64,000 nt of DNA from Aeromicrobium sp. Root495 (GTDB taxonomy: Bacteria; Actinomycetota; Actinomycetes; Propionibacteriales; Nocardioidaceae): contig NZ_LMFJ01000001.1 in the NCBI RefSeq assembly GCF_001426755.1, positions 170,961 through 234,960 of the forward strand, in the 5' to 3' direction. Position numbers and translations under genes: made by a program. Numbering within the stretch: position 1 is the first letter of the stretch; every line of letters begins with the position of its first letter. The notes beneath the pieces were generated by a model, which did no database searches, was not told where the DNA came from, and saw only the letters and a list, made by a program, of their open reading frames with translations. This document shows positions 1-64,000 of this stretch, in pieces.

Positions 1-84
1 ATTCGAATAAGATTAAGAGGTTCTGCACAGAATGTGGAGCGGACTCTGTGGCCCAGCCCACGGTCCCGGCAGGTCCGTCGAGCC

Positions 85-90
85 TAGGGT
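85..90 (+). promoter_or_regulatory. -10 box for leaderless hydrolase gene
   Basis: TAGGGT ends 6 nt before the ATG at 97, and there is no good Shine-Dalgarno sequence. Transcription probably starts at or next to the start codon. Confidence 0.55.
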
Positions 91-96
91 CGTCCC

Positions 97-960
97 ATGA
101 GCGAGCCCGATCAGATCACCGTCAGGACGTCCCGGCTCACGTTCGGGGCCCTGGCCTGGGGCGACCCGGAGGCGCCGCTCGCCCTGCTCCTCCACGGCTA
201 TCCCGACACGGCCTGGACCTGGCGACACCTCGGTCCGTACCTCGCCGACCGCGGCTGGCGGGCCGTCGCCCCGTTCACGCGCGGCTACGGACCCACCGAG
301 CTCGCCCCCGACGACGACTACTCCGCCCGGGCCCTCGCGGCCGACGCGGTCGCGATCGCCGACGCCCTGGGCGCTGGCGCCGACGCCGTGCTCATCGGCC
401 ACGACTGGGGCGCCGTCACCGTCTGGCGGGTCGCCGAGGTGGCACCCGACCGGTTCGCCCGGCTCGTCTCCCTGGCCGTCCCTCCGGCCGGCGCCGTGCT
501 GCGTCCGTTCGGGCACTGGTCGCAGCGTCGGCTCGCCCTTCGCCAGGCCGGCCTCAGCTGGTACGCGCTGTTCAACACCCTCCCGGGTGCCGATCGGACC
601 CTCGACCGCTTGGTCCCGCACCTGTGGCGCGAGTGGTCCCCCGGCTACGACGCCGCCGACGACCTCGCGCACCTCTGGGTCTCGCTCGACACCCGCGCCC
701 GTCGGCAGGCCGCCCTGCTCTACTACCGCGCCAACTTCGTGAGGGGCGCCAAGGCGATGTTCCTCGGCAGGCCCGTGGCGCCGGTGCTCCACCTCCACGG
801 CCGCCACGACGGCTGCGTGCAGGCCGAGCTCGTGGCGCACGCTCCCGACCTCTTCCCGGCCGGGAGCCGGACCGAGGTGCTCGAGGACTGCGGCCACTTC
901 CTGCAGCTCGAGCGACCCGACGCCGTGAACGAGCGCATCGGCGCGTGGCTGGCGTCCTGA
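97..960 (+). CDS. alpha/beta hydrolase (epoxide hydrolase-like)
   Basis: A 287-residue cytoplasmic alpha/beta-hydrolase. The nucleophile elbow reads IGHDWGA (about residues 106-112), so the nucleophile is Asp rather than Ser, as in epoxide hydrolases and haloalkane dehalogenases. LLHGYPDTAW near residue 32 is the oxyanion-hole HGxP motif, and DCGHFLQLE near residue 266 supplies the catalytic His. The real substrate cannot be told from sequence. No signal peptide is seen. It stands alone and faces the GMC oxidoreductase gene across a shared bidirectional terminator. The protein resembles the second Asp-nucleophile hydrolase at 28716 in motif layout. Confidence 0.85.
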   Translation: MSEPDQITVRTSRLTFGALAWGDPEAPLALLLHGYPDTAWTWRHLGPYLADRGWRAVAPFTRGYGPTELAPDDDYSARALAADAVAIADALGAGADAVLIGHDWGAVTVWRVAEVAPDRFARLVSLAVPPAGAVLRPFGHWSQRRLALRQAGLSWYALFNTLPGADRTLDRLVPHLWREWSPGYDAADDLAHLWVSLDTRARRQAALLYYRANFVRGAKAMFLGRPVAPVLHLHGRHDGCVQAELVAHAPDLFPAGSRTEVLEDCGHFLQLERPDAVNERIGAWLAS

Positions 961-974
961 GGTCCTGACAGCAC

Positions 975-1013
975 GAGGCCCGGGAACCGCCACGAGGGCG
1001 GCTCCCGGGCCTC
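975..1013. terminator. bidirectional terminator
   Basis: An 11-bp perfect outer stem (GAGGCCCGGGA with TCCCGGGCCTC) encloses a second CCGCC/GGCGG stem. It lies between the convergent hydrolase and GMC oxidoreductase genes. There is no U tract, as is usual in high-GC actinobacteria. Confidence 0.7.
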
Positions 1014-1019
1014 GGTGCG

Positions 1020-2663
1020 TCAGGCGTTGCCGAGGATGAAGTCCGCCGCCCGCTCGCCGATCATGTAGCAGGGCGCGTTGGTGTTGCCGCCCGTGATGGT
1101 CGGCATGATCGAGGCGTCGACCACCCGCAGGCCGTCGATGCCGCGCACCGTGAGGTCGGGGTTGACCACGGCGCGCTCGTCGACGCCCATGCGGCACGTG
1201 CCGACCGCGTGCATCACCGAGACCGCACGACGTCGGATCTCCTCCGGGTTGTCCTTCGTGACCGCCTTGCCGGGGTAGGACTCCTCCTTCACGGAGCCGC
1301 CGAACGAGGAGTGCGACATGATCGCGCGGATCATCTCGGTGCCCTCGGCCAAGACCTTGAGGTCGTCGGGCTCGTCGAGGTAGCCGTAGTCGATGAGGGG
1401 AGCGGCCGTCGGGTCGGCGGACGCGAGACGCAGCGTGCCGCGGCTCTTCGGGTAGATGAGCGTCGAGAAGACGCCCAGCGTCGGGTGCGCCGCAGGCTTG
1501 GCCTTGCCGTGGTAGCCGGCGCCCGGGTCGGGGTAGGCCCACGGGATGGCGTGCAGCTGGATGTCGGGGACGTCCGTCGCCATCGAGCTGCGGACGAAGC
1601 CGACCGACTCGAAGATCGAGTGGTTGAGGAACGTGTCCTTGCCGAACGCGTTCTTCGCGAGGCCCTGCAGGAAGAAGAGCGGGGTCGACTTGTGCGTGAT
1701 GGTCGACATGCGGAACGACAGCGGGTGGAACAGGTGGTCGTGCAGGTTGTCGCCCACCGGCAGGTCCGCGATGCAGTCGATGCCGAGGCTGCGCAGGTGG
1801 TCGGCCGGCCCGATGCCGGAGAGCATGAGCAGCTGCGGGCTGTTGACGAACCCGCCGGAGACGATGACCTCCCGGTTGGCGCGGATCGTGCGGCGCCCCG
1901 GCGTCCTCTTGCCCTGGTCGAGGATCTCGACCCCCGTGGCGCGGCCGTTCTCGATCACGATCTTGGTGGCCAGGACCTGCGTCTGGACCTCGAGGGTCCG
2001 GGGCTTGAGGTCGTGGACGTAGCCACGCGTCGAGGAGTAGCGGATGCCGTCCCGGACGTTCTCCTGCATGACGGAGATGCCCTCCTGCTCGGCACCGTTG
2101 TAGTCGTCGTTGATCTTGACGCCCAGGGTCTCCGAGGTGGCCTCGATGAACTGGCGCGTGCCCTCCTGCGTGATCGTGCTGCGGCTGACCTTGATGGGTC
2201 CACCGGAGCCGCGGTACGCGTTCTCGCCGTCCTCGAAGTCCTCGGAGCGCTTGTAGGCGGCGTTGACCTCGTCGGCGGACCAGCCGGTGTTGCCCTCGGC
2301 GGCCCAGGAGTCGTAGTTGGCGCGGTTGCCGCGCACGTAGACCATGCCGTTGACGGAGCTGGAGCCGCCCATGACCTTGCCGCGGGTCACGAGCATCTCG
2401 CGACCGCCGGCGTTCTCCTGCGGCACGGACTTGTAGCCCCAGTCGAAGCCCTTCTCGAGCTTCTCCTCGAAGTGCATCGGGGCCACCATGCCGGGCTTCT
2501 TCGTGAAGTAGCCGTGGAGTCCCTTGTCGTCGGAACGACCGGCCTCGAGCATGATGACGCTCGCGCCGGACTGGGCGAGACGGGCGGCGACAGCGGCGCC
2601 GGAGCTGCCGGAGCCCACCACCACGTAGTCCGCCTCGGTGCTGGGCGTGGAGCGCTTCGCCAT
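1020..2663 (-). CDS. GMC-family FAD oxidoreductase (alcohol/choline dehydrogenase-like)
   Basis: A 547-residue flavoprotein oxidising a primary alcohol or related substrate. The dinucleotide fold with VVVGSGSSGAAVAARL lies at residues 14-29. The first GMC signature (RGKVMGGSSSVNGMVYVRG) is near residue 95, the second (GFVNSPQLLMLSGIGP) near 275, and the C-terminal active-site region VMHAVGTCRMG near 490. The ATG at 2663 fits the start of the fold; an upstream reading-frame extension to 3062 crosses tRNA-Phe and is not real. The gene is monocistronic with its own promoter and an operator-like repeat just upstream. The match to long-chain alcohol dehydrogenases is as good as to choline dehydrogenase, so the substrate is open. 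Confidence 0.9.
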   Translation of the reverse strand: MAKRSTPSTEADYVVVGSGSSGAAVAARLAQSGASVIMLEAGRSDDKGLHGYFTKKPGMVAPMHFEEKLEKGFDWGYKSVPQENAGGREMLVTRGKVMGGSSSVNGMVYVRGNRANYDSWAAEGNTGWSADEVNAAYKRSEDFEDGENAYRGSGGPIKVSRSTITQEGTRQFIEATSETLGVKINDDYNGAEQEGISVMQENVRDGIRYSSTRGYVHDLKPRTLEVQTQVLATKIVIENGRATGVEILDQGKRTPGRRTIRANREVIVSGGFVNSPQLLMLSGIGPADHLRSLGIDCIADLPVGDNLHDHLFHPLSFRMSTITHKSTPLFFLQGLAKNAFGKDTFLNHSIFESVGFVRSSMATDVPDIQLHAIPWAYPDPGAGYHGKAKPAAHPTLGVFSTLIYPKSRGTLRLASADPTAAPLIDYGYLDEPDDLKVLAEGTEMIRAIMSHSSFGGSVKEESYPGKAVTKDNPEEIRRRAVSVMHAVGTCRMGVDERAVVNPDLTVRGIDGLRVVDASIMPTITGGNTNAPCYMIGERAADFILGNA

Positions 2664-2677
2664 AGTGAGATTACCTT

Positions 2678-2697
2678 TCTCAAAACATCGGTTGAGA
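2678..2697. promoter_or_regulatory. operator-like inverted repeat before GMC gene
   Basis: TCTCAA, 8-nt spacer, TTGAGA. It lies right at the predicted transcription start, between the -10 box and the start codon. A second copy of TTTCTCAA is at 2745-2752, upstream of the -35. This placement fits a repressor site; no regulator gene is adjacent. Confidence 0.5.
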
Positions 2698-2699
2698 CG

Positions 2700-2728
2700 A
2701 CCATAACCGTTTTGCCGCCGGGACGAAA
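2700..2728 (-). promoter_or_regulatory. promoter of the GMC oxidoreductase gene
   Basis: On the minus strand TTTCGT (2723-2728) and TATGGT (2700-2705) are 17 nt apart, a sigma-70-type arrangement reading into the gene that starts at 2663. The predicted start falls inside the TCTCAA repeat. Confidence 0.45.
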
Positions 2729-2803
2729 CAGTTCTGGAGCAAGGTTTCTCAATAGGAGCCGCTGACGCGATCCCGCGTGACCCGCGCACGGGGTGTCGGC
2801 GGG

Positions 2804-2844
2804 ACAAAAGAAAGACGGCAGCGGCTCCGAGGAGCTGCTGCCGT
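2804..2844 (-). terminator. terminator of tRNA-Phe
   Basis: A 14-bp stem with one mismatch is followed on the minus strand by CTTTCTTTT. It is a classic intrinsic terminator immediately 3' of the encoded CCA of tRNA-Phe. Confidence 0.85.
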
Positions 2845-2846
2845 GC

Positions 2847-2923
2847 TGGTGGCCAGGGCCGGGGTCGAACCGGCGACCTTCCGCTTTTCAGGCGGACGCT
2901 CGTACCAACTGAGCTACCTGGCC
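2847..2923 (-). tRNA. tRNA-Phe(GAA)
   Basis: The full cloverleaf folds: acceptor GGCCAGG/CCTGGCC, D stem GCTC/GAGC, anticodon stem TCCGC/GCGGA with loop CTGAAAA (anticodon GAA), and T arm GCCGG/CCGGC. The CCA tail is encoded (2847-2849). Confidence 0.97.
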
Positions 2924-3009
2924 GTGCCCCGAAGGACGTCGGCAACCTTATCCCACCTCGCCGGGCGCTCCGAAACCAGGTTCTGGCGTCCCGGCTCCCG
3001 CGGGCAGGC

Positions 3010-3048
3010 GCCCCGCAGCGCGACCAGGGGGTCGCCGCGCTGCGGGGC
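3010..3048 (-). terminator. hairpin after the nitroreductase gene
   Basis: A 13-bp perfect stem, GCCCCGCAGCGCG paired with its complement, lies 29 nt past the stop codon of the nitroreductase gene. It has no U tract. Confidence 0.6.
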
Positions 3049-3076
3049 GGGTCGGTCCTCACGGCGCCGCCGGGAC

Positions 3077-3688
3077 TCAGAGGACGGCGACGGCGTCCTC
3101 GAAGGCGATGCGGGGGAGGCGGTCGAACCAGGCGTCGGGGCCGGGGTGGCCGAGGTTCACCACGACGAGGGACTTCCAGCCGGTGCCCGCCAGGAGGTCG
3201 GCGTCCACGCCGGCCTTGTCGAACCCGCCCATGGGGCCCGCGGCGAGGCCGGCGGCGCGCACGCCCACGATGAAGTAACCCACCTGGAGAGCGGCGTTGA
3301 AGACCGCGTTCTCCTCGCGCGCGGCTGCGTCGTCCTCGAACATCGCCTTCGCGCCGGGGAAGTGCGGGAAGTGCTCGGGCAGGCGCTCGTGGAAGTTGGT
3401 GTCGGCGGCGAGGATCGCGACGAGCGGGGCGGCGGCCGTCTTGGCCCGGTTGCTCCCGCCCATGTGGGGGAGCAGGCGCTCGCGGGCCTCGGGCGACTCG
3501 AGCACGACGAGGCGCAGCGGCTGGTTGTTCATGGCGGTGGGCCCGAACTTGGTGAGCTCGAAGATGTCACGGACCTGCTCGACGCTCACGGGCTCGTCGG
3601 TGAACGAGTTGGCGGTGCGGGCCTCGCGGAAGAGAAGGTCGAGCGTCTCGTCGGAGAGGACGTAGGGAGCGGTGATGGTTGAGGTCAT
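3077..3688 (-). CDS. nitroreductase family protein, malonic semialdehyde reductase (RutE) type
   Basis: A 203-residue FMN- and NAD(P)H-dependent reductase. KFGPTAMNNQPLRLVVL at about residues 47-63 is the signature segment of the RutE/HadB branch, which in the pyrimidine-degradation pathway reduces malonic semialdehyde. The closing segment GHPGPDAWFDRLPRIAFED also fits this branch. No other rut gene is nearby, so a general role in detoxifying quinones or aldehydes is equally possible. It is monocistronic between two tRNA genes. Two palindromes in the upstream region suggest repressor control. Confidence 0.85.
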   Translation of the reverse strand: MTSTITAPYVLSDETLDLLFREARTANSFTDEPVSVEQVRDIFELTKFGPTAMNNQPLRLVVLESPEARERLLPHMGGSNRAKTAAAPLVAILAADTNFHERLPEHFPHFPGAKAMFEDDAAAREENAVFNAALQVGYFIVGVRAAGLAAGPMGGFDKAGVDADLLAGTGWKSLVVVNLGHPGPDAWFDRLPRIAFEDAVAVL

Positions 3689-3689
3689 A

Positions 3690-3727
3690 GAACGTTCAAC
3701 TACTTAGTCCCGCGGGAATGTTCCCGC
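3690..3727. promoter_or_regulatory. operator-like palindromes before the nitroreductase gene
   Basis: GAACGTTC at 3690-3697 touches the start-codon region. GCGGGAA-TG-TTCCCGC at 3712-3727 is a 16-bp near-perfect palindrome at promoter distance. Between them TTCAACTA (3694-3701) matches a segment of the pirin operator at 25088. Confidence 0.45.
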
Positions 3728-3740
3728 TGTGACCCACCTC

Positions 3741-3772
3741 ATCCCGACGCGGCCCGATCCCGACGCGGCCCG
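3741..3772. repeat. tandem 16-bp direct repeat
   Basis: ATCCCGACGCGGCCCG occurs twice head to tail (3741-3756, 3757-3772) in the otherwise geneless stretch between the nitroreductase gene and tRNA-Asp. No gene is seen in 3728-3870. Confidence 0.9.
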
Positions 3773-3870
3773 TGGCCGTGGGGCGGTGACCTGGCGTCCG
3801 TCCTGAACGTCGATCGCGCGCGAGACGGACGCTGAGGCACCGCCACCCGGCGTGGCGGCGCTCCACGACC

Positions 3871-3913
3871 AAAAAAAACGTGGACCCACACTGACGTGCA
3901 GTGTGGGCCCACG
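3871..3913 (-). terminator. terminator of tRNA-Asp
   Basis: A 15-bp stem (CGTGGGCCCACACTG, one G-U pair) with loop CACGT is followed on the minus strand by eight T. This is a strong intrinsic terminator. Confidence 0.92.
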
Positions 3914-3921
3914 ATCGTCTG

Positions 3922-3995
3922 CGACCCCGACGGGACTCGAACCCGCGACCTCCGCCGTGACAGGGCGGCGCGCTAACCAACTGCGCCACGGGGCC
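3922..3995 (-). tRNA. tRNA-Asp(GTC)
   Basis: The cloverleaf folds with acceptor GGCCCCG/CGGGGTC, anticodon stem CCGCC/GGCGG, loop CTGTCAC (anticodon GTC) and T arm GCGGG/CCCGT. The discriminator is G and CCA is not encoded. Confidence 0.96.
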
Positions 3996-4173
3996 TTGAT
4001 GCAGTGCGGCGTGAACCGCGACCGCAACTCTAACGCACGCCCTGGGCGCGGGACAAAACGGGGTGGTCCGCCGTGCTTCGCCGCCCGACTACCGCACGGC
4101 CGGACCTCGTCGAGCCTCGTCCCGAGGAATGAGAACCGCCCATGGACGACGCCCGAACATCTATCAATGAGGC
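3996..4173. other. intergenic stretch before the cysteine dioxygenase gene
   Basis: No gene is seen. TATCAA at 4162-4167 ends 6 nt before the ATG at 4174 and could be a leaderless-type -10 box. Confidence 0.4.
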
Positions 4174-4677
4174 ATGAGTGAGCCGATCCCCATGGCTGAG
4201 CTCGTCGACTGGACGAGCTCGGTCGCCGCCGACGTCCGGGCGGGTCTGTACGACGTCCGTGCGGACGCCGACGAGCGCTGGCACGTGCGGCTGTACCGCG
4301 ACGACCAGGTCGATCTCTGGCTCATCAGCTGGACCACCGACCAGGGCACGCAGCTCCACGACCACGGCGGCTCGAGCGGAGCGTTCAGCGTCGTGGAGGG
4401 CGAGCTCACGGAGTCCTCCTGGGTGGACGGGCCCGGCATCCTGCGCGACCACGCCCGCACCGAGGGCGACACCGTGGTCTTCGGCCCTCACTACGTCCAC
4501 GACGTCCGCAACACGCAGAGCCGGACGGCCGTCAGCGTCCACGCCTACTCGCCGCCTCTGGAGACGATGAGCTTCTACGACGTCGAGGACCACCGTCTCG
4601 TCCCCCTCGCCCAGATCTGGACCGACGACCCCGAGGAGCAGCTGCCCGTCGAGGTCGTCGAGCGGCGGGCCTCATGA
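4174..4677 (+). CDS. cysteine dioxygenase family protein
   Basis: A 167-residue cupin that oxidises the thiol of cysteine (or a related thiol such as 3-mercaptopropionate) to a sulfinic acid with O2 and Fe(II). LHDHGGSSGAFSVVEGEL gives iron ligands His62 and His64; His109 in YVHDV is the third. SVHAYSPP (residues 121-128) carries the Ser-His-Tyr triad typical of the family (His123, Tyr125). Length fits the short bacterial enzymes. Its stop overlaps the start of the rhodanese gene (ATGA), so the two are translationally coupled and probably act in one sulfur route. A Cys-Tyr cofactor cysteine is not evident, as in many bacterial members. Confidence 0.9.
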   Translation: MSEPIPMAELVDWTSSVAADVRAGLYDVRADADERWHVRLYRDDQVDLWLISWTTDQGTQLHDHGGSSGAFSVVEGELTESSWVDGPGILRDHARTEGDTVVFGPHYVHDVRNTQSRTAVSVHAYSPPLETMSFYDVEDHRLVPLAQIWTDDPEEQLPVEVVERRAS

Positions 4678-5117
4678 CCGGGCTCCTCTTCGCCGACGTC
4701 GACGCCCTCCTCGACGACGCACGCTCCCGCATCCGTCGGCTCGAGCCCGCCGAGGCCGCAGCGCACGTGGCCGACGGGGCGATCCTCGTCGACATCCGTC
4801 CGGCCTGGCAGCGCGAGATGGACGGTGAGGTCCCGGGGTCGCTCATCGTCGAGCGCAACCACCTGGAGTGGCGTCTCCACCCACGCTCGGGTGCCCGGCT
4901 CCCGCAGGCGCGGGTGGGTCAGGAGTGGATCGTCTTCTGCACCGAGGGCTACACGTCGTCGCTCGCGGCGGCGGCGCTCACGTCGCTCGGGATCCTCGCC
5001 GCCGACGTGGTCGGCGGCATCAAGGGCTGGGAGAGGGCAGGCCTCCCGGTCGTCGCCACGGTCACGCCGGTCGAGACCGTGGTGGGCACCCCTCCGCTCC
5101 AGGCCGGAGCTTCCTGA
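4674..5117 (+). CDS. rhodanese-like sulfurtransferase
   Basis: A 147-residue single-domain rhodanese that would move sulfane sulfur from thiosulfate or a persulfide to an acceptor. ILVDIRPAWQRE at about residues 38-49 is the first rhodanese motif. CTEGYTSSLAAAAL near residue 89 is the active-site loop with the persulfide-forming Cys. The start overlaps the cysteine dioxygenase stop by 4 nt. The pairing suggests handling of sulfinate-derived sulfite or persulfide; the exact acceptor is unknown. Confidence 0.9.
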   Translation: MTGLLFADVDALLDDARSRIRRLEPAEAAAHVADGAILVDIRPAWQREMDGEVPGSLIVERNHLEWRLHPRSGARLPQARVGQEWIVFCTEGYTSSLAAAALTSLGILAADVVGGIKGWERAGLPVVATVTPVETVVGTPPLQAGAS

Positions 5118-5208
5118 CCGAGCGGCTCCCACCGCTTCGACAGGTCGGGCCGTCGTCGACGGTCCTGTCCGGCGCGACGACCGCCGCGCGGTCTGGCATG
5201 CTCGCGCC

Positions 5209-6018
5209 ATGCCGCACGCAGCCGTCAACGGGATCTCCTTCCACTACACCGACGAGGGGCCGAAGGACGCGCCAGCGCTCGTGCTGGGTCACGGGCTGCT
5301 CTTCAGCGGCTGGATGTTCCATCCGCAGGTCGCCGCCCTCAAGGACCGCTTCCGCTGCATCACGGTCGACTGGCGTGGGCAGGGCCAGACCCCGGAGGCG
5401 CCCGACGGCAAGGCCGACATGGACTCGCTCACCGACGACCTGCTCGCGCTCCTCGACCACCTGGGCCTCGACGCCGTGCACTACGGCGGGCTGTCGATGG
5501 GTGGCTTCGTGGGCATGCGGCTCGCTGCGCGCCACCCCGAGCGGGTGCTGTCGCTCATCCTGCTCGACACCAGCGCCGGCCCTGAGGACCCGGAGAAGGT
5601 CTCCCAGTACAAGCTGCTCGCCACGGTCTACCGCCTCTTCGGCATCGCCCCGGTGCGGAAGAAGGTCGAGCCGCTCATGTTCTCGCCCGCCGTCGTGGCG
5701 TCAGGCGCGTCCAAGGCCATCGCCGAGGAGTGGATGGGGATGCTCCGCAAGGTCCCGCGCTCAGGCATGACCAAGGCGATCCGGGGCGTCACGGACCGCC
5801 TGCCGGTGGTCGACGAGATCGGCTCCATCACGGCACCCACACTCGTCATCGTGGGTGCCGACGACACGGCCACTCCCCTCGCGAAGGCCCAGGTCATCGC
5901 CTCCACCATCCCGGGAGCCCTGCTCAAGGTCGTTCCCGACGCGGGCCACTCCAGCACGATCGAGCAGCCGGAGGCGGTCACGCGCCTCATGTCGGACTTC
6001 CTCACGACCGTGTCGTAG
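5209..6018 (+). CDS. alpha/beta hydrolase (3-oxoadipate enol-lactonase-like)
   Basis: A 269-residue serine alpha/beta-hydrolase. GLSMGG places the nucleophile at Ser96; VGADDTATP supplies the acid Asp and DAGHSSTIEQP the His. The PcaD/BioH-like layout is clear but no beta-ketoadipate genes lie nearby, so the natural ester or lactone is unknown. The ATG at 5209 was chosen over a long upstream extension that overlaps the rhodanese gene; CATGCT 6 nt before it is a weak leaderless-type -10. It ends 20 nt before the convergent gluQRS gene. Confidence 0.85.
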   Translation: MPHAAVNGISFHYTDEGPKDAPALVLGHGLLFSGWMFHPQVAALKDRFRCITVDWRGQGQTPEAPDGKADMDSLTDDLLALLDHLGLDAVHYGGLSMGGFVGMRLAARHPERVLSLILLDTSAGPEDPEKVSQYKLLATVYRLFGIAPVRKKVEPLMFSPAVVASGASKAIAEEWMGMLRKVPRSGMTKAIRGVTDRLPVVDEIGSITAPTLVIVGADDTATPLAKAQVIASTIPGALLKVVPDAGHSSTIEQPEAVTRLMSDFLTTVS

Positions 6019-6038
6019 GAGGCGGACGCGCCGGTGGA

Positions 6039-6911
6039 TCAGGTCGCGGGCGGGACGAAGGTCCAGGCGTCGCGGGGGAGGGCGGCCGGGTCGAAGGCGG
6101 CCAGCATGTCCTGGGGCGAGCCGGTGAGGCCGAGCGACGTGCCGATGATCTCGAGGACGTCGACGCCCTGCTCCGTGAGCTCGCGGTAGGTCACGGCGCC
6201 GTCGCGCTTGGCGAGGCGCCGACCTTCGGCGTTGAGCGCCAGTGGCACGTGCGCGTACTCAGGCTGGGCGGCGCCCAGGAGCGACGCGAGGTGGGCCTGG
6301 CGCGGGGCCGACGTGAGCAGGTCGTCACCGCGTACCACCTGGTCGACGCCCTGCGCGGCGTCGTCGACCACGACCGCCAGGTTGTACGCCGGCACGCCGT
6401 CGTTGCGTCGCAGCACGACGTCGTCGACCACGCCCGTGAAGCTGCCGACGAGCACGTCGTGGACCGTCCACTCCTGCACGTCGGCGCGCAGCCGGACGGC
6501 CGGGGGTCGCTCGGCGGCGCGGCGGGCCCGCTCGGCGTCCGAGAGGTCGCGGCACGTGCCGGGGTAGGCGCCCGGCGGGAGGTGCGGTGCGCTGGGCGCC
6601 TCGAGGATCTCGCGCCGCGTGCAGAAGCACTCGAAGGTGCGTCCAGCGGCGGTCAGCGAGCGGACGGCCTCGTCGTACAGGTCGCGACGCTCGCTCTGAC
6701 GCACGACGGGTCCGTCCCAATCCAGGCCGAGGGCGCGCAGGTCGTCGAGCTGGCGCTGCTCCGAGCCGGGCTGGACGCGGTCGAGGTCCTCGACGCGCAG
6801 CAGGAGGACGCGGCCGGTGGACCGGGCGAACAACCAGGCCAGGAGCGCCGTGCGCAGGTTGCCCACGTGCAGGTCGCCCGAGGGCGAGGGGGCGAACCGG
6901 CCGGCTGACAT
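6039..6911 (-). CDS. gluQ: glutamyl-Q tRNA(Asp) synthetase
   Basis: A 290-residue truncated paralogue of glutamyl-tRNA synthetase that attaches glutamate to queuosine in tRNA-Asp and lacks the anticodon-binding domain. The class I HIGH equivalent is SGDLHVGN at residues 11-18 and the KMSKS equivalent is RRLAKRDG near residue 235. A zinc site is formed by CFCTRRE near residue 95 and YPGTC near 115. The ATG at 6911 has TATCCT 6 nt upstream. A tRNA-Asp gene lies 2 kb away, which is probably coincidence. Confidence 0.93.
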   Translation of the reverse strand: MSAGRFAPSPSGDLHVGNLRTALLAWLFARSTGRVLLLRVEDLDRVQPGSEQRQLDDLRALGLDWDGPVVRQSERRDLYDEAVRSLTAAGRTFECFCTRREILEAPSAPHLPPGAYPGTCRDLSDAERARRAAERPPAVRLRADVQEWTVHDVLVGSFTGVVDDVVLRRNDGVPAYNLAVVVDDAAQGVDQVVRGDDLLTSAPRQAHLASLLGAAQPEYAHVPLALNAEGRRLAKRDGAVTYRELTEQGVDVLEIIGTSLGLTGSPQDMLAAFDPAALPRDAWTFVPPAT

Positions 6912-6917
6912 CCGGCC

Positions 6918-6923
6918 AGGATA
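6918..6923 (-). promoter_or_regulatory. -10 box for gluQRS
   Basis: On the minus strand TATCCT ends exactly 6 nt before the ATG at 6911; the mRNA is probably leaderless. Confidence 0.6.
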
Positions 6924-6931
6924 CGCAGAGG

Positions 6932-7141
6932 TCAGGCGGCCGATCGCGCGTTGGACGACTCGGACGAGACGCGCTCGCGAGCGGAGGTGTCGGGCGCGGA
7001 GGGCGCGGTGGATCGCGCGTCATCGCGGGCCTCGACCCGCTGCACGACCCACGCCGTGGCGCGGGTGACAGCGAAGACGACGGCGACCCCGATGAGCGCG
7101 ACGAGGGCCAGACTGAGGAAGAGGACCACGAAGAGCATCAC
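6932..7141 (-). CDS. small membrane protein of unknown function
   Basis: A 69-residue protein that is not recognised. Residues 3-26 form one hydrophobic membrane helix, followed by a basic RVEAR segment and a Ser/Ala-rich tail that would lie in the cytoplasm if the N-terminus is outside. The GTG at 7141 is chosen because a TAGGAT box precedes it by 6 nt. It is transcribed toward gluQRS from its own promoter. Confidence 0.65.
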   Translation of the reverse strand: MMLFVVLFLSLALVALIGVAVVFAVTRATAWVVQRVEARDDARSTAPSAPDTSARERVSSESSNARSAA

Positions 7142-7147
7142 CCCGTG

Positions 7148-7153
7148 ATCCTA
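7148..7153 (-). promoter_or_regulatory. -10 box for the small membrane protein
   Basis: Minus-strand TAGGAT with a 6-nt gap to the GTG at 7141 supports that start. Confidence 0.55.
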
Positions 7154-7298
7154 GGTGGTCGTGAGCGAATACCCAAACTGTGTTTTCGCAGGTCAGAGGC
7201 CCTTTTTGCGACACGACGGTGTATCCAAAACGATCACCCCTGGAATGGTGCGGAATGCGTCGCCGAGGGCTCGAGGGACCGTCGGTATCCGGCTCGGA

Positions 7299-7319
7299 GG
7301 ACGTCTTTCGGAGACGTCC
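7299..7319 (-). terminator. hairpin downstream of nnrD
   Basis: An 8-bp stem GGACGTCT/AGACGTCC with a 5-nt loop sits 35 nt past the nnrD stop. The surrounding 7154-7353 holds no gene that I can see. Confidence 0.5.
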
Positions 7320-7353
7320 GCGGGGCCTGTGGCCGGGCGGCGTCGACAGCGCC

Positions 7354-8226
7354 TCAGACCACAAGGGCAGCCAGGGCCGGTGCGATGCCGTCGACGATCT
7401 CGCGGGCGAGGTAGCTCGTCCGGCCGTGCTCCACGGCCAGACGCTGGCCGGCGGCCGCGTGCACGTGCACCGCCCAGCACGCGGCCTGCGCCGGCTCTGC
7501 GCCGCGGGCCAGCAGCCCGGCGGTGAGCCCCGCCGCGACGTCGCCGCTGCCCGACGTGCCGAGGCCGCTGTCGGCCGTCTCGTCGTGCCATAGCCCGCCG
7601 TCCGGGTCGGCGACGTGCCCGAAGAGCGAGGTGACGCAGCCGTACTGCTCCGCGATCTCCCTGGCCTCGGCCGCGAGGTCGTCGCCCAGGTCGCGGCCGA
7701 GGAGCTGAGCGCCCTCGCCGACGTTGGGCGTGAGGACCGGTCGCGGGCTGCGGCCCCGGACCAGCTCGGGCGAGTGGGCGAGGGCGGCCAGCGCGTAGGC
7801 GTCGATCACCACGGCGACGTCGTCGGCGGCCTCGGCGAGCACGCGCTCGAGCACCGCCTCGGACTCGTCGACGTCGACGAGCCCCGGACCGACCACCAGG
7901 ACGTCGGCGCGCGGGAGGACGTCGAGCAGCGCGTGGGGCAGCTCGCGCGACACGGCTCCCCGGGGGGTCTCGGGGACACCGATCACCATGGCTTCGGGCA
8001 CGGCGATGCCGAGGGCGGTCGTGACGCTCTCGACCGTGGCCAGCTGGAGCTTCCCCGCGCCGGCGCGCATCGCGGCCGTGCCGGCGAGCAGGACGGCTCC
8101 CGGCGTGGCCCGGGCGCCACCCACCACCAGGACGGTGCCGCGGGAGCTCTTGTCGCCGGCGGGGTCCGGGAGCGGCCACGCCCGCAGGGCCGCTGGGGTG
8201 AGCGTGCGGACGTTGGAGGTGCTCAT
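7354..8226 (-). CDS. nnrD: ADP-dependent NAD(P)H-hydrate dehydratase
   Basis: A 290-residue ribokinase-fold repair enzyme that restores NADH and NADPH from their hydrated forms using ADP. RGTVLVVGGARATPGAVLLA (from residue 29) is the start of the fold, VVGPGL is the substrate-side motif, LTPNVGEGAQLL near residue 165 is the ligand segment, and GTSGSGDVAAGLTAG near 222 is the phosphate-binding catalytic loop with its Asp. There is no fused epimerase domain, so an NnrE protein must be encoded elsewhere. It overlaps the upstream mutase-like gene by 4 nt. Confidence 0.92.
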   Translation of the reverse strand: MSTSNVRTLTPAALRAWPLPDPAGDKSSRGTVLVVGGARATPGAVLLAGTAAMRAGAGKLQLATVESVTTALGIAVPEAMVIGVPETPRGAVSRELPHALLDVLPRADVLVVGPGLVDVDESEAVLERVLAEAADDVAVVIDAYALAALAHSPELVRGRSPRPVLTPNVGEGAQLLGRDLGDDLAAEAREIAEQYGCVTSLFGHVADPDGGLWHDETADSGLGTSGSGDVAAGLTAGLLARGAEPAQAACWAVHVHAAAGQRLAVEHGRTSYLAREIVDGIAPALAALVV

Positions 8227-8939
8227 CGCCGGGGCTCCTCGGAGGTGGGCTCGGCGTCAGCCTCGGCCTCCACGTGCTCGACGTCGTTGAAGAGCTCTCG
8301 GGCCCATCCTTCGGGCGTGCGGACCCAGCTGCTGAGCGAGGCGTTGCCGATGGGGGTGCGGGCGGCCTCGGCCATGAGCGTGGGCTCGTCGACCTCCTCC
8401 AGCACGTAACGCAGGAGCGTGACCACCACGTCGTGCGCGACGACCAGCACCCGATCCGCAGGGCGGTCCTGCTCCACCTCGCGCAGCACGGCGCGCAGGC
8501 GCAGGGCCACGTCGGTCCAGGACTCGCCGCCCGGCGGGCGGTAGTAGAACTTCCCGTGCCGACGTCGGCGCTCGGCCTCGTCGGGGAACGTCGATCGGAT
8601 CCCCTGGGCGGTGTGGAGGTCCAGCACGCCGAGATCGCGGTCGCGGAGCCGTTCGTCCACGCGGACGGGCACGTCCATCCCCTCCAGCGCCAGCTCGGCC
8701 GTCTGCCGCGCGCGCAGGAACGGCGAGACCAGCGCCAGACCCGGCCGGTCCGACGTCGGAAGCCCTCGGAGGCGACGGCCCAGGGCCTGCGCCTGCCTGC
8801 GGCCCAGCTCGGAGAGCTCCACGTCGGCCTCGCGCTCGGCCACGTCGATCAGGTCGAGTCCGTCCCGTGCCGCCGAGGAGGCCGCCACGTTGGCCACGCT
8901 CTCACCGTGCCGCACGGCACCGATCCAGAGATCTTCCAT
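8223..8939 (-). CDS. histidine phosphatase (phosphoglycerate mutase family)
   Basis: A 238-residue histidine phosphatase. VRHGES at residues 9-14 holds the phosphorylated His11; VVAHDV near residue 178 supplies the second His. It lacks features that would separate a mutase from a broad phosphatase, so the substrate is open. The start at 8939 is set by the RHGES position; the frame runs open further upstream only because of GC bias. TACGGG 6 nt before the ATG is a weak -10. The stop overlaps nnrD (ATGA), so the pair is coupled. Confidence 0.85.
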   Translation of the reverse strand: MEDLWIGAVRHGESVANVAASSAARDGLDLIDVAEREADVELSELGRRQAQALGRRLRGLPTSDRPGLALVSPFLRARQTAELALEGMDVPVRVDERLRDRDLGVLDLHTAQGIRSTFPDEAERRRRHGKFYYRPPGGESWTDVALRLRAVLREVEQDRPADRVLVVAHDVVVTLLRYVLEEVDEPTLMAEAARTPIGNASLSSWVRTPEGWARELFNDVEHVEAEADAEPTSEEPRR

Positions 8940-9092
8940 GCGGGACCCGTACCCCGGGGACGTCCGGCCAATCCAGGACGGGTCTGCCCGACCGTGCCCA
9001 GCGACGGAAGCTGAGAGGTCGGCGGAACCAAATGGTGTGACCGTCGTTACTCCCACCAGACCTTCCCGTTCCCCCGCCCGAGAAGAGCCCTC

Positions 9093-10607
9093 ATGCGCAC
9101 TGCCCGACTTGTCGCAGCGGCGACCGCTGCTGCTGCCGCCTCCGTCCTGGCTGTCGTCGGCCCGGGCGACCCGGTCGCGGAGAGTGCGGAGGCGGCCACC
9201 CCGTCGCTGCGAGACGTCATGCTGGTGGGCAACAACTGGGCCGGCACGGCCACGATCGTGGACGCCCGGACGAAGAAGATCCTCAAGACCGGCATCGACC
9301 TGGCGCCGGACCGCGCGCAGGAGATCGCCGACATCCAGAAGAAGCCGGACCAGCTGGCGTTCTACTACCTCATCCAGCAGGGCCCGGGCGAGGGCCACGA
9401 CCAGCTCGTCGACGACATGTTCACGACGAAGGACGGCCGGTTCGTGGCCGTCTCGCGCCCGAGCCTGGCCGACGTCGTCTGGGTCGACCTGGCCAAGGCC
9501 GCGGCCGGGAGCACCGACAGCATCGTCCGAGAGCAGCAGATGGACGGCTACCGCACGGACCACATGGGACTCTCGCCCGACGGTCGTCGGCTGCTCGTGA
9601 GCGACTCCACCAAGGCGCAGGTCGTGGAGTACTCGATGGTCGACGAGACCGTCGACGGCAAGCAGGTGAAGATGGGCGACCGTCTGCGCTCCTTCGCCTC
9701 GGGGGAGACCCCGCACGAGAACAACTACTCGCCCGACGGGTCCCGGATCTACCACGCCTCGATCGGCAAGGTGTACCTGCCGGGCGACCAGAACTCCATC
9801 GGTCCCATCAAGATCGGTCCGCTGCACGACGCCATCAAGGGCGACCGCTGGTACGAGATCGTCGACAACAAGACCTTCGGCATCACGCACCGGTGGGACA
9901 TGGGCAAGGAGCTCGCCGAGGCGGGTCACGAGGGCATGAGCTCGGCGGTCCGGCCCATGGCGGTGGCCCCCGACCAGCGCTTCATCTACTTCCAGGTCTC
10001 GTACTTCCACGGCATCGTGGAGTTCGACACCCAGGCGGCCGACCTCGACGGCAAGGTCACCTACACCGCCGGAGGCATCCCTGAGCCGAGGGTCGGCCGG
10101 GTGACCCGGCTCATCGACCTGCCCAACCGGATCCCTGACGTCCCCCTGGAGGAGTACGTCAACGACTCCGCGCACCACGGGCTGGCGATGGACGCGGCGG
10201 GGAAGACGCTCTGCGTCGCCGGCACGATGGACGACTACGCGGCTCTCGTGGACCGTGAGAGCGGGGAGGCCCGCTTCTACGACGAGAAGACCACCGGCCA
10301 CGGGTACAAGAAGCCGTACTGGTCGGTCGAGGGCCTCGACGACACCTGCTGGATCTCGCTCTCGGACTCCGACGCCGTCGCGGTGATCGACTTCGCCACG
10401 GGCCGTGAGCTGGCCTACCTGCCGGTCGGCGACCACCCGCAGCGCGTGCGGCACGGCTTCGTGCCGGAGTCCGTGGTCGCGTCGTGGACGACGGTGGGGA
10501 CGAACCCCGGACCCAGCTTCTCCGGGAGCGGCGGGCTGATCCCGCTCGTCTCCTCGGTGCTCGGGCGGGTGCTCTTCGTCCTCAACCCGCTGCTGCCGCT
10601 GCGGTAG
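9093..10607 (+). CDS. secreted beta-propeller (YVTN/YncE-like) protein
   Basis: A 504-residue exported protein. Residues 1-35 are a Sec signal peptide (basic start, Ala/Val core, cut near AEAAT). The rest repeats blade-like strands such as FVAVSRPSLADVVWVDL, RRLLVSDSTKAQVVEY and CWISLSDSDAVAVIDF. This is a seven-bladed type propeller of the surface YVTN class. The last 25 residues are hydrophobic (GLIPLVSSVLGRVLFVLNPL) and could tether it to the membrane. The role is unknown; it could bind a ligand or cell-wall polymer. It stands alone, ends in a strong terminator, and shows weak Shine-Dalgarno spacing. Confidence 0.75.
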   Translation: MRTARLVAAATAAAAASVLAVVGPGDPVAESAEAATPSLRDVMLVGNNWAGTATIVDARTKKILKTGIDLAPDRAQEIADIQKKPDQLAFYYLIQQGPGEGHDQLVDDMFTTKDGRFVAVSRPSLADVVWVDLAKAAAGSTDSIVREQQMDGYRTDHMGLSPDGRRLLVSDSTKAQVVEYSMVDETVDGKQVKMGDRLRSFASGETPHENNYSPDGSRIYHASIGKVYLPGDQNSIGPIKIGPLHDAIKGDRWYEIVDNKTFGITHRWDMGKELAEAGHEGMSSAVRPMAVAPDQRFIYFQVSYFHGIVEFDTQAADLDGKVTYTAGGIPEPRVGRVTRLIDLPNRIPDVPLEEYVNDSAHHGLAMDAAGKTLCVAGTMDDYAALVDRESGEARFYDEKTTGHGYKKPYWSVEGLDDTCWISLSDSDAVAVIDFATGRELAYLPVGDHPQRVRHGFVPESVVASWTTVGTNPGPSFSGSGGLIPLVSSVLGRVLFVLNPLLPLR

Positions 10608-10618
10608 CCCCACTGCGT

Positions 10619-10654
10619 CCGGTCACCCCCGCGAGGACGCGCGGGGGTGGCCGG
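10619..10654. terminator. bidirectional terminator
   Basis: A 15-bp stem, CCGGTCACCCCCGCG against its complement with one mismatch, lies between the convergent propeller and MFS genes. Confidence 0.7.
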
Positions 10655-10737
10655 TCTTCACGATGGAGGACGGCGGACTGCTCGACCGCGGCGACCGGCT
10701 GTGCCCTTCCTCGCGTCGTCCTCGGCCCGGCTCCGGA

Positions 10738-12285
10738 TCAGGCCGTGCGTCCTGCGCCGACCGTCTCGCTGGGGTCGTCCTGGTTCAGGTCGCCCTCGGC
10801 GAGCGGGTCGTACCGGTCGCCGGGCAGCGCCACGAGCCCGGCTGCGGCACCGAGGAGGCAGAGGACGCCCACGATGATGCAGGCCAGGTTGAGGCCGTCG
10901 ATGAAGGAGCTGTCCACGACCGCGGAGATGCCCGGCATGCGGCTGGCCAGGGCGTCGGCGAAGCCCACCGAGTCGGCGGCCTCGGCGAGCATCTTCTCCG
11001 GCACCCGTCCGTCGAGCGCCGAGATGAGGCTGTCGGAGTACTGCGAGGCGAAGATCGAGCCGACCACGGCCACGCCGAGCGTCCCACCGAGCTCACGGGT
11101 GGCGTCGTTGACGGCCGAGCCGACGCCGGCGCGGGCCGGCGGGAGCACTTGCAGGATCGACTCGGTCGCCGGGGTGCTGACCAGCCCGATGCCGATGCCG
11201 AGCATCAGCATCTGGGGGACCACAACGCTCGGGTAGGAGACGTCGGGCGTGACCTGCGAGATCCACAGGAATGCGCCACCCAGGAGGGCCAGGCCGGGCG
11301 CCACCACGAGCTTCGTGCCGATCCGCGGCGCCAGCTGGCCGCCGATGATCGAGGCCGCCGCGAGGGACAGGGCGACCGGCAGGAACCGCACGCCGGTCTC
11401 GGCCGGGGTGTAGTCGCGGACGAACTGGAAGAACTGCGTGATGAGGAAGACGAAGCCGAACAGCGCGAAGAAGGCGATGGTGACGGCCGCGCACGCGGCG
11501 CTGAAGCGACGGTCGAGGAAGAGCGTGACGTCGATCATCGGGTGCTCGACAGCCCGCTCCACGAGGATGAAGATCACGATGAGGACGGCCGCTGCGGCGA
11601 ACCCGCTGATGGTCTCGACGCTGCGCCAGCCGTGCTCGGGACCCTCGATGATCGTGTAGGTGAGCGTGCCGAGCGCTGCGACGGAGACGCCGAAGCCGTA
11701 CTTGTCGATGCGGGGCACCGAGGGGTCGCGCGACTCCGGGACGAACGCCACGGCCATGGCGATCGTGACCAGGGTGATGGGGACGAGGGCCCAGAAGATG
11801 CTCTGCCAGGAGTAGTGCGTGAGCAGGACACCGCCCACGACCGGGCCGAGGGCGACGCCGACGCCGACCGACGCACCCCACAGCCCGAGGGCGGAGGCGC
11901 GCTCGCGACGCTCGGTGAAGGTGTTGGCGATGATCGAGAGCGTCGTCGGGAAGATGACGGCGGCGAAGACCCCCATCGCGAAGCGGGTGGCGATCAGGGC
12001 CCCGCTGGTGTCCACGAGGGCGGCGGCCGTGCTCGTCAGGGCGAAGCCGACCAGGCCGAGGATCAGCGCGGGTCGGCGGCCGAACCGGTCCGACAGGCTG
12101 CCCATGGCCAGGACCAGCGAGGCGAAGGCGAGGTTGTAGCCGTCGACGATCCACAGCAGGTCCCGCGTGCCGGCGTCGAGCTCGCGGGCCATGGAGGGGA
12201 GGGCGATGTTGACGATCATCGCGGACAGGTTGATCGTCAGGGTCGCTGCGCACACGGTGAGCAGGACGAGATGTTTCCGGGACAC
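10738..12285 (-). CDS. MFS drug:H+ antiporter, DHA2 type (14 TM)
   Basis: A 515-residue inner-membrane exporter. MGSLSDRFGRRPALILG near residue 65 is the MFS loop 2-3 motif, and LGLWGASVGVGVALGPVVGG near 138 is the antiporter motif C. The count of hydrophobic segments fits 14 helices. The GTG at 12285 has AGGAG 6 nt upstream and is preferred over an ATG at 12348 that lies in the operator region. A TetR gene is divergent across 92 bp carrying two near-identical repeats, so the pump is almost surely repressed by it and induced by its substrate. Confidence 0.92.
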   Translation of the reverse strand: MSRKHLVLLTVCAATLTINLSAMIVNIALPSMARELDAGTRDLLWIVDGYNLAFASLVLAMGSLSDRFGRRPALILGLVGFALTSTAAALVDTSGALIATRFAMGVFAAVIFPTTLSIIANTFTERRERASALGLWGASVGVGVALGPVVGGVLLTHYSWQSIFWALVPITLVTIAMAVAFVPESRDPSVPRIDKYGFGVSVAALGTLTYTIIEGPEHGWRSVETISGFAAAAVLIVIFILVERAVEHPMIDVTLFLDRRFSAACAAVTIAFFALFGFVFLITQFFQFVRDYTPAETGVRFLPVALSLAAASIIGGQLAPRIGTKLVVAPGLALLGGAFLWISQVTPDVSYPSVVVPQMLMLGIGIGLVSTPATESILQVLPPARAGVGSAVNDATRELGGTLGVAVVGSIFASQYSDSLISALDGRVPEKMLAEAADSVGFADALASRMPGISAVVDSSFIDGLNLACIIVGVLCLLGAAAGLVALPGDRYDPLAEGDLNQDDPSETVGAGRTA

Positions 12286-12298
12286 GGGTGCTCCTGAA

Positions 12299-12346
12299 GT
12301 TGATGGCGTCAACATGAGTGTGCAGGCCTGGGTTGGCACTGTCAAC
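12299..12346. promoter_or_regulatory. paired TetR operators and MFS promoter
   Basis: Two related 15-bp inverted repeats, GTTGATGGCGTCAAC (12299-12313) and GTTGGCACTGTCAAC (12332-12346), lie in the divergent region. On the minus strand TTGACA (12340-12345) and CACACT (12317-12322) are 17 nt apart. One repeat covers the -35 and the other the predicted start site. Confidence 0.75.
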
Positions 12347-12364
12347 ATGGAGCGGCACGTCGGC

Positions 12365-12370
12365 TAGGCT
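12365..12370 (+). promoter_or_regulatory. -10 box for the tetR gene
   Basis: TAGGCT ends 7 nt before the ATG at 12378, so the regulator mRNA is probably leaderless. The nearer operator is about 20 bp upstream, so autorepression is possible. Confidence 0.6.
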
Positions 12371-12377
12371 GAACGGC

Positions 12378-13031
12378 ATGAGCGGGTCCGCGTACCACCA
12401 CGGCGACCTCCGCAGAGCCTTGGTCGACGCCGCCTTCGTGGCGGCCCGGAGCGAGGGTCCGGAGGGCGTCAGCATCCGAGAGCTGGCGCGGCGCGTCGGT
12501 GTCTCGCACAACGCTGCGTACCGGCACTTCGCCCACCGCGACGAGCTGCTCGTAGAGGTCTCCGGCCTCGCCATGCAGGCTCTCGTGGACGCCATGGAGG
12601 AACGGCTCGCGCGGGTGGACGAGACGGACGGCGTGCTCAGGGCCCGGCGCCGGCTGGCCGAGATCGGCCGGGCCTACGTGTCCTTCGCGCTGGGGGAGCC
12701 GGGCCTGTTCCGCGTGGCCTTCTCCTCCCATCCCGAGATGGACCAGACCAGCCTGAGTGCGCTCGCCGTCCGGCCGTACACGCTGCTCGGCGAGGCCCTG
12801 GACGGGCTGGTCGAGGTGGGGTTCCTCTCGCCGTCGGCGCGCGTCGAGGCCGAGATGACCTGCTGGTCGGCCGTCCACGGCTTCGCCCTGCTCAACGGCA
12901 ATCCGCTGCGCGACCTCCCCGCCGAGGAGCGCGAGCTCGCGCTCGACCGCGTGCTCGCCGCCATCGACCGCTCCTACGCCGCCACCACCGGCTCCGTCAT
13001 CACCCCGGGTGACGTGTTCGCCGTGGCCTGA
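12378..13031 (+). CDS. TetR/AcrR-family regulator of the divergent MFS pump
   Basis: A 217-residue DNA-binding repressor. YHHGDLRRALVDAAFVAARSEG (from residue 5) opens the TetR domain. VSIRELARRVGVSHNAAYRHF at about residues 34-54 is the helix-turn-helix. The C-terminal half is of the WHG type (RVEAEMTCWSAVHGFALL near residue 165). The ligand is unknown. The ATG at 12378 is fixed by the TAGGCT box and by the position of the domain; the in-frame ATG at 12318 falls inside the operator region. Confidence 0.92.
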   Translation: MSGSAYHHGDLRRALVDAAFVAARSEGPEGVSIRELARRVGVSHNAAYRHFAHRDELLVEVSGLAMQALVDAMEERLARVDETDGVLRARRRLAEIGRAYVSFALGEPGLFRVAFSSHPEMDQTSLSALAVRPYTLLGEALDGLVEVGFLSPSARVEAEMTCWSAVHGFALLNGNPLRDLPAEERELALDRVLAAIDRSYAATTGSVITPGDVFAVA

Positions 13032-13077
13032 GGCAGTCGCAGCGGGTTCTTCGGCTGCGAGCCCGGCCGCGATGAAG

Positions 13078-13150
13078 TACCCCGTACGGGATTCGAACCC
13101 GCGCTACCGCCTTGAAAGGGCGGCGTCCTAGGCCGCTAGACGAACGGGGC
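13078..13150 (-). tRNA. tRNA-Glu(TTC)
   Basis: Acceptor GCCCCGT/ACGGGGT, anticodon loop CTTTCAA (anticodon TTC), T arm GCGGG-TTCGAAT-CCCGT, discriminator A, CCA not encoded. Confidence 0.96.
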
Positions 13151-13189
13151 GCGGCGCGGCCCAGCATAGGCCGTCGGGGCGGGTTCGGG

Positions 13190-13195
13190 CAGGAT
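13190..13195 (+). promoter_or_regulatory. -10 box for the metallopeptidase gene
   Basis: CAGGAT ends 6 nt before the ATG at 13202. Its first base departs from the usual T. Confidence 0.4.
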
Positions 13196-13201
13196 GGGTG
13201 C

Positions 13202-13552
13202 ATGGTCGACGTCAGTGAGGACCGCTTCGCCGAGCTGGCGGAGCAGGCGCTGGCGTCCGTGCCCGCTGAGCTGGCCGCGCTGCTCGACAACGTGGTGCTG
13301 TTCATCGAGGACGACGCACCTGCGGACGACCCCGACCTGCTCGGCTACTACGACGGGATCGCGCTCACCGAGCGTGACTCCACGTACGCAGGGGTACTGC
13401 CTGACCGGATCGTCGTGTGCCGCGCGCCGATCCTCGACATGTGCGACACGGAGGACGACGTGGTGGACGAGGTACGGATCACCGTGGTGCACGAGATCGC
13501 GCACCACTTCGGCATCGACGACGCCCGACTCCACGAGCTCGGCTATGCGTGA
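13202..13552 (+). CDS. small zinc metallopeptidase (minimal gluzincin)
   Basis: A 116-residue protein of the short zincin-like family found across actinobacteria. HEIAHHFGIDDARLHELG (residues 97-114) is the HExxH motif with a downstream Glu/Gly segment that could complete the site. VLFIEDDAPADDPDLLGYYDGI in the first half is typical of the family. No signal peptide is present; it is cytoplasmic. The substrate is not known. It overlaps the pirin gene by 8 nt. Confidence 0.85.
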   Translation: MVDVSEDRFAELAEQALASVPAELAALLDNVVLFIEDDAPADDPDLLGYYDGIALTERDSTYAGVLPDRIVVCRAPILDMCDTEDDVVDEVRITVVHEIAHHFGIDDARLHELGYA

Positions 13553-14189
13553 CCTGAGGCCTGCGGGCGAGCGGTTCGTGACGCGGCGCGACGGCATCGA
13601 GACCTGGCACTCCTTCAGCCACGGCGACCACTACGACGCCGACAACACGAGCTTCGGCGCCGTCATCGCCATCAACGAGGAGCGCATCCCCGTCTCCCAC
13701 GGCTACGCGCCGCACCACCACGAGGACGTCGAGATCGTCACGTGGGTGCTCGAGGGGACGCTGAGCCACGAGGACACCACCGGCCAGGGCGGCCACGTGC
13801 GGCCCGGCGCGGCGCAGCGGCTCAGCGCCGGCTCCGGCGTGGAGCACAGCGAGAACAACGCGCACCCCGAGGAGCCCCTGCGCTTCGTGCAGATGATGCT
13901 GCGCTCCACCAACGACGGTGAGCCCGAGTACGCCGTCGACGTCGTGCCGGACACGCCCGGCCTGCACCTCAGCGTCCCGGTCCACGCGCCGGCCGACCTG
14001 CTGGTCGCCCGCCCCATCGACACCCTGCTCACCATCCCGGAGGCCGAGCGGGTGCTCATCCACGTCACCCACGGCATCGTCGTCGTGGACGGCGAGTCCC
14101 TCACCGTGGGCGACGAGCTGCGCCTCACGCACGAGCCCTCCGCGCGCCTCGGCGGGGGCGGCGAGGCCCTCGTCTGGCTCCTGCGCTGA
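13545..14189 (+). CDS. pirin family protein
   Basis: A 214-residue double-cupin protein. The N-terminal cupin shows HHHEDVEIVTWVLEGTLSHED (about residues 56-76) with the metal-binding His cluster, and VEHSENNAHPEEPLRF follows. The second cupin is more degenerate. Pirins may be metal-dependent quercetinases or redox-sensing cofactors, and sequence does not decide. Its start lies inside the metallopeptidase gene (8-nt overlap), so it is co-translated. A second, longer pirin is at 24073. Confidence 0.85.
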   Translation: MRDLRPAGERFVTRRDGIETWHSFSHGDHYDADNTSFGAVIAINEERIPVSHGYAPHHHEDVEIVTWVLEGTLSHEDTTGQGGHVRPGAAQRLSAGSGVEHSENNAHPEEPLRFVQMMLRSTNDGEPEYAVDVVPDTPGLHLSVPVHAPADLLVARPIDTLLTIPEAERVLIHVTHGIVVVDGESLTVGDELRLTHEPSARLGGGGEALVWLLR

Positions 14190-14240
14190 CATTTGTTGTC
14201 TCCCGCAACGAGTCGGTGACCTGCCCGAAAAGTGTGGGTC

Positions 14241-14246
14241 TAGGCT
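14241..14246 (+). promoter_or_regulatory. -10 box for tmsA
   Basis: TAGGCT ends 7 nt before the GTG at 14254. No Shine-Dalgarno sequence is visible, which favours a leaderless operon mRNA. Confidence 0.6.
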
Positions 14247-14253
14247 GGATGGC

Positions 14254-15630
14254 GTGAAGTCAGTGCACGACCTGCGAGGCCAGGAAGCCCATGCGGCAGC
14301 AGTGGAGAAGCTGCTCGCGTCGTACGCCGCCATCGCCGCCGGGTCGCGGGTGAGGCTGGCCAAGCGCACGTCCAACCTGTTCCGCCCCCGGGCCGAGAAC
14401 GACGTGCCGGGTCTCGACGTCTCCGGCCTCGACGGCGTCATCGCCATCGACGTCGAGGCACAGACCGCCGACGTCCAGGGCGTGTGCACCTACGAGGACC
14501 TCGTCGACGCGGTCCTGCCACACGGCTTCATCCCGTACGTCATCCCGCAGCTGCGCACCATCACGCTCGGGGGCGCGGTCACGGGGCTGGGCATCGAGTC
14601 GACGTCGTTCCGCAACGGCCTCCCGCACGAGTCCGTCCTGGAGATGGACGTCCTCACCGGCGACGGCACGATCGTCACCGCCACCCCCGACAACGAGCAC
14701 GCCGACCTCTTCGAGGCGTTCCCCAACTCCTACGGGAGCCTCGGCTACGCCACCCGCCTGCGCATCAGGCTCGAGAAGGTGCCCGGCTTCGTGGCGCTGC
14801 GGCACGTCCGCTTCGACGACCTCACGTCGGCGTCCAAGGCCATGGCCGACATCGTCACGTCGGGGGAGTGGCACGGCGAGCGGGTCGACGGGATCGACGG
14901 CACGGCCTTCACGCCCACCGAGACCTACCTGACCCTGGCCACGTTCACCGACTCACCGGGCCCCACGAGCGACTACGCCGGACAGGACATCTACTACCGC
15001 TCCATCCAGCAGCGCGAGACCGACCGCCTCACGATGCTCGACTACCTCTGGCGCTGGGACACCGACTGGTTCTGGTGCTCCGGCGCGTTCGGCGTGCAGA
15101 ATCCGACGGTTCGCCGGCTGTGGCCCCGGCGCTGGCGCCGCAGCGACGTCTACCACCGCCTCATCAGCCTGGACTCCAAGGTCGGCCTGAGCGCGCTGCT
15201 CGACCGCATCAAGAAGGTCCCGGGCCGCGAGAAGGTCATCCAGGACATCGAGGTCCCGGTGGAGGCGGTCCCCGACTTCGTCGAGTGGTTCGACGAGGCC
15301 GTGGGGATGCGCCCCGTCTGGCTCTGCCCGCTGCGCACCACCCGCGCGTGGCCCACGTACCCGCTGCGACCGGGCGACATCTACGTCAACGTCGGCTTCT
15401 GGGGCACCGTCGAGGTGCCGGCCGACCACCCGGCCGGTGGGGTCAACCGGCTCATCGAGGAGAAGGTCCACTCGCTCGGCGGCCACAAGTCGCTGTACTC
15501 GGAGTCCTTCTACGACGAAGCGACCTTCCGCCGCCTCTACGGCGGAGACATCCTGGATGCGGTCCGCGCGCGCTACGACGCCGACGGACGACTCAGCACC
15601 CTGTTCGAGAAAGTGGTGAGGAACTCATGA
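14254..15630 (+). CDS. tmsA: FAD-dependent reductase of 10-methyl fatty acid synthesis
   Basis: A 458-residue FAD-binding-4 oxidoreductase. ITLGGAVTGLGIESTSFRNG (near residue 105) and NSYGSLGYATRLRI (near 162) are the flavin-binding segments. In actinobacteria this family member, next to a fatty-acid methyltransferase, reduces the 10-methylene intermediate to the 10-methyl chain (tuberculostearic acid type), using NADPH. That assignment rests on gene pairing and family knowledge. The GTG start is set by the TAGGCT box. The stop overlaps tmsB (ATGA). An alternative name in mycobacteria is bfaA. Confidence 0.85.
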   Translation: MKSVHDLRGQEAHAAAVEKLLASYAAIAAGSRVRLAKRTSNLFRPRAENDVPGLDVSGLDGVIAIDVEAQTADVQGVCTYEDLVDAVLPHGFIPYVIPQLRTITLGGAVTGLGIESTSFRNGLPHESVLEMDVLTGDGTIVTATPDNEHADLFEAFPNSYGSLGYATRLRIRLEKVPGFVALRHVRFDDLTSASKAMADIVTSGEWHGERVDGIDGTAFTPTETYLTLATFTDSPGPTSDYAGQDIYYRSIQQRETDRLTMLDYLWRWDTDWFWCSGAFGVQNPTVRRLWPRRWRRSDVYHRLISLDSKVGLSALLDRIKKVPGREKVIQDIEVPVEAVPDFVEWFDEAVGMRPVWLCPLRTTRAWPTYPLRPGDIYVNVGFWGTVEVPADHPAGGVNRLIEEKVHSLGGHKSLYSESFYDEATFRRLYGGDILDAVRARYDADGRLSTLFEKVVRNS

Positions 15631-16919
15631 GCGTCGACACCGGCGTCAAGCTGACCATCGCCCAGGCCGTGGAGCGCCTGATGAAGGAAGGGATGCCCTT
15701 CCGGTTCGAGGCCTACGACGGCAGCTCCGCAGGCTCCGAGGATGCGCCGTTCACCGTGCGCCTGCTCAACGAGCGCGGCTTGGCCTACCTCATGACGGCA
15801 CCCGGCGACCTCGGCTTCGGCCGGGCCTTCGTGGCGGGCGACCTGGAGATGGAGGGTGTCTCCATCGCCAACCCTTACGACGCCATGGCGCTCATCCAGA
15901 GCAAGCTGAGCCTCAAGATGCCGAGCCCGTCCGAGCTGGTGCAGATCGTGCGGAGCCTCGGCGTGGCCAACCTCAAGCCGCCGCCGCCTCCGCCCGAGGA
16001 GCACCTGCCCAAGTGGCGCCGGGTCATGGAGGGCCTGCGGCACAGCAAGACGCGCGACGCCGAGGCCATCCACCACCACTACGACGTCTCCAACACGTTC
16101 TACGAGCACGTGCTCGGCCCGTCGATGACGTACACGTGCGCCGTGTTCCCCACGGAGGACACGTCGCTCGAGCAGGCGCAGTTCGAGAAGTACGACCTCA
16201 TCTGCCGCAAGCTCGACCTCAAGCCCGGCGACCGTCTGCTCGACGTCGGCTGTGGCTGGGGTGGCATGGTCCGCCACGCGGCGCAGCACTACGGCGTGAA
16301 GGTCATCGGCGTCACCCTCTCGCAGGAGCAGGCCGAGTGGGCCCAGCAGGCCATCAAGCGCCAGGAGCTCGACCACCTGGCCGAGGTCCGCTTCGGCGAC
16401 TACCGCGACGTCATCGAGACCGGCTTCGACGCGGTGAGCTCGATCGGCCTCCTCGAGCACATCGGCGTGCGCAACTACGAGTCGTACTTCACGTTCCTGC
16501 AGAGCAAGCTCAAGGTCGGCGGGCGGATGCTGAACCACTGCATCACGCGCCGCGACGGCTCGCTCAGCGCCAAGGCCGGCGCCTTCATCGACCGCTACGT
16601 GTTCCCCGACGGCGAGCTGGCCCCGGTCGGACACATCGTCACCGCGATGCACGACAACGGCCTCGAGGTGCGGCACGTGGAGGACATCCGCGAGCACTAC
16701 GCGCTCACCCTCAAGGCCTGGAGCGAGAACCTCGAGGAGAACTGGGACGCGTGCCTGCGCGAGGTCTCCCTCGGCACGGCCAAGGTCTGGGGCCTCTACA
16801 TGGCCGGGTCACGCCTCGCCTTCGAGCGCAACGAGATCGGTCTGCACCACGTGCTGGGCGTCAAGGTCGGCCCCGACGGCGACGCGCACTTCCCGCTGCG
16901 CCCCACCTGGGCCAGCTGA
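15627..16919 (+). CDS. tmsB: SAM-dependent fatty acid 10-methyltransferase (CFA synthase family)
   Basis: A 430-residue enzyme that adds a methylene from S-adenosylmethionine to the double bond of an oleoyl chain in membrane phospholipid. RLLDVGCGWGGM at residues 203-214 is the SAM site. HHHYDVSNTFYEHVLGPSMTYTCAVF (from residue 149) is the substrate-side signature of cyclopropane/mycolic-acid type synthases. A proline run, PPPPPP near residue 118, links the N-terminal domain to the catalytic one. It is translationally coupled to tmsA and is followed at once by convergent lepB. Confidence 0.88.
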   Translation: MSVDTGVKLTIAQAVERLMKEGMPFRFEAYDGSSAGSEDAPFTVRLLNERGLAYLMTAPGDLGFGRAFVAGDLEMEGVSIANPYDAMALIQSKLSLKMPSPSELVQIVRSLGVANLKPPPPPPEEHLPKWRRVMEGLRHSKTRDAEAIHHHYDVSNTFYEHVLGPSMTYTCAVFPTEDTSLEQAQFEKYDLICRKLDLKPGDRLLDVGCGWGGMVRHAAQHYGVKVIGVTLSQEQAEWAQQAIKRQELDHLAEVRFGDYRDVIETGFDAVSSIGLLEHIGVRNYESYFTFLQSKLKVGGRMLNHCITRRDGSLSAKAGAFIDRYVFPDGELAPVGHIVTAMHDNGLEVRHVEDIREHYALTLKAWSENLEENWDACLREVSLGTAKVWGLYMAGSRLAFERNEIGLHHVLGVKVGPDGDAHFPLRPTWAS

Positions 16920-16947
16920 GCGTTCCCCGCCTGCCTCGACGGTGGGG

Positions 16948-17619
16948 CTACTTCTTGGGGGCCGGGACGTCGGCGAAGCTGTCGGTGCCGCCGGTGAAGC
17001 CGATGCGCTTCCAGGGCCAGACGCGGAACCAGGCCTTGCCCACGACGTCCTTGGTGGAGATGAAGCCTCCGCCCGGGTCGCCCTGGTGCTCGCGGGAGTC
17101 CGCGGAGTTGCCACGGTTGTCGCCCTGGACCCAGATGTGTCCGGCCGGCACCTTCACGTCGAAGCGTCGGTCGGTGTTGGCCGCGGGGTCCATGAGGTAC
17201 GGCTCGTCGATGCCCTTGCCGTTGACCATGAGGCGGCCCTGGTCGTCGCAGCACGCGACCCGGTCACCGGCCACGCCGACGACGCGCTTGATGAGGTGAC
17301 CGCCCGTGGGGAAGAGACCGATCGCCTCGAGCCCGCGCTGCACGGGGTTGGAAGCCTTGGTGGTCTCGTCCTGCGTGAGCCAGCCCCCCGGGTCGTCGAA
17401 CACGACGATGTCGCCGCGGCTGGGGGAGCCGTTCCAGTACGAGACCTTCTGCACGAGGATCTTGTCGTTCACGAGCATCGTCGGCTCCATGGACTCCGAC
17501 GGGATGTAGAACGCCTGGAGGAAGAACGCCTTGACGATGATGGCCATCACGAGTGCCGTGACGATGAGCAGGATCGACTCTTGCCAGACAGGGAGCTGGC
17601 GCTTGGTGGCAGATGGCAC
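16948..17619 (-). CDS. lepB: signal peptidase I
   Basis: A 223-residue membrane protease that removes Sec and Tat signal peptides outside the membrane. There is one N-terminal membrane helix (residues 15-36). YIPSESMEPTM carries catalytic Ser43 and HLIKRVVGVAGD carries the Lys111 base. VQGDNRGNSADSREHQGD is the box D/E region. A paired-cysteine CCDDQG insert is near residue 123. The GTG at 17619 is chosen because TAGGCT lies 6 nt upstream; the in-frame extension beyond has no support. Confidence 0.94.
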   Translation of the reverse strand: MPSATKRQLPVWQESILLIVTALVMAIIVKAFFLQAFYIPSESMEPTMLVNDKILVQKVSYWNGSPSRGDIVVFDDPGGWLTQDETTKASNPVQRGLEAIGLFPTGGHLIKRVVGVAGDRVACCDDQGRLMVNGKGIDEPYLMDPAANTDRRFDVKVPAGHIWVQGDNRGNSADSREHQGDPGGGFISTKDVVGKAWFRVWPWKRIGFTGGTDSFADVPAPKK

Positions 17620-17625
17620 GTCGTG

Positions 17626-17631
17626 AGCCTA
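17626..17631 (-). promoter_or_regulatory. -10 box for lepB
   Basis: Minus-strand TAGGCT with a 6-nt gap to the GTG at 17619. Confidence 0.6.
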
Positions 17632-17671
17632 GCCGTAGGGCGTTCGGGGCGGCTGAACGGACGCTGATATC

Positions 17672-18463
17672 TCAGTCGAGGTCGACGACGACGGGCGCGT
17701 GGTCGCTCGCGCCCTTGCCCTTGCGCTCCTCGCGGTCGATGAACGCGTCGCTCACGCGGTCCGCGAGAGCGGGCGATCCGAGCACGAAGTCGATCCGCAT
17801 GCCGCGCTTCTTGGGGAACGCGAGCTGCTGGTAGTCCCAGTACGTGTACACCCCGGGGCCCGGCGTGTGGGGGCGCACGACGTCGGTGAGGCCGGCGTCG
17901 AGCATGGCCTGGAACGCGGCGCGCTCCGGCGGCGAGACGTGCGTGCTCTTCTCGAAGACCGACATGTCCCACACGTCGTCGTCGGTGGGGGCGATGTTCC
18001 AGTCGCCCGTGAGGGCCAGGGGAAGGTCGGGCTGGTCGGCGAGCCACTGCTCGGTGGCGACCTTCAGGCGCTCGAGCCAGGCCAGCTTGTAGGTGTAGTG
18101 CGCGTGGCCGAGCTCGCGGCCGTTGGGCACGTAGAGGCTCCACATCCGGATGCCGCCGCACGTGGCCCCGATGGAGCGGGCCTCCAGCACCTCGGGCTCG
18201 CCGAACTGCGGCTGGTCGTCGGCGAACGAGGTGGCCACGTCGTCGAGCCCCACGCGGGAGATGACGGCGACGCCGTTCCACTGGTTGAGCCCGAAGTGCG
18301 CGTACTCGTAGCCCATGCCCGCCAGCTCGAGGCCGGGGAACTGGTCGTCACGGCACTTGGTCTCCTGCAGGGCCAGGACGTCGACGTCGTGACGCTCGAG
18401 GAAGGCCGTGACCCGCTCGATGCGGCTGCGGACGGAGTTGATGTTCCACGTCGCGATACGCAC
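17672..18463 (-). CDS. xth: exodeoxyribonuclease III
   Basis: A 263-residue AP endonuclease and 3'-5' exonuclease of base excision repair. RIATWNINSVRSR opens the protein with the metal-site Asn, and LALQETKCRDDQFP near residue 33 has the Glu. LYVPNGRE, LTGDWNIAP (Asp and Asn), RIDFVLGSP and the final SDHAPVVVDLD complete the EEP catalytic set. The GTG at 18463 fits a TAGGTT box 7 nt upstream, while the GTG at 18469 would leave only one base. Divergent from the cell-wall protein gene at 18557. Confidence 0.93.
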   Translation of the reverse strand: MRIATWNINSVRSRIERVTAFLERHDVDVLALQETKCRDDQFPGLELAGMGYEYAHFGLNQWNGVAVISRVGLDDVATSFADDQPQFGEPEVLEARSIGATCGGIRMWSLYVPNGRELGHAHYTYKLAWLERLKVATEQWLADQPDLPLALTGDWNIAPTDDDVWDMSVFEKSTHVSPPERAAFQAMLDAGLTDVVRPHTPGPGVYTYWDYQQLAFPKKRGMRIDFVLGSPALADRVSDAFIDREERKGKGASDHAPVVVDLD

Positions 18464-18470
18464 GATCACG

Positions 18471-18476
18471 AACCTA
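18471..18476 (-). promoter_or_regulatory. -10 box for xth
   Basis: Minus-strand TAGGTT leaves 7 nt to the GTG at 18463 and decides between two adjacent GTG codons. Confidence 0.6.
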
Positions 18477-18556
18477 CCCGTTTCCCTGCGAAAGGAGATG
18501 GCCGGGCGCATCATGGAGGACGGCTCACGGGAGAGAGCCGTCTGGGGAGGGGAACC

Positions 18557-19696
18557 ATGCTTCGTCGCGCCGTCTGCACGGCCGTCCTGTCGTCGGTCCT
18601 GGTCGTGGCCACCGTCACGTCCGGCACCGCCGCCGACGACGGGCCGCCGGTGACGTTCCCCGCGAGCCCGAAGGGGCTCAAGGCTCCCGTCAGCCTGCCG
18701 AAGGACCTGGACCCGGTGCCGATGTACCAGCCGCAGTCGGCCTGCCAGCCCGGCGAGACCGCAGGGCTGAAGAAGCTGCGGGACCTCGTCATCACGACCT
18801 ACGGCGTCGGGCGCAGCGGCAGCACCGCGCGCTCGTGCACCGAGGGGACGTCGGAGCACTCGGACGGACGTGCCTGGGACTGGATGGTGGCGGTGAGGAC
18901 GACCAAGGAGAAGGCGGCCGCGGCCGACTTCCTGGCCTGGCTGACGCGGGACGGAGGGCGCAACGCTCGCCGACTCGGCGTCATGTACGTCATCTACAAC
19001 CAGAAGATCTGGGGTGCGTACCGCGCGTCGGACGGCTGGCGGCCCAGCTACGACCACGTGGACCACGTCCATGTCTCGTTCTCCTGGAACGGCGCCCGCG
19101 GGACGACCTCGTTCTGGACCGGGAAGGTCCAGCCCACCGACTTCGGTCCGTGCGCGGTCTTCTCCGGACAGCCGGCCCAGACGCGCTCCACGGCCAACCC
19201 GAACCCGTGCCGTGCCGCGGTGTCGCTGCCCAAGCGGTCGGCCCACCCGACGTCGGCGCTCGGCTCGAAGGTCGCCTCGGTCAGGACGGGCCAGGGTCTG
19301 GTCGGCGCCTCGACCACGGGGGTCTTCGACGCCGAGACGCGCACCCAGGTCTACGCCTGGCAGAAGACGCACGACCTCCCGCTCACGGGGACGCTCGACC
19401 AGGCGACGTGGGTCTCGCTCGCGCCCGACCAGGTCGCGAGCGACGCCACCTCCGGGATGACGAAGGACGAGGCCCGGGCCTACGGGCTCGCCCACTACTC
19501 CGGGACCACCCTGCGCCGGGGCTCGGCCGGGAGGTCCGTGCTCGTGCTCCAGAAGGCCATCGGCCGCGGGCTCCGGTACCGCACGGGGTACTTCGGGACC
19601 TCGCTCGAGTCGGCGGTGAGGTCGGCCCAGGCGAAGATCGGTCGCCCGCAGACCGGCACCTGGACCCGGGACGACTGGGCCGCGGTCAACCGCTGA
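18557..19696 (+). CDS. secreted M15-like peptidase/peptidoglycan-binding protein
   Basis: A 379-residue exported cell-wall protein. Residues 1-26 are a signal peptide. The middle domain has HSDGRAWDWMV near residue 97 and HVDHVHVSFSW near 171. These are the His/Asp ligands of the ARB_07466-like zinc D,D- or L,D-peptidase fold related to M15. Two peptidoglycan-binding-like repeats follow (TTGVFDAETRTQVYAWQK near 255 and GYFGTSLESAVRSAQAK near 338). Likely roles are cell-wall trimming or anchoring. GGGGAGG precedes the ATG. The real ligand is inferred only from the domains. Confidence 0.82.
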   Translation: MLRRAVCTAVLSSVLVVATVTSGTAADDGPPVTFPASPKGLKAPVSLPKDLDPVPMYQPQSACQPGETAGLKKLRDLVITTYGVGRSGSTARSCTEGTSEHSDGRAWDWMVAVRTTKEKAAAADFLAWLTRDGGRNARRLGVMYVIYNQKIWGAYRASDGWRPSYDHVDHVHVSFSWNGARGTTSFWTGKVQPTDFGPCAVFSGQPAQTRSTANPNPCRAAVSLPKRSAHPTSALGSKVASVRTGQGLVGASTTGVFDAETRTQVYAWQKTHDLPLTGTLDQATWVSLAPDQVASDATSGMTKDEARAYGLAHYSGTTLRRGSAGRSVLVLQKAIGRGLRYRTGYFGTSLESAVRSAQAKIGRPQTGTWTRDDWAAVNR

Positions 19697-19739
19697 TCGT
19701 CGTCCGGCGTCGTGGCCCGGCCGGTGTCATGATGAGGCC

Positions 19740-20384
19740 ATGAGCCACGAGGAGCGGAACCCCGGCGATCGTCCCGACGGATCCGGCACGCCCATCCGCC
19801 AGGGAAGCGCCGACGAGCGCGTGTACGTGAAGTCCGACGTCACCCCGTCGCTGTGGGTGCGCAGGGCCGTGATGGCCATCGTGCTCGTGGCCCTGGGCTA
19901 CGTCACGTACCTCGTGGCACTTGCGTTCTTCCCGCGCTGGTGGGCGCAGCGGGTGGCCGACCAGGTGGGCGGCGACTTCACGAGCGGCACGCTGTGGGGG
20001 CTGTTCTACGGCTTCCTCTTCACCTTCGTGCCGCTGCTGCTCGTGGTCCAGCTGCGCCGACGGTTCTTCAGCTGGACGTGGCGGGGCATCATCCTCGTCG
20101 TGGCAGTGCTGCTGGCGCTGCCCAACTGGCTGACGCTGTCGATCGTGGCGGGCAACAGCAACGCCGCTCACGCGGGCGAGCGCATCCTCGACGTCGACGG
20201 ACCCGGGTTCCGGGCCGCGTCGGCCATCGGGGTGGGTGTGGCGGTGCTGCTCACGGTGGTGCTTCTCTTCGCCGGGCTCGCGGCCGGACGCCGGAAGGCT
20301 CAGGTCAAGGACCTGCGCGGACAGCTCCGCGACCGCAAGGACGGCGATCGCCCCGAGCGTCAGGCGTCGACCGACGAGGGCTGA
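19740..20384 (+). CDS. membrane protein of unknown function
   Basis: A 214-residue protein with a hydrophilic N-terminus (about 40 residues) and about four membrane helices (near residues 42-63, 82-105, 114-137 and 158-182). The tail is charged. I do not recognise a family. CATGAT ends 6 nt before the ATG. Its last 25 nt overlap the end of the convergent SDR gene. Confidence 0.75.
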   Translation: MSHEERNPGDRPDGSGTPIRQGSADERVYVKSDVTPSLWVRRAVMAIVLVALGYVTYLVALAFFPRWWAQRVADQVGGDFTSGTLWGLFYGFLFTFVPLLLVVQLRRRFFSWTWRGIILVVAVLLALPNWLTLSIVAGNSNAAHAGERILDVDGPGFRAASAIGVGVAVLLTVVLLFAGLAAGRRKAQVKDLRGQLRDRKDGDRPERQASTDEG

Positions 20385-21235
20385 GTCGTCGCCCTGGTGA
20401 GCAGGCGCGAGGCGACCCGGTTGAGCCGCCGCATCGCGAACGCGTAGCCGAACGGCACGTAGCGCTGGGCCAGGTGCCCGATCCACACGTCGCGCGACGT
20501 GAAGACGAGGTACTTGCCGCGCTCCACGCCCCTCACGATGCTGTGGGCGGCCTGCTCGGGCGTCACGGCGTGCTTCTGGAACTTCGCGACGCTGCGCGCC
20601 ACCTTGGGGTCGTCGCGGTCCACGCCGACGATGTCGACGGTCCCCACGAGTGGGGTGTCGACGGCGCCCGGACAGACCAGCGTGACCGCGATGTCGTGCT
20701 GCTCGAGGTCGAACCGGAGCACCTCGCTGACGCCCCGGAGCCCGAACTTGGCGGCGCTGTACGGGGCGTGGAGGGGCAGGCCCAGCAGGCCGGCGGCCGA
20801 GGAGACGTTCACGACGTGGCCGCCACGGCCGGCCTCGATCATGCCGGGCACGAACGCCGACATGACGTGGATGGGCCCCATGAGGTCGATGTCGACGGTG
20901 CGCTGCCAGTGCTCCGTCGTGAGGTCCTGGATGCGTCCCCAGGTGGAGATCCCGGCGATGTTCATGACCACGCGGGCGGGGCCCGTGCGCTCGTGGGCGT
21001 GGGCGGCGAAGGCCTTGACCGCCTCGGCGTCGGTGATGTCGAAGGTCTCGAAGTGGGCCACCGTGCCGCCGGCGGCCTCGACGAGCCGGACGGTCTCGGC
21101 GAGGGTGTCGGGCACGACGTCGGTGAGCACGAGCGTGGCACCACGCTGTGCCGCGAGGAGCGCCGTTGCGCGGCCGATACCGCTGCCGGCGCCGGTGATG
21201 ACGGTGACGGATCCGTCGAACGGGTGATGGGTCAT
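20360..21235 (-). CDS. short-chain dehydrogenase/reductase
   Basis: A 291-residue NAD(P)-dependent oxidoreductase. TGAGSGIG (residues 15-22) is the cofactor-binding motif, NIAG is near residue 92, Ser is in NVSSAAG near 144 and YSAAK near 158 gives the catalytic Tyr and Lys. A C-terminal basic tail extends past the classical fold and ends in an amphipathic segment, as in membrane-associated SDRs. The substrate is unknown. GGAGG precedes the ATG, and a palindromic operator covers the promoter. It overlaps the membrane-protein gene tail to tail. Confidence 0.88.
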   Translation of the reverse strand: MTHHPFDGSVTVITGAGSGIGRATALLAAQRGATLVLTDVVPDTLAETVRLVEAAGGTVAHFETFDITDAEAVKAFAAHAHERTGPARVVMNIAGISTWGRIQDLTTEHWQRTVDIDLMGPIHVMSAFVPGMIEAGRGGHVVNVSSAAGLLGLPLHAPYSAAKFGLRGVSEVLRFDLEQHDIAVTLVCPGAVDTPLVGTVDIVGVDRDDPKVARSVAKFQKHAVTPEQAAHSIVRGVERGKYLVFTSRDVWIGHLAQRYVPFGYAFAMRRLNRVASRLLTRATTQPSSVDA

Positions 21236-21254
21236 GGGGTCCTCCTACGGCGAG

Positions 21255-21270
21255 TGGTACGAATGTACCA
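21255..21270. promoter_or_regulatory. operator palindrome of the SDR gene
   Basis: TGGTAC-GAAT-GTACCA, a perfect 6-bp inverted repeat, contains the minus-strand TACATT that is a likely -10 box. A TetR-type repressor would block transcription here; no such gene is adjacent. Confidence 0.6.
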
Positions 21271-21358
21271 GTTAGCCGCCGGGTGTGGCCCGTGTCGGTC
21301 CCACCGGTTGTCCGACCCCGCGTCTACCGTGCAGAGCAGCAGCCATCAGGAGGTAGCG

Positions 21359-22174
21359 GTGCGGGCCAACTCGTTCGACGGACTCTGCGCCGCGTGCGCC
21401 CAGCACGTGCTGGCCGGCAGCGGCCGGCTCACGGGTCGACCGGGCGCCTGGCGCACCTGGTGCATCGCCTGCTCGCCGTCGGCACCGGCCCGCGGCGCGC
21501 ACCGCGGCTGGCACGACGTCACGCTCGCCTCGCTCGACTTCGAGACCACGGGCGTCGACCCTCGCCACGACCGCGTCATCAGCTACGCCCTGCTCGACGA
21601 GCCCGGGTTCGAGATCACGGGGCTCATCCATCCCGGCATCCCCGTGCCGCCCGCCTCCGCTGCGGTGCACGGCATCTCCGACGCCATGCTGGCCGACGCC
21701 CCGCCGGCGGACGTCGAGATCGCGGTGGTGGCCGAGTGGGTGCAGAGCCTCGTGGAGCGCCAGGTGGGGCTCGTCGTCTTCAACGCGGCCTACGACCTCA
21801 CCATGCTGCAGGCCGAGTGCCGCCGCCACGACGTCGCCGAGCCGGAGTGGGACCGTCTCCTCGTGGTCGATCCCTTCGTCGTCGACTGGGGTCTCACGCG
21901 CGGTGAGCTGGGCCAGCGCAGGCTCGTCGACGTCGCCGCCTACTACGAGGTGGGCATCGACAACGCGCACGACGCCTCGTGCGACGCCCGGGCCGCTCGC
22001 GACGTCGCCGTCGAGCAGGCCGCCCGCCACGAGCACGTCGGCACCGCCACGCTCAGCGACCTCATGGCCCACCAGCGCCGGTGGTACGCCGAGCGGGCCG
22101 AGGACTGGAACGCCTACGCACGCCGTGTCGGCCGCGACCTCGACGACCCCACCGGCTGGCCCCTCGCCGCCTGA
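21359..22174 (+). CDS. DEDDh 3'-5' exonuclease with N-terminal Cys4 motif
   Basis: A 271-residue exonuclease of the DNA polymerase III epsilon class. SLDFETTGVDP holds the first acidic pair (Asp60, Glu62). AVHGISDAML, FNAAYDLTML and AHDASCDARAARDVA follow in the usual Exo I-III order with the catalytic His. Unusually, residues 10-38 carry two CxxC pairs (Cys10/13 and Cys35/38) that look like a zinc ribbon. GTG at 21359 has a perfect AGGAGG 5 nt upstream. Likely roles are proofreading-like repair or RNA/DNA end trimming; no polymerase domain is present. Confidence 0.88.
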   Translation: MRANSFDGLCAACAQHVLAGSGRLTGRPGAWRTWCIACSPSAPARGAHRGWHDVTLASLDFETTGVDPRHDRVISYALLDEPGFEITGLIHPGIPVPPASAAVHGISDAMLADAPPADVEIAVVAEWVQSLVERQVGLVVFNAAYDLTMLQAECRRHDVAEPEWDRLLVVDPFVVDWGLTRGELGQRRLVDVAAYYEVGIDNAHDASCDARAARDVAVEQAARHEHVGTATLSDLMAHQRRWYAERAEDWNAYARRVGRDLDDPTGWPLAA

Positions 22175-22180
22175 CCGGGT

Positions 22181-22945
22181 TCAGTCCGAGGGCGCGCCGA
22201 TGCGCGCCAGGGCCTCGCGGTCGAGCCTCGCCGCCGACTCGACGTCGGGAGCCGTGCCGCCCGCGTCCGCCGGGATCCACCAGCGGTCCTCGTCGTTCCG
22301 GGGCTGGTCGGGGTAGCTCGCGATGGCCTCGTCGAGCAGCGCCTCCATGGCGTGGTGCAGCCGCTCGGTGAGCGACAGCACGGTCTCGTCGGGCGAGGCG
22401 TGGAGCGGTGCTCCGAGCGTGATCGTGATGGCCTTGCCGCGACGCAGCGAACGACGACCGTCCACGGTCATGACGCGCTGTGAGCCCCAGATGATGCACG
22501 GCACGAGCGGCACGCCCCGGGAGATGGCCAGGCCGGCCGCGCCGGGCTTGAACGGCTTGAGGCGGAACGATCGACTGATGGTCGCCTCGGGGAAGACGCC
22601 CACGACGTCGCCGTCGTCGAGCCGGCGCCGGGCGTCGCGGTAGGCGCTGGCGCCGGTCCACCGGTCGACACTGACGTGCTTCATGGCGCGCATGAGCCGG
22701 CCCGCCACGGGTGCGTCGAAGACCGACTTCTTGGACATGAAGCGCACGAGCCGGCCGCGCTCGCGGGCGGCGTACCCGATGAAGGTGAAGTCGAGGAACC
22801 CGATGTGGTTGCTCGCCAGCACGGCGGGCCCGTGGACGGGGAGGTTCTCCTCGCCCTCGACCGTGAAGCGGAAGCCGAGGACGTGGAAGATGACGGCGAA
22901 CGTCCGCACGACGCGGCGGTAGGCCCGGTCTGGTCGACGCGCCAC
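22181..22945 (-). CDS. 1-acyl-sn-glycerol-3-phosphate acyltransferase-like protein
   Basis: A 254-residue PlsC-family acyltransferase acting at the membrane on lysophospholipid or a related acceptor. SNHIGFLD near residue 45 is the catalytic NHxxxxD box. FPEATIS near 118 is the acceptor-binding box, and VPLVPCIIWG lies near 145. The GTG start follows the yhhN-type stop by one base, so the two are cotranscribed. The pairing with a lysoplasmalogenase-like gene suggests phospholipid remodelling. Confidence 0.88.
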   Translation of the reverse strand: MARRPDRAYRRVVRTFAVIFHVLGFRFTVEGEENLPVHGPAVLASNHIGFLDFTFIGYAARERGRLVRFMSKKSVFDAPVAGRLMRAMKHVSVDRWTGASAYRDARRRLDDGDVVGVFPEATISRSFRLKPFKPGAAGLAISRGVPLVPCIIWGSQRVMTVDGRRSLRRGKAITITLGAPLHASPDETVLSLTERLHHAMEALLDEAIASYPDQPRNDEDRWWIPADAGGTAPDVESAARLDREALARIGAPSD

Positions 22946-22946
22946 G

Positions 22947-23621
22947 TCAGACCTGCTGCGGGAGGGTGGGCCAGCAGTCGGTGGCCCGGCTGCGCTGCTG
23001 CTCGCGCACGATGCCCACGGCGAGCCCGAGGATGCCGAGCACGTAGAGCGTCATGACGGCGAGGCTCGGGGCGAGGTCGTCGGGATCGATGCGACCGGCC
23101 TCGCCGAGCGCGATCAGCCCGTCGGAGACGAGGAACGAGAGCCCGCCGAGCCCGGCGACGCGGTCGACCACGAGCGAGCTGGCCGCGGTGCCCACGAGGA
23201 GGAGCGCGTACAACGGCACGGGAGCGCGCAGCGCCGGCTCGAGGCCGTCCCAGCAGGCCACGACCAGGCCGACCGCCACGAGCACGAGCAGGGGCAGCAG
23301 CCAGGGTCGCGCCCTGAGCCCGGCCACCGCGCCGCGAGACACGAAGTGCCGGATGAAGCACACGTGGCCGGCGGCGAACGCGGCCATGCCCACGACGAAC
23401 AGCGGCTCGATCTCGAGGAAGAGGTCGCCGAGGAAGCAGAAGGCCAGCGCGACGACGAGGAGGCGCGGGCCGCGGACGCTCACGACCCAGCCGATGAGCA
23501 CCGGGGCGATGAGGCACTTGGTGATGCTGTCCCACGGCGTGACGTCGGCGCCGAGGAGCACGAGGTGCAGCACCGAGACCACGCCGAAGGCGGCCGACCA
23601 CGGGCTGCGGAACGTGAGCAT
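22947..23621 (-). CDS. lysoplasmalogenase (YhhN family)
   Basis: A 224-residue integral membrane protein with about seven or eight helices. KCLIAPVLIG near residue 35, FCFLGDLFLEIEP near 61 and FAAGHVCFI near 82 are the family's conserved segments, including acidic and His residues thought to be catalytic. The family cleaves the vinyl-ether bond of lysoplasmalogens, though aerobic actinobacteria may use it on other ether lipids. First gene of the pair with the acyltransferase. Confidence 0.85.
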   Translation of the reverse strand: MLTFRSPWSAAFGVVSVLHLVLLGADVTPWDSITKCLIAPVLIGWVVSVRGPRLLVVALAFCFLGDLFLEIEPLFVVGMAAFAAGHVCFIRHFVSRGAVAGLRARPWLLPLLVLVAVGLVVACWDGLEPALRAPVPLYALLLVGTAASSLVVDRVAGLGGLSFLVSDGLIALGEAGRIDPDDLAPSLAVMTLYVLGILGLAVGIVREQQRSRATDCWPTLPQQV

Positions 23622-23627
23622 GGCGTC

Positions 23628-23633
23628 AGGCTA
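23628..23633 (-). promoter_or_regulatory. -10 box for the yhhN-type gene
   Basis: Minus-strand TAGCCT with a 6-nt gap to the ATG at 23621. It overlaps the stop codon region of the upstream DUF6314 gene. Confidence 0.6.
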
Positions 23634-24050
23634 CTCAGCCCGGGAGAGCAGACTCACCATCGTGTAGTCCTTGGCGGGTCCGCGGGCGGTCCACGTGACG
23701 CTCCAGCTGCTGACCTCCGCGCCGGCACCGTGCACCGTGATGGCACCCGTGTAGACGTCGGGCGGGCAGTCGTGGTCGACCGCGGTCTCGGTGCTCCAGG
23801 GGTGGAAGTCGCGGCCGTCCTCGAACGTGACGAACCAGTCGTCGCCGCGCTGCTCGACGAAGAGCGTTCGGCTGACGGGGACCTCGTGGGCGGCCCAGCG
23901 CATGACGCCGGACTCGTCCCAGCGGACGCGGCCGTCGTCGAGCAGCGACAGGTGGGTGGAGCCGGCGACGGACCGGGCCTCGCCGGAGGCCCGGTCGTCG
24001 ATGGTCCGCTCGAGCGTCCACGTCCCGAGGAGGTCCAGGGGTGAAGTCAC
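23631..24050 (-). CDS. DUF6314 family protein
   Basis: A 139-residue soluble protein opening with LLGTWTLERTIDDR and carrying alternating beta strands such as VRWDESGVMRW and WFVTFEDGRDFHPW. This is a lipocalin-like barrel pattern of the DUF6314 family. CPPDVYTG near residue 97 is a conserved feature. The ligand is unknown. GTG at 24050 is backed by a TACGCT box 7 nt upstream. Confidence 0.75.
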   Translation of the reverse strand: MTSPLDLLGTWTLERTIDDRASGEARSVAGSTHLSLLDDGRVRWDESGVMRWAAHEVPVSRTLFVEQRGDDWFVTFEDGRDFHPWSTETAVDHDCPPDVYTGAITVHGAGAEVSSWSVTWTARGPAKDYTMVSLLSRAE

Positions 24051-24057
24051 GTGGGCC

Positions 24058-24063
24058 AGCGTA
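24058..24063 (-). promoter_or_regulatory. -10 box for the DUF6314 gene
   Basis: Minus-strand TACGCT leaves 7 nt to the GTG at 24050. Confidence 0.55.
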
Positions 24064-24072
24064 GTGCGCCGG

Positions 24073-25056
24073 TCAGTCGACGATCTCGCCCTGGACGTCG
24101 GCGTGGGGGACCGTCGGGATGGTGCCCAGCCGACCCTTCTGGAAGTCCTCGAACGCCTGCATTACCTCGGCCTTGGTGTTCATGACGAACGGGCCGGCCC
24201 ACGCGATGGGCTCCCGGATGGGCAGGCCTCCGAGCACGATGACGTCGAGCGCCTGGTGCCGCGACTCCTGCACCTGGTCGGCACCGATCGTGATGGTCTC
24301 GCCGTGACCGAGCACCGCCAGCTGGCCCGTTCCGATGGAGCGGCGCGAGGTGCTCACGTAGCCGTCGCCGTTCATGACGTAGACGAGGGCGTTGAAGTCG
24401 GTGCGCCACGGCAGCGTGAGCTCGGCGCCGGGGGAGACGGTGGCGTGGACCATCGTCATGGGCGTGTAGGTGCTGCCGGGACCCTTGATGCCGTCGACCT
24501 CGCCCGCGATGACGCGGATGAGGGCGCCGGCGTCGTGCGAGGTGCCGAGGCCGACCTCGGAAGCGCGCAGGTCCTGGTAGTGCGGGGCCAGCCACTTCTG
24601 CTCGCGCGGGAGGTTGACCCACAGCTGGAAGCCGTGGAACAGGCCGCCCTTCGAGACGAGCCACTCCGGCGGGGTCTCGATGTGGAGCAGGCCGCTGCCG
24701 GCGGTCATCCACTGCGTGTCGCCGTCGGAGATGCTGCCGCCGCCACCGTGGGTGTCCTGGTGGTCCATGACGCCGTCGATCATGTAGGTCACGGTCTCGA
24801 AGCCGCGGTGCGGGTGCCACGGCGTGCCCTTGGGCTCGCCCGGCGAGTACTCGACCTCGCCCATCTGGTCCATGTGGATGAAGGGGTCGAGCTGGCGGGC
24901 GTCGACGCCGGCGAACGCGCGGCGGACGGGGAAGCCCTCGCCCTCGTAGCCCTGGGGAGCAGTCGTGATGGTGCTGACCGTGCGGTCCTCGGCGTCGGGA
25001 CGTGCGGCGACGGTGCGCGGCAGGACGGTCCAGTCGGGAGCGGTGATGGCGGGCAT
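24073..25056 (-). CDS. pirin family protein (long form)
   Basis: A 327-residue bicupin. The N-terminal cupin has HPHRGFETVTYMIDGVMDHQDTHG near residue 94 and LLHIETPPE near 137, the metal-binding His set of classical pirins. The second cupin spans about residues 180-300. It may act as a quercetinase-like dioxygenase or redox sensor. AAGGAGG precedes the ATG at 25056; the in-frame ATG further up falls in the promoter. A MarR-type operator overlaps the -10 region, which suggests induction by phenolic or oxidative stress. Confidence 0.9.
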   Translation of the reverse strand: MPAITAPDWTVLPRTVAARPDAEDRTVSTITTAPQGYEGEGFPVRRAFAGVDARQLDPFIHMDQMGEVEYSPGEPKGTPWHPHRGFETVTYMIDGVMDHQDTHGGGGSISDGDTQWMTAGSGLLHIETPPEWLVSKGGLFHGFQLWVNLPREQKWLAPHYQDLRASEVGLGTSHDAGALIRVIAGEVDGIKGPGSTYTPMTMVHATVSPGAELTLPWRTDFNALVYVMNGDGYVSTSRRSIGTGQLAVLGHGETITIGADQVQESRHQALDVIVLGGLPIREPIAWAGPFVMNTKAEVMQAFEDFQKGRLGTIPTVPHADVQGEIVD

Positions 25057-25087
25057 GAGGTGCCTCCTTGAGAAGTTGCTCCCAATG

Positions 25088-25105
25088 TAGTTCAAGATTC
25101 AACTA
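25088..25105. promoter_or_regulatory. MarR-type operator and -10 of the pirin gene
   Basis: TAGTTCAAGATTCAACTA pairs in 7 of 9 positions, the TAGTT...AACTA form common for MarR-family sites. Minus-strand TACATT next to it is a likely -10. The region is AT-rich against a GC-rich background. Confidence 0.55.
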
Positions 25106-25165
25106 AAAACAAGAGGGCGTCGTCCAACCTGTTCAGCCCGCGTCGGCCATGACGGGTCCGGACGA

Positions 25166-25211
25166 ACGATGAGGGTCCGTGGTCGTCTGGACGACCACGG
25201 ACCCTCATCGT
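25166..25211 (-). terminator. strong hairpin terminator
   Basis: A perfect 21-bp stem with a CTGG loop stands 29 nt past the stop of the secreted-protein gene. It is the longest perfect hairpin in the host part of the window. Confidence 0.8.
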
Positions 25212-25239
25212 CGGTCCGGGCGGAGCCGGACGCGGTGCG

Positions 25240-26094
25240 CTACCTCGGCTGGCCCGCGAGGAAGACGATGCGCTTGGTGCCGCCGACGGTGTCGAGGTAC
25301 ACGGCCGCGCCGTACCTGACGGGCGTGCGACGAGCCGCGTAGACGGTGAAGATCTTGAGCTTCTTGGTGCGAGCCACGACGTCCTTGGCGCCGGGCCGGG
25401 CCTCGAACGTCGAGTAGCCGAGGACGCGCAGCTTGCACGTCGCCTTGATGGAGTCGAGCTTCTTCTGCGTGAGGCGCGTGGTGCCGGCCGAGGCCACGCT
25501 CTCCTTGGAGATGGCGCGGGCCGCGGTGTGCAGGCACGCCGAGTGCTTGACGGCCGGCTTGATCCGGCGAGCCGCGCTGAACGACCTGTTGACGGCCGTG
25601 GTGTCGACCCCGACGAACGACGCCGCGTGGCGCGGCTCCGCGACGAGCAGGACGGTGAAGGCGGGGGCGTCGGCGCCGGCGCGGGACGAGGCGGCTGCGT
25701 GGCGCGTGGCGAAGACGTTGCGGCTCGTGACGACGACGGCCTCGCGCTCGACGAGCCGTGCGGCGATGGACTCCGCGGACCCGTTGCTCGTGGTGCTCAC
25801 GGCGAAGACCTTGAGCACCTTGCACGTGGAGCGCACGGCCTCGACGTCGATGGAGGTGGCGTTGCCCGCGGCGCGCTTCTCGGCGACCTCGGCGGCCTGG
25901 GCCGCGAGGCAGCTGCTGCGCCGGGAGGCGGTCGTCGCGGTACGGGCCTCGACGAGCGCTGACTCGACGGCCGCGACGACGGCGTCGTCGGACGCGGGGG
26001 GATCGGCGGGATCGGCCGCGAGGGCGGGAGCCGCGGTGAGGGTGAGGAGGGTGACGAGGGCGGCCAGGAGCGGGGCGGCCGGGCGAGCGTGCAT
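25240..26094 (-). CDS. secreted protein of unknown function
   Basis: A 284-residue exported protein I do not recognise. Residues 1-27 form a Sec signal peptide ending ALAADP. Four Cys remain in the mature part (near residues 62, 91, 187 and 218), which could make two disulfides. The chain is Ala/Thr/Lys-rich with a VLKVFAVSTTSNG and KLKIFTVYAARRT pair that look like repeated beta strands. TAGCCT at 26125-26130 suggests a start about 24 nt before the ATG. It is monocistronic. Confidence 0.7.
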   Translation of the reverse strand: MHARPAAPLLAALVTLLTLTAAPALAADPADPPASDDAVVAAVESALVEARTATTASRRSSCLAAQAAEVAEKRAAGNATSIDVEAVRSTCKVLKVFAVSTTSNGSAESIAARLVEREAVVVTSRNVFATRHAAASSRAGADAPAFTVLLVAEPRHAASFVGVDTTAVNRSFSAARRIKPAVKHSACLHTAARAISKESVASAGTTRLTQKKLDSIKATCKLRVLGYSTFEARPGAKDVVARTKKLKIFTVYAARRTPVRYGAAVYLDTVGGTKRIVFLAGQPR

Positions 26095-26183
26095 GAGTGA
26101 TTCCGTTCGGGAGGAGTGCTCGTCAGGCTAGGCGTTCGGACCTCCCGGGTCCGGCGTTCTGCGGAACTGGCCGGTGGCTCACC

Positions 26184-27347
26184 TCACGCGCTGGTGGCAG
26201 AGCTCCGGGGGTCGACCAGGATCTTGGCGTGGACCTCGGGATCGGCCAGCTGTGTGAAGGCCGTGGCGACGCCCTCGAGCCCGACCGTCCCCGTCACCAG
26301 GGGGCCCGGATCGACCTTGCCCGACGCGATCATGTGCAGGGTCTGGCGGAACTCGCCGGGGTCGTAGCAGAAGGCGAACCGCAGCTCGACCTCCTTGCTG
26401 ATGGCCAGGCTCGGACGATAGGTGTCGTCCTCCATGCAGACGCCCACCACCACGATCCGCGTCATGAGCGGCACGGCCGTGATGAGCCCGTTGACGATCC
26501 CGGGCAGTCCGACGCACTCGAAGACCACGGGTCCGCGAGGAGTGGCGCCCAGCTTGTCGGCGACGTCGAAGACGCGCCACCAGGGCAGGAGCGGCACGGC
26601 GCGGAGCTTCTCCATGGTGCTCATGCCGAGCTCCATGAAGTCGTCGGCCCCCGTGAGGTAGCGCTTGGTGTCCTGGAACGACGTCCACGGCGAGTCCTGC
26701 GCCGGGTCGACGACGACGTCGGCGCCGCACTGCTCGGCCAGGGCGCGGCGCCCGGCGGAGAAGTCGCTCGCGATGACCTTCTTCACGCCGGAGGCCTTGA
26801 GCATGAGGATCACGGCGAGGCCGATGGGGCCGCAGCCGATGACGACTGCGACGTCCTTGCTCCCGACCTGGCCCTTGCGCACGGCGTGCCACGCGACGGC
26901 GAGCGGCTCGGTGGTGGCGGCGAGGTCGGCTGAGAGTCCGTCGGGCACCTCCATGGTCACGGGCTCGGACACCAGGATCCGCTCGGCGTAGGCGCCGGGA
27001 GCCTTCTCGCTGAGCCCGGTCATGTGCAGGCCGTCGGCCTGACGCAGGAGGGGCAGGGCCACGACGGGTGTCCCGGGCTTCCACTTGCGTCGCGTCTTGG
27101 GCCCGTACTCCAGGACCTCGCCGGTGAACTCGTGGCCGAGCACCACGTGGTGGCTCGAGCGCATGAAGTCGGTGTAGCCGAGGTCGGCGGTGGCGTCGGC
27201 GGTGGCGTCGGAGTGCACCCGGGCGTGCAGGTCGGAGCCGCAGATCCCGGCCCGCGTCACCTCGAGCAGCACCTGACCGGGACCGGGCACGGGGTCGGGG
27301 ACCTCGCTCACGGTGAGCTCCTGCTGGTGACAGACGACGGCGCGCAT
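26184..27347 (-). CDS. zinc-dependent alcohol dehydrogenase (MDR family)
   Basis: A 387-residue medium-chain dehydrogenase. GICGSD gives Cys36, and GHEFTGEV gives His72 and Glu73, the catalytic zinc ligands. VVIGCGPIGLAVILMLKASG near residue 168 is the NAD(P) site. The structural-zinc four-Cys lobe is absent, replaced by LPLLRQADGLHMTG. FMELGMSTMEKLRAVPLLPWW is an unusual insert near 238. GAGGAG precedes the ATG. It is 30 nt downstream of the FMN oxidase gene and may share its transcript. Confidence 0.88.
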   Translation of the reverse strand: MRAVVCHQQELTVSEVPDPVPGPGQVLLEVTRAGICGSDLHARVHSDATADATADLGYTDFMRSSHHVVLGHEFTGEVLEYGPKTRRKWKPGTPVVALPLLRQADGLHMTGLSEKAPGAYAERILVSEPVTMEVPDGLSADLAATTEPLAVAWHAVRKGQVGSKDVAVVIGCGPIGLAVILMLKASGVKKVIASDFSAGRRALAEQCGADVVVDPAQDSPWTSFQDTKRYLTGADDFMELGMSTMEKLRAVPLLPWWRVFDVADKLGATPRGPVVFECVGLPGIVNGLITAVPLMTRIVVVGVCMEDDTYRPSLAISKEVELRFAFCYDPGEFRQTLHMIASGKVDPGPLVTGTVGLEGVATAFTQLADPEVHAKILVDPRSSATSA

Positions 27348-27377
27348 GGGACTCCTCTGGTCGGACTGCCCGAGAGC

Positions 27378-28679
27378 CTAGCCCCGCACGTGCTCGGGCG
27401 TGATGGAGTCGAGCGAGCCGACGCCCGTGAGGGCCATCGTGAGGTCCAGCTCGGCCAGCACGTTGGAGACGACGTCGTGCACGCCGTCCTCCCCGTCGAG
27501 GGCGAGGCCGTACACGTACGGACGTCCGAGCAGCACGGCGTCGGCGCCGAGCGCCCGGGCCACGAAGACGTCGGCGCCGGTGCGGATGCCGCTGTCGAGC
27601 AGGACGGTGGGCTCGGGTCCGACGGCGGCGCGCACGTCGACGAGGGAGTCCAGGCTGGCGATGCCGTTGTCGACCTGGCGACCGCCGTGGTTGGAGACCA
27701 CCACGGCATCGACGCCGAGGTCGAAGGCGCGGCGGGCGTCGTCGGGGTGCTGGATGCCCTTCAGCACGACGGGGAGCCGGGTCCGGTCGCGCAGCGTGGC
27801 GATGTGGTCCCAGCTGAGGCCGGGGTTGGAGTAGATGTCGAGGAAGGTCTCGACGCTCGCGCGGGGCACGAGCGAGCGGAGGTTGGCCACGGTGGCGCCC
27901 GGGTGGCGCCGCGACATCGCCAGCAGGGTGCGGATGGCCCCGAGCGTCACCTCGGGCTTCTCGGCCTCGACGGCTCCCGACGTCACTGCGGCGATGCGGT
28001 CCTCGACGATCTGGTTGAAGCGGGGGTCGGAGGTGTACTGCGCGATGCCGATGCCCCGGGCGAACGGGAGCGAGCCGAGGTTGAGGTCCTGGGGACGCCA
28101 GCCGAGCAGCGTGGTGTCGAGCGTGACCACGAGGGCACCGGCGTCGACGGCCTCGGCGCGGGCGATGAAGCTGTCGACGAGGTCTTCGTCGGTGCTCCAG
28201 TAGAGCTGGAACCAGCGCGGCGAGCCCTCGGTCACGCCGTCCATGGCCGCGGCACACTCCTCCATGCTCTGGCAGCCCTGGTTGCTGAAGAGGTACGGGA
28301 GGCCGTGGCGGGCCGCGGCGCGGGCGATCTTCACGTCGCTCTCGTCGTCGACCAGGGCCAGGGCTCCCACGGGGGCGAGGAGCACCGGAGCCGGCAGGTG
28401 CCGACCGAGCAGCTCGACGCCGAGGTCACGCTCGGTGTTGCCGCCCGCCATGCGAGGCACGATGGAGCGACGCTCGAACGCCTGGAGGTTCTTGGTCATC
28501 GTGCGACCCTCGCCCGCGCCACCGGCGACGTAGGCCCAGGCCTCCGCGGAGCAGGCCCGGCGGGCCCGCCGCTCCAGCTCGGCGAAGTCGGTGGGGACCA
28601 CGGGACGTCGGCCGTGGATCCCCTCGCGGTAGACGGCGCTCTGACGGCTGCGCCCGAGGCCCTCGGCAGGTGCTGGCAT
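27378..28679 (-). CDS. FMN-dependent alpha-hydroxy-acid oxidase (lactate 2-monooxygenase-like)
   Basis: A 433-residue flavoenzyme oxidising an L-2-hydroxy acid such as lactate. LLAPVGALAL near residue 100, FQLYW near 157, Lys307 in VVLKGIQ and SNHGGRQVDNG with catalytic His331 are the family landmarks. The PQDLNLGSLPFARGIGIAQY insert resembles lactate 2-monooxygenases, which release acetate and CO2. The ATG at 28679 has a TAGGGT box 7 nt upstream. It is divergent from the epoxide hydrolase-like gene and may be cotranscribed with the downstream dehydrogenase. Confidence 0.88.
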   Translation of the reverse strand: MPAPAEGLGRSRQSAVYREGIHGRRPVVPTDFAELERRARRACSAEAWAYVAGGAGEGRTMTKNLQAFERRSIVPRMAGGNTERDLGVELLGRHLPAPVLLAPVGALALVDDESDVKIARAAARHGLPYLFSNQGCQSMEECAAAMDGVTEGSPRWFQLYWSTDEDLVDSFIARAEAVDAGALVVTLDTTLLGWRPQDLNLGSLPFARGIGIAQYTSDPRFNQIVEDRIAAVTSGAVEAEKPEVTLGAIRTLLAMSRRHPGATVANLRSLVPRASVETFLDIYSNPGLSWDHIATLRDRTRLPVVLKGIQHPDDARRAFDLGVDAVVVSNHGGRQVDNGIASLDSLVDVRAAVGPEPTVLLDSGIRTGADVFVARALGADAVLLGRPYVYGLALDGEDGVHDVVSNVLAELDLTMALTGVGSLDSITPEHVRG

Positions 28680-28686
28680 GTCCTGA

Positions 28687-28692
28687 ACCCTA
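28687..28692 (-). promoter_or_regulatory. -10 box for the FMN oxidase gene
   Basis: Minus-strand TAGGGT leaves 7 nt to the ATG at 28679, in a 36-bp divergent region. Confidence 0.55.
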
Positions 28693-28715
28693 GTCGGCGT
28701 GGGAGGGTGACAGGC

Positions 28716-29612
28716 ATGAGCACCAAGCCCACCGACCTGCCTCCTGACCTGCCCGGGCTCGAGCACCGCTACGCCGACGTGAACGGCGTGACGCTGCACT
28801 ACGTGGAGGGCGGAACGCCGAGGCCCGACGCCCCGAGCCTCGTCCTCGTGCACGGCTGGCCGCAGCACTTCCTCATCTGGCGCGACGTCCTGGCCGACCT
28901 CGTCGTCGACCACCACGTCATCGCCCTCGATCTTCGGGGCCACGGGTGGAGCAGCGTGCCCGCGCCGGGTGGCGACGCCTACGACAAGCGGACCCTCGCG
29001 GCCGACGTCGAGGCCCTCGTGGAGCACCTGGGCCTCGATCGGCCGGTCCTCGTGGGCCACGACTGGGGCGCCTTCGTGAGCCTGCTCGTCGCCTCTCGCC
29101 GACCCCAGCTGGTCCGCGGTGTGGTGGCTGTGGCGATCATCGCGCCGTGGGCGGCCATCCCCGTGAAGGCACTGCACCGCTTCGGCTACCAGCTGGTCGC
29201 GGCCGGACCGTGGGGGCGCTTCGCCCACCAGGGCCTGGACCAGCGCTTCCTGCGCACGGTCTACAAGCTCGGCGCCGGACGTGGCCCTCGCCTCGCGGAC
29301 ACCGAGGTCTACCTCGAGCGCTACCGGGACCGCGACCGGGCACGGGCCGGCGTGGCCATGTACCGGCGGTTCCTCACCGCCGAGGTGCCGGCGAGCCTGC
29401 GCAAGAAGTACGTGGGTGCGGCCAAGGACGTGCCCATCGTCATGGTGCCGGGCATCGGGGACGGCGTGCTCACGCCCGACCTCGTCGAGGGTGCGGCGGT
29501 CCTGCCGAACGTGACCATGGAGGTCGTCGACGGCGCCGGCCACTGGGTGCCTGAGCAGCAGCACGCGGTCCTGGTGGAGAAGATCAGACGGTTCCTCGCC
29601 GAGCGCCTCTGA
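28716..29612 (+). CDS. alpha/beta hydrolase (epoxide hydrolase-like)
   Basis: A 298-residue hydrolase with an Asp nucleophile. LVHGWPQHFLIWRDV near residue 47 is the HGxP box, VGHDWGAFVSLLVA near 112 holds the nucleophile, and GAGHWVPEQQH near 276 the His. These are the marks of soluble epoxide hydrolases. GGGAGGG precedes the ATG. The divergent FMN oxidase is its only close neighbour, and no epoxide-forming enzyme is evident. Confidence 0.87.
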   Translation: MSTKPTDLPPDLPGLEHRYADVNGVTLHYVEGGTPRPDAPSLVLVHGWPQHFLIWRDVLADLVVDHHVIALDLRGHGWSSVPAPGGDAYDKRTLAADVEALVEHLGLDRPVLVGHDWGAFVSLLVASRRPQLVRGVVAVAIIAPWAAIPVKALHRFGYQLVAAGPWGRFAHQGLDQRFLRTVYKLGAGRGPRLADTEVYLERYRDRDRARAGVAMYRRFLTAEVPASLRKKYVGAAKDVPIVMVPGIGDGVLTPDLVEGAAVLPNVTMEVVDGAGHWVPEQQHAVLVEKIRRFLAERL

Positions 29613-29648
29613 CCGCAGGTCGAGCCGGTCTGCGCCCGGCGGCCCGGC

Positions 29649-30617
29649 CTAGCGCTCCGGTCGGTGCCCGATGGCCGCCGCCAGCTGCAGGGCGTCGCGA
29701 GCCATGGTCTCGGGATGGTGGACGTCGATCGTGGTGGTGCGGCACTCGACGCCCAGCTCCTCGACCGCGCGGACCCGGTCGAGGTCGGAGGAGTCGACGA
29801 GCCAGCCGTCGAGCACGCCGGTGGACCGCCGGCTGCCGTAGTGCGCAGCCACGGCCGGCGCTCCGACGTCGAGCCCCAGGCCCACCATGAGCTCGTCGCT
29901 GGCCCCCGGGACGGCGGCCTTCCCGACGACGGGGGAGACCCCGATGATCGGCGCGGTGGTGGTGCGGAGCGCGGCGCCGAGCCCGGCCAGCCGCACGAGC
30001 GGGCCCATCGCGGCAGCGGGGTCGGCGGGGGGCAGCAGCACGACGTCGGCCTCCATGACCGCCCGCATGACCCCGGGGGCCGGGTTGGCGATCTCGAGCC
30101 CGTGCAGCCGGACGTCGGTGACGGGGGCGAGCCCCTGGTGACGTTCCCAGTACTCCGCATGGGACATCACGCGGCTGTGGCCGCCGACCTCGACCCGCAG
30201 GCGGGTCTGCAGCTCGTCGTCGCTCATGGGGAGGAGCTCCGTGGAGAGCTCCCAGCGGTCCATGAGCCGACGCGTGGCCTGGGTGAGGGTCTTTCCGCTG
30301 CGCAGTGCATCGGTGCGCACGAGGCACGTGGCGAGGGCGCGGTCGCTGAGCCGCAGGCTCCGTCCGCCGGTCCCGTGCGCGGTCAGGACGTCCTGGGCGT
30401 TCCACGTCTCGACCGGGCCCTCCAGGCCGTGGGGTGAGAGCGTGGTCATGATCTCGTCGAGGTCGGGGCAGATGCGCAGCCCGAGGAACCAGTGGTCGTC
30501 GGCGGTGTTGGCGATGACCGTGAGGCGGTCGCGCGCGCCCAGGCACGCCTGGACCCCTGCGATGAACCGGGGCCCGACGCGCCCATCGGCCAGCACGGTG
30601 ACTCTCACAGGCTCCAT
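29649..30617 (-). CDS. CofD-family 2-phospho-L-lactate transferase homologue
   Basis: A 322-residue member of the CofD/FbiA family, which joins phospholactate or phosphoenolpyruvate to the deazaflavin Fo in F420 synthesis. NTADDHWFLGLRICPDLDEI near residue 37 is the signature region with the metal-binding Asp pair. LTQATRRLMDRW and GVSPVVGKAAVPG also fit. The usual FbiB/CofE partner is not adjacent, and segments are shortened against typical FbiA, so it may be a divergent paralogue. Start chosen at the ATG at 30617; Shine-Dalgarno is weak. Confidence 0.75.
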   Translation of the reverse strand: MEPVRVTVLADGRVGPRFIAGVQACLGARDRLTVIANTADDHWFLGLRICPDLDEIMTTLSPHGLEGPVETWNAQDVLTAHGTGGRSLRLSDRALATCLVRTDALRSGKTLTQATRRLMDRWELSTELLPMSDDELQTRLRVEVGGHSRVMSHAEYWERHQGLAPVTDVRLHGLEIANPAPGVMRAVMEADVVLLPPADPAAAMGPLVRLAGLGAALRTTTAPIIGVSPVVGKAAVPGASDELMVGLGLDVGAPAVAAHYGSRRSTGVLDGWLVDSSDLDRVRAVEELGVECRTTTIDVHHPETMARDALQLAAAIGHRPER

Positions 30618-30652
30618 TGTGCTGGTCGCACGGTTGGGATCACGATGGATCC

Positions 30653-30991
30653 ATGACATTCGACGAGGCTCTTGCCGAACGGATCCGCTCGCTCGTCGGT
30701 CTCGAGTACGGGATCTCCGAGCGCCGGATGTTCGGCGGGGTCGCCTTCCTGCTCCATGGCCACATGGCCGTGGCGGCCTCGTCGCACGGCGGGATCATGG
30801 TCAGGGTGCCGCTGGAGGACGCGGACGACGTGCTCGCGCTGCCCCACACGAGTCCCATGGTGATGAGCGGCCGGGAGACGCGAGGCTGGATCCGCGTCAC
30901 CGCCGCGGGCTGCGAGTCGGACGAGGACCTCCACGACTGGGTCGACCGGGGTCTCGAGCAGGCCCGCTCCCTCCCGCCCAAGCCCGCCTGA
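30653..30991 (+). CDS. TfoX N-terminal domain protein
   Basis: A 112-residue protein. EYGISERRMFGGVAFLLHGHMAVA (from residue 17) is the TfoX_N signature. This small stand-alone form is widespread in actinobacteria, and no competence function is implied. CACGAT ends 6 nt before the ATG. It ends at the edge of a large inverted repeat. Confidence 0.82.
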   Translation: MTFDEALAERIRSLVGLEYGISERRMFGGVAFLLHGHMAVAASSHGGIMVRVPLEDADDVLALPHTSPMVMSGRETRGWIRVTAAGCESDEDLHDWVDRGLEQARSLPPKPA

Positions 30992-31085
30992 CCCGGTTTA
31001 CCACGGGGTCTGGGGAAGTGCCGACGCCCCACGGGCTACCGGCCGTGGGGCGTCGAGTTTGCCCAGACCCCGTGGTAAACCCGGG
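30992..31085. repeat. nested inverted repeat filling an intergenic gap
   Basis: Outer arms share GGTTTACCACGGGGTCTGGG (20 bp, at about 30995-31014 and complementary at 31062-31082). Inside lies a 13-bp perfect hairpin CGACGCCCCACGG (31022-31034 with 31043-31055). It occupies the whole space between the convergent TfoX and SDR genes. It can serve as a bidirectional terminator, but its size and symmetry suggest a mobile palindromic repeat. Confidence 0.8.
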
Positions 31086-31094
31086 AGCGGTGGG

Positions 31095-31853
31095 TCAGCG
31101 GGGAGCCATGCGGAGCGCGCCGTCCATGCGGATGGTCTCGCCGTTGAGGTAGTCGTGCTCGACGAGCATCGTGACGAGCCGTGCGTACTCCTCGGGGCGT
31201 CCCAGGCGCTGCGGGAAGGGGACGCCGGAGGCGAGCCCGGCACGGAACTCCTCGCTCACGGTGGCGAGCATCGGGGTCTCGACGATGCCCGGCGCGATCG
31301 TGTTGACGCGGATGCCGTGCTGGGCGAGGTCGCGGGCGGCGGGGAGCGTCATGCCCACGACGCCTCCCTTGCTCGACGCGTAGGCGACCTGGCCGACCTG
31401 GCCCTCGAACGCCGCGACGGAGGCCGTGTTGATGATGACGCCGCGCTGGCCGTCCTCGAGCGGCTCGGTCTTCGCGATGGCCTCGGCGGAGACGGCCAGC
31501 ACGGTGAACGTGCCCACGAGGTTGATCTGCACGACCTTGGCGTAGAGGCCGAGGTCGTGCGTGCCCTTCTTGCTGAGGATGCGCATCGACGGTCCGATGC
31601 CGGCGCAGCTCACGACGGTGCGCAGCGGCACGCCCGAGTCGGCCGCGGTGCCCACGGCGGCTCGCACCTGCGCCTCGTCGGTCACGTCGGCCTCGACGTA
31701 GACCACGCCGTCGACGGCCGGCGCCGACTCGATGGACGACGGGAGGTCGAGCGCGAAGACGGTGGCTCCCTGGGCCGCGAGGGCGGCGGCGGTGGCCGCT
31801 CCGAGCCCGCTGGCTCCTCCGGTGACGACGGCGGCGGTGTCCTTGAGCTGCAT
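31095..31853 (-). CDS. SDR, 3-hydroxyacyl-CoA dehydrogenase type II-like
   Basis: A 252-residue NAD-dependent dehydrogenase. TGGASGLG (residues 11-18) binds NAD; CAGIGPS, NTASVAAFEGQVGQVAYASSK (Ser, Tyr and Lys) and APGIVETPML follow. The long loop and the fit to HSD17B10-like enzymes suggest oxidation of 3-hydroxyacyl-CoA to 3-ketoacyl-CoA. It is 37 nt downstream of the acyl-CoA dehydrogenase gene, the step that precedes it in beta-oxidation. AGGAAGAG precedes the ATG. Confidence 0.88.
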   Translation of the reverse strand: MQLKDTAAVVTGGASGLGAATAAALAAQGATVFALDLPSSIESAPAVDGVVYVEADVTDEAQVRAAVGTAADSGVPLRTVVSCAGIGPSMRILSKKGTHDLGLYAKVVQINLVGTFTVLAVSAEAIAKTEPLEDGQRGVIINTASVAAFEGQVGQVAYASSKGGVVGMTLPAARDLAQHGIRVNTIAPGIVETPMLATVSEEFRAGLASGVPFPQRLGRPEEYARLVTMLVEHDYLNGETIRMDGALRMAPR

Positions 31854-31890
31854 GACGTTCTCTTCCTGACGGTTCGGGTGGTGGGGCGGG

Positions 31891-34669
<2,779 letters not shown>

Positions 34670-34699
34670 CCGTCCGAACCGCCGTCCTCAGGAGGACCC

Positions 34700-35464
34700 A
34701 TGAAGGTGCAGAAGGAAGCAGGCGTCCTGCGTCTCACGTTCGACCGTCCCGAGCGGCTCAACGCGGTCACCGACGTGATCCTCGACGAGCTGGCCGAGGC
34801 GGTCGAGCAGGCGCCGTCGGACCCCGACGTGCGGGTCGTGGTGCTGGCCGGCGAGGGTCGGGCGTTCTGCTCCGGCGCCGACATCTCCGACGACAGGCCG
34901 GCCGACCGGGCCTCGACGAGCACGATCGACGCCGGCGAGCGCCTCGTCCGCGCGATCACCACCTCGCCGCTGCCGGTCGTCGCCCTGGCCCGCGGGGTGG
35001 TCGCGGGCATCGGAGTCCCCATCGCCCTGGCCGCCGACCTCACGCTGAGCGACGAGGACTCGTACTTCCTGCTCGCCTTCACGAGGATCGGTCTCATGCC
35101 CGACGGCGGGGCGTCCGCCCTCGTCGCAGCTTCCGTGGGGCGCGCGCGGGCGCTGCGCCTGGCGCTGCTGGCCGAGAAGCTGCCCGCCCGCGAGGCTGCT
35201 GCGGCGGGTCTGATCGGGGGCGTCCACCCGGTCGCCGACTACGAGGCCGAGGTCCAGAAGGTCCTCGACCAGCTGACGAACGGACCGGCCGTGGCCTACG
35301 CGCGTACCAAGGCATCCATCAACGAGGCGACGCTCGGACCGCTGAATCAGACGTTCAGGACTGAGCTCGCAGGGCAGATCGGACTCCTCGAGGCCGCAGA
35401 CTTCGCAGAAGGCCAGAGGGCCTTCGCGGAGAAGCGGAAGCCCCGGTTCAGCGACCGTCCCTGA
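34700..35464 (+). CDS. enoyl-CoA hydratase/isomerase
   Basis: A 254-residue crotonase. GEGRAFCSGADISD near residue 51 and GVVAGIGVPIALAADLTL near 98 form the oxyanion hole. LMPDGGAS near 132 has Asp at the position of one catalytic Glu, common in isomerase-like members. A perfect AGGAGG precedes the ATG. Together with the divergent dehydrogenases it completes three steps of beta-oxidation; the thiolase is absent. Confidence 0.9.
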   Translation: MKVQKEAGVLRLTFDRPERLNAVTDVILDELAEAVEQAPSDPDVRVVVLAGEGRAFCSGADISDDRPADRASTSTIDAGERLVRAITTSPLPVVALARGVVAGIGVPIALAADLTLSDEDSYFLLAFTRIGLMPDGGASALVAASVGRARALRLALLAEKLPAREAAAAGLIGGVHPVADYEAEVQKVLDQLTNGPAVAYARTKASINEATLGPLNQTFRTELAGQIGLLEAADFAEGQRAFAEKRKPRFSDRP

Positions 35465-37319
<1,855 letters not shown>

Positions 37320-37325
37320 TATCCT
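37320..37325 (+). promoter_or_regulatory. -10 box for the small gene at 37332
   Basis: TATCCT with a 6-nt gap to the ATG; the same hexamer precedes gluQRS and the prophage gene at 41631. Confidence 0.6.
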
Positions 37326-37331
37326 GGGGCC

Positions 37332-37571
37332 ATGGACTTCAAGCCCAACCAGAGCGACCTCGATCGGCTGTTCACCACGATCGCTGCACAGGTCGAGGGC
37401 GTCGACGCAGACCTGCGCGAGAAGTTCGCGGGTCGTCCGCCCGAGGAGATCGTGGCGCCGGCCACCCGGGCGTTCGAGGCGATCGGCATCGAGTCGCTCA
37501 CCGACGAGTGGATCGTCGACTACGTGCGGGCCGTCAGCGCGGGCGAACCGTTCTCCATCAACCTCGGCTGA
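37332..37571 (+). CDS. small acidic protein of unknown function
   Basis: A 79-residue soluble protein I do not recognise. It is acidic with a likely helical core (DLDRLFTTIAAQVEGVDADLREKFAGR) and a motif SLTDEWIVDYVRAVSAGEPF. No membrane segment or Cys is present. The promoter and a terminator directly after it support a real single-gene unit. Confidence 0.65.
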   Translation: MDFKPNQSDLDRLFTTIAAQVEGVDADLREKFAGRPPEEIVAPATRAFEAIGIESLTDEWIVDYVRAVSAGEPFSINLG

Positions 37572-37600
37572 GGACCACGATCCCGGCCCGGACGTAGGAC

Positions 37601-37640
37601 GGCCCCGCCGGGTGTTGGTGCACCGTGGCGGGGCCTTGAC
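37601..37640 (+). terminator. terminator of the small gene
   Basis: GGCCCCGCC/GGCGGGGCC stem with an inner GGTG/CACC step, 30 nt past the stop. The stretch 37641-37744 shows no gene. Confidence 0.65.
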
Positions 37641-37744
37641 CCGGTCTGCGTCTAGATGGGACGAGACCGGACCCGCCCCAGACGGTACTAGGGCCCCCCC
37701 GTCAGCGGCGAGGCGCTGGGCTCGGCAGGGCCTGATGGTTGCGC

Positions 37745-38320
37745 TCAGGCGTGGAACCCGGTCTCCCGAATGACGCGGGCCGGCACGCCGGCGACGACCG
37801 TGTCGGGCTCGACGTCGCGCGTCACGACAGCACCGGCTCCCACCACGGCCCCGTCGCCGATCGTGACGCCGGGGACCACCGTCACGTTGGCGCCGAGCCA
37901 GACCTTGCGTCCGATGACGAGGGGGGCGGGCAGCATGTCGGCGCGTCGGGCCGGGTCCATGCTGTGATCGAGGGTGGTGAGGGTGCAGCCGTGGCCGATG
38001 AGGGTGTCGTCCCCGATGACGATCCCGCCGGTGTCCTGGAAGCGGCAGCCCAGATTGATGAAGACGTTAATCCCCAGCCGCAGGTTCTTGCCGAACTCGC
38101 TGTGGAACGGCGGGAACACAGCGACGGACTCGTGGACGTCGCGACCGGTGAGGCGAGTCAGGAGCTCCCGGACCTCGTCGGGTGTGCGGTAGGTGCCGTT
38201 GAGCTCGGCGGTGATGCGGAAGGCCTCCTGCGAGGCCGCATGCATGAACGCGTGGTGCTCGGAGCCGCCCTCGATGAGCTGACCTCGATCCACGTGGTCC
38301 AGGAACTGCTTCAGGTCCAT
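37745..38320 (-). CDS. sugar O-acetyltransferase (left-handed beta-helix, NodL/Maa-like)
   Basis: A 191-residue acetyl-CoA-dependent transferase. The N-terminal Mac domain (about residues 10-55) precedes hexapeptide repeats such as VFINLGCRFQD, IVIGDDTLIG, LVIGRKVWLGANVTVVPGVTIGDGAVVGAGAVVTRDV. THLDHSM-like TLDHSMDP near residue 115 contains the catalytic His. AGGAG precedes the ATG. It is divergent from the ADH-cupin operon, with which it may be co-regulated. Confidence 0.9.
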   Translation of the reverse strand: MDLKQFLDHVDRGQLIEGGSEHHAFMHAASQEAFRITAELNGTYRTPDEVRELLTRLTGRDVHESVAVFPPFHSEFGKNLRLGINVFINLGCRFQDTGGIVIGDDTLIGHGCTLTTLDHSMDPARRADMLPAPLVIGRKVWLGANVTVVPGVTIGDGAVVGAGAVVTRDVEPDTVVAGVPARVIRETGFHA

Positions 38321-38462
38321 GGGTCTCCTGTCGTCACGTCGAGCCTGCCCGAGGATCGGTGGGCCTGGGGGGTCGAGCTGGTACCCCCATCAAGACGACC
38401 TTCCTCGCTCGTTGCTCGTCCGGTGTGATGGATCCCAGAGCACCCCCACGCGAAGGAGACCC

Positions 38463-39500
38463 ATGAAGGCCATACTCATGCACGGCGCAGGCGACGTCCG
38501 GATCGAGGACGTCCCCGACTCCGTGATCGAGCAGCCCACGGACGCCCTGGTCCGCATCACCGCCTCCTGCATCTGCGGGAGCGACCTGCACCCCTACGCC
38601 TCGATGGCCTCGACGGCGGGCCCCGCGCGGATGGGCCACGAGCTCATCGGCGTCGTGGAGGACGTCGGGTCGCAGGTCGTCACCGTGCGGAAGGGCGACC
38701 TGGTGGTGGCACCGTTCGCGATCTCGGACGGGACCTGCGTCTTCTGTCGGGAGGGGCTCCAGACGTCGTGCGTGCACGGCGCCTTCTGGGACACCCTGCC
38801 CGGCGAGGGCGGCCAGGCCGAGGCCGTGCGGGTGCCGTTCGCGGACGGCACCCTGGTCAAGCTCCCGGTCGAGCACGACTCGGCGCTCGTCGCCTCGCTC
38901 CTGACCCTTTCCGACGTGCTCGGCACCGGCCACCACGCGGCCGTCGCGGGCGGCGTCGCGCCAGGATCTTCCGTCACGGTCATCGGCGACGGCGCCGTGG
39001 GCCTGCTCGCCGTCCTGTCGGCCAGGCGGCTCGGCGCGGAGCAGATCATCCTGATGGGCCGTCACGAGTCCCGCACAGCCCTCGGCCGGGACTTCGGCGC
39101 CACCGACGTGGTGGCCGAGCGCGGCGAGGAGGGCATCGCTCGCGTCCGAGACCTGACCGGTGGTCACGGCACCCACGTCGTGCTCGAGGCCGTGGGCCAC
39201 ATGCCGGCCTACGAGCAGGCCGTCGGTGTGGTGCGCCCCGGTGGGACGATCAGCCGGGTCGGGGTGCCGCAGTACGAGGACGCTCCGGTGGGGTTCGCGA
39301 GCCTCTTCGGTCCCAACGTCCGACTCGTCGGCGGCCCGGCGCCCACGCGCGCCTACATCGAGGAGCTCATGCCCGACGTCCTCGACGGCACCATCGAGCC
39401 GGGCCGCGTCTTCGACGTCACCACCGACCTCGCCGGTGTCCCCGCGGGCTACCAGGACATGGCCGACCGCACGAGCCTCAAGGTCCTCATCAAGCCCTGA
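38463..39500 (+). CDS. zinc-dependent alcohol dehydrogenase (MDR family)
   Basis: A 345-residue dehydrogenase. Cys38 in CICGSD and His59-Glu60 in GHELIGVV are the catalytic zinc ligands. Cys92, Cys95 and Cys103 (TCVFCREGLQTSC) remain of the structural zinc lobe, with Gly98 where a fourth ligand usually lies. VTVIGDGAVGLLAVLSARRLGA near residue 172 binds NAD(P). AAGGAG precedes the ATG. First gene of an operon with a cupin, a lipoprotein and an XRE regulator. Confidence 0.9.
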   Translation: MKAILMHGAGDVRIEDVPDSVIEQPTDALVRITASCICGSDLHPYASMASTAGPARMGHELIGVVEDVGSQVVTVRKGDLVVAPFAISDGTCVFCREGLQTSCVHGAFWDTLPGEGGQAEAVRVPFADGTLVKLPVEHDSALVASLLTLSDVLGTGHHAAVAGGVAPGSSVTVIGDGAVGLLAVLSARRLGAEQIILMGRHESRTALGRDFGATDVVAERGEEGIARVRDLTGGHGTHVVLEAVGHMPAYEQAVGVVRPGGTISRVGVPQYEDAPVGFASLFGPNVRLVGGPAPTRAYIEELMPDVLDGTIEPGRVFDVTTDLAGVPAGYQDMADRTSLKVLIKP

Positions 39501-39527
39501 CCCCGGAACGACCCGAAAGGACGACCC

Positions 39528-39935
39528 ATGCAGATTACCCGGAGCTCCCTCGAGACCGTCAAGGGTCCAGGCGACTGGTTCACGGGCGACGTGTACATCG
39601 ACCCGGTCGCAGCAGCGCCGGAGCCCTCACGCGTGACGGCCAACCTCGTGCACTTCATGCCGGGCGCACGGACCCGCTGGCACCGTCACCCGTTGAGCCA
39701 GACCGTCTTCGTCACCGAGGGCGTCGGGCTGTGCCAGCGGCGCGGAGGACCGGTCGAGGTGATCCGTCCCGGCGACCGCGTGCTCTTCGAGGCGGACGAG
39801 GAGCACTGGCACGGAGCCGCCCCGGACCGGCTCATGGTCCACCTGGCGATCAACGAGAGCGATCACGACCACGACGTCGTGCACTGGCTGGAGCCCGTGA
39901 CCGACGACGAGTACGCCGCCCCGGTGGGATCGTGA
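39528..39935 (+). CDS. cupin domain protein (mandelonitrile lyase/GTN-cupin-like)
   Basis: A 135-residue single cupin. WHRHPLSQTVFVTEGVG (residues 51-67) carries the two His and the Glu of the first metal-binding motif; HWHGAAPD near residue 92 supplies the last His. Members related to bacterial hydroxynitrile lyases and Mn-dependent cupins share this order. Function here is not known. It lies 28 nt behind the dehydrogenase gene and its stop overlaps the lipoprotein start (GTGA). Confidence 0.85.
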   Translation: MQITRSSLETVKGPGDWFTGDVYIDPVAAAPEPSRVTANLVHFMPGARTRWHRHPLSQTVFVTEGVGLCQRRGGPVEVIRPGDRVLFEADEEHWHGAAPDRLMVHLAINESDHDHDVVHWLEPVTDDEYAAPVGS

Positions 39936-40462
39936 GACCCGCGAGCGTGGCGCTCCGCCTCGCGGCGCTTCTGGCGGTGGCCTCGGTCGCCGCGTGCTCG
40001 GATGACGGCCGGGGCGACGGTCCCGCCCGCACCGGGTCGACCACGTCGGCGGCCGGTGCGCCTGAGCGGGACGAGGCCTCTGCCCCGGCGCCCCAGGAGG
40101 GCACCCCGGTGAGGATCCGCTTCGGCGAGGCCCAGGTCGACGGCACGGTCCTCGACACCCCGACAGGACGGGACCTGCTGGAGCAGCTGCCGCTCGAGCT
40201 GACGATGAACGACCACGGCGGGGTGGAGAAGACCGGTGCACTTCGGCAAGCGCTCTCCACCGAGGGCGCTCCCTCAGGAGCCGATCCAGACGTCGGGGCG
40301 ATCGGCTACTACGCGCCGTACGGCGACCTGGTCCTCTACTACGGAGACCAGTCCCGGCACGACGGCATCGTGGTCGTCGGACGAATGGCCAAGGGATTCG
40401 AGCGACTGGCGGACCTGCCCGGGAGCATGACCGTGACGGTCGAGGCGGTCGATCCTCCGTGA
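39932..40462 (+). CDS. lipoprotein with cyclophilin-like domain
   Basis: A 176-residue surface lipoprotein. LAVASVAAC at about residues 14-22 is a lipobox with the acylated Cys. A Thr/Ser/Ala-rich linker leads to a domain (from about residue 60) with IRFGEAQVDGTVLDTPTGRDLLEQLP and GAIGYYAPYGDLVLYYGDQS, the cyclophilin-like fold found beside aldo/keto and cupin genes. No prolyl isomerase residues are evident. Coupled at the start to the cupin gene. Confidence 0.82.
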   Translation: MRPASVALRLAALLAVASVAACSDDGRGDGPARTGSTTSAAGAPERDEASAPAPQEGTPVRIRFGEAQVDGTVLDTPTGRDLLEQLPLELTMNDHGGVEKTGALRQALSTEGAPSGADPDVGAIGYYAPYGDLVLYYGDQSRHDGIVVVGRMAKGFERLADLPGSMTVTVEAVDPP

Positions 40463-40494
40463 ACGACGCGCCCCATCCGGTCTCTGGTCCGGCG

Positions 40495-40500
40495 TACGGT
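40495..40500 (+). promoter_or_regulatory. -10 box for the XRE regulator gene
   Basis: TACGGT leaves 6 nt to the GTG at 40507. It supports an internal promoter and this start over a GTG at 40459. Confidence 0.55.
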
Positions 40501-40506
40501 GGAACG

Positions 40507-41379
40507 GTGGACAACCGCGCCGACATCAAGGAGTTCCTCGCGACGCGACGTGCTCGCCTGTCGCCCCGCGAGGTCGGGCTGCCCGAGGGCGGCGCCCGTC
40601 GCCGCGTTCCCGGACTGCGCCGCGAGGAGGTCGCGGTCCTCGCCGGCGTGAGCACCGAGTGGTACACCCGCCTGGAGAAGGGTCACATCAAGGGGGTCTC
40701 GGAGGACGTCCTCGATGCCGTGGCACGGGCCCTCCGGCTCGACGAGGCGGAGCGGACGTACCTGTTCGACCTGGCCCGGGTCGCCCGGACCAAGCCCGGC
40801 ACGGCGAGGCGCAGTGCCCGGCACGAGGTGACGGAGCAGGTGCAGTGGATGCTGGACTCCGTGGTCGGCTCGGCCGCCTTCGTGGCCGACGGGAGCCTCG
40901 ACATCATCGCCTCGAACGCGCTCGCCCGGGCGTTGTACTCGCCGGTCTTCGCGCACGACCCGGGCCGCACCAACATCGCCCGTTACCAGTTCCTGGACAC
41001 GACGGCCGCCGACTTCTTCCCCGACTGGGACGGCGCGGCGAACGTGACCGTGGCCCTGCTCCGGACCGAGGCTGGCCGCGACCCCGGCAGCAAGCCGCTG
41101 CGCGAGCTCGTCGGTGAGCTGTCGACGGTGAGCGAGGAGTTCCGCACCCGGTGGGCGTCGCACGACGTCCGTCTGCACTTCGCGGGCCGCAAGCAGTTCA
41201 ACCACCCCGAGGCCGGGACGATCGACGTGGCTTTCCACTCCATGAACCTCTCCGCCACCGGCGCGAGACCGCAGGTGATGACGGTCTACACGGCCGAGCC
41301 CGGCAGTGCGTCCGAAGAACGCCTCAGGCTGCTCGCCAGCTGGGACGCCACCGCCCCAGACATGTCCTCGCCGCACTGA
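40507..41379 (+). CDS. XRE-family regulator with MmyB-like ligand domain
   Basis: A 290-residue transcription factor. DNRADIKEFLATRRARLSP opens the family; PGLRREEVAVLAGVSTEWYTRLEKG at about residues 35-59 is the helix-turn-helix. The C-terminal part (DIIASNALARALYSPVF and beyond) is the MmyB-type PAS-like ligand domain. Such proteins commonly control a neighbouring reductase. It ends 31 nt before the tRNA-Lys remnant, so it is the last host gene before the prophage. Confidence 0.9.
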   Translation: MDNRADIKEFLATRRARLSPREVGLPEGGARRRVPGLRREEVAVLAGVSTEWYTRLEKGHIKGVSEDVLDAVARALRLDEAERTYLFDLARVARTKPGTARRSARHEVTEQVQWMLDSVVGSAAFVADGSLDIIASNALARALYSPVFAHDPGRTNIARYQFLDTTAADFFPDWDGAANVTVALLRTEAGRDPGSKPLRELVGELSTVSEEFRTRWASHDVRLHFAGRKQFNHPEAGTIDVAFHSMNLSATGARPQVMTVYTAEPGSASEERLRLLASWDATAPDMSSPH

Positions 41380-41409
41380 CCACCGCCGCAGTACGCGCCC
41401 CGATCAGTA

Positions 41410-41451
41410 GGCCCCGTGGGACTCGAACCCACAACCCGCGGATTAAAAGTG
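41410..41451 (-). other. prophage attachment site: 3' half of tRNA-Lys(TTT)
   Basis: On the minus strand the sequence runs from the anticodon loop (CTTTTAA, anticodon TTT) through the T arm GTGGG-TTCGAGT-CCCAC to GGGGCCTA. The 5' half is missing; beyond 41451 the sequence is unrelated. This is the displaced 3' end left when a phage inserts in a tRNA gene and supplies its own copy. Confidence 0.88.
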
Positions 41452-41568
41452 AGAACCGCCGGTCATGTACGGGGCTGCGCCGAGATGTCGCGAGCGGCAT
41501 AGTCGCAGGTCAGACGCCGTTTACGGAGGATCACGCATATCACCGCATGCTGCGCCATATCGCGCAGT

Positions 41569-41588
41569 TGCCATGCAATCTGCCATGC
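41569..41588. repeat. short direct repeats near the att site
   Basis: TGCCATGC occurs at 41569-41576 and 41581-41588, a 12-nt period. They may be integrase or excisionase arm sites. Nothing else is seen in 41452-41588. Confidence 0.4.
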
Positions 41589-41630
41589 GCGGGCAGGCCC
41601 TCTGTCGAACACGTGTTCTATCCTGCCCGC
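41589..41630 (+). promoter_or_regulatory. SOS-box-like palindrome inside larger arms
   Basis: TCGAAC-ACGT-GTTCTA (41605-41620) matches the actinobacterial LexA box TCGAAC-N4-GTTCGA at 10 of 12 positions. It is flanked by GCGGGCAGG (41589-41597) and CCTGCCCGC (41622-41630). The box overlaps the -10 of the next gene. Confidence 0.6.
41619..41624 (+). promoter_or_regulatory. -10 box for the moron gene at 41631
   Basis: TATCCT overlaps the last base pairs of the SOS-like box and leaves 6 nt to the GTG, so LexA binding would block the promoter. Confidence 0.55.
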
Positions 41631-41894
41631 GTGGGGATGAACCCGAGCAAGCTCGACAGGTGGCCGCGCTACGAGCGCGTCCACTTCGTCCTCGTGAAGC
41701 GTGGCCACCGCTACGAGCGCCCCTGGCAAGGCTTCGTCGTCGGGTGGCGCAGAGCCGGCCGCGGTTGGGAAGCCCTCGTCACCTACGTCGACGAGCAGGC
41801 CGACGGCAGCGGTGTGCACACGGACTGGTTCCCGCAGGCCCGCCTCCGCCCTGTCGAGGTCGACCCCAACCCGCCTCGCGACGACTGGTTCTGA
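41631..41894 (+). CDS. prophage moron, small basic protein of unknown function
   Basis: An 87-residue protein (85 if the ATG at 41637 is used) that I do not recognise. It is rich in Arg and Trp (DRWPRYERVHFVLVKRGHRYE and GFVVGWRRAGRGWEALVTYVDEQ), suggesting a small beta barrel that could bind nucleic acid. It lies on the strand opposite to the late genes with its own promoter, the usual mark of a gene expressed from the lysogen. The SOS-like box suggests induction by DNA damage. Confidence 0.65.
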   Translation: MGMNPSKLDRWPRYERVHFVLVKRGHRYERPWQGFVVGWRRAGRGWEALVTYVDEQADGSGVHTDWFPQARLRPVEVDPNPPRDDWF

Positions 41895-41917
41895 CCCCCG
41901 CCTGATCCCCGCGCCGC

Positions 41918-41923
41918 TATGGT
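41918..41923 (+). promoter_or_regulatory. -10 box for the prophage lipoprotein gene
   Basis: TATGGT leaves 7 nt to the ATG at 41931 and supports it over the ATG at 41919, which lies inside the box. Confidence 0.55.
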
Positions 41924-41930
41924 GTCGGCC

Positions 41931-42290
41931 ATGCTCCGACCAGCTCGCGTCCTCGCACTGATGCTCCTGCTCCCCGCCGCCGTTGCGTGCGGCGGCGGAG
42001 GTTCGGACGATGCCTCGACCGCCGGCAGCAGCAGCTCGCCGGCGTGCAGCGACGTGTGGATGGTTGGCAAGACGCTCCCGAAGACCTATGAGGGGTGCGT
42101 GGCCAACGGTGACGAGCAGGCGTACATGGAGTACGGCGACTGCACAGACGGCCGGAAGTTCATCGGCTACGCCCCCGACGGCGGGCAGGCGTACTTCGCA
42201 GGGCTCGGCGGTGAGATCGGCAAGGGCTCGGTCGACGATGCCGCTTGGTCAGCCGCGCTGGCCGAGTGCACCGGCGAATCCGCCAACTGA
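41931..42290 (+). CDS. prophage-encoded small lipoprotein
   Basis: A 119-residue exported lipoprotein. After MLRPARVLALMLLLPAAVAC the Cys at residue 20 is acylated. A Gly/Ser linker leads to a domain of about 80 residues with Cys in PACSDVW, YEGCVANG, YGDCTDG and LAECTGE, four Cys that could form two disulfides. Placed between the att site and the lysis genes and read against them, it is likely a lysogenic-conversion gene, for example a surface protein blocking superinfection. The function is inference from position. Confidence 0.72.
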   Translation: MLRPARVLALMLLLPAAVACGGGGSDDASTAGSSSSPACSDVWMVGKTLPKTYEGCVANGDEQAYMEYGDCTDGRKFIGYAPDGGQAYFAGLGGEIGKGSVDDAAWSAALAECTGESAN

Positions 42291-42308
42291 CGCCAAACCC
42301 ACAACGCA

Positions 42309-42348
42309 CAGAGACGCCCCCACCGCCGAAGCGGTGGGGGCGTCTCTG
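42309..42348. terminator. bidirectional terminator ending lysis and moron transcripts
   Basis: A perfect 18-bp stem with loop CGAA separates the plus-strand lipoprotein gene from the end of the minus-strand late operon. Confidence 0.88.
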
Positions 42349-42373
42349 CTGGGCCTGGCTGGAGCTGCGTGCG

Positions 42374-42643
42374 CTACCCGTCGTCGCCGGCCGCGGGCGA
42401 CGGGTTGGCCGCGAGGATGGGCACGTACCGCTGCAGGAATCCCTCGACGGCCGGGAGCGCCATGATCCTCGTGATGGCCGCGCAGACGCCGACACCGACG
42501 GCCGCTGCGCCCGTTGCCGCCTCGGGCGAGTGGTTCGTGGCTGCCTCGTAGATCAGCGGAACGATGCCGGCGAACGCGACGGCTGCCTGGAAGGCGGATC
42601 GGATGGTGCGCCGGCGGGGCCGGCTGACGGTCGTGCTGCTCAT
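42374..42643 (-). CDS. phage holin
   Basis: An 89-residue membrane protein. Two hydrophobic stretches, AFQAAVAFAGIVPLIYEA (about residues 17-34) and ATGAAAVGVGVCAAITRIM (about 41-59), are joined by a short turn. A basic N-terminus and hydrophilic C-terminus complete the class II holin layout. AGGAG precedes the ATG. It is the last gene of the late operon, 10 nt behind the endolysin. It would form the membrane lesion that releases the endolysin. Confidence 0.8.
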   Translation of the reverse strand: MSSTTVSRPRRRTIRSAFQAAVAFAGIVPLIYEAATNHSPEAATGAAAVGVGVCAAITRIMALPAVEGFLQRYVPILAANPSPAAGDDG

Positions 42644-42653
42644 GCGACTGCTC

Positions 42654-44123
42654 CTATTCGGGTGGCCAGGCCGCGACGTTGACGTCGACGACCTGGGGGT
42701 TGTGGTCGGAGGACTTGTGGCCGTCGCGCTGGTCGGCCAGCTCGACGTCGGCCGTCTTGTGCACGAAGACGGCGTCCTCCCGCTCGCCCGCGGCGGGCAC
42801 CTTCCACCGGTTGATGGACGCGATGCCCTTGTCACGGACCGTCGCGGCGACGTCGAACGCGTCCCGGTAGTCGGTGTTCTCGGCGACCCAATCGCGCACC
42901 CACGCCCGGCTGTTAGCGTCACCTCCGACCACCACATGGTCGGGGGCGACGCCGTACTGGCCGCGGAGGCGGGCGACCTTGGCGAAGATCGCTGCGATCT
43001 GATGCACCCGCGCGAGGTCCGCGCCGGACTCGTTCTCGAGGTGGTACGACACGCACAGCCACCGCTCGCCGGTGACCCTGTTCCTCAGCACGGCCCACAC
43101 CATGGGCTTCTGGTCGCCCCGGTACAGCGTGTCGAGCGGCAGGTCGTAGAGGCCGGCCGCGACCTTCGTCCACCGGTTCTTGCGGTAGAAGATGACTCGC
43201 CACTTCCCCGATCCGGCCCCATTGGTAGCGCCGGCGTTGGCTAGGCCGAGCTTGTCGAGGGCCTTGTCGTACCACTTGACCTTTGACGGGCCGCCGGCCT
43301 CCTGCACGAGGAGCACCGAGGCGGCCATGGCGAGCAGCAGCTTCACCTGGCGGGCGCGACGGATGACCCAGGCCGGCCACTTCCCGACGAGCTCGGGGGC
43401 CTTGAGGTTCCACGACACGACACGCTCGATCGCCACCTTCGCCGGCTCCGCGGGGGGCGTGGCCGGCTTCGGTCCGGTCACGCCGGCCACGCGGGCGGCG
43501 ACGTCGCGGCGGAACTGGCCCATGTCCAGGTTGGGGTCCGCCTTCGTGCGCTGCGCAGAGATCTCGCCGTGGCCGACGGACTCGAGCCCGTCCCACTTCT
43601 TGTACCGGGCGACTGCGGCGCAGATCTTCACCGACGACGTGCGCTGCGCCGACGTCATCGTCTTGGCGGCGATGTTCTCGATGCCCATCGTGAACGCGTT
43701 TCCGTCGGCCCCCGTGCCGCGGAAGCGTGCGTCGTAGGACTTGTCGGTCGAGAAGTCGGCCGCGCGCAGGTGTGCCTGCACCGAGGTGCCGACCTGCCCG
43801 GCGTGGTTGCACCTGCCGGCGCTGTTGAGCCACACCGTGCCGTCGGGCTCGACGACGAACTGGCTCTTGGTCGGCACGTTAGGGTCGCCGTTGATGATGT
43901 CTCGGATGTACTGCAGCACGGTCCTGCTGCCGAGGTTGCCGGCCGTGATGTGCACGACGATGCCGTTGACGTCACCCCAGCCGCGGGAGTTACGACCGAG
44001 GCCCTTCTCGTGCGAGCCGTCGTGGCAGCGGCAGCGGTCACGCCAGCCGGGGACCTCCTTGACCGTGAGGCCCTCGGCCTTGAGAACGGCGAGCAGGGTG
44101 GACGGGGTCAGCGGTGCAGACAT
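42654..44123 (-). CDS. endolysin: amidase fused to an EEP nuclease/phosphatase-fold domain
   Basis: A 489-residue lysin. The N-terminal domain (about residues 45-212) is an N-acetylmuramoyl-L-alanine amidase of the Amidase_2/PGRP type with zinc ligands His58 (VVHITAG), His185 (VGHGEIS) and Asp196 (KADPN). After a Pro-rich linker, residues 230-489 form a second domain of the endonuclease/exonuclease/phosphatase superfamily. Asn239 (VVSWNL), Glu275 (LLVQEAG), His361 (SYHLEN), Asp402/Asn404 (GGDANS) and Asp473-His474 (SSDHNP) keep the whole catalytic set. Lysins usually end in a wall-binding domain, so this is unusual. The ATG at 44123 has AGGAGG-like GGAGGC upstream. Confidence 0.85.
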   Translation of the reverse strand: MSAPLTPSTLLAVLKAEGLTVKEVPGWRDRCRCHDGSHEKGLGRNSRGWGDVNGIVVHITAGNLGSRTVLQYIRDIINGDPNVPTKSQFVVEPDGTVWLNSAGRCNHAGQVGTSVQAHLRAADFSTDKSYDARFRGTGADGNAFTMGIENIAAKTMTSAQRTSSVKICAAVARYKKWDGLESVGHGEISAQRTKADPNLDMGQFRRDVAARVAGVTGPKPATPPAEPAKVAIERVVSWNLKAPELVGKWPAWVIRRARQVKLLLAMAASVLLVQEAGGPSKVKWYDKALDKLGLANAGATNGAGSGKWRVIFYRKNRWTKVAAGLYDLPLDTLYRGDQKPMVWAVLRNRVTGERWLCVSYHLENESGADLARVHQIAAIFAKVARLRGQYGVAPDHVVVGGDANSRAWVRDWVAENTDYRDAFDVAATVRDKGIASINRWKVPAAGEREDAVFVHKTADVELADQRDGHKSSDHNPQVVDVNVAAWPPE

Positions 44124-44144
44124 GGTGCCTCCTGGGAATGGCGA

Positions 44145-44173
44145 AGCCCCGGCGACCTCAGGTCGGCGGGGCT
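44145..44173 (-). other. hairpin between membrane gene and endolysin
   Basis: A 13-bp stem with one mismatch (AGCCCCGCCGACC) followed on the minus strand by TTCGCC, just upstream of the endolysin ribosome-binding site. It may terminate weakly or process the late mRNA. Confidence 0.5.
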
Positions 44174-44188
44174 GGGACGGTGCGGCGG

Positions 44189-44578
44189 TCAGTGCCCGGC
44201 GGGCGGTTCGGGCAGGGTGATGCCCTCGGCAGCGGCGGCCTTCCGAACCTCGAAGGCCCATGCCCGCCAGGCGACAACTTCGCCCTCCAGCCGGGCCACG
44301 GTGGCGCTGTTCTCGGCGTCGCGCAGGACACGGTCACGCTCGAGCTTGCCGACCTGGCCGTCGAGACGGCGCACGGTAGCTGCGAGGTTCGCGTACTCCA
44401 CGCCGCGACGCTCGACCGCGGCTTCGCGGCGGCGCTCGGCGTAGTCGTAGTAGCCGCGGCCGAAACGACCGAAGATCTTGGCGAGATTCTCGGACGCGGT
44501 GGCGGCAGCCACGAGGACCGCAGCCACGATCGCGGCGTAGATCACCCAAGGGTTGGACGAGACATCAGGCGCGGGCAC
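44189..44578 (-). CDS. phage membrane protein with coiled coil
   Basis: A 129-residue protein. One membrane helix (about residues 10-29, WVIYAAIVAAVLVAAATA) is followed by a long charged helix (about 45-115, AERRREAAVERRGVEYANLAATVRRLDGQVGKLERDR), a likely coiled coil. Its place between tail and lysin genes suggests a spanin-like or accessory holin role, but this is inference. Its start overlaps the preceding gene by 14 nt. Confidence 0.65.
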   Translation of the reverse strand: MPAPDVSSNPWVIYAAIVAAVLVAAATASENLAKIFGRFGRGYYDYAERRREAAVERRGVEYANLAATVRRLDGQVGKLERDRVLRDAENSATVARLEGEVVAWRAWAFEVRKAAAAEGITLPEPPAGH

Positions 44579-45035
44579 TGGCGGCCTCCTTCACCATCAC
44601 CGGGTGCGGCCCCATCCGCCACCAGAGCAGGCAGTGCAGCACCGTCGGGAGGGCGAGGCCCGCCCCGGAGCGGACGCCGTCGAGCCAGGGCCGATCGAGA
44701 TAGCCGGCGGTCAGCCCGATCGTCAACGCGAGGTAGACCGCGAAGAGCCACACATGACCAGCCCACACGAGGAAGTGCGCCCGCAGCACGTAGATGCCGA
44801 CACACAGCGCCGTCGTGCCGGCCAGGATGCCCAGCCCCCAGAGCCACAACGGGGCGGCGGCTTCGATGCCGACCAGCACCGGCGTCTGCCCCGGCTGCGG
44901 CGGCCTCGCCTGGGTGTCGTGGCCAGTCAGGTAGTCGTACGCTCTGACGGTGGCGGTGGCAGCCAGCGCGAGGCTAACTATGCGGACGTCGGCGCCGAGC
45001 AGCCGTGCTGGAGCGTAACGGTTGAACCTGATCAT
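44565..45035 (-). CDS. phage membrane protein (holin-like candidate)
   Basis: A 156-residue protein with about four membrane helices (near residues 17-33, 60-82, 88-112 and 124-142). No family is recognised. GGAGGGG precedes the ATG. First gene of the lysis group after the receptor-binding protein. Its topology resembles four-helix phage membrane proteins found beside endolysins. Confidence 0.65.
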   Translation of the reverse strand: MIRFNRYAPARLLGADVRIVSLALAATATVRAYDYLTGHDTQARPPQPGQTPVLVGIEAAAPLWLWGLGILAGTTALCVGIYVLRAHFLVWAGHVWLFAVYLALTIGLTAGYLDRPWLDGVRSGAGLALPTVLHCLLWWRMGPHPVMVKEAASARA

Positions 45036-45081
45036 GCGGCCCCTCCTGAGGTGGTTTTTACGCTTCCAGAGTTCAACCTGC

Positions 45082-47505
45082 TCACGCGACTGCCAGCCCA
45101 GCGACTGAGGCGAGCGCGGCGTAGGACGTCAGCGCTTCGTTCTTGCGCTGAAGAACCGAGGCGACCTGAGCAGGGCTGAGATGGGCGTGGAAGGCCACGG
45201 CCTCTATGTGCCCCCAGCCGGCAGCCTCGCCCGTCGTGAGCGTCGGGTACGCCTTCTTGTTGTTGCGCATGTCCCAGAGCTGCGACGCCGAGTTTGTGAG
45301 GCGTCGGGCGCTGCGTGCGGCGGAGGAGGCGCGGAAGGGCAGGTACCCGCCGACGAATCCGAGCTGGACGATGCCACCGGTCTCGACGGTGTCGAGGTGG
45401 AACGGTGAGATCTGACCCGCGACCTTCTCGGCCGCGGCGGTGAGGATGTTCGTTGCGGCGTAGGAGGTGTAGTCGGTGCCGGCGGACCAGTCGATACCGC
45501 CGACGGTGCCCATGCCGGGGACGTATCGGCGGGTGGTCATGCCAGCGATGGCCAGTGGCATGGTCTGGATCGCGCCCCACCACCCGAGCGTCGTCGGCTT
45601 GAGCTCGTCGAGGGTGGCTGTGATGAGCATGGTGCCGGCGCCTCGGAAGCTGTAGACGTTCTGCACCAGCACCGCGCCGGCCGCTGTTGCTGCGGTCGTG
45701 ACGATGGCCTGTCCGATGTTGGCCTTGAGCGCGTCATAGAGCGAGGCATAGTCGACAACCTCGTATGTCTCGCGGACGATGAACTCTCGGCCGTAGTAGG
45801 TGCCGTCAGCGGTGAGTTCAATGCCGTCGAGCCACAGGCTCAGCCGGTTGCGGGTGGTCGACCCCGGCGAGAGCATCGTGTTGCCCGACCCAGCCGACCC
45901 GGTGACCTTCGTCGTGTAGACGATCGCGCCGGTATGCGTTGCTCCGGAGACGTGGGTCAGGTTTGAGGTCGGGTTGACGTTGGCCGACGTCACCGGGGTG
46001 CCGGCGTAGGAACCGATGACCTTGAGCTTGTTGTCGGTCGTCAGTGCGGCGAGGACGTATTCGCGCGAGCCGTCGGTCCAGACCGAGCCGATGTCCGCAC
46101 CAGTCTTGCCGTCGGGGTTGTCGAATACGGCCATGCAGATGTAACCGTGGCCGGCGCCGACCGTGTCGAGCTGGGTGCGGATCGGAGTGATCTGGTCGTC
46201 GACGACCTGACAGGCGGCGCCGTTGAACGTCTTGGTGTCGAACGTGAAGCCGCCGTTCTTTGAACTGACGCGCTTCATCGTCGTAACCAGTGGCTTGCTG
46301 TCAACAGTTTCGGTGACGGTGAACGTGGTCCCGGTGATCGTGACCGCGACGCCGAGGCCGTTGGACAAGAGCTGGTTCAGCTTCGCGTCCTCGGCGGTAG
46401 AGCGGAACAGGCGCACCGACTCAGAGGTGTGAGGAGCGCCCTTCCAGCCCCACCGGTTACGGGTTCCGTCGCCGTACATGTCGGCGGTCAGCAGGGTGCC
46501 GCTGATGACGATGGCCCCGGTCGCGCGAGTCTTGACGCCTGTCACCGACGTCGCACCGACTGCCGACACGATGACCTCGACGACGACGTGGTGAGCGTCT
46601 GCGGGGACGGTGATGTTCGAGGTGGCCCGGAACTCCCATGTGTCGGTTGCGAGGGCCGTGGCGGTGCCGTCGACCTGCGAGAGGGAGGTGTCGTCGGCCT
46701 TGTAGAACCGGGCACGAATGCGGGCGTTCATCGACGTCGCACCAGTCGGAAACTGCGAGTTGACCATGGCGCCGATGCTGATGACCTCACCGGGCGTCAC
46801 AGGTACGACGTAGGGCGACGCGGACGTCAAGCCACCGAGGTAACCGACCCACACCGACGTGGTGCCAGAGCCGGCCACGCGTGTGTTCTCGATGCCGTAG
46901 GAGAAGCCCGAGGGAAGGCCCGTCGTGATCTCCACGATGTTCTGCGAGACGCCCGAGGACCCGGTCGACCCGCCGGACAGGCCGCCCTTGAGCTGGGGAT
47001 TCTTGAACCGGTTCCGCAGGTATTCCGGCGCCTGGGTCGTGGTTACGACGCCGATTCCCGCGACGGCCCCCGCGACAGCCTCCTCGGCCGCGGCCACCAC
47101 GTTCTCGTCAGCAGCGAGCGCCGCGCTCACCTGCTCCGGAATCGTCTCAACGCCCTCCTGCACTTCCTGCAGCGCGACAAACCAAGCCGGCTCGGGCGCG
47201 GAACTGGGCTCGAGGGTCGATGGATCGACCGGCACGAGATCCTTCATCAGCAGGTCGCCGGCGCCGGCAGTCACAAACGCCACGATGACGTCCTCGCCAG
47301 CGACGGTCGACGCGAACCGGTACGGCTCGCCTACCTCGAGCTCCACACTGGAGGGCGGGTTTGTGATCGGCACCGGCTGCGGCGTCGGGTAGACGAGGGT
47401 GTCGCCTGCCTCGCCGCGGAAGACTCGGCAGACGAGCATCGAGTCGCCGCTGTCACGCCAGTCAGGTCCAGAGCCGCGGTCGAGCACGACGGTACGAGTT
47501 GCCAT
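45082..47505 (-). CDS. phage tail fibre/receptor-binding protein
   Basis: An 807-residue structural protein. The first about 110 residues resemble a tail-attachment domain. VQEGVETIPEQVSAALAADENVVAAAEEAVAGAVAG (near 113-148) is a helical stalk. A Thr/Gly/Ser-rich beta region follows with a C-terminal lectin-like segment (LWLDGIELTADGTYYGREF and GGYLPFRASSAARSARR). It is the last structural gene, the usual place of the host-recognition protein. Its base composition is less GC-rich than its neighbours, suggesting domain exchange. Confidence 0.75.
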   Translation of the reverse strand: MATRTVVLDRGSGPDWRDSGDSMLVCRVFRGEAGDTLVYPTPQPVPITNPPSSVELEVGEPYRFASTVAGEDVIVAFVTAGAGDLLMKDLVPVDPSTLEPSSAPEPAWFVALQEVQEGVETIPEQVSAALAADENVVAAAEEAVAGAVAGIGVVTTTQAPEYLRNRFKNPQLKGGLSGGSTGSSGVSQNIVEITTGLPSGFSYGIENTRVAGSGTTSVWVGYLGGLTSASPYVVPVTPGEVISIGAMVNSQFPTGATSMNARIRARFYKADDTSLSQVDGTATALATDTWEFRATSNITVPADAHHVVVEVIVSAVGATSVTGVKTRATGAIVISGTLLTADMYGDGTRNRWGWKGAPHTSESVRLFRSTAEDAKLNQLLSNGLGVAVTITGTTFTVTETVDSKPLVTTMKRVSSKNGGFTFDTKTFNGAACQVVDDQITPIRTQLDTVGAGHGYICMAVFDNPDGKTGADIGSVWTDGSREYVLAALTTDNKLKVIGSYAGTPVTSANVNPTSNLTHVSGATHTGAIVYTTKVTGSAGSGNTMLSPGSTTRNRLSLWLDGIELTADGTYYGREFIVRETYEVVDYASLYDALKANIGQAIVTTAATAAGAVLVQNVYSFRGAGTMLITATLDELKPTTLGWWGAIQTMPLAIAGMTTRRYVPGMGTVGGIDWSAGTDYTSYAATNILTAAAEKVAGQISPFHLDTVETGGIVQLGFVGGYLPFRASSAARSARRLTNSASQLWDMRNNKKAYPTLTTGEAAGWGHIEAVAFHAHLSPAQVASVLQRKNEALTSYAALASVAGLAVA

Positions 47506-47550
47506 CAGACGTTCTCCTCAAAGTGGGTCGAAGGTGCGGTCGTTCGGCGG

Positions 47551-49080
47551 TCAGCCGAGGATCGCGAGGGACAGGGACTGCTTGATGCCCGAGCTGTCGC
47601 CCGACGTCGTGATCCCGGTGACCATCGCCGTGGCATCGAAGTCGACGTCGGGGTAAAGCAGCCGGTCGAGGTCGGAGATCTCGCGACCCAGGTGAGGGAC
47701 GACGTTGACGTCGTCGACCGTCCACGACGCCGACTGCACACGCGCGACGATCCGGTCCAAGATCCACTCGGCGTCGTCGGGATCCTGGATGTTTCGACCC
47801 AGATTGAACGTCAGCGTGTTCGTCGCCGCTGACTCGGATGCACCCCACGCGAGGACCTCGGGCTCATTGACGCTGGCCGCGTCCCGGGTGCCGACGACCG
47901 CCGAACGAGTCCCCCTGGGGAAGTCGGTGAACCCGACCGTGCCCGACGGGTACCAGGGCGCCAGCAGGTACCGGGTGCCACCCGTGTCGTTGGTGACCGC
48001 GACCTTCCAGGTCGACGAGTTGACCTGGGTGACCACGGCGACGAGCAGGTCCACAGAGCTCGTGCCATTGCCGTCGCGCGCGGACGTGCTGTACACCGAG
48101 GTCGGGCCCGCGAACTTGGGGAAGACGATGGTGCCTGGGTCGAACGTGAACGTCTTCGTCGCACCCGCCGCGACCTTCGCCCCGGGAGGGAACCGGAAGA
48201 TCGGTGCGGCGTCGAACGGAGCCGCACCCCACGGGGTGTCGTCGAAGTCAGGTGGGACGAAGCTGACCTCGACCCGGTCGGCGACGGCACCAGGGTCCTG
48301 CGCCCAAGCCAGGTCCTCGAAGCGGTCCTGCACCTGCAGCGTCTCCACGACAGAGCCCTCGCCGGCTAGGTAGTGGGCGTCGAGGACACGGATCGTTGTC
48401 CCGTCCAGGCTGAGGAAGATCGCTCCTAGGTTGGCGGCAGCGATCTCCTGCATGGCCGAGAGCTCGTCCGTCTTCCGCGGGAAGTAGGCCCCGTCGAGCT
48501 CGGTGCCGAACTCGGCCGAGAAACTGATGTCGTACCCGTTGCGCAGCGCGGCGGCCTGCAGGAGAGACGTGCTTCCGAAGCTCGACCCGAAGGCGCTCGG
48601 CCAGTCGTTCTTCACACGATTCGCGCGCCGGAGCTTGACGAGATCCTGGACCATGGTGAGAGTCAGGAACTTGTCGGACAGCTTCCCGCGGACGGGGTCG
48701 AGGATGAACTTTCCCAGCAGAAACGCTGTCGACCCCGACGGCCCGTCATAGGACGCGACGAGCTCGCACTGCCCGGACTTCGGCGGGGCCTCGTCACCGG
48801 CCCGCCACGGAGCCAGAAGCCCGCTCTTGGATTGCGGGATGGTGCACGAAGCCTCAGCGATCGGGAACTGTGTGGCCGCGTTGATCTGCCCCGGCATCAG
48901 CGGGGCGTCGAGGTTCGCGGTGACCGACCACTCGCCCACACGCGTCGTCCCCGCCGGCAGAGCCTCACCGTCGATCACCGACGCCGGCGGCCAGGACGAG
49001 TCCTCGACCCGCAGGTACACCGCCGGCGGCTCCTGCACGACCTCGGAAGGGTCCGGCCAACCGGCAGGCAGGGCCCGCAT
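47551..49080 (-). CDS. phage minor tail protein
   Basis: A 509-residue tail-tip protein. VYLRVEDSSWPPASVIDGEALP opens it, and the C-terminal half repeats beta-rich segments such as FEDLAWAQDPGAVADRVEVSF and VVPHLGREISDLDRLLYPDVDF. It follows the distal tail gene with a one-base stop/start overlap, the standard position of the tail hub or baseplate-like protein in actinophages. The exact role is inferred from order. Confidence 0.72.
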   Translation of the reverse strand: MRALPAGWPDPSEVVQEPPAVYLRVEDSSWPPASVIDGEALPAGTTRVGEWSVTANLDAPLMPGQINAATQFPIAEASCTIPQSKSGLLAPWRAGDEAPPKSGQCELVASYDGPSGSTAFLLGKFILDPVRGKLSDKFLTLTMVQDLVKLRRANRVKNDWPSAFGSSFGSTSLLQAAALRNGYDISFSAEFGTELDGAYFPRKTDELSAMQEIAAANLGAIFLSLDGTTIRVLDAHYLAGEGSVVETLQVQDRFEDLAWAQDPGAVADRVEVSFVPPDFDDTPWGAAPFDAAPIFRFPPGAKVAAGATKTFTFDPGTIVFPKFAGPTSVYSTSARDGNGTSSVDLLVAVVTQVNSSTWKVAVTNDTGGTRYLLAPWYPSGTVGFTDFPRGTRSAVVGTRDAASVNEPEVLAWGASESAATNTLTFNLGRNIQDPDDAEWILDRIVARVQSASWTVDDVNVVPHLGREISDLDRLLYPDVDFDATAMVTGITTSGDSSGIKQSLSLAILG

Positions 49081-49832
49081 CAGCCGACCTCGGTGAGGAC
49101 GTAGGACGAGTCGGCCAGCGCCAGCCGGTCATGCCACGACATCTTGAACGTTGGCGCGCCGTCACTGACGAGCACCTGGCACGGCGTCGCTCCACGCGAG
49201 GGCAGGAATCCCAGCCTGTCGACAGACCCCTCGGTCAGGCGAGCCGCGGTCGTGACGTTCGCGAACGTCCAGGCGATGACTGCGCCCTGGTCGGCGGCTG
49301 GCCGGAAGGAGACCGAACCTCGACGCGCGCCGGTGCCCGCCGGAGCGACGATCGGGACAACCGCCCCGTCAACCTCGATCGTCCCAATGGTGGCGCCAGC
49401 AGTCCGGATCGTCGTGTAGGACAGGTGATAGTTCTGACCGGCCCGGACACGCACTTCGCTCTGCTCGCCCACAGTGAACGCTGGCATCAGCACCTCGTCC
49501 ACGGCGATCGTCGCGGAGCTGCGCCCCTCAGTGCTTCGCGGATCCAGCATGTTGATCTGCGCGAGCACGGTGTCCAGCAGCCACACCTCGGCGTCCGGAC
49601 GCGACGCTGCGTAGTCCAGCCAGCGGGTTGCCTCAGGATCCTCGAGCTCGAACGAGAAGCCCCAGACCCGCTTCACGACCGGCGCGACCTGCGCGAACAC
49701 CACGTTTCCGATCGTGGTGAACAGAGACGCCGGACGAGAGGCGCTGATCGAGACCCCCGGTGCGACGTTGTCTAGGTGCTTCCAGGACCCGCCGACCTGC
49801 AGGAAGTACGGCGCCCCACGCGATGCCGTCAC
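49080..49832 (-). CDS. phage distal tail protein
   Basis: A 250-residue protein of the siphovirus tail-tip (Dit-like) class. RVWGFSFELEDPEATRWLDYAAS and the jelly-roll-like half VRVRAGQNYHLSYTTIR fit. The GTG at 49832 overlaps the tape-measure stop (GTGA), so the long frame running upstream is not used. It would connect the tail tube to the hub. Confidence 0.72.
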   Translation of the reverse strand: MTASRGAPYFLQVGGSWKHLDNVAPGVSISASRPASLFTTIGNVVFAQVAPVVKRVWGFSFELEDPEATRWLDYAASRPDAEVWLLDTVLAQINMLDPRSTEGRSSATIAVDEVLMPAFTVGEQSEVRVRAGQNYHLSYTTIRTAGATIGTIEVDGAVVPIVAPAGTGARRGSVSFRPAADQGAVIAWTFANVTTAARLTEGSVDRLGFLPSRGATPCQVLVSDGAPTFKMSWHDRLALADSSYVLTEVG

Positions 49833-51703
49833 GATGCCCCGCCCTTCCGCTTGATCTGGTGGTTCGCCTCGGCAACGGCCAGCGTGAACTCGCGCCCGCC
49901 GAGGACCAGCCGGTGCCCGGCCTCGACCGCTTCGATGAGGCGGAGCAGCAGCTCGACGACGTCGCCCTGAGATCCACCTGCGGGCAGCGGGGAGATGTTC
50001 GATCCGTCGGTCGAGGCGGACCCCATCGGGACGACCATCTCGTCCTGCCCCGCCTCGGCCAGGAGCGCCAGCGTGCCGCCCGGACGGGCCTTGACGATTC
50101 CGCCCTTCGCAAGCTGCGGGATCGGGTTGTCCGGCAGATCGACCGAGATCTTCCCCTTGCCGATGCTGTTCGGCAGCGCGCCGTTGATCTTGCTGATCGC
50201 AGCGTTGATCGAGCCCTTGACCACCTGCCAGATGTTTCCGGCGACCTCCGAGACGAAGCCCGACCCGCCCTTGAGGCCATCGAGCAGCGCCGACAGGACG
50301 GCGCGGCCGGCGGACCTGAGCAGCCCGCCGAGTGCGCGGATCTTGCCCGGCAGCCCGCGCACCGCGGACACAACGCCGTTGACGCCAGAGCGAGCGAGGT
50401 TGCCGATGCCCGACCACATCTCACGGAAGATCGCCTTTACGACCACCGCGGCACTCTTGAACGCGAACCGGATGGCGTTCCATCCCTGGGCCACTACGCC
50501 ACGGATGACCGCCCACGCGCCGCGCAGGATCAGCTTGATCCCGTCCCACACCCCACGCCAGTCGCCGCGGAGCAGCGAGGAGAAGACCTTGAAGATGCCG
50601 CGGATGATGGAGAACGTGCCGCGCAGGATCGTCAGGAGATTGGTGAGGGACGCCTTCGCGTACTGCAGGATGTTGTCGCCGAACGCCCTCCACAGGGACC
50701 GCACGATCGACACGCCGTCGGTGAAGATCGACTTGACGTCCGACCACACCTGAGCGACCGTCGTGCGGAACTGAGCGACCCTTGAGCCGGCGCGGTCAGT
50801 GTCGCCGCCGAGGCCGGAAAGGAAGCCGCGGATCACCGCGACGCCTCGAGCGATCGACGGGCCGAGATCGAGCAGCGCGGGCAGCAGCCGACCACCCACG
50901 AACGTCGCGAGCTTGTCGATCAGCGGCAGGAGCGCCGTGCCGATGGTCTCCTTGAAGTTGCCCCACGTGACCGCGAGCTTCTCGCCGGCAGTAGCCGACG
51001 CCTCAGCCGCGCCACCGACCTGGCCGCGGACCTCCTTGAGGATGATCTTCTGCGCCGCGAGGGTGTTGCCCTGCTCGACGAGGCCCTTGATGAGCTTCTT
51101 CTGGTCCTCGGTGAACGTGACGCCCGATCGACCGAGTGCAGAGATGCCCTTGATCGGGTCGTTGAGGGCCTTGCCCATCAGCACCGACGCCGAGGACACG
51201 CTGCCGAAGCCCGCGGCCGACAGGTCGGTCGCGGCCTGGGTCGCCTGGTTGAAGATCTTGTTGCCCTTGCCGGCCTCGTTGCGCACGTTCTTGAACGTGA
51301 GCAGCAGGTTCGCGCCGGTCTGGATGGCCTCGTCGTCCATGCCGGACTTGTTCGAGATCGCCGCCGCGAGGTTGCCGACCTGAGACGCGGTCACATTGGC
51401 CGCGCCGCCGGTCGCCTTGATCGTCTGCGTGGTGAGCGCGCCGACCTTCTGGGACTCCCGCGCTTCACCGATCGCGTCGCCGAGGAAGTCCTTGACCTTG
51501 ACCGCAGCGAACGCCGCACCCAGGGCGCCGGCGATCTTGCCGACGCCCATCCGCATGCCGCCGCCGAACCGCTTCCCGGCACGACGCCCGGCCTTGTCGG
51601 CCTCAGCGTCGACCGGGGCGAGGCCCCTAGCGACCTCTCCCTGCACGCCCTGGAAAGATGGGACCAGCGAGACGTATGCGGTTGCGAGCTCGGTTGCAGC
51701 CAT
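49829..51703 (-). CDS. tape measure protein
   Basis: A 624-residue protein that sets tail length. It has an N-terminal amphipathic start (MAATELATAYVSLVPSFQGVQ), helical stretches with QVGNLAAAISNKSGMDDEAIQTGANLLLTF, and several hydrophobic segments (about residues 250-430) such as LLTILRGTFSIIRGIF and GAWAVIRGVVAQGW. At about 0.15 nm per residue the tail would be near 94 nm. It follows the frameshifted chaperone pair, as expected. Confidence 0.88.
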   Translation of the reverse strand: MAATELATAYVSLVPSFQGVQGEVARGLAPVDAEADKAGRRAGKRFGGGMRMGVGKIAGALGAAFAAVKVKDFLGDAIGEARESQKVGALTTQTIKATGGAANVTASQVGNLAAAISNKSGMDDEAIQTGANLLLTFKNVRNEAGKGNKIFNQATQAATDLSAAGFGSVSSASVLMGKALNDPIKGISALGRSGVTFTEDQKKLIKGLVEQGNTLAAQKIILKEVRGQVGGAAEASATAGEKLAVTWGNFKETIGTALLPLIDKLATFVGGRLLPALLDLGPSIARGVAVIRGFLSGLGGDTDRAGSRVAQFRTTVAQVWSDVKSIFTDGVSIVRSLWRAFGDNILQYAKASLTNLLTILRGTFSIIRGIFKVFSSLLRGDWRGVWDGIKLILRGAWAVIRGVVAQGWNAIRFAFKSAAVVVKAIFREMWSGIGNLARSGVNGVVSAVRGLPGKIRALGGLLRSAGRAVLSALLDGLKGGSGFVSEVAGNIWQVVKGSINAAISKINGALPNSIGKGKISVDLPDNPIPQLAKGGIVKARPGGTLALLAEAGQDEMVVPMGSASTDGSNISPLPAGGSQGDVVELLLRLIEAVEAGHRLVLGGREFTLAVAEANHQIKRKGGAS

Positions 51704-51797
51704 CGGTCCTCCGTTCGGGCGCGGCGGACCAGCCGGGAGCAGACCTGCTCACGGCGGATGACGTGCGACGAGCGACCGTCGCGGAGGACCTGCACGA

Positions 51798-51818
51798 CGC
51801 GTCCCCGAGAAGGACGCG
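51798..51818 (-). terminator. hairpin between tail chaperones and tape measure gene
   Basis: A 7-bp stem CGCGTCC/GGACGCG with a 7-nt loop, in the only sizeable gap of the tail operon (51704-51822). Confidence 0.45.
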
Positions 51819-51822
51819 CCGG

Positions 51823-52658
51823 CTAGGAGGTGTGGCCCTTGGCCTGCACGCGGGCGATGTGACGCTCGCGGGCCAAGTCGTGCCGAGCCTGCTGCTGAGC
51901 AGCAGCTTCGAGCTGCTCAGTCAGCGCGGACGGGGTCGGGAGGATCTCGGGCTTCGTGCCCTTGTCCTTGACCTGGTGGTACTCGAGGGCGCGGAGACGG
52001 AACTCCATCAGCCGCAGGAGGTGCCACTCCTCGCTCATGGACTCGTCCGACCCCTCGGACATGTAGACCGCCGCACCCGCCGGGAGGTAGGTGGCGAGCG
52101 CGGCGGCCTTGCGGACGCTCAGCGTGCCGCGGTAGAGGTCGATCAGGTCGACCCCGTAGAAGCGTTGGAAGTCGGCTTCGAGAGCCCCGCTGTGCTCGAC
52201 TAGGAGGTAGGCGAGGCGGAGTAGTTTCCCGAGCTCAGCGCGGCGAAGATCTCGGAGAGGAACTCGCTCATCGGTTCGGTCGGGACGCGACCGGACTCGA
52301 GCCGGTGCGCCTCCTTCCAGCCGCGCCACTGGTCCTCGCCGAGCATGCGCTTCATCAGCCCGGGCAGCATGTGCAGGGCGTCGTTGTTCTGGATCTCGCC
52401 GAGCATCTCGAGGATCTCGACGTCGTCGAAGACGTCCTCGTCGAGCACGTAGTCGACACCGTCGAGAGGTACGACGAGGTCCTTCCTCGACGACGGCGTC
52501 GCTTCGTTCTTCGCTGCCTGCACGCCGGTGGCCCGCGGCTTGCGAGCCGGCGTCGCCTTCTTGGCGGGCGGGCGCTTGGCCGCGGCCTTCTTGGCCGGGG
52601 CCCGCTTCGCGGCGGGCTTGCGGTCGGTGGGCTGCTTCGCGTTCCGTGGTGCGGTCAT
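51823..52658 (-). CDS. tail assembly chaperone, frameshift product (gpG-T like)
   Basis: Predicted 278-residue fusion made by -1 slippage at 52224-52230. It joins the first 145 residues of the gene at 52200-52658 to a second frame reading LLRLAYLLVEHSGALEADFQRFYGVDLIDL, which closes at 51823. The second half has the LxxFYGVDLxDL pattern typical of actinophage chaperone T parts. Gene order before the tape measure gene is canonical. Ratio of the two forms controls tail assembly. Confidence 0.85.
52200..52658 (-). CDS. tail assembly chaperone, unshifted product (gpG-like)
   Basis: A 152-residue protein. Its first about 50 residues are a Lys/Ala/Pro-rich, histone H1-like tail (KPAAKRAPAKKAAAKRPPAKKA), followed by the globular part (DVEILEMLGEIQNNDALHMLPGLMKRMLGED). 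It would bind the tape measure protein during tail assembly. AGGAG precedes the ATG at 52658; an upstream ATG at 52718 lacks it. Confidence 0.82.
   Translation of the reverse strand: MTAPRNAKQPTDRKPAAKRAPAKKAAAKRPPAKKATPARKPRATGVQAAKNEATPSSRKDLVVPLDGVDYVLDEDVFDDVEILEMLGEIQNNDALHMLPGLMKRMLGEDQWRGWKEAHRLESGRVPTEPMSEFLSEIFAALSSGNYSASPTS
52224..52230 (-). promoter_or_regulatory. -1 ribosomal frameshift site GGGAAAC
   Basis: On the minus strand G GGA AAC lies in the zero frame of the chaperone gene. Slipping by -1 gives GGG AAA and then CTA, continuing into the T frame without a stop. The heptamer fits X-XXY-YYZ. Confidence 0.85.
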
Positions 52659-52740
52659 TCGTCGGCTCCTGTCGGGGTGCGTCGGCTGAGGTTGAACCGG
52701 CAGGGCGAGCGCCGACACACTCGCCCTGCCGGGGTCTGTG

Positions 52741-53286
52741 TCAGGCAGTGACGAGCGCGGGGTTGTTGGTGACGATCTCGTACTCGTACATCGTCACCTC
52801 GAACTCCATGATCGTCATGTCCGTGTTCTTGTGGGGGATGGTGCCGCTGAAGATCGCCTCACCCCGGATGACCTCGTACCGCTTGTGCACGTCGCCGTCG
52901 ACGAAGTCGGCGATGAACGCCCGCTCGTCGGTGATCGTGCCGGCGGCCGGCTTGATGCGCGTGATCCCGCCCGCCGTGGTGATGAGCGCGCCGGGCAGCA
53001 GGAGCCCCATCGTCACGAGGTTCTCCTCGAGCGCCTGGAACTTGAACATGTCCGTCGTCGAGGTGACACGACGGCGCACCAGCTTGCCGCCCTGCCAGCC
53101 GTTGAACGACGCGACGTCCTTGTCGGTGCTGACGTCGACGCCGTCCTCGGAGATCCACCCCACCTCCGGGAAGTCGCCGTCGTCGGGGGTGGCGAGGCCG
53201 GTCGGGAACGTGGTTCCGAGGTCGCCCACGTACACCGCCCCGTCGTGGTCGCCGTAGATGCGGATGTTCTCGAGTGCCTTCGTCAT
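52741..53286 (-). CDS. major tail protein
   Basis: A 181-residue tube subunit. LENIRIYGDHDGAVYVGDLGTTFPTGL is a typical opening of siphovirus tube proteins, with beta strands VGWISEDGVDVSTDKDVASFNGWQGGKLVRRRV following. Size and place between connector and chaperone genes agree. It overlaps the small upstream gene by 4 nt. Confidence 0.88.
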   Translation of the reverse strand: MTKALENIRIYGDHDGAVYVGDLGTTFPTGLATPDDGDFPEVGWISEDGVDVSTDKDVASFNGWQGGKLVRRRVTSTTDMFKFQALEENLVTMGLLLPGALITTAGGITRIKPAAGTITDERAFIADFVDGDVHKRYEVIRGEAIFSGTIPHKNTDMTIMEFEVTMYEYEIVTNNPALVTA

Positions 53287-53528
53287 GACTGGCTTCCCTT
53301 CGGTGCGGTGAGGCGCCCGTGTCCGATGTGGAGCACGTGGCGGGCTTCGGCGGCGGAGAGGTCCACCTCCGTGTCGGGTTCGTGGGTCTCTCCGTCGCGC
53401 GTGGTGTGCGTGACAGAGAGCGTGATCGCGACCTTCGCCGCCGTGGCGGTGTCGGGCGCTTCGACGGCCGGCGCCTCGGCGGGCACGACGTCGTCGACGG
53501 GAGGCTGTGAGTCCTGGGCCTTGGTCAT
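53283..53528 (-). CDS. small phage protein between tail terminator and tube genes
   Basis: An 81-residue acidic protein not recognised. The first about 30 residues are Pro/Ala-rich and probably disordered, and the rest forms a small beta domain (VAITLSVTHTTRDGETHEPDTEVDLSAAEARHVLHIG). Coupled by 4-nt overlaps on both sides, so made with the tail genes. Confidence 0.65.
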   Translation of the reverse strand: MTKAQDSQPPVDDVVPAEAPAVEAPDTATAAKVAITLSVTHTTRDGETHEPDTEVDLSAAEARHVLHIGHGRLTAPKGSQS

Positions 53529-53914
53529 GGTGTGGTGCCTTTCAGGTGGAGGTCGAACGTCTGCGTGTAGCGCGAACGGGGTACGGAGGGCGTCGGCAGG
53601 TTGCCGGGGCCGGAGAGCTCGGTGACCGTCTTGAGCAGGACGCCGGCGACCTTGGTCCCTTCCGCTTCGGCCAGAGCCTCAGCGCAGGCGCGGAGCAGCG
53701 CCAGGGCGTCGGCCTCGGTCTGGGCGAACGCCTCAACGACGACCGTCGCGAGCTCGGAGATCCGGCTGACACGGCCAGCGCCACCGGTGCGGATGACGCG
53801 CACGAACTCGTCGGGCAGCTCGTCCGGCAATCGCGACGCAACCGGCGTGCCGACTGACGCGAGGATCGTGGTCAGGAGGTCCTCGACGTCCGCAAAGCTC
53901 GCGACCTTAGCCAC
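53525..53914 (-). CDS. tail terminator/completion protein
   Basis: A 129-residue protein of the size and place of phage tail terminators. VEDLLTTILASVGTPVASRLPDELPDEFVRVIRTGG (from residue 8) and the ending SRYTQTFDLHLKGTT fit the class in which a small alpha/beta protein caps the tube. GTG at 53914 starts inside the previous gene (8-nt overlap). Confidence 0.72.
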   Translation of the reverse strand: MAKVASFADVEDLLTTILASVGTPVASRLPDELPDEFVRVIRTGGAGRVSRISELATVVVEAFAQTEADALALLRACAEALAEAEGTKVAGVLLKTVTELSGPGNLPTPSVPRSRYTQTFDLHLKGTTP

Positions 53915-54158
53915 GGCCGGCGTCGATCGCTCGCGTGAGGGCGCGGTCCTCGGCTTCGGCGCGCATGGCGTCCGGGGTGGCGGTGCGGACCGTCGCGCGT
54001 GCGCGGATCTGGCCCACCTCGGACGAGGCTTCCATGCCCTCGCCGCCAGCGTCGGCCATCGCCTGAGCGCGCCGCAGCAGGTCTGCCCGCACACCCTCGG
54101 ACCGCAGCACGTCACGGACGCCCTGGTCGTTCATCTTGATGCGGATGCGCGTGGCCAT
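53907..54158 (-). CDS. HK97 gp10-like head-tail joining protein
   Basis: An 83-residue basic protein. IRIKMNDQGVRDVLRSEGVRADLLRRAQAMADAGG resembles the short neck proteins between connector and tail terminator in actinophages. Its ATG shares one base with the preceding stop. Confidence 0.65.
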   Translation of the reverse strand: MATRIRIKMNDQGVRDVLRSEGVRADLLRRAQAMADAGGEGMEASSEVGQIRARATVRTATPDAMRAEAEDRALTRAIDAGRG

Positions 54159-54502
54159 CAGCCGTGCCACCTCTCGAGTCGTAGCAGGACGTGGTCCGAG
54201 CGCAGCCCGTACTCGTGGCGCTCGGGCTCGCCGAGGATCTTGTAGTCCAGGCCGTCGGGCCCACGGACGTGCTGACGGGCGGTGACCTGCGTGCCGGCAG
54301 GGAGGAAGACGCGCGCGGTGGCGGATGAGCCGGTGCGGTTCTCGTCGTCGGCCTGGCCGGGGCCAGGCTGGAACGAGCACCCCGTCACGTCGTCCTCGGC
54401 CGCCGGCGGCTTCTTCCAGTCCGCGACCTCGCGGCCGTGGTCGCTGGTCGTGGCCGCGGTGAGCAGCGTGATGGTCTGCTGGGTCGACGAGAGGATGCTC
54501 AC
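54158..54502 (-). CDS. head-tail stopper/connector protein
   Basis: A 114-residue protein. GTG at 54502 overlaps the upstream stop (GTGA). Beta-rich segments RVFLPAGTQVTARQHVRGPDGLDYKILGEPERHEY fit the head-closure (stopper) family. The long N-terminal extension in the same frame is a shadow. Confidence 0.7.
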   Translation of the reverse strand: MSILSSTQQTITLLTAATTSDHGREVADWKKPPAAEDDVTGCSFQPGPGQADDENRTGSSATARVFLPAGTQVTARQHVRGPDGLDYKILGEPERHEYGLRSDHVLLRLERWHG

Positions 54503-55038
54503 GAGCTGACCCGGTAGCGGTCGAGGATCGCCTTCTCGTGCTCGAGAAGCGCGATGCCGCCGGACACCCCGGTACCGACTAGGGCGAAGCCGACGTCGAT
54601 CTCGCCGGCGTGCTCGCGGGTGCGGCCCGACGGGGAGTCGATCGCACGGGCGGCGACCGCGGTCACGACAGCGACCACGTCCTCGGGAGCATTCTCGTAG
54701 CCGTGCGTGAGCACGACAAACGTCTTGCCAGGGCGAGGCGACCAGCAACCCGCGTTGAGCTGCAGGTAACCGGCCTCGGAGTCGTCGACCTGATCGAGGT
54801 CCACGACACGACCGTCAGTGACGACGCTGACGATCTCACCGATCTTGAGCGACGGCAGGAACAGCAAGTTGCTGCCGTCACCGTCGAGCTTGAGCGTCTC
54901 GGTAAACGCCGGCGCAATGTGCCACCCGCAGTAACTGCGGACGGCGCGCTGAGCCCGCTGGACGGCCGCGGCCTGGTCGCCCGACAGAAGCTTCGTCAGG
55001 TCACCGACAGCCGCGAGATCGTCCAGCGGGCCCGGCAT
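54499..55038 (-). CDS. head-tail connector (HK97 gp6-like adaptor)
   Basis: A 179-residue protein. DDLAAVGDLTKLLSGDQAAAVQRAQRAVRSYCGWHIAP (from residue 5) is the helical opening of gp6-type adaptors. The middle FLPSLKIGEIVSVVTDG is the beta insert, and the end LLEHEKAILDRYRV is a helix. It would attach below the portal ring. Confidence 0.8.
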   Translation of the reverse strand: MPGPLDDLAAVGDLTKLLSGDQAAAVQRAQRAVRSYCGWHIAPAFTETLKLDGDGSNLLFLPSLKIGEIVSVVTDGRVVDLDQVDDSEAGYLQLNAGCWSPRPGKTFVVLTHGYENAPEDVVAVVTAVAARAIDSPSGRTREHAGEIDVGFALVGTGVSGGIALLEHEKAILDRYRVSS

Positions 55039-55421
55039 CAGGCGCCCTTGCCGCGCGGCGTGCGCGCCTTGTTCGCCGGCTGCGCGGCAGCGGTCGTGAC
55101 CGCCCCCGCCTTCGCCGACGCGGCGTGCTCGTCGAGCTTGGCCTGCAGCTTCTCGGGGTCACCCACGAGAGACCGCAGGGCCTCGAGCTCGGCCGCGTCC
55201 TTCTCGGCCTGCTCGCGCCCCTCCGGGGTCGACGCCGCACGGAGCTGCTCGAGCTCGGCGGCGTCGGCCTCGGCCTGCGCCTTCGCCTGGGCCGAAGCCT
55301 CGGCGTACGGATCGACGACCGGCGTCGGCTCGGACGGCTCCAGCTCGAGAGCCTTCGCCTCCTCCGGGCGGTACCGGATGCCGTCCACGGTGATCATCCC
55401 GACCGTGTCGCGCGCGCTCAT
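55038..55421 (-). CDS. small phage head-region protein with coiled coil
   Basis: A 127-residue protein. The start MITVDGIRYRPEEAKALEL is a small beta hairpin. It leads into a long charged helix (AEASAQAKAQAEADAAELEQLRAASTPEGREQAEKDAAEL). This resembles head-fibre or capsid-attached proteins placed after the capsid gene. The role is not established. Confidence 0.6.
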   Translation of the reverse strand: MSARDTVGMITVDGIRYRPEEAKALELEPSEPTPVVDPYAEASAQAKAQAEADAAELEQLRAASTPEGREQAEKDAAELEALRSLVGDPEKLQAKLDEHAASAKAGAVTTAAAQPANKARTPRGKGA

Positions 55422-56764
55422 GCGGCGGGCTTCACGATCACGAGACGGGCCGGCTTCCAGATGACCTGCGCCGCGCGGAGCTCGCCGCGGACGTAGGTCA
55501 TGTTCCGCTGTGCGTAGTCCTTGTGCTGGTTGAACGCCACCACGGACAGGCCCTCACGGTCCAGGAGCGCCACCTGCTTGAAGTCACCGAGCACCGCGTG
55601 GGTGTCGATGAGCTTCTCGCTCGTGACGCGCGGGCGACCGAACAGGGTGTTGGCCCCGCCGCCGAACGGACCGCCGCTGTAGTAGCGGCCGTCGTTGTCC
55701 TGCAGGAGGTCGAGCGCGGCGTCCATCTCGGGCGAGAGGACGATCGCGTCGACGTTGCCACCCGCGACGCGGATGACCTTGAGGATGCCGATGCGGGCGG
55801 CGCGGATGAACGCCTTGACCGTGGCGTCGACCGGCAGACCGTCGGCGCCCACGGGCGAGGCCGTGTACTCGACGGACTGCACGCCGGTCGTGTTGTAGAT
55901 CCCCTTGGGCTGGCCGTTGATGCCGGTGCCGTTGAGGATCTTGTCCTCGACCACGGCGTCGAGCGAGTACCGCAGCTCGGCGTCCATGTAGGTCGCGAAC
56001 GCCGGGGCGTCAGCGAGGAGCTGGTTCGTGACGTCGTAGCCGTCGGCGTAGGTGTAGACCTTCGCGTCGGCGAGCTGCGTGGACAGCTCGCTGACCGGCT
56101 TGAGCGCGGCGGCGTCGGTACCCGAGGTGGCCTCGGGGACGACGGCGGCGTTGCGCGTGACCGCGATGACCTGGACGTACTCGAAGTTGCCCGCGGTCTG
56201 ACCACGGCTGATGAGGTCCAGGAACGTCAGGCGGTCCCGGTCGACCATGTCGACCATCGGCACCCGGATGTTCTGGATGCGGGCCTGCGGCGACGTGAGC
56301 GCCTTGCGACCGGAGAACCAGTCATCGAGGCTGCCGACCTTGACCTTGCCGATGTCGACGGGGGAGCCCTCGCCGACGCCGGAGGGGTTGGCCTTCTGGA
56401 ACGCCGTGTACTCGGCGGACTTGACGAACCGCTGGCCGAAGCTGCGGTGCTTGACCTTGGTGCCGCCGCCCTTGCCGCCGAGGCCGCCGAGGTCGTTGGG
56501 GTCACCGCCGCCGAGGTCGACGTCGTCGTCGACGTCGTCGTCGCTGTCCTCGATGGACTTGAGGAACGCGGCCGAGTCGGCCGCCTTCTTGGCCGTGTCG
56601 GAATCGGTCTTCTTGGACTGCGCCAGCGCGTAGTGCTTGGCGTAGTCGCGCGCCTCGTCCTCGGTCAGCTCACGGTCGCCGTCGGCCTTGGCCTTGGCGG
56701 CGATCTCCTGAGCAGCCTTGGCCGCGGCCTGTGCCTCCTTGAGGAGGCGCACCCACTTCTCCAT
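55418..56764 (-). CDS. major capsid protein (HK97 fold)
   Basis: A 448-residue protein. Residues 1-95 form a helical scaffold-like delta domain (LLKEAQAAAKAAQEIAAKAKADGD), ended by an acidic linker (DDDVDDDVD) where the protease likely cuts. The rest is the HK97 shell: IRVPMVDMVDRDRLTFLDLISRG, EDKILNGTGINGQPKGIYNTTG, AIVLSPEMDAALDLLQD. AGAAGGG precedes the ATG at 56764. It follows the protease gene by 20 nt. Confidence 0.93.
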   Translation of the reverse strand: MEKWVRLLKEAQAAAKAAQEIAAKAKADGDRELTEDEARDYAKHYALAQSKKTDSDTAKKAADSAAFLKSIEDSDDDVDDDVDLGGGDPNDLGGLGGKGGGTKVKHRSFGQRFVKSAEYTAFQKANPSGVGEGSPVDIGKVKVGSLDDWFSGRKALTSPQARIQNIRVPMVDMVDRDRLTFLDLISRGQTAGNFEYVQVIAVTRNAAVVPEATSGTDAAALKPVSELSTQLADAKVYTYADGYDVTNQLLADAPAFATYMDAELRYSLDAVVEDKILNGTGINGQPKGIYNTTGVQSVEYTASPVGADGLPVDATVKAFIRAARIGILKVIRVAGGNVDAIVLSPEMDAALDLLQDNDGRYYSGGPFGGGANTLFGRPRVTSEKLIDTHAVLGDFKQVALLDREGLSVVAFNQHKDYAQRNMTYVRGELRAAQVIWKPARLVIVKPAA

Positions 56765-56783
56765 GACTTTCCCTTCTGGTTGG

Positions 56784-57572
56784 TCAGCCCGCGGTCGCGA
56801 GCTGGATTGCCTGGAGCGCCGACTCGGTGAACGCGGACGGGTTGAAACCGGACTCCTCGGACTTGGACCCGGGGGTCTCCTCGTCCTTGGTCCGGCCGTG
56901 ACCGCTGGCCTTCTCGTCGTCGTTGCTTGCCTCTGCGTCGATGACGGAGAGGACGTCTTCGATCTGCGTGGCGGAGTCACGAATGGACTCCAACGCCTTG
57001 CGCAGGGTCGTCTCGTTCTTGGCCGAGATCGCTCGGCCGGCCTTCACGTCGCGGGCGATCTGTCGCGCCACGCCGGCGGCGGCCTTCACGGTGAGGAGCT
57101 CGGTCTCCTGGTTCGCGCCGATGGGCGTGGGACCGACCTCGTGGATCTTGAGGCGGCGGAGCTCGTACCAGTAGTCGTCGTCGTTCTCGACGAAGCCGGC
57201 CTCGACGATGTCGTAGGCGAACGAGAACTGCGTGACGCGGCGGCCCTTCATGAGCCGGTGCACCTGCGGGGCCTTGGATCCGGGGAGGGGGTCGACGAGG
57301 TCGAGCTGGCCCTTGATCCACAGACCCTTGTCGGTCTCCTTCGCCTCGAGCACGTGCCCGATGTTGAAGTCCGGATCGTCCATCCGGTGCGACCAGTAGA
57401 TCGGGATGGGGTCGCCCTTCGCGGCCCACTCGGCGAGTGACTCGGCGAAGGCTCCTGGCACGACGATGTCGCCGTAGGAGTCCTTGTTGCCGAAGACGCT
57501 GACGATGGCCTCGAAGACACCGGCGTCCTCGTCGTAAGCCTTGATCTGGACGGGCGCTGACTTGATCAACAT
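56784..57572 (-). CDS. prohead protease
   Basis: A 262-residue HK97-type (U35/S78) serine protease that cleaves the capsid delta domain. FGNKDSYGDIVVPGAF (residues 27-42), IYWSHRMDD with His62 and RVTQFSFAYDIVEAG with Ser117 are the active-site landmarks. The C-terminal third is acidic and Ser/Glu-rich, likely self-cleaved. The gap 57573-57635 before it holds a small hairpin with the TTCGCC tail. Confidence 0.92.
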   Translation of the reverse strand: MLIKSAPVQIKAYDEDAGVFEAIVSVFGNKDSYGDIVVPGAFAESLAEWAAKGDPIPIYWSHRMDDPDFNIGHVLEAKETDKGLWIKGQLDLVDPLPGSKAPQVHRLMKGRRVTQFSFAYDIVEAGFVENDDDYWYELRRLKIHEVGPTPIGANQETELLTVKAAAGVARQIARDVKAGRAISAKNETTLRKALESIRDSATQIEDVLSVIDAEASNDDEKASGHGRTKDEETPGSKSEESGFNPSAFTESALQAIQLATAG

Positions 57573-57635
57573 GTGCGGCCCTCCTCAGGGCATGGCGAAG
57601 CCGGCGCCGCGGCGCCTCACTCCGGTCGGGGTGGT

Positions 57636-59570
57636 TTAGCTGAACGTCATCTCGAGGTCGCACAGGCAGCCGGCGACCTCGTCGGCGCCGCCGCCGGGGT
57701 CTCCCGGCCAGTCCATGCCGTTCGAGAACTTCTCCCCGATCGGCACCGTCTCTCCGGCCATCGAGGCGTGGGACGAGCGGGGGTTTGACGACGTGACGAT
57801 CCACGTCTTCGTCGCAGTGTCCGGCGCGAACTGCTGCGCTGCCTCGTGTGCGCCGAAGGACGAGAACGTCGTGATCAGCGTCGTGGCGATCTCGGCGCCG
57901 CGGGAGTCCTTGGCCTCGGCGAACACGTCCGCGGGAGCGTCGTCCTCGTCATCCGATCGGACCTTCGCGTCGAGCTTCTCTTTGGTCGTCGCGTTGACCA
58001 TCGCCGCCCGGGACTTCGCGACCTCGTTGAGGAACTTCAACGTGCGGTCGACGTCGTACTCGTCGGGGTCGAGGCCGGCGTCCTCGAGCGTCGCCTTGGC
58101 GACGTCCTCAGACGTCATGGACGCGAGCTTGAACAGGTCCTGGGCGAGCTCGGTGTCCCACCGCTCGCCGTCCCACCAGTCATCGTCGTCAGCGCCGAGC
58201 GCGGACAGGACGACGCCGCTCTGGCGGGCGAAGAACGCGGAGAGGACCTGGACAGTCTTGGCCGTATACGTCTCGTTCGCGCGAGCCTTCACACGGACGG
58301 TGCGGACCGCCTTCGACTGCAGGCCCTCAGGCGGCACCAGGTCGGCGAGGTAGTCGACGCCCTTGGGTGCGCTGTCGCGCGGGTTGGCCTGGCCGCCGAT
58401 GAGCACGTTAAGCGGCGTGACGAGCTCGTCGCCGCCGTCGACCGGGGGAAGGTTGCGGAGCGCGCGGCCTTCGTTGCGAGAGAGCCAGGGTGCACCGATC
58501 GCGGACTGCAACGTCTTGAGCTGGTCCTCGAAGTTGCCGCGCAGCATCGCGTCGACGTTGGCCTCGATGTAGAGGTCGGTGGCGCGCGTGAGCCACGCGT
58601 TCAGGGACTGGTCGACCGAGGTGATGATGGGTCCGAGGGCCGGGCCGTAGAGCGCCTCCATGAACGCCTTGACGTTCGAGAAGTTGCCCTCTCGGGCACC
58701 GATCAGCTCGGGTGCGATGTGGTAGGCCGACGATGTCTGGATGTCCGACAGGGTCCGTCCAGCGAGATCCTCAGTGTCGGACGGCTTGACCCCGTCGAGG
58801 GCCTTGGCGTCCATGTCGTCCTCGAGCATGAGCCAGCCGCCGGACTGAGCGCCGCCACGCGCGAACTGCGTGAAGCCCTTGCGGAACCGGTTGCGCGCCT
58901 TGTCGTTCGGCCACGGCGTCTTGCGGGTCACCACGCCGCCGAAGCGCGCTCCCCGCTTCCACACGTCACGGCGGTACTGGACCGCCTCGGTCTGCTCGCG
59001 CAGGATGTCGCTGAGCGTGGTCATCGGCGACGTGCCGTTGGCGCCGGAATGGGCGTAGCCGTGGTCGAGGATGAACTTGGAGGCGTCGTACTCGCGACGC
59101 TGGCCGTCGGTGAACATGACGACGTGGGTGACCTCGTCGAGGCCGTTCGTCTTGAAGCGGACCTTGCGCGCGGGCACGCGGTGCAGCTCGAGCTCGCCGT
59201 CGGGCTTCCACTCGGGGAGGATGCACCAGCGGTCGTAGATCAGGTAGTCGACGATGATGGTGTGCCAGAACCGGTACGCCGTCATGCCGGGCGTGGTGTT
59301 CGGCTGTTTGAGCATGCGGGCGATGGGGTGGTCGGTGACGCGCTCGCGCTCGGTGTCGCTGACGCGGCGGTACAGGTTGCGGGGGATCGGGGCGTGGCCT
59401 CGGGCGATGAAGTCGACGACCTTTCGCACCGACGGCTGCTCGGACCACACGTCACGTGGATCGAACGACCCCTCGAGCAGCGAGTAGCCAGGGTCGACGA
59501 CGTCGAGCACGCCGCCGCCGTTGTCCTCAAGATGTGTCGAGAGCTCGCCGAGCGTCTGAAAGACGACCAT
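57636..59570 (-). CDS. portal protein fused to a MuF-like C-terminal domain
   Basis: A 644-residue protein. Residues 1-430 are an HK97-type portal (DFIARGHAPIPRNLYRR, ILDHGYAHSGANGTSPM, TSSAYHIAPELIGAREGNFSNVKAFMEALYG). The last about 200 residues are a separate helical part ending PRSSHASMAGETVPIGEKF and DWPGDPGGGADEVAGCLC (597-638). That is the signature of phage Mu F/SPP1 gp7 minor head proteins. In most phages these are two genes. It forms the DNA channel at the capsid vertex and may carry an ejected or maturation module. Confidence 0.9.
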   Translation of the reverse strand: MVVFQTLGELSTHLEDNGGGVLDVVDPGYSLLEGSFDPRDVWSEQPSVRKVVDFIARGHAPIPRNLYRRVSDTERERVTDHPIARMLKQPNTTPGMTAYRFWHTIIVDYLIYDRWCILPEWKPDGELELHRVPARKVRFKTNGLDEVTHVVMFTDGQRREYDASKFILDHGYAHSGANGTSPMTTLSDILREQTEAVQYRRDVWKRGARFGGVVTRKTPWPNDKARNRFRKGFTQFARGGAQSGGWLMLEDDMDAKALDGVKPSDTEDLAGRTLSDIQTSSAYHIAPELIGAREGNFSNVKAFMEALYGPALGPIITSVDQSLNAWLTRATDLYIEANVDAMLRGNFEDQLKTLQSAIGAPWLSRNEGRALRNLPPVDGGDELVTPLNVLIGGQANPRDSAPKGVDYLADLVPPEGLQSKAVRTVRVKARANETYTAKTVQVLSAFFARQSGVVLSALGADDDDWWDGERWDTELAQDLFKLASMTSEDVAKATLEDAGLDPDEYDVDRTLKFLNEVAKSRAAMVNATTKEKLDAKVRSDDEDDAPADVFAEAKDSRGAEIATTLITTFSSFGAHEAAQQFAPDTATKTWIVTSSNPRSSHASMAGETVPIGEKFSNGMDWPGDPGGGADEVAGCLCDLEMTFS

Positions 59571-59773
59571 CAGGGAACCTGCACCCAGGCGACGCGGTCG
59601 GACGGGATGACGAGCACGCCGTCGAAGGACCGCGGAGCGGCGCCTTCGGTCAGCAGGATCACGTTCTCGAGCTCGATCGTGGTGCCGGTCAGCCGGGCGA
59701 TGACGCCCTCGACGGTCATGCTGTCGGTCTCGACGATCACTCGACGCGAGACGTGCGTGCGCAGATCCTTCAC
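59570..59773 (-). CDS. small phage protein between terminase and portal
   Basis: A 67-residue protein with a small beta-barrel look (VIVETDSMTVEGVIARLTGTTIELENVILL, Sm-like). GGAGG precedes the GTG. Such tiny genes are common at this place in actinophages; the role is unknown. Confidence 0.65.
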   Translation of the reverse strand: MKDLRTHVSRRVIVETDSMTVEGVIARLTGTTIELENVILLTEGAAPRSFDGVLVIPSDRVAWVQVP

Positions 59774-59783
59774 CGGAGCCTCC

Positions 59784-61442
59784 TCACGCGACCATCAGGT
59801 CGTAGTCCTCGTAGGCCGACTTCGGAGGCGGCTCTTCGATCATGGTCAGAGCCCAATACGCCGCGTTCACCGCGAGCAGGGGGCCGATGTCAGCGGGCGA
59901 CTTCGAGCGATCCCACAGCCACGTGTCGGCGCTGGGCTTGGTCACGGCCACCGCGGCGGCGACGTCGAGGAGCGGCTGCCGATTGTGGCGGATCCGCGAC
60001 CCGCCGGGCATCGTCACGGCGTCGTAGAACGCGCCCGTGCCGCGGCCCATCTCGGCGCCCTCCCACTTGTGGATAGTCACGCCGGGGATCGCGGCTAGCT
60101 CATCGTGCATGGACGAGATCGGGGCACCACGTGTCTGCAGGGCGATCTCGATGCCGTCGTACTTCTCGGCCCGCTCGGTGAACCAGGCGACCAGCCAGTC
60201 GGTGCCGTAGCGCGAGGCCACGACCTCGACGTGCGCGGAGCCGTCCTTGCGCCAGCCGGCCACGCCGATGCACGCGCGGGTGCGGTCGTGGGAGAGCTCG
60301 ACTCCCCACCGGATCGGGGACTTCTTGCGGATCTTGGAGAGCGGCTCGTCCTCGAGCAGCGCGTCGTCGTCCTCCGCGCGAGCCGGGAATCCTGACTCCC
60401 AGGTGCCTGGAGGGAACGGGCCCTCGAGCGTGGTGTCTGACCACTGGCACAGGTTCTCGGTACGGAAGGTCCACTCGGGGTCGGTGCGGCAGAACGCGGC
60501 GAGGGTGCGCTCGGTGATGGTGTAGCCGAGCGACGGGTTCGCCATCGCCCACCCGGTACGGTCCGTCTTGGCCATCCCGGGCGGCGCCGACCACTCGAAG
60601 ATCCCGAGCGTGTCGTCCTCGAAGTCGTACTCCTCGAGAAGCTCGGCGCCCTCTTCCTCGTCGGCGAGAACCTCGGCCGGATCGCCCAGCCCGTCGGGGT
60701 CACCGAGGGCCGCGTGGGCGAGCTTGCGCAGGTAGCGAAGCACGACGCTCGTGGCGTCGCCGGCGTTGGACATGGCGAGCACGAGGGCCAGCGCGCGGGC
60801 GGTGGTCGTCTTGGTGATCGCGCCCCAGGCTTCCCAGGTCTGATGCTCGCGCAGCTCGTCGAGCAGGATCAGGTCGCCGGAGAGGCCACGGCCGGCTCGA
60901 CGGTTGGCGGCCTTGACCTTGTACCGCTCGCCGGAGGTCAGCTCGAGGAACTTCTTTCCGTTGACCTTCGAGACCTTGAGCTTGAGGGCGTTGAGCTCGG
61001 GGTTCTCCTCGACGATGTCGACGGCCTCTTGCCAGATCTCCTCGGCGACGTCGAGATCCTGAGCGGTGCCGACGACGAGCTCGCGCCCCAGCACGTACAT
61101 GAAGAACAGGGCCAGGACGACCGACAGCATGCTCTTGCCGTTCTGGCGAGCGACGAGCACGACCACGGACTTGAACCGCGGGGACCCGTCGGGCAGCAGC
61201 TCGAGCATGTGCACGAGGAGCCACTTCTGCCAAGGGAACAGCTCGATCCCGAGGACGTCGGTCGCGAAGTCGATGACGGCGTACCCGAGGGTCCGCTTCT
61301 CGGTGGCCGCTGACCGCGGCTCGAGCGGCGCCAGCGGCGGAGTGAAGATGCGAGGGACGGTGCAGCCGACGAGCGGCTTACGCCCCTTCGCCCGCGTGGA
61401 CCGACCGGAGCTGCCCGAGCTTCGACTTCTTGGGTTCGCCAC
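59784..61442 (-). CDS. terminase large subunit
   Basis: A 552-residue packaging motor. VARQNGKS at residues 97-104 is Walker A, DLILLDE (190-196) Walker B and TSNAG-like MSNAGDATS near 223 motif III. The C-terminal half has the RNase H-like nuclease with WGVELSHDRTRACIGVAGW near 383 and FYDAVTMPGGSRIRHN near 488. GTG at 61442 overlaps the small subunit by 65 nt, with GGGGGG 8 nt upstream. The HNH neighbour points to cos-type packaging. Confidence 0.94.
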   Translation of the reverse strand: MANPRSRSSGSSGRSTRAKGRKPLVGCTVPRIFTPPLAPLEPRSAATEKRTLGYAVIDFATDVLGIELFPWQKWLLVHMLELLPDGSPRFKSVVVLVARQNGKSMLSVVLALFFMYVLGRELVVGTAQDLDVAEEIWQEAVDIVEENPELNALKLKVSKVNGKKFLELTSGERYKVKAANRRAGRGLSGDLILLDELREHQTWEAWGAITKTTTARALALVLAMSNAGDATSVVLRYLRKLAHAALGDPDGLGDPAEVLADEEEGAELLEEYDFEDDTLGIFEWSAPPGMAKTDRTGWAMANPSLGYTITERTLAAFCRTDPEWTFRTENLCQWSDTTLEGPFPPGTWESGFPARAEDDDALLEDEPLSKIRKKSPIRWGVELSHDRTRACIGVAGWRKDGSAHVEVVASRYGTDWLVAWFTERAEKYDGIEIALQTRGAPISSMHDELAAIPGVTIHKWEGAEMGRGTGAFYDAVTMPGGSRIRHNRQPLLDVAAAVAVTKPSADTWLWDRSKSPADIGPLLAVNAAYWALTMIEEPPPKSAYEDYDLMVA

Positions 61443-61923
61443 CGGCCGCGCCCCCCTTCGCAGGGGCCGCCTTCGCGCCGGCGACCGTCAGCCCGAGGGA
61501 CTCGCAGTAGTTGCGGTACGTGGGGATCGAGACGTTGTCGACCGGCGGGGGCTTGGCCTTGATGTCGTTCTCGCGGGCGTACTCGATCGCGTACCGCCAG
61601 CGCTGGTCTTCCTCGTCGATCTTGCGGGCCAGGATTCGGAGCGTCTCAATGGGGCCGGCGTGCAGCTCGGCGTCGAGGACCTGGTCTGCGATGGCCTTCG
61701 CGATGGACCGCTCGGTCGCGTCGAGGAGAGGCGTCGGCTCTGCCGGCTCGACGTTGGGGTCGATGCTGGCCAGCACGCGCTCGAGGATCTCCGGCTTCCG
61801 GCGGGCGCTACCGAGGTCGAGGTGAAAGAACTTCGCCCACGCCCGAAGCTGCCCCACGGTCCACTCCGACGAGGGGCCTCCGGTCGGAACGACGACGCCT
61901 GGCTTCGAGCCCTTGGCAGCCAC
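61378..61923 (-). CDS. terminase small subunit
   Basis: A 181-residue protein recognising the packaging site. EWTVGQLRAWAKFFHLDLGSARRKPEILERVLASI (from residue 20) is a SAP-like DNA-binding segment. AKAIADQVLDAELHAGPIETLRILARKIDEED is the helical oligomerisation part. GTG at 61923 has AGGGGG 8 nt upstream and is preferred over the GTG at 61932. It is coupled to the large subunit by overlap. Confidence 0.8.
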   Translation of the reverse strand: MAAKGSKPGVVVPTGGPSSEWTVGQLRAWAKFFHLDLGSARRKPEILERVLASIDPNVEPAEPTPLLDATERSIAKAIADQVLDAELHAGPIETLRILARKIDEEDQRWRYAIEYARENDIKAKPPPVDNVSIPTYRNYCESLGLTVAGAKAAPAKGGAAGGEPKKSKLGQLRSVHAGEGA

Positions 61924-62048
61924 CGCACACACCCCCTATCGCGTGCGCGTGCGCGCGACCCCCCTGAGAGATCCGGGGGGAGAGGCCCCCTACCGGCGAG
62001 CTCGGGGCCGCACCCCTTCGGGCCAGCGATCCGAACGCCCCTACCCCT
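61924..62048. other. GC-rich intergenic stretch, possible cos region
   Basis: It holds runs of six G and C (61953-61985) and a GGGGG/CCCCC hairpin. It lies between HNH and terminase genes where cos sites of related phages lie. No cut site can be named from sequence. Confidence 0.35.
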
Positions 62049-62342
62049 TCACCACTCGCGTGAGCGTTCACCGAGCGATGCGGGGGCGCCGCGCTTGTTG
62101 CGGCGGCGGTTGCAGTCGAGGTGGGACGCCTCGAAGTTGCCCGGGTCCTCGGCGAGGTGGCGATGCGTCGCGAGTGGCCACCGGTGGTCGAGCGACCAGG
62201 AGTCGTCGTGTGGGTAGCGGAGCGTGTAGTCGATCGGCTGGCCGCAGAGCCAGCACGGTCGCTGCTGCCGCTCGCACAGATCCCGGAACAGGGCCTTGAG
62301 CTTGCGGTACCGCCGCGTCGCCCTGCCTGCGTGCTTGGCCAC
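62049..62342 (-). CDS. HNH endonuclease
   Basis: A 97-residue nuclease. PCWLCGQPIDYTLRYPHDDSWSLDHRWPL has a CxxC pair and the catalytic DH. EASHLDCNRRRNKR completes the HNH site with C and N. In cos phages this protein assists terminase cutting. GTG at 62342 is chosen because GGGGGTGG precedes it and a terminator lies just upstream; a longer frame begins at 62477. Confidence 0.9.
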   Translation of the reverse strand: MAKHAGRATRRYRKLKALFRDLCERQQRPCWLCGQPIDYTLRYPHDDSWSLDHRWPLATHRHLAEDPGNFEASHLDCNRRRNKRGAPASLGERSREW

Positions 62343-62365
62343 GGGCCACCCCCGTACACGACGAA

Positions 62366-62388
62366 GGCCCCACGCTGAGCGTGAGGCC
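62366..62388 (-). terminator. terminator between early genes and the packaging operon
   Basis: An 11-bp stem GGCCTCACGCT/AGCGTGGGGCC with one U-G pair, then TTCGTC on the minus strand. It separates the small early genes from HNH. Confidence 0.6.
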
Positions 62389-62488
62389 GAGGTGTCGGAC
62401 GCGACCCGGTTCTGGGTACACGTCGTCCGTGGTTCTGAGTGTATGCCATGCCACTCGAACGCGTGAGCGAACCTCACGGCACGGCGTG

Positions 62489-62683
62489 TCAGGCCGACGG
62501 GGCGCGCGCGTCCTCGTGAGCGGCGTAGTCCTTGAGGAACTGCACCATCGCCTCAGACAGGTACTCACCACGGCGCTCGGCCTCAGCCATCGCAGCGTCG
62601 TAGGTAGCGTCGTCGCAGCGGAACGAGCGGGCCTTCTTGGGAGCGCGAGGAGCCATGCCGAACAGCGTATCTACATCCGTCAT
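62489..62683 (-). CDS. small phage protein (ribbon-helix-helix-like)
   Basis: A 64-residue protein. KKARSFRCDDATYDAAMAEAERRGEYLSEAMVQFLKDY has the strand-helix-helix pattern of ribbon-helix-helix regulators, a suggestion only. ATG at 62683 overlaps the upstream stop (ATGA). Last of four coupled small genes. Confidence 0.62.
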   Translation of the reverse strand: MTDVDTLFGMAPRAPKKARSFRCDDATYDAAMAEAERRGEYLSEAMVQFLKDYAAHEDARAPSA

Positions 62684-63006
62684 GACGCACTGTGGATCAG
62701 CTTCGATAGAGCGACGTTTGCCGCGAGCCAGAGCTGCTCGGCGATCTCGGCATGATGCCGGCGGTGAGCGGTCGCTCGCGGGCTGCGGTCTCCGGGCTGG
62801 TCCGCCGGCAGCTTCGCCCACAATGCGCTTGCCGTGTACCAGTAGGCGGCGTTGCGCTCGATCTCCCGCAGGCGGTCACGGTCGGCCGTCGTCACCTCGT
62901 CAAGCTGCACGAGCAGCTCACCGAAGCCCACGTGCGGCGGATAGCCTGCCGCGACCGAGCGGGCCTTCAAGCCTGCTTTGCACCGTTCGTGCTCGGCGGT
63001 CGTCAT
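62680..63006 (-). CDS. small phage protein of unknown function
   Basis: A 108-residue helical protein with no recognised domain (TTADRDRLREIERNAAYWYTASALWAKL). ATG at 63006 overlaps the upstream stop (ATGA), which excludes the longer frame from 63090. Confidence 0.6.
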   Translation of the reverse strand: MTTAEHERCKAGLKARSVAAGYPPHVGFGELLVQLDEVTTADRDRLREIERNAAYWYTASALWAKLPADQPGDRSPRATAHRRHHAEIAEQLWLAANVALSKLIHSAS

Positions 63007-63191
63007 CGGGCCACCTCCAAGACGGCGTCCACGATCGGACGAACTAAAGCTCGGTAGGCGGCTTTGTCGCTCTCGACAAGGTCCTCCCACTGCCAGAGCT
63101 GGCCGTCCTCGCGCTTCCGACCGGCGTCGGTGCGGTTGGCCTGCTGACGGTCGAACCAGGCGCGGGCCGCAGCCTCAAGCTCTACGATCAC
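63003..63191 (-). CDS. small phage protein of unknown function
   Basis: A 62-residue helical protein (LEAAARAWFDRQQANRTDAG and WEDLVESDKAAYRALVRPIVD). GTG at 63191 overlaps the upstream stop (GTGA). Segments DLVESDKAAYRALVR recall short phage proteins of early regions. Confidence 0.55.
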   Translation of the reverse strand: MIVELEAAARAWFDRQQANRTDAGRKREDGQLWQWEDLVESDKAAYRALVRPIVDAVLEVAR

Positions 63192-63370
63192 GACGCCACC
63201 GTGAACACGGCGTTAGCCTTCGCGCGCATCCAGTGCTGCGAGCGACCGGTGCGGATGCGCACGGCGGCGGGAGTCACGTCGAGTCCGGTGATCGTTCGGA
63301 CTTTGCCGTCGACGGTGACGAGCTGGTCGCCCAGGTTCAGAGCTGCTGCAGTGGTCTGCTTCGTGGTCAT
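63188..63370 (-). CDS. small phage protein of unknown function
   Basis: A 60-residue beta-rich protein (LNLGDQLVTVDGKVRTITGLDVTPAAVRIRTG). First of four coupled genes, behind an AT-rich promoter region. Confidence 0.6.
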   Translation of the reverse strand: MTTKQTTAAALNLGDQLVTVDGKVRTITGLDVTPAAVRIRTGRSQHWMRAKANAVFTVAS

Positions 63371-63432
63371 GTCGTAACCATCTCACGTGTACATACGTTC
63401 GTCAATACGTTTGCACCTACTTTGTTGGTACG
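63371..63432 (-). promoter_or_regulatory. AT-rich promoter/operator of early cassette
   Basis: AACGTAT is repeated at 12-nt spacing (plus-strand ATACGTT at 63393-63399 and 63405-63411), with minus-strand TTGACG (63400-63405) between as a possible -35. The low GC stands out and suggests regulator binding. Confidence 0.5.
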
Positions 63433-63624
63433 TCAGTTGAGCCGAGCGGCACGGTCGCGGGCGCCCGTCACGCGCAGCACGGACCTCAGGTCGTAGAGCT
63501 TCGCCTTCCACTCACTGCCCGTTGACTCGATCCCGTGCTCGTTAATGATCACGCGCACCCGCCCCTCGCTGAGGTTGAGGAACGCCGCGATCTCCTTCAC
63601 CGTCACGCCGGTGCCGCGCCTCAT
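63433..63624 (-). CDS. small helix-turn-helix protein
   Basis: A 63-residue DNA-binding protein. TVKEIAAFLNLSEGRVRVIIN (residues 8-28) is a helix-turn-helix of the kind in excisionase/MerR-like phage regulators; the rest is a basic tail. ATG at 63624 overlaps the upstream stop (ATGA). It might control early genes or excision. Confidence 0.7.
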   Translation of the reverse strand: MRRGTGVTVKEIAAFLNLSEGRVRVIINEHGIESTGSEWKAKLYDLRSVLRVTGARDRAARLN

Positions 63625-63980
63625 CGGCGGCGTCCCGGATCAGCGAGCGACGTCGGCTCGGCAGGCTTCCCGGCCGGCCCGTACATGCTGCGCAGCCACG
63701 CCTCCTGGTGCGGGGCGAGGCCCTCGGGGATCAGCTCCTTGGCCAGCTCGACCACCTGCTCGGCACGACGGGCAGCCTCGGCCCGCTCGAACTCCTCACG
63801 GACCGTCAGCCAGTACGCCTGCTGGTCGTAACGCCAGTGGCAACGGGCGCACACGTAGGTGTCCGAGGTCCCGCCCTGCTGACAGGTGCGGTGCTCGGCG
63901 TACCACTCGGGGAGGTGCTGCTCGGCGTAGCGCAGCAGATGCACCGTGGTGAAGCCCGGCTCGTCGTACCTCTTCGCCAC
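63621..63980 (-). CDS. phage protein with Cys motif, possibly partial
   Basis: A 119-residue protein read from GTG at 63980. Cys33, Cys44 and Cys47-His48 (YVCARCHW) may bind zinc. The middle is a charged helix (LTVREEFERAEAARRAEQVVELAKELI). The frame stays open to the window edge with plausible coding (ALAARK), so the true start may lie beyond 64000. No function is recognised. Confidence 0.6.
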   Translation of the reverse strand: MAKRYDEPGFTTVHLLRYAEQHLPEWYAEHRTCQQGGTSDTYVCARCHWRYDQQAYWLTVREEFERAEAARRAEQVVELAKELIPEGLAPHQEAWLRSMYGPAGKPAEPTSLADPGRRR

Positions 63981-64000
63981 CTTCCGAGCGGCGAGGGCGT

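Follow-up and report, generated by a model that had tools for sequence, protein, structure and literature searches.

One intact gene on the minus strand of the window, the 64,000-nucleotide stretch of the Aeromicrobium sp. Root495 genome analysed here, encodes an endolysin that joins an amidase fold to a second domain with the endonuclease/exonuclease/phosphatase (EEP) fold and its full catalytic set. The gene lies in the lysis-cassette position of a prophage, and the pairing of EEP domains with wall hydrolases is conserved in other loci. Leaving the substrate aside, it is very likely that the second domain is an active EEP phosphoesterase that serves as a lysis partner. Judged from sequence, it is a real, rare and apparently catalytic lysis-partner domain and not a wall binder. 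Endolysins are usually built from wall-cutting domains and binding domains. The endolysin itself is therefore of a known kind, and its EEP-bearing form is apparently undescribed in the literature that we found: a search of papers open without subscription returned no description of an endolysin with an EEP or nuclease domain.

Table 1 Features of the lysis region and prophage in the window
Feature	Position	Strand	Description and basis
Prophage	41961..64000		Left end near 41961, runs past the window; IMG/VR contig and gene map
Holin-like protein	42374..42643	-	89 aa, two hydrophobic segments; hydropathy; phrog_4316 (function unknown) 9.1e-20
Amidase-EEP endolysin gene	42654..44123	-	489 aa; open frame, RBS-like AGGAGG at 44128-44133; phrog_880 endolysin 1.3e-28
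C-terminal EEP phosphoesterase domain	42657..43433	-	aa 231-489; profile vs PDB 3g6s 1.6e-27; AlphaFold2; invariant catalytic columns
Pro/Ala-rich linker	43434..43478	-	aa 216-230; sequence
N-terminal zinc amidase domain	43479..44123	-	aa 1-215; Pfam Amidase_2 PF01510, 3.4e-12, aa 50-197
Small protein upstream of lysin	44189..44578	-	N-terminal hydrophobic stretch; phrog_726 (function unknown) 8.9e-06
Protein related to phage minor tail family	44565..45035	-	Adjoins lysis genes; phrog_1298 2.2e-12

The lysin gene and its prophage

The lysin gene starts with an ATG at 44123, with AGGAGG immediately 5' of it, and stops at 42654-42656. The protein scores 47.2 bits against PF01510 (cut-off 26), and residues 1-217 are 33-34% identical to Streptomyces phage endolysins. 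The Amidase_2 endolysins of phages Paradiddles, NootNoot and Samisti12 (phrog_880) share this N-terminal amidase at about 33% identity, but among the matches listed none extends past query residue 217, and many are annotated as LysM-like instead. His58, His185 and Asp196, which from knowledge of the family we take to be the zinc ligands of the amidase, are all present. The N-terminus has no hydrophobic stretch, i.e., no signal peptide. GC at the third codon position stays at 0.93 from the amidase through the linker into the EEP domain, and this uniformity gives no suggestion of a frameshift. A lysin from another phage contig (L002) has the same domain order in one frame, so that a single gene, as the original prediction supposed, is what we find.

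The prophage is about 36.8 kb long. IMG/VR contig IMGVR_UViG_2643221697_000001 (36,791 bp) carries an identical EEP domain near its end, and an integrase (L046:13242-14357) lies close to the opposite end of the prophage. The gene order is tail genes, then the lysin, then the holin-like gene, which begins 10 bases downstream of the lysin stop; the lysin thus adjoins the holin-like gene in a lysis-cassette position. Both position and hydropathy point to a holin for the 89-aa protein.

Fold and catalytic residues of the EEP domain

On its own, the EEP domain of the window scored 14.7 bits against Pfam PF03372 (cut-off 24.5), and that of L002, which is 51% identical to it, scored above the cut-off at 42.7 bits (7e-11). 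A profile built from 14 relatives matched PDB entries 3g6s (1.6e-27) and 4c1r (1.9e-20) as well as nocturnin (4e-16). Using three sequences, we generated an AlphaFold2 model of the domain (pLDDT 69, pTM 0.77), for which the top Foldseek matches in the PDB were nocturnin, TDP2 and 3g6s at ~1e-12 (best 7e-13). Structural Z scores were 23.5 for nocturnin, 23.4 for 3g6s and 22.9 for 4c1r, compared with 20.9 for human neutral sphingomyelinase and 19.4 for Bacillus sphingomyelinase (nocturnin group, ~23). DNase I is absent among the best 50 structural matches, although absence from such a list is not exclusion. Based on the profile matches together with the AlphaFold2 model and its Foldseek and Z-score matches, the EEP fold of the second domain is secure; the sub-family is not. 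The fold that the original prediction had read from landmark residues is therefore borne out by structure prediction, and by profile and model the closest solved relatives are the group of nocturnin, TDP2, PDE12, 3g6s and mannosyl-6-phosphatase rather than DNase I or sphingomyelinase. Within this group, 3g6s (a Bacteroides EEP family protein of unknown function) and 4c1r (mannosyl-6-phosphatase) are closest by profile, with Z scores of ~23, but their identity is about 19% and the solved chains contain no wall hydrolase. Human nocturnin, TDP2 and PDE12 are the best structural matches, but they are eukaryotic intracellular enzymes with unrelated substrates.

The catalytic set in the window domain consists of Asn239, Glu275, His361, Asp402, Asn404, Asp450, Asp473 and His474. 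Every residue that had been claimed for either domain is at its place, and Asp450, which had not been listed, is the second catalytic Asp of EEP enzymes. All eight catalytic columns, Asp450 included, are invariant in 14 aligned EEP domains that are 22-50% identical to that of the window. From this complete set, we predict that the domain is probably catalytic, and the claim of a lysin with a complete EEP second domain stands. Conservation of precisely the EEP catalytic residues is not what one would expect of a domain that only binds, and none of the evidence points to the inactive wall binder that had been envisaged as an adverse outcome.

Pairing of the EEP domain with wall hydrolases

EEP domains paired with wall hydrolases were recovered in several architectures. 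In L002, located on a 39.6-kb phage contig, Amidase_2, LysM and EEP domains are encoded in one frame, and the next gene encodes a membrane protein of 64 aa with weak similarity to a holin family. The pair is split in L088, a phage contig of 126 kb with 46% GC in the stretch examined, in which an Amidase_2 gene (5093-5980) and a separate EEP gene (5977-6732) overlap by 4 bp. Four genomes from the same genus as the window (L008, L009, L011 and L078) encode proteins composed of CHAP-like, peptidoglycan-binding and EEP domains, which have phrog_17214 endolysin matches down to 1e-17 and are solitary among host genes. The original prediction held that no wall-binding domain follows the amidase, which is true of the window protein but not of L002, where a LysM lies between amidase and EEP.

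In a maximum-likelihood tree, six of the wall-hydrolase-linked EEPs form one branch (support 96/98), separate from the fn3-EEP, secreted, transfer-cluster and stand-alone phage EEPs. A stand-alone genomic EEP (L035), once added, nests within this branch (99/98). The amidase parts of the window lysin and L002 have no detectable similarity (BLASTP E 0.24) and their EEP domains are about 50% identical, suggesting that the EEP domain stayed while the partner enzyme was exchanged; the amidases of the window and L088 are 30% identical. As judged from these sequences, a single EEP family persisted with different wall-hydrolase partners, which are either fused to it or encoded alongside. The pairing is a selected, family-level trait that extends beyond one prophage.

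Relatives are few in the collections searched. With tblastn, the window EEP domain had no match in 50,697 phage records or 72,556 plasmids, and the EEPs of L002, L038, L008 and L088 had none in the same 50,697 phage records. Two scans of genome contigs found no relative, and a search with the full-length L002 lysin (E 1e-20; 342 genomes of the family) matched only the window's own genome. A sampled class-wide search gave an EEP match in 21 of 395 genomes; the best of these loci from other genera appear from their sequences to encode fn3-EEP proteins or EEP proteins with an export signal, and no lysin fusion was seen among them.

Some of these genes lie in host sequence. Lone endolysin-like genes for CHAP, peptidoglycan-binding and EEP domains (L036:9666-11165, L037:8760-10259, L041:9898-11397 and L078:8856-10406) are located amid housekeeping genes, with no prophage visible around them in these four genomes. 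In three of the genomes the gene occupies one common site, and in the fourth a different one. The shared site reads as lying between a dGTPase-like gene and dnaG. The stand-alone EEP gene of L035 (9487-10323, genome G008) is also in host sequence, ~1.4 kb outside a phage integrase.

Proposed role and substrate

We propose that the bifunctional endolysin, which lacks a signal peptide, is synthesised in the cytoplasm and would escape once the membrane is opened by the neighbouring holin. The amidase would cleave the peptide stems of peptidoglycan, its predicted activity, while the EEP domain, released alongside, would act as an active divalent-metal-dependent phosphoesterase most likely on an anionic, phosphate-bearing polymer in the host envelope, either teichoic-acid-like or a phosphorylated glycan. 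The lysin may thus strip a second wall layer besides peptidoglycan. We infer the catalysis, metal use and substrate of the EEP domain, and we rate the joint proposal of a bifunctional lysin, an active EEP lysis partner and an envelope-polymer substrate at somewhat less than an even chance. According to the original prediction, the lysin could act on DNA or on a phosphoester of the envelope. The EEP domain is indeed complete and probably catalytic, and its relatives back a role in lysis, but neither sequence nor predicted fold tells which of DNA, phospholipid and wall polymer is the substrate. The further idea that the domain blocks rival phages finds no support in this analysis.

Several pieces of evidence lead us to favour, modestly, an anionic envelope phosphoglycan over DNA: (i) The partners are wall hydrolases in every fusion of the lysin branch. 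(ii) The host EEP homologues look surface-located or secreted. (iii) Every lysin-linked EEP domain has a basic pI, in the range 9.5-10.2, which suits a polyanion. (iv) A glycan phosphatase, 4c1r, is among the nearest solved relatives. (v) A generally active DNase made late inside the cell would put phage DNA not yet packaged at risk, whereas an envelope enzyme presumably would not. However, basic charge and fold suit DNA equally, and the self-harm argument is weakened because an EEP nuclease can have a strict need for Ca2+ and hence be silent in the cytoplasm. A strict Ca2+ dependence is seen in ExeM of Shewanella, an EEP nuclease that acts extracellularly and breaks down both DNA and RNA (PMC6085458). 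Like the window lysin, ExeM has its EEP catalytic domain in a multidomain protein and works outside the cytoplasm, but it is membrane-associated, with LTD and YcgR-like domains and no amidase (PMC6085458). The envelope reading is also weakened by the transfer-cluster EEPs, which group with the lysin branch at only 57/50, and by the stand-alone EEP genes of other phages, whose positions are remote from the lysis genes.

The EEP domain could accordingly be a Ca2+- or Mg2+-dependent nuclease that becomes active once lysis mixes the cytoplasm with the outside, cutting host DNA, lowering viscosity and freeing virions. EEP domains are often nucleases, and the basic domain with its full catalytic residue set is consistent with such an enzyme. 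We nevertheless consider it possible but doubtful, in that the pairing is specific to wall hydrolases across several architectures and an EEP domain is also borne by a wall hydrolase of a transfer gene cluster, where a DNase would be odd; the place of DNase I outside the best 50 structural matches points the same way without excluding it. A phospholipase C-like enzyme that hydrolyses the headgroups of membrane phospholipids and aids membrane breakage at lysis is improbable: neutral sphingomyelinases have the same fold (Z 19-21), but the nocturnin, TDP2 and 3g6s group is nearer, the membrane is already permeabilised by holins, and sphingolipids are not expected in this actinobacterial host. Slightly less probable still is a domain that has lost catalysis and replaces the normal binding domain as a wall binder. 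The EEP domain does occupy the usual place of a binding domain in a protein with no other recognised one, but relatives at about 25% identity all share its eight catalytic residues, and the LysM in L002 and the peptidoglycan-binding module in the CHAP-like fusions, both present besides the EEP, argue that it is not a simple substitute for a binding domain. A sequencing error or annotation slip that joined two genes can be dismissed, since codon-position GC is uniform across the junction, the linker is a proper one and the independent fusion in L002 refutes it in practice, with nothing in its favour except that the two parts are separate overlapping genes in L088.

If the envelope polymer is the substrate, a parallel is offered by the mycobacteriophages, in which LysA is accompanied by LysB, an additional lysis enzyme directed at another wall layer. 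The likeness lies in the idea of a second enzyme; LysB is an alpha/beta-hydrolase esterase and not an EEP enzyme. In a broader and more tentative reading, a family of actinobacterial phages, along with a conjugative element that does so in parallel, would use EEP domains as dedicated second lysis enzymes on an envelope phosphodiester or phosphoglycan polymer. Such an enzyme would be a counterpart of LysB for a different wall layer and the first EEP to act on a bacterial wall polymer. Because relatives in other phages indicate that the pairing is selected, phage lysis here may hit a second target besides peptidoglycan, either a phosphate-containing wall polymer or DNA. A recurrent lysin-coupled phosphoesterase would mean that lysis in some actinobacteria must overcome a second barrier or that cutting nucleic acid at release benefits the phages. 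Should the target prove to be a wall polymer, the EEP domain would be a new reagent for the poorly known actinobacterial envelope.

EEP proteins outside the lysin-linked branch

In two genomes, an EEP domain precedes SLT_3-like (lysozyme-like) and NlpC/P60 or CHAP-like domains in one protein (L039:9539-11494 in G011 and L040:9637-11568 in G025), encoded in a gene cluster that reads as conjugative transfer. The protein reads as a transfer-system wall hydrolase with a phosphoesterase domain. These EEPs join the lysin-linked branch without support (57/50), and the tree neither shows nor rejects a common origin of the two.

The host genus also has EEP proteins with fn3 repeats, which look like surface or secreted proteins. 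Examples found genus-wide (L004-L006) are 22-28% identical to the window EEP and have the same invariant catalytic columns, but they differ in their fn3 repeats, hydrophobic N-termini and separate tree branches. Exported-looking fn3-EEP genes also occur in tandem arrays of two to three (L042:3664-8359 and L079-L087). Both manA and manC lie beside such arrays in the window's own genome and in six of nine relatives examined; a tie to GDP-mannose genes is nonetheless weak, as other genomes keep the arrays without manA and manC.

The fold search also returned phage EEP proteins without a fusion, in particular from Streptomyces phage Yosif, whose gene 5 product is annotated as hypothetical, has the same length (232 aa) with the motifs present, and is encoded upstream of the terminase gene. 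Stand-alone phage EEP genes without an export signal (L038:9926-10684, L044:6001-6756 and L090:1675-2373, the last being Yosif gp5) are located in early or left-end regions, away from the lysis genes. The model of a predicted tail fibre protein of Citrobacter phage CR8 (BFVD W6PNE5) also matches the EEP fold (Foldseek 9.8e-07).
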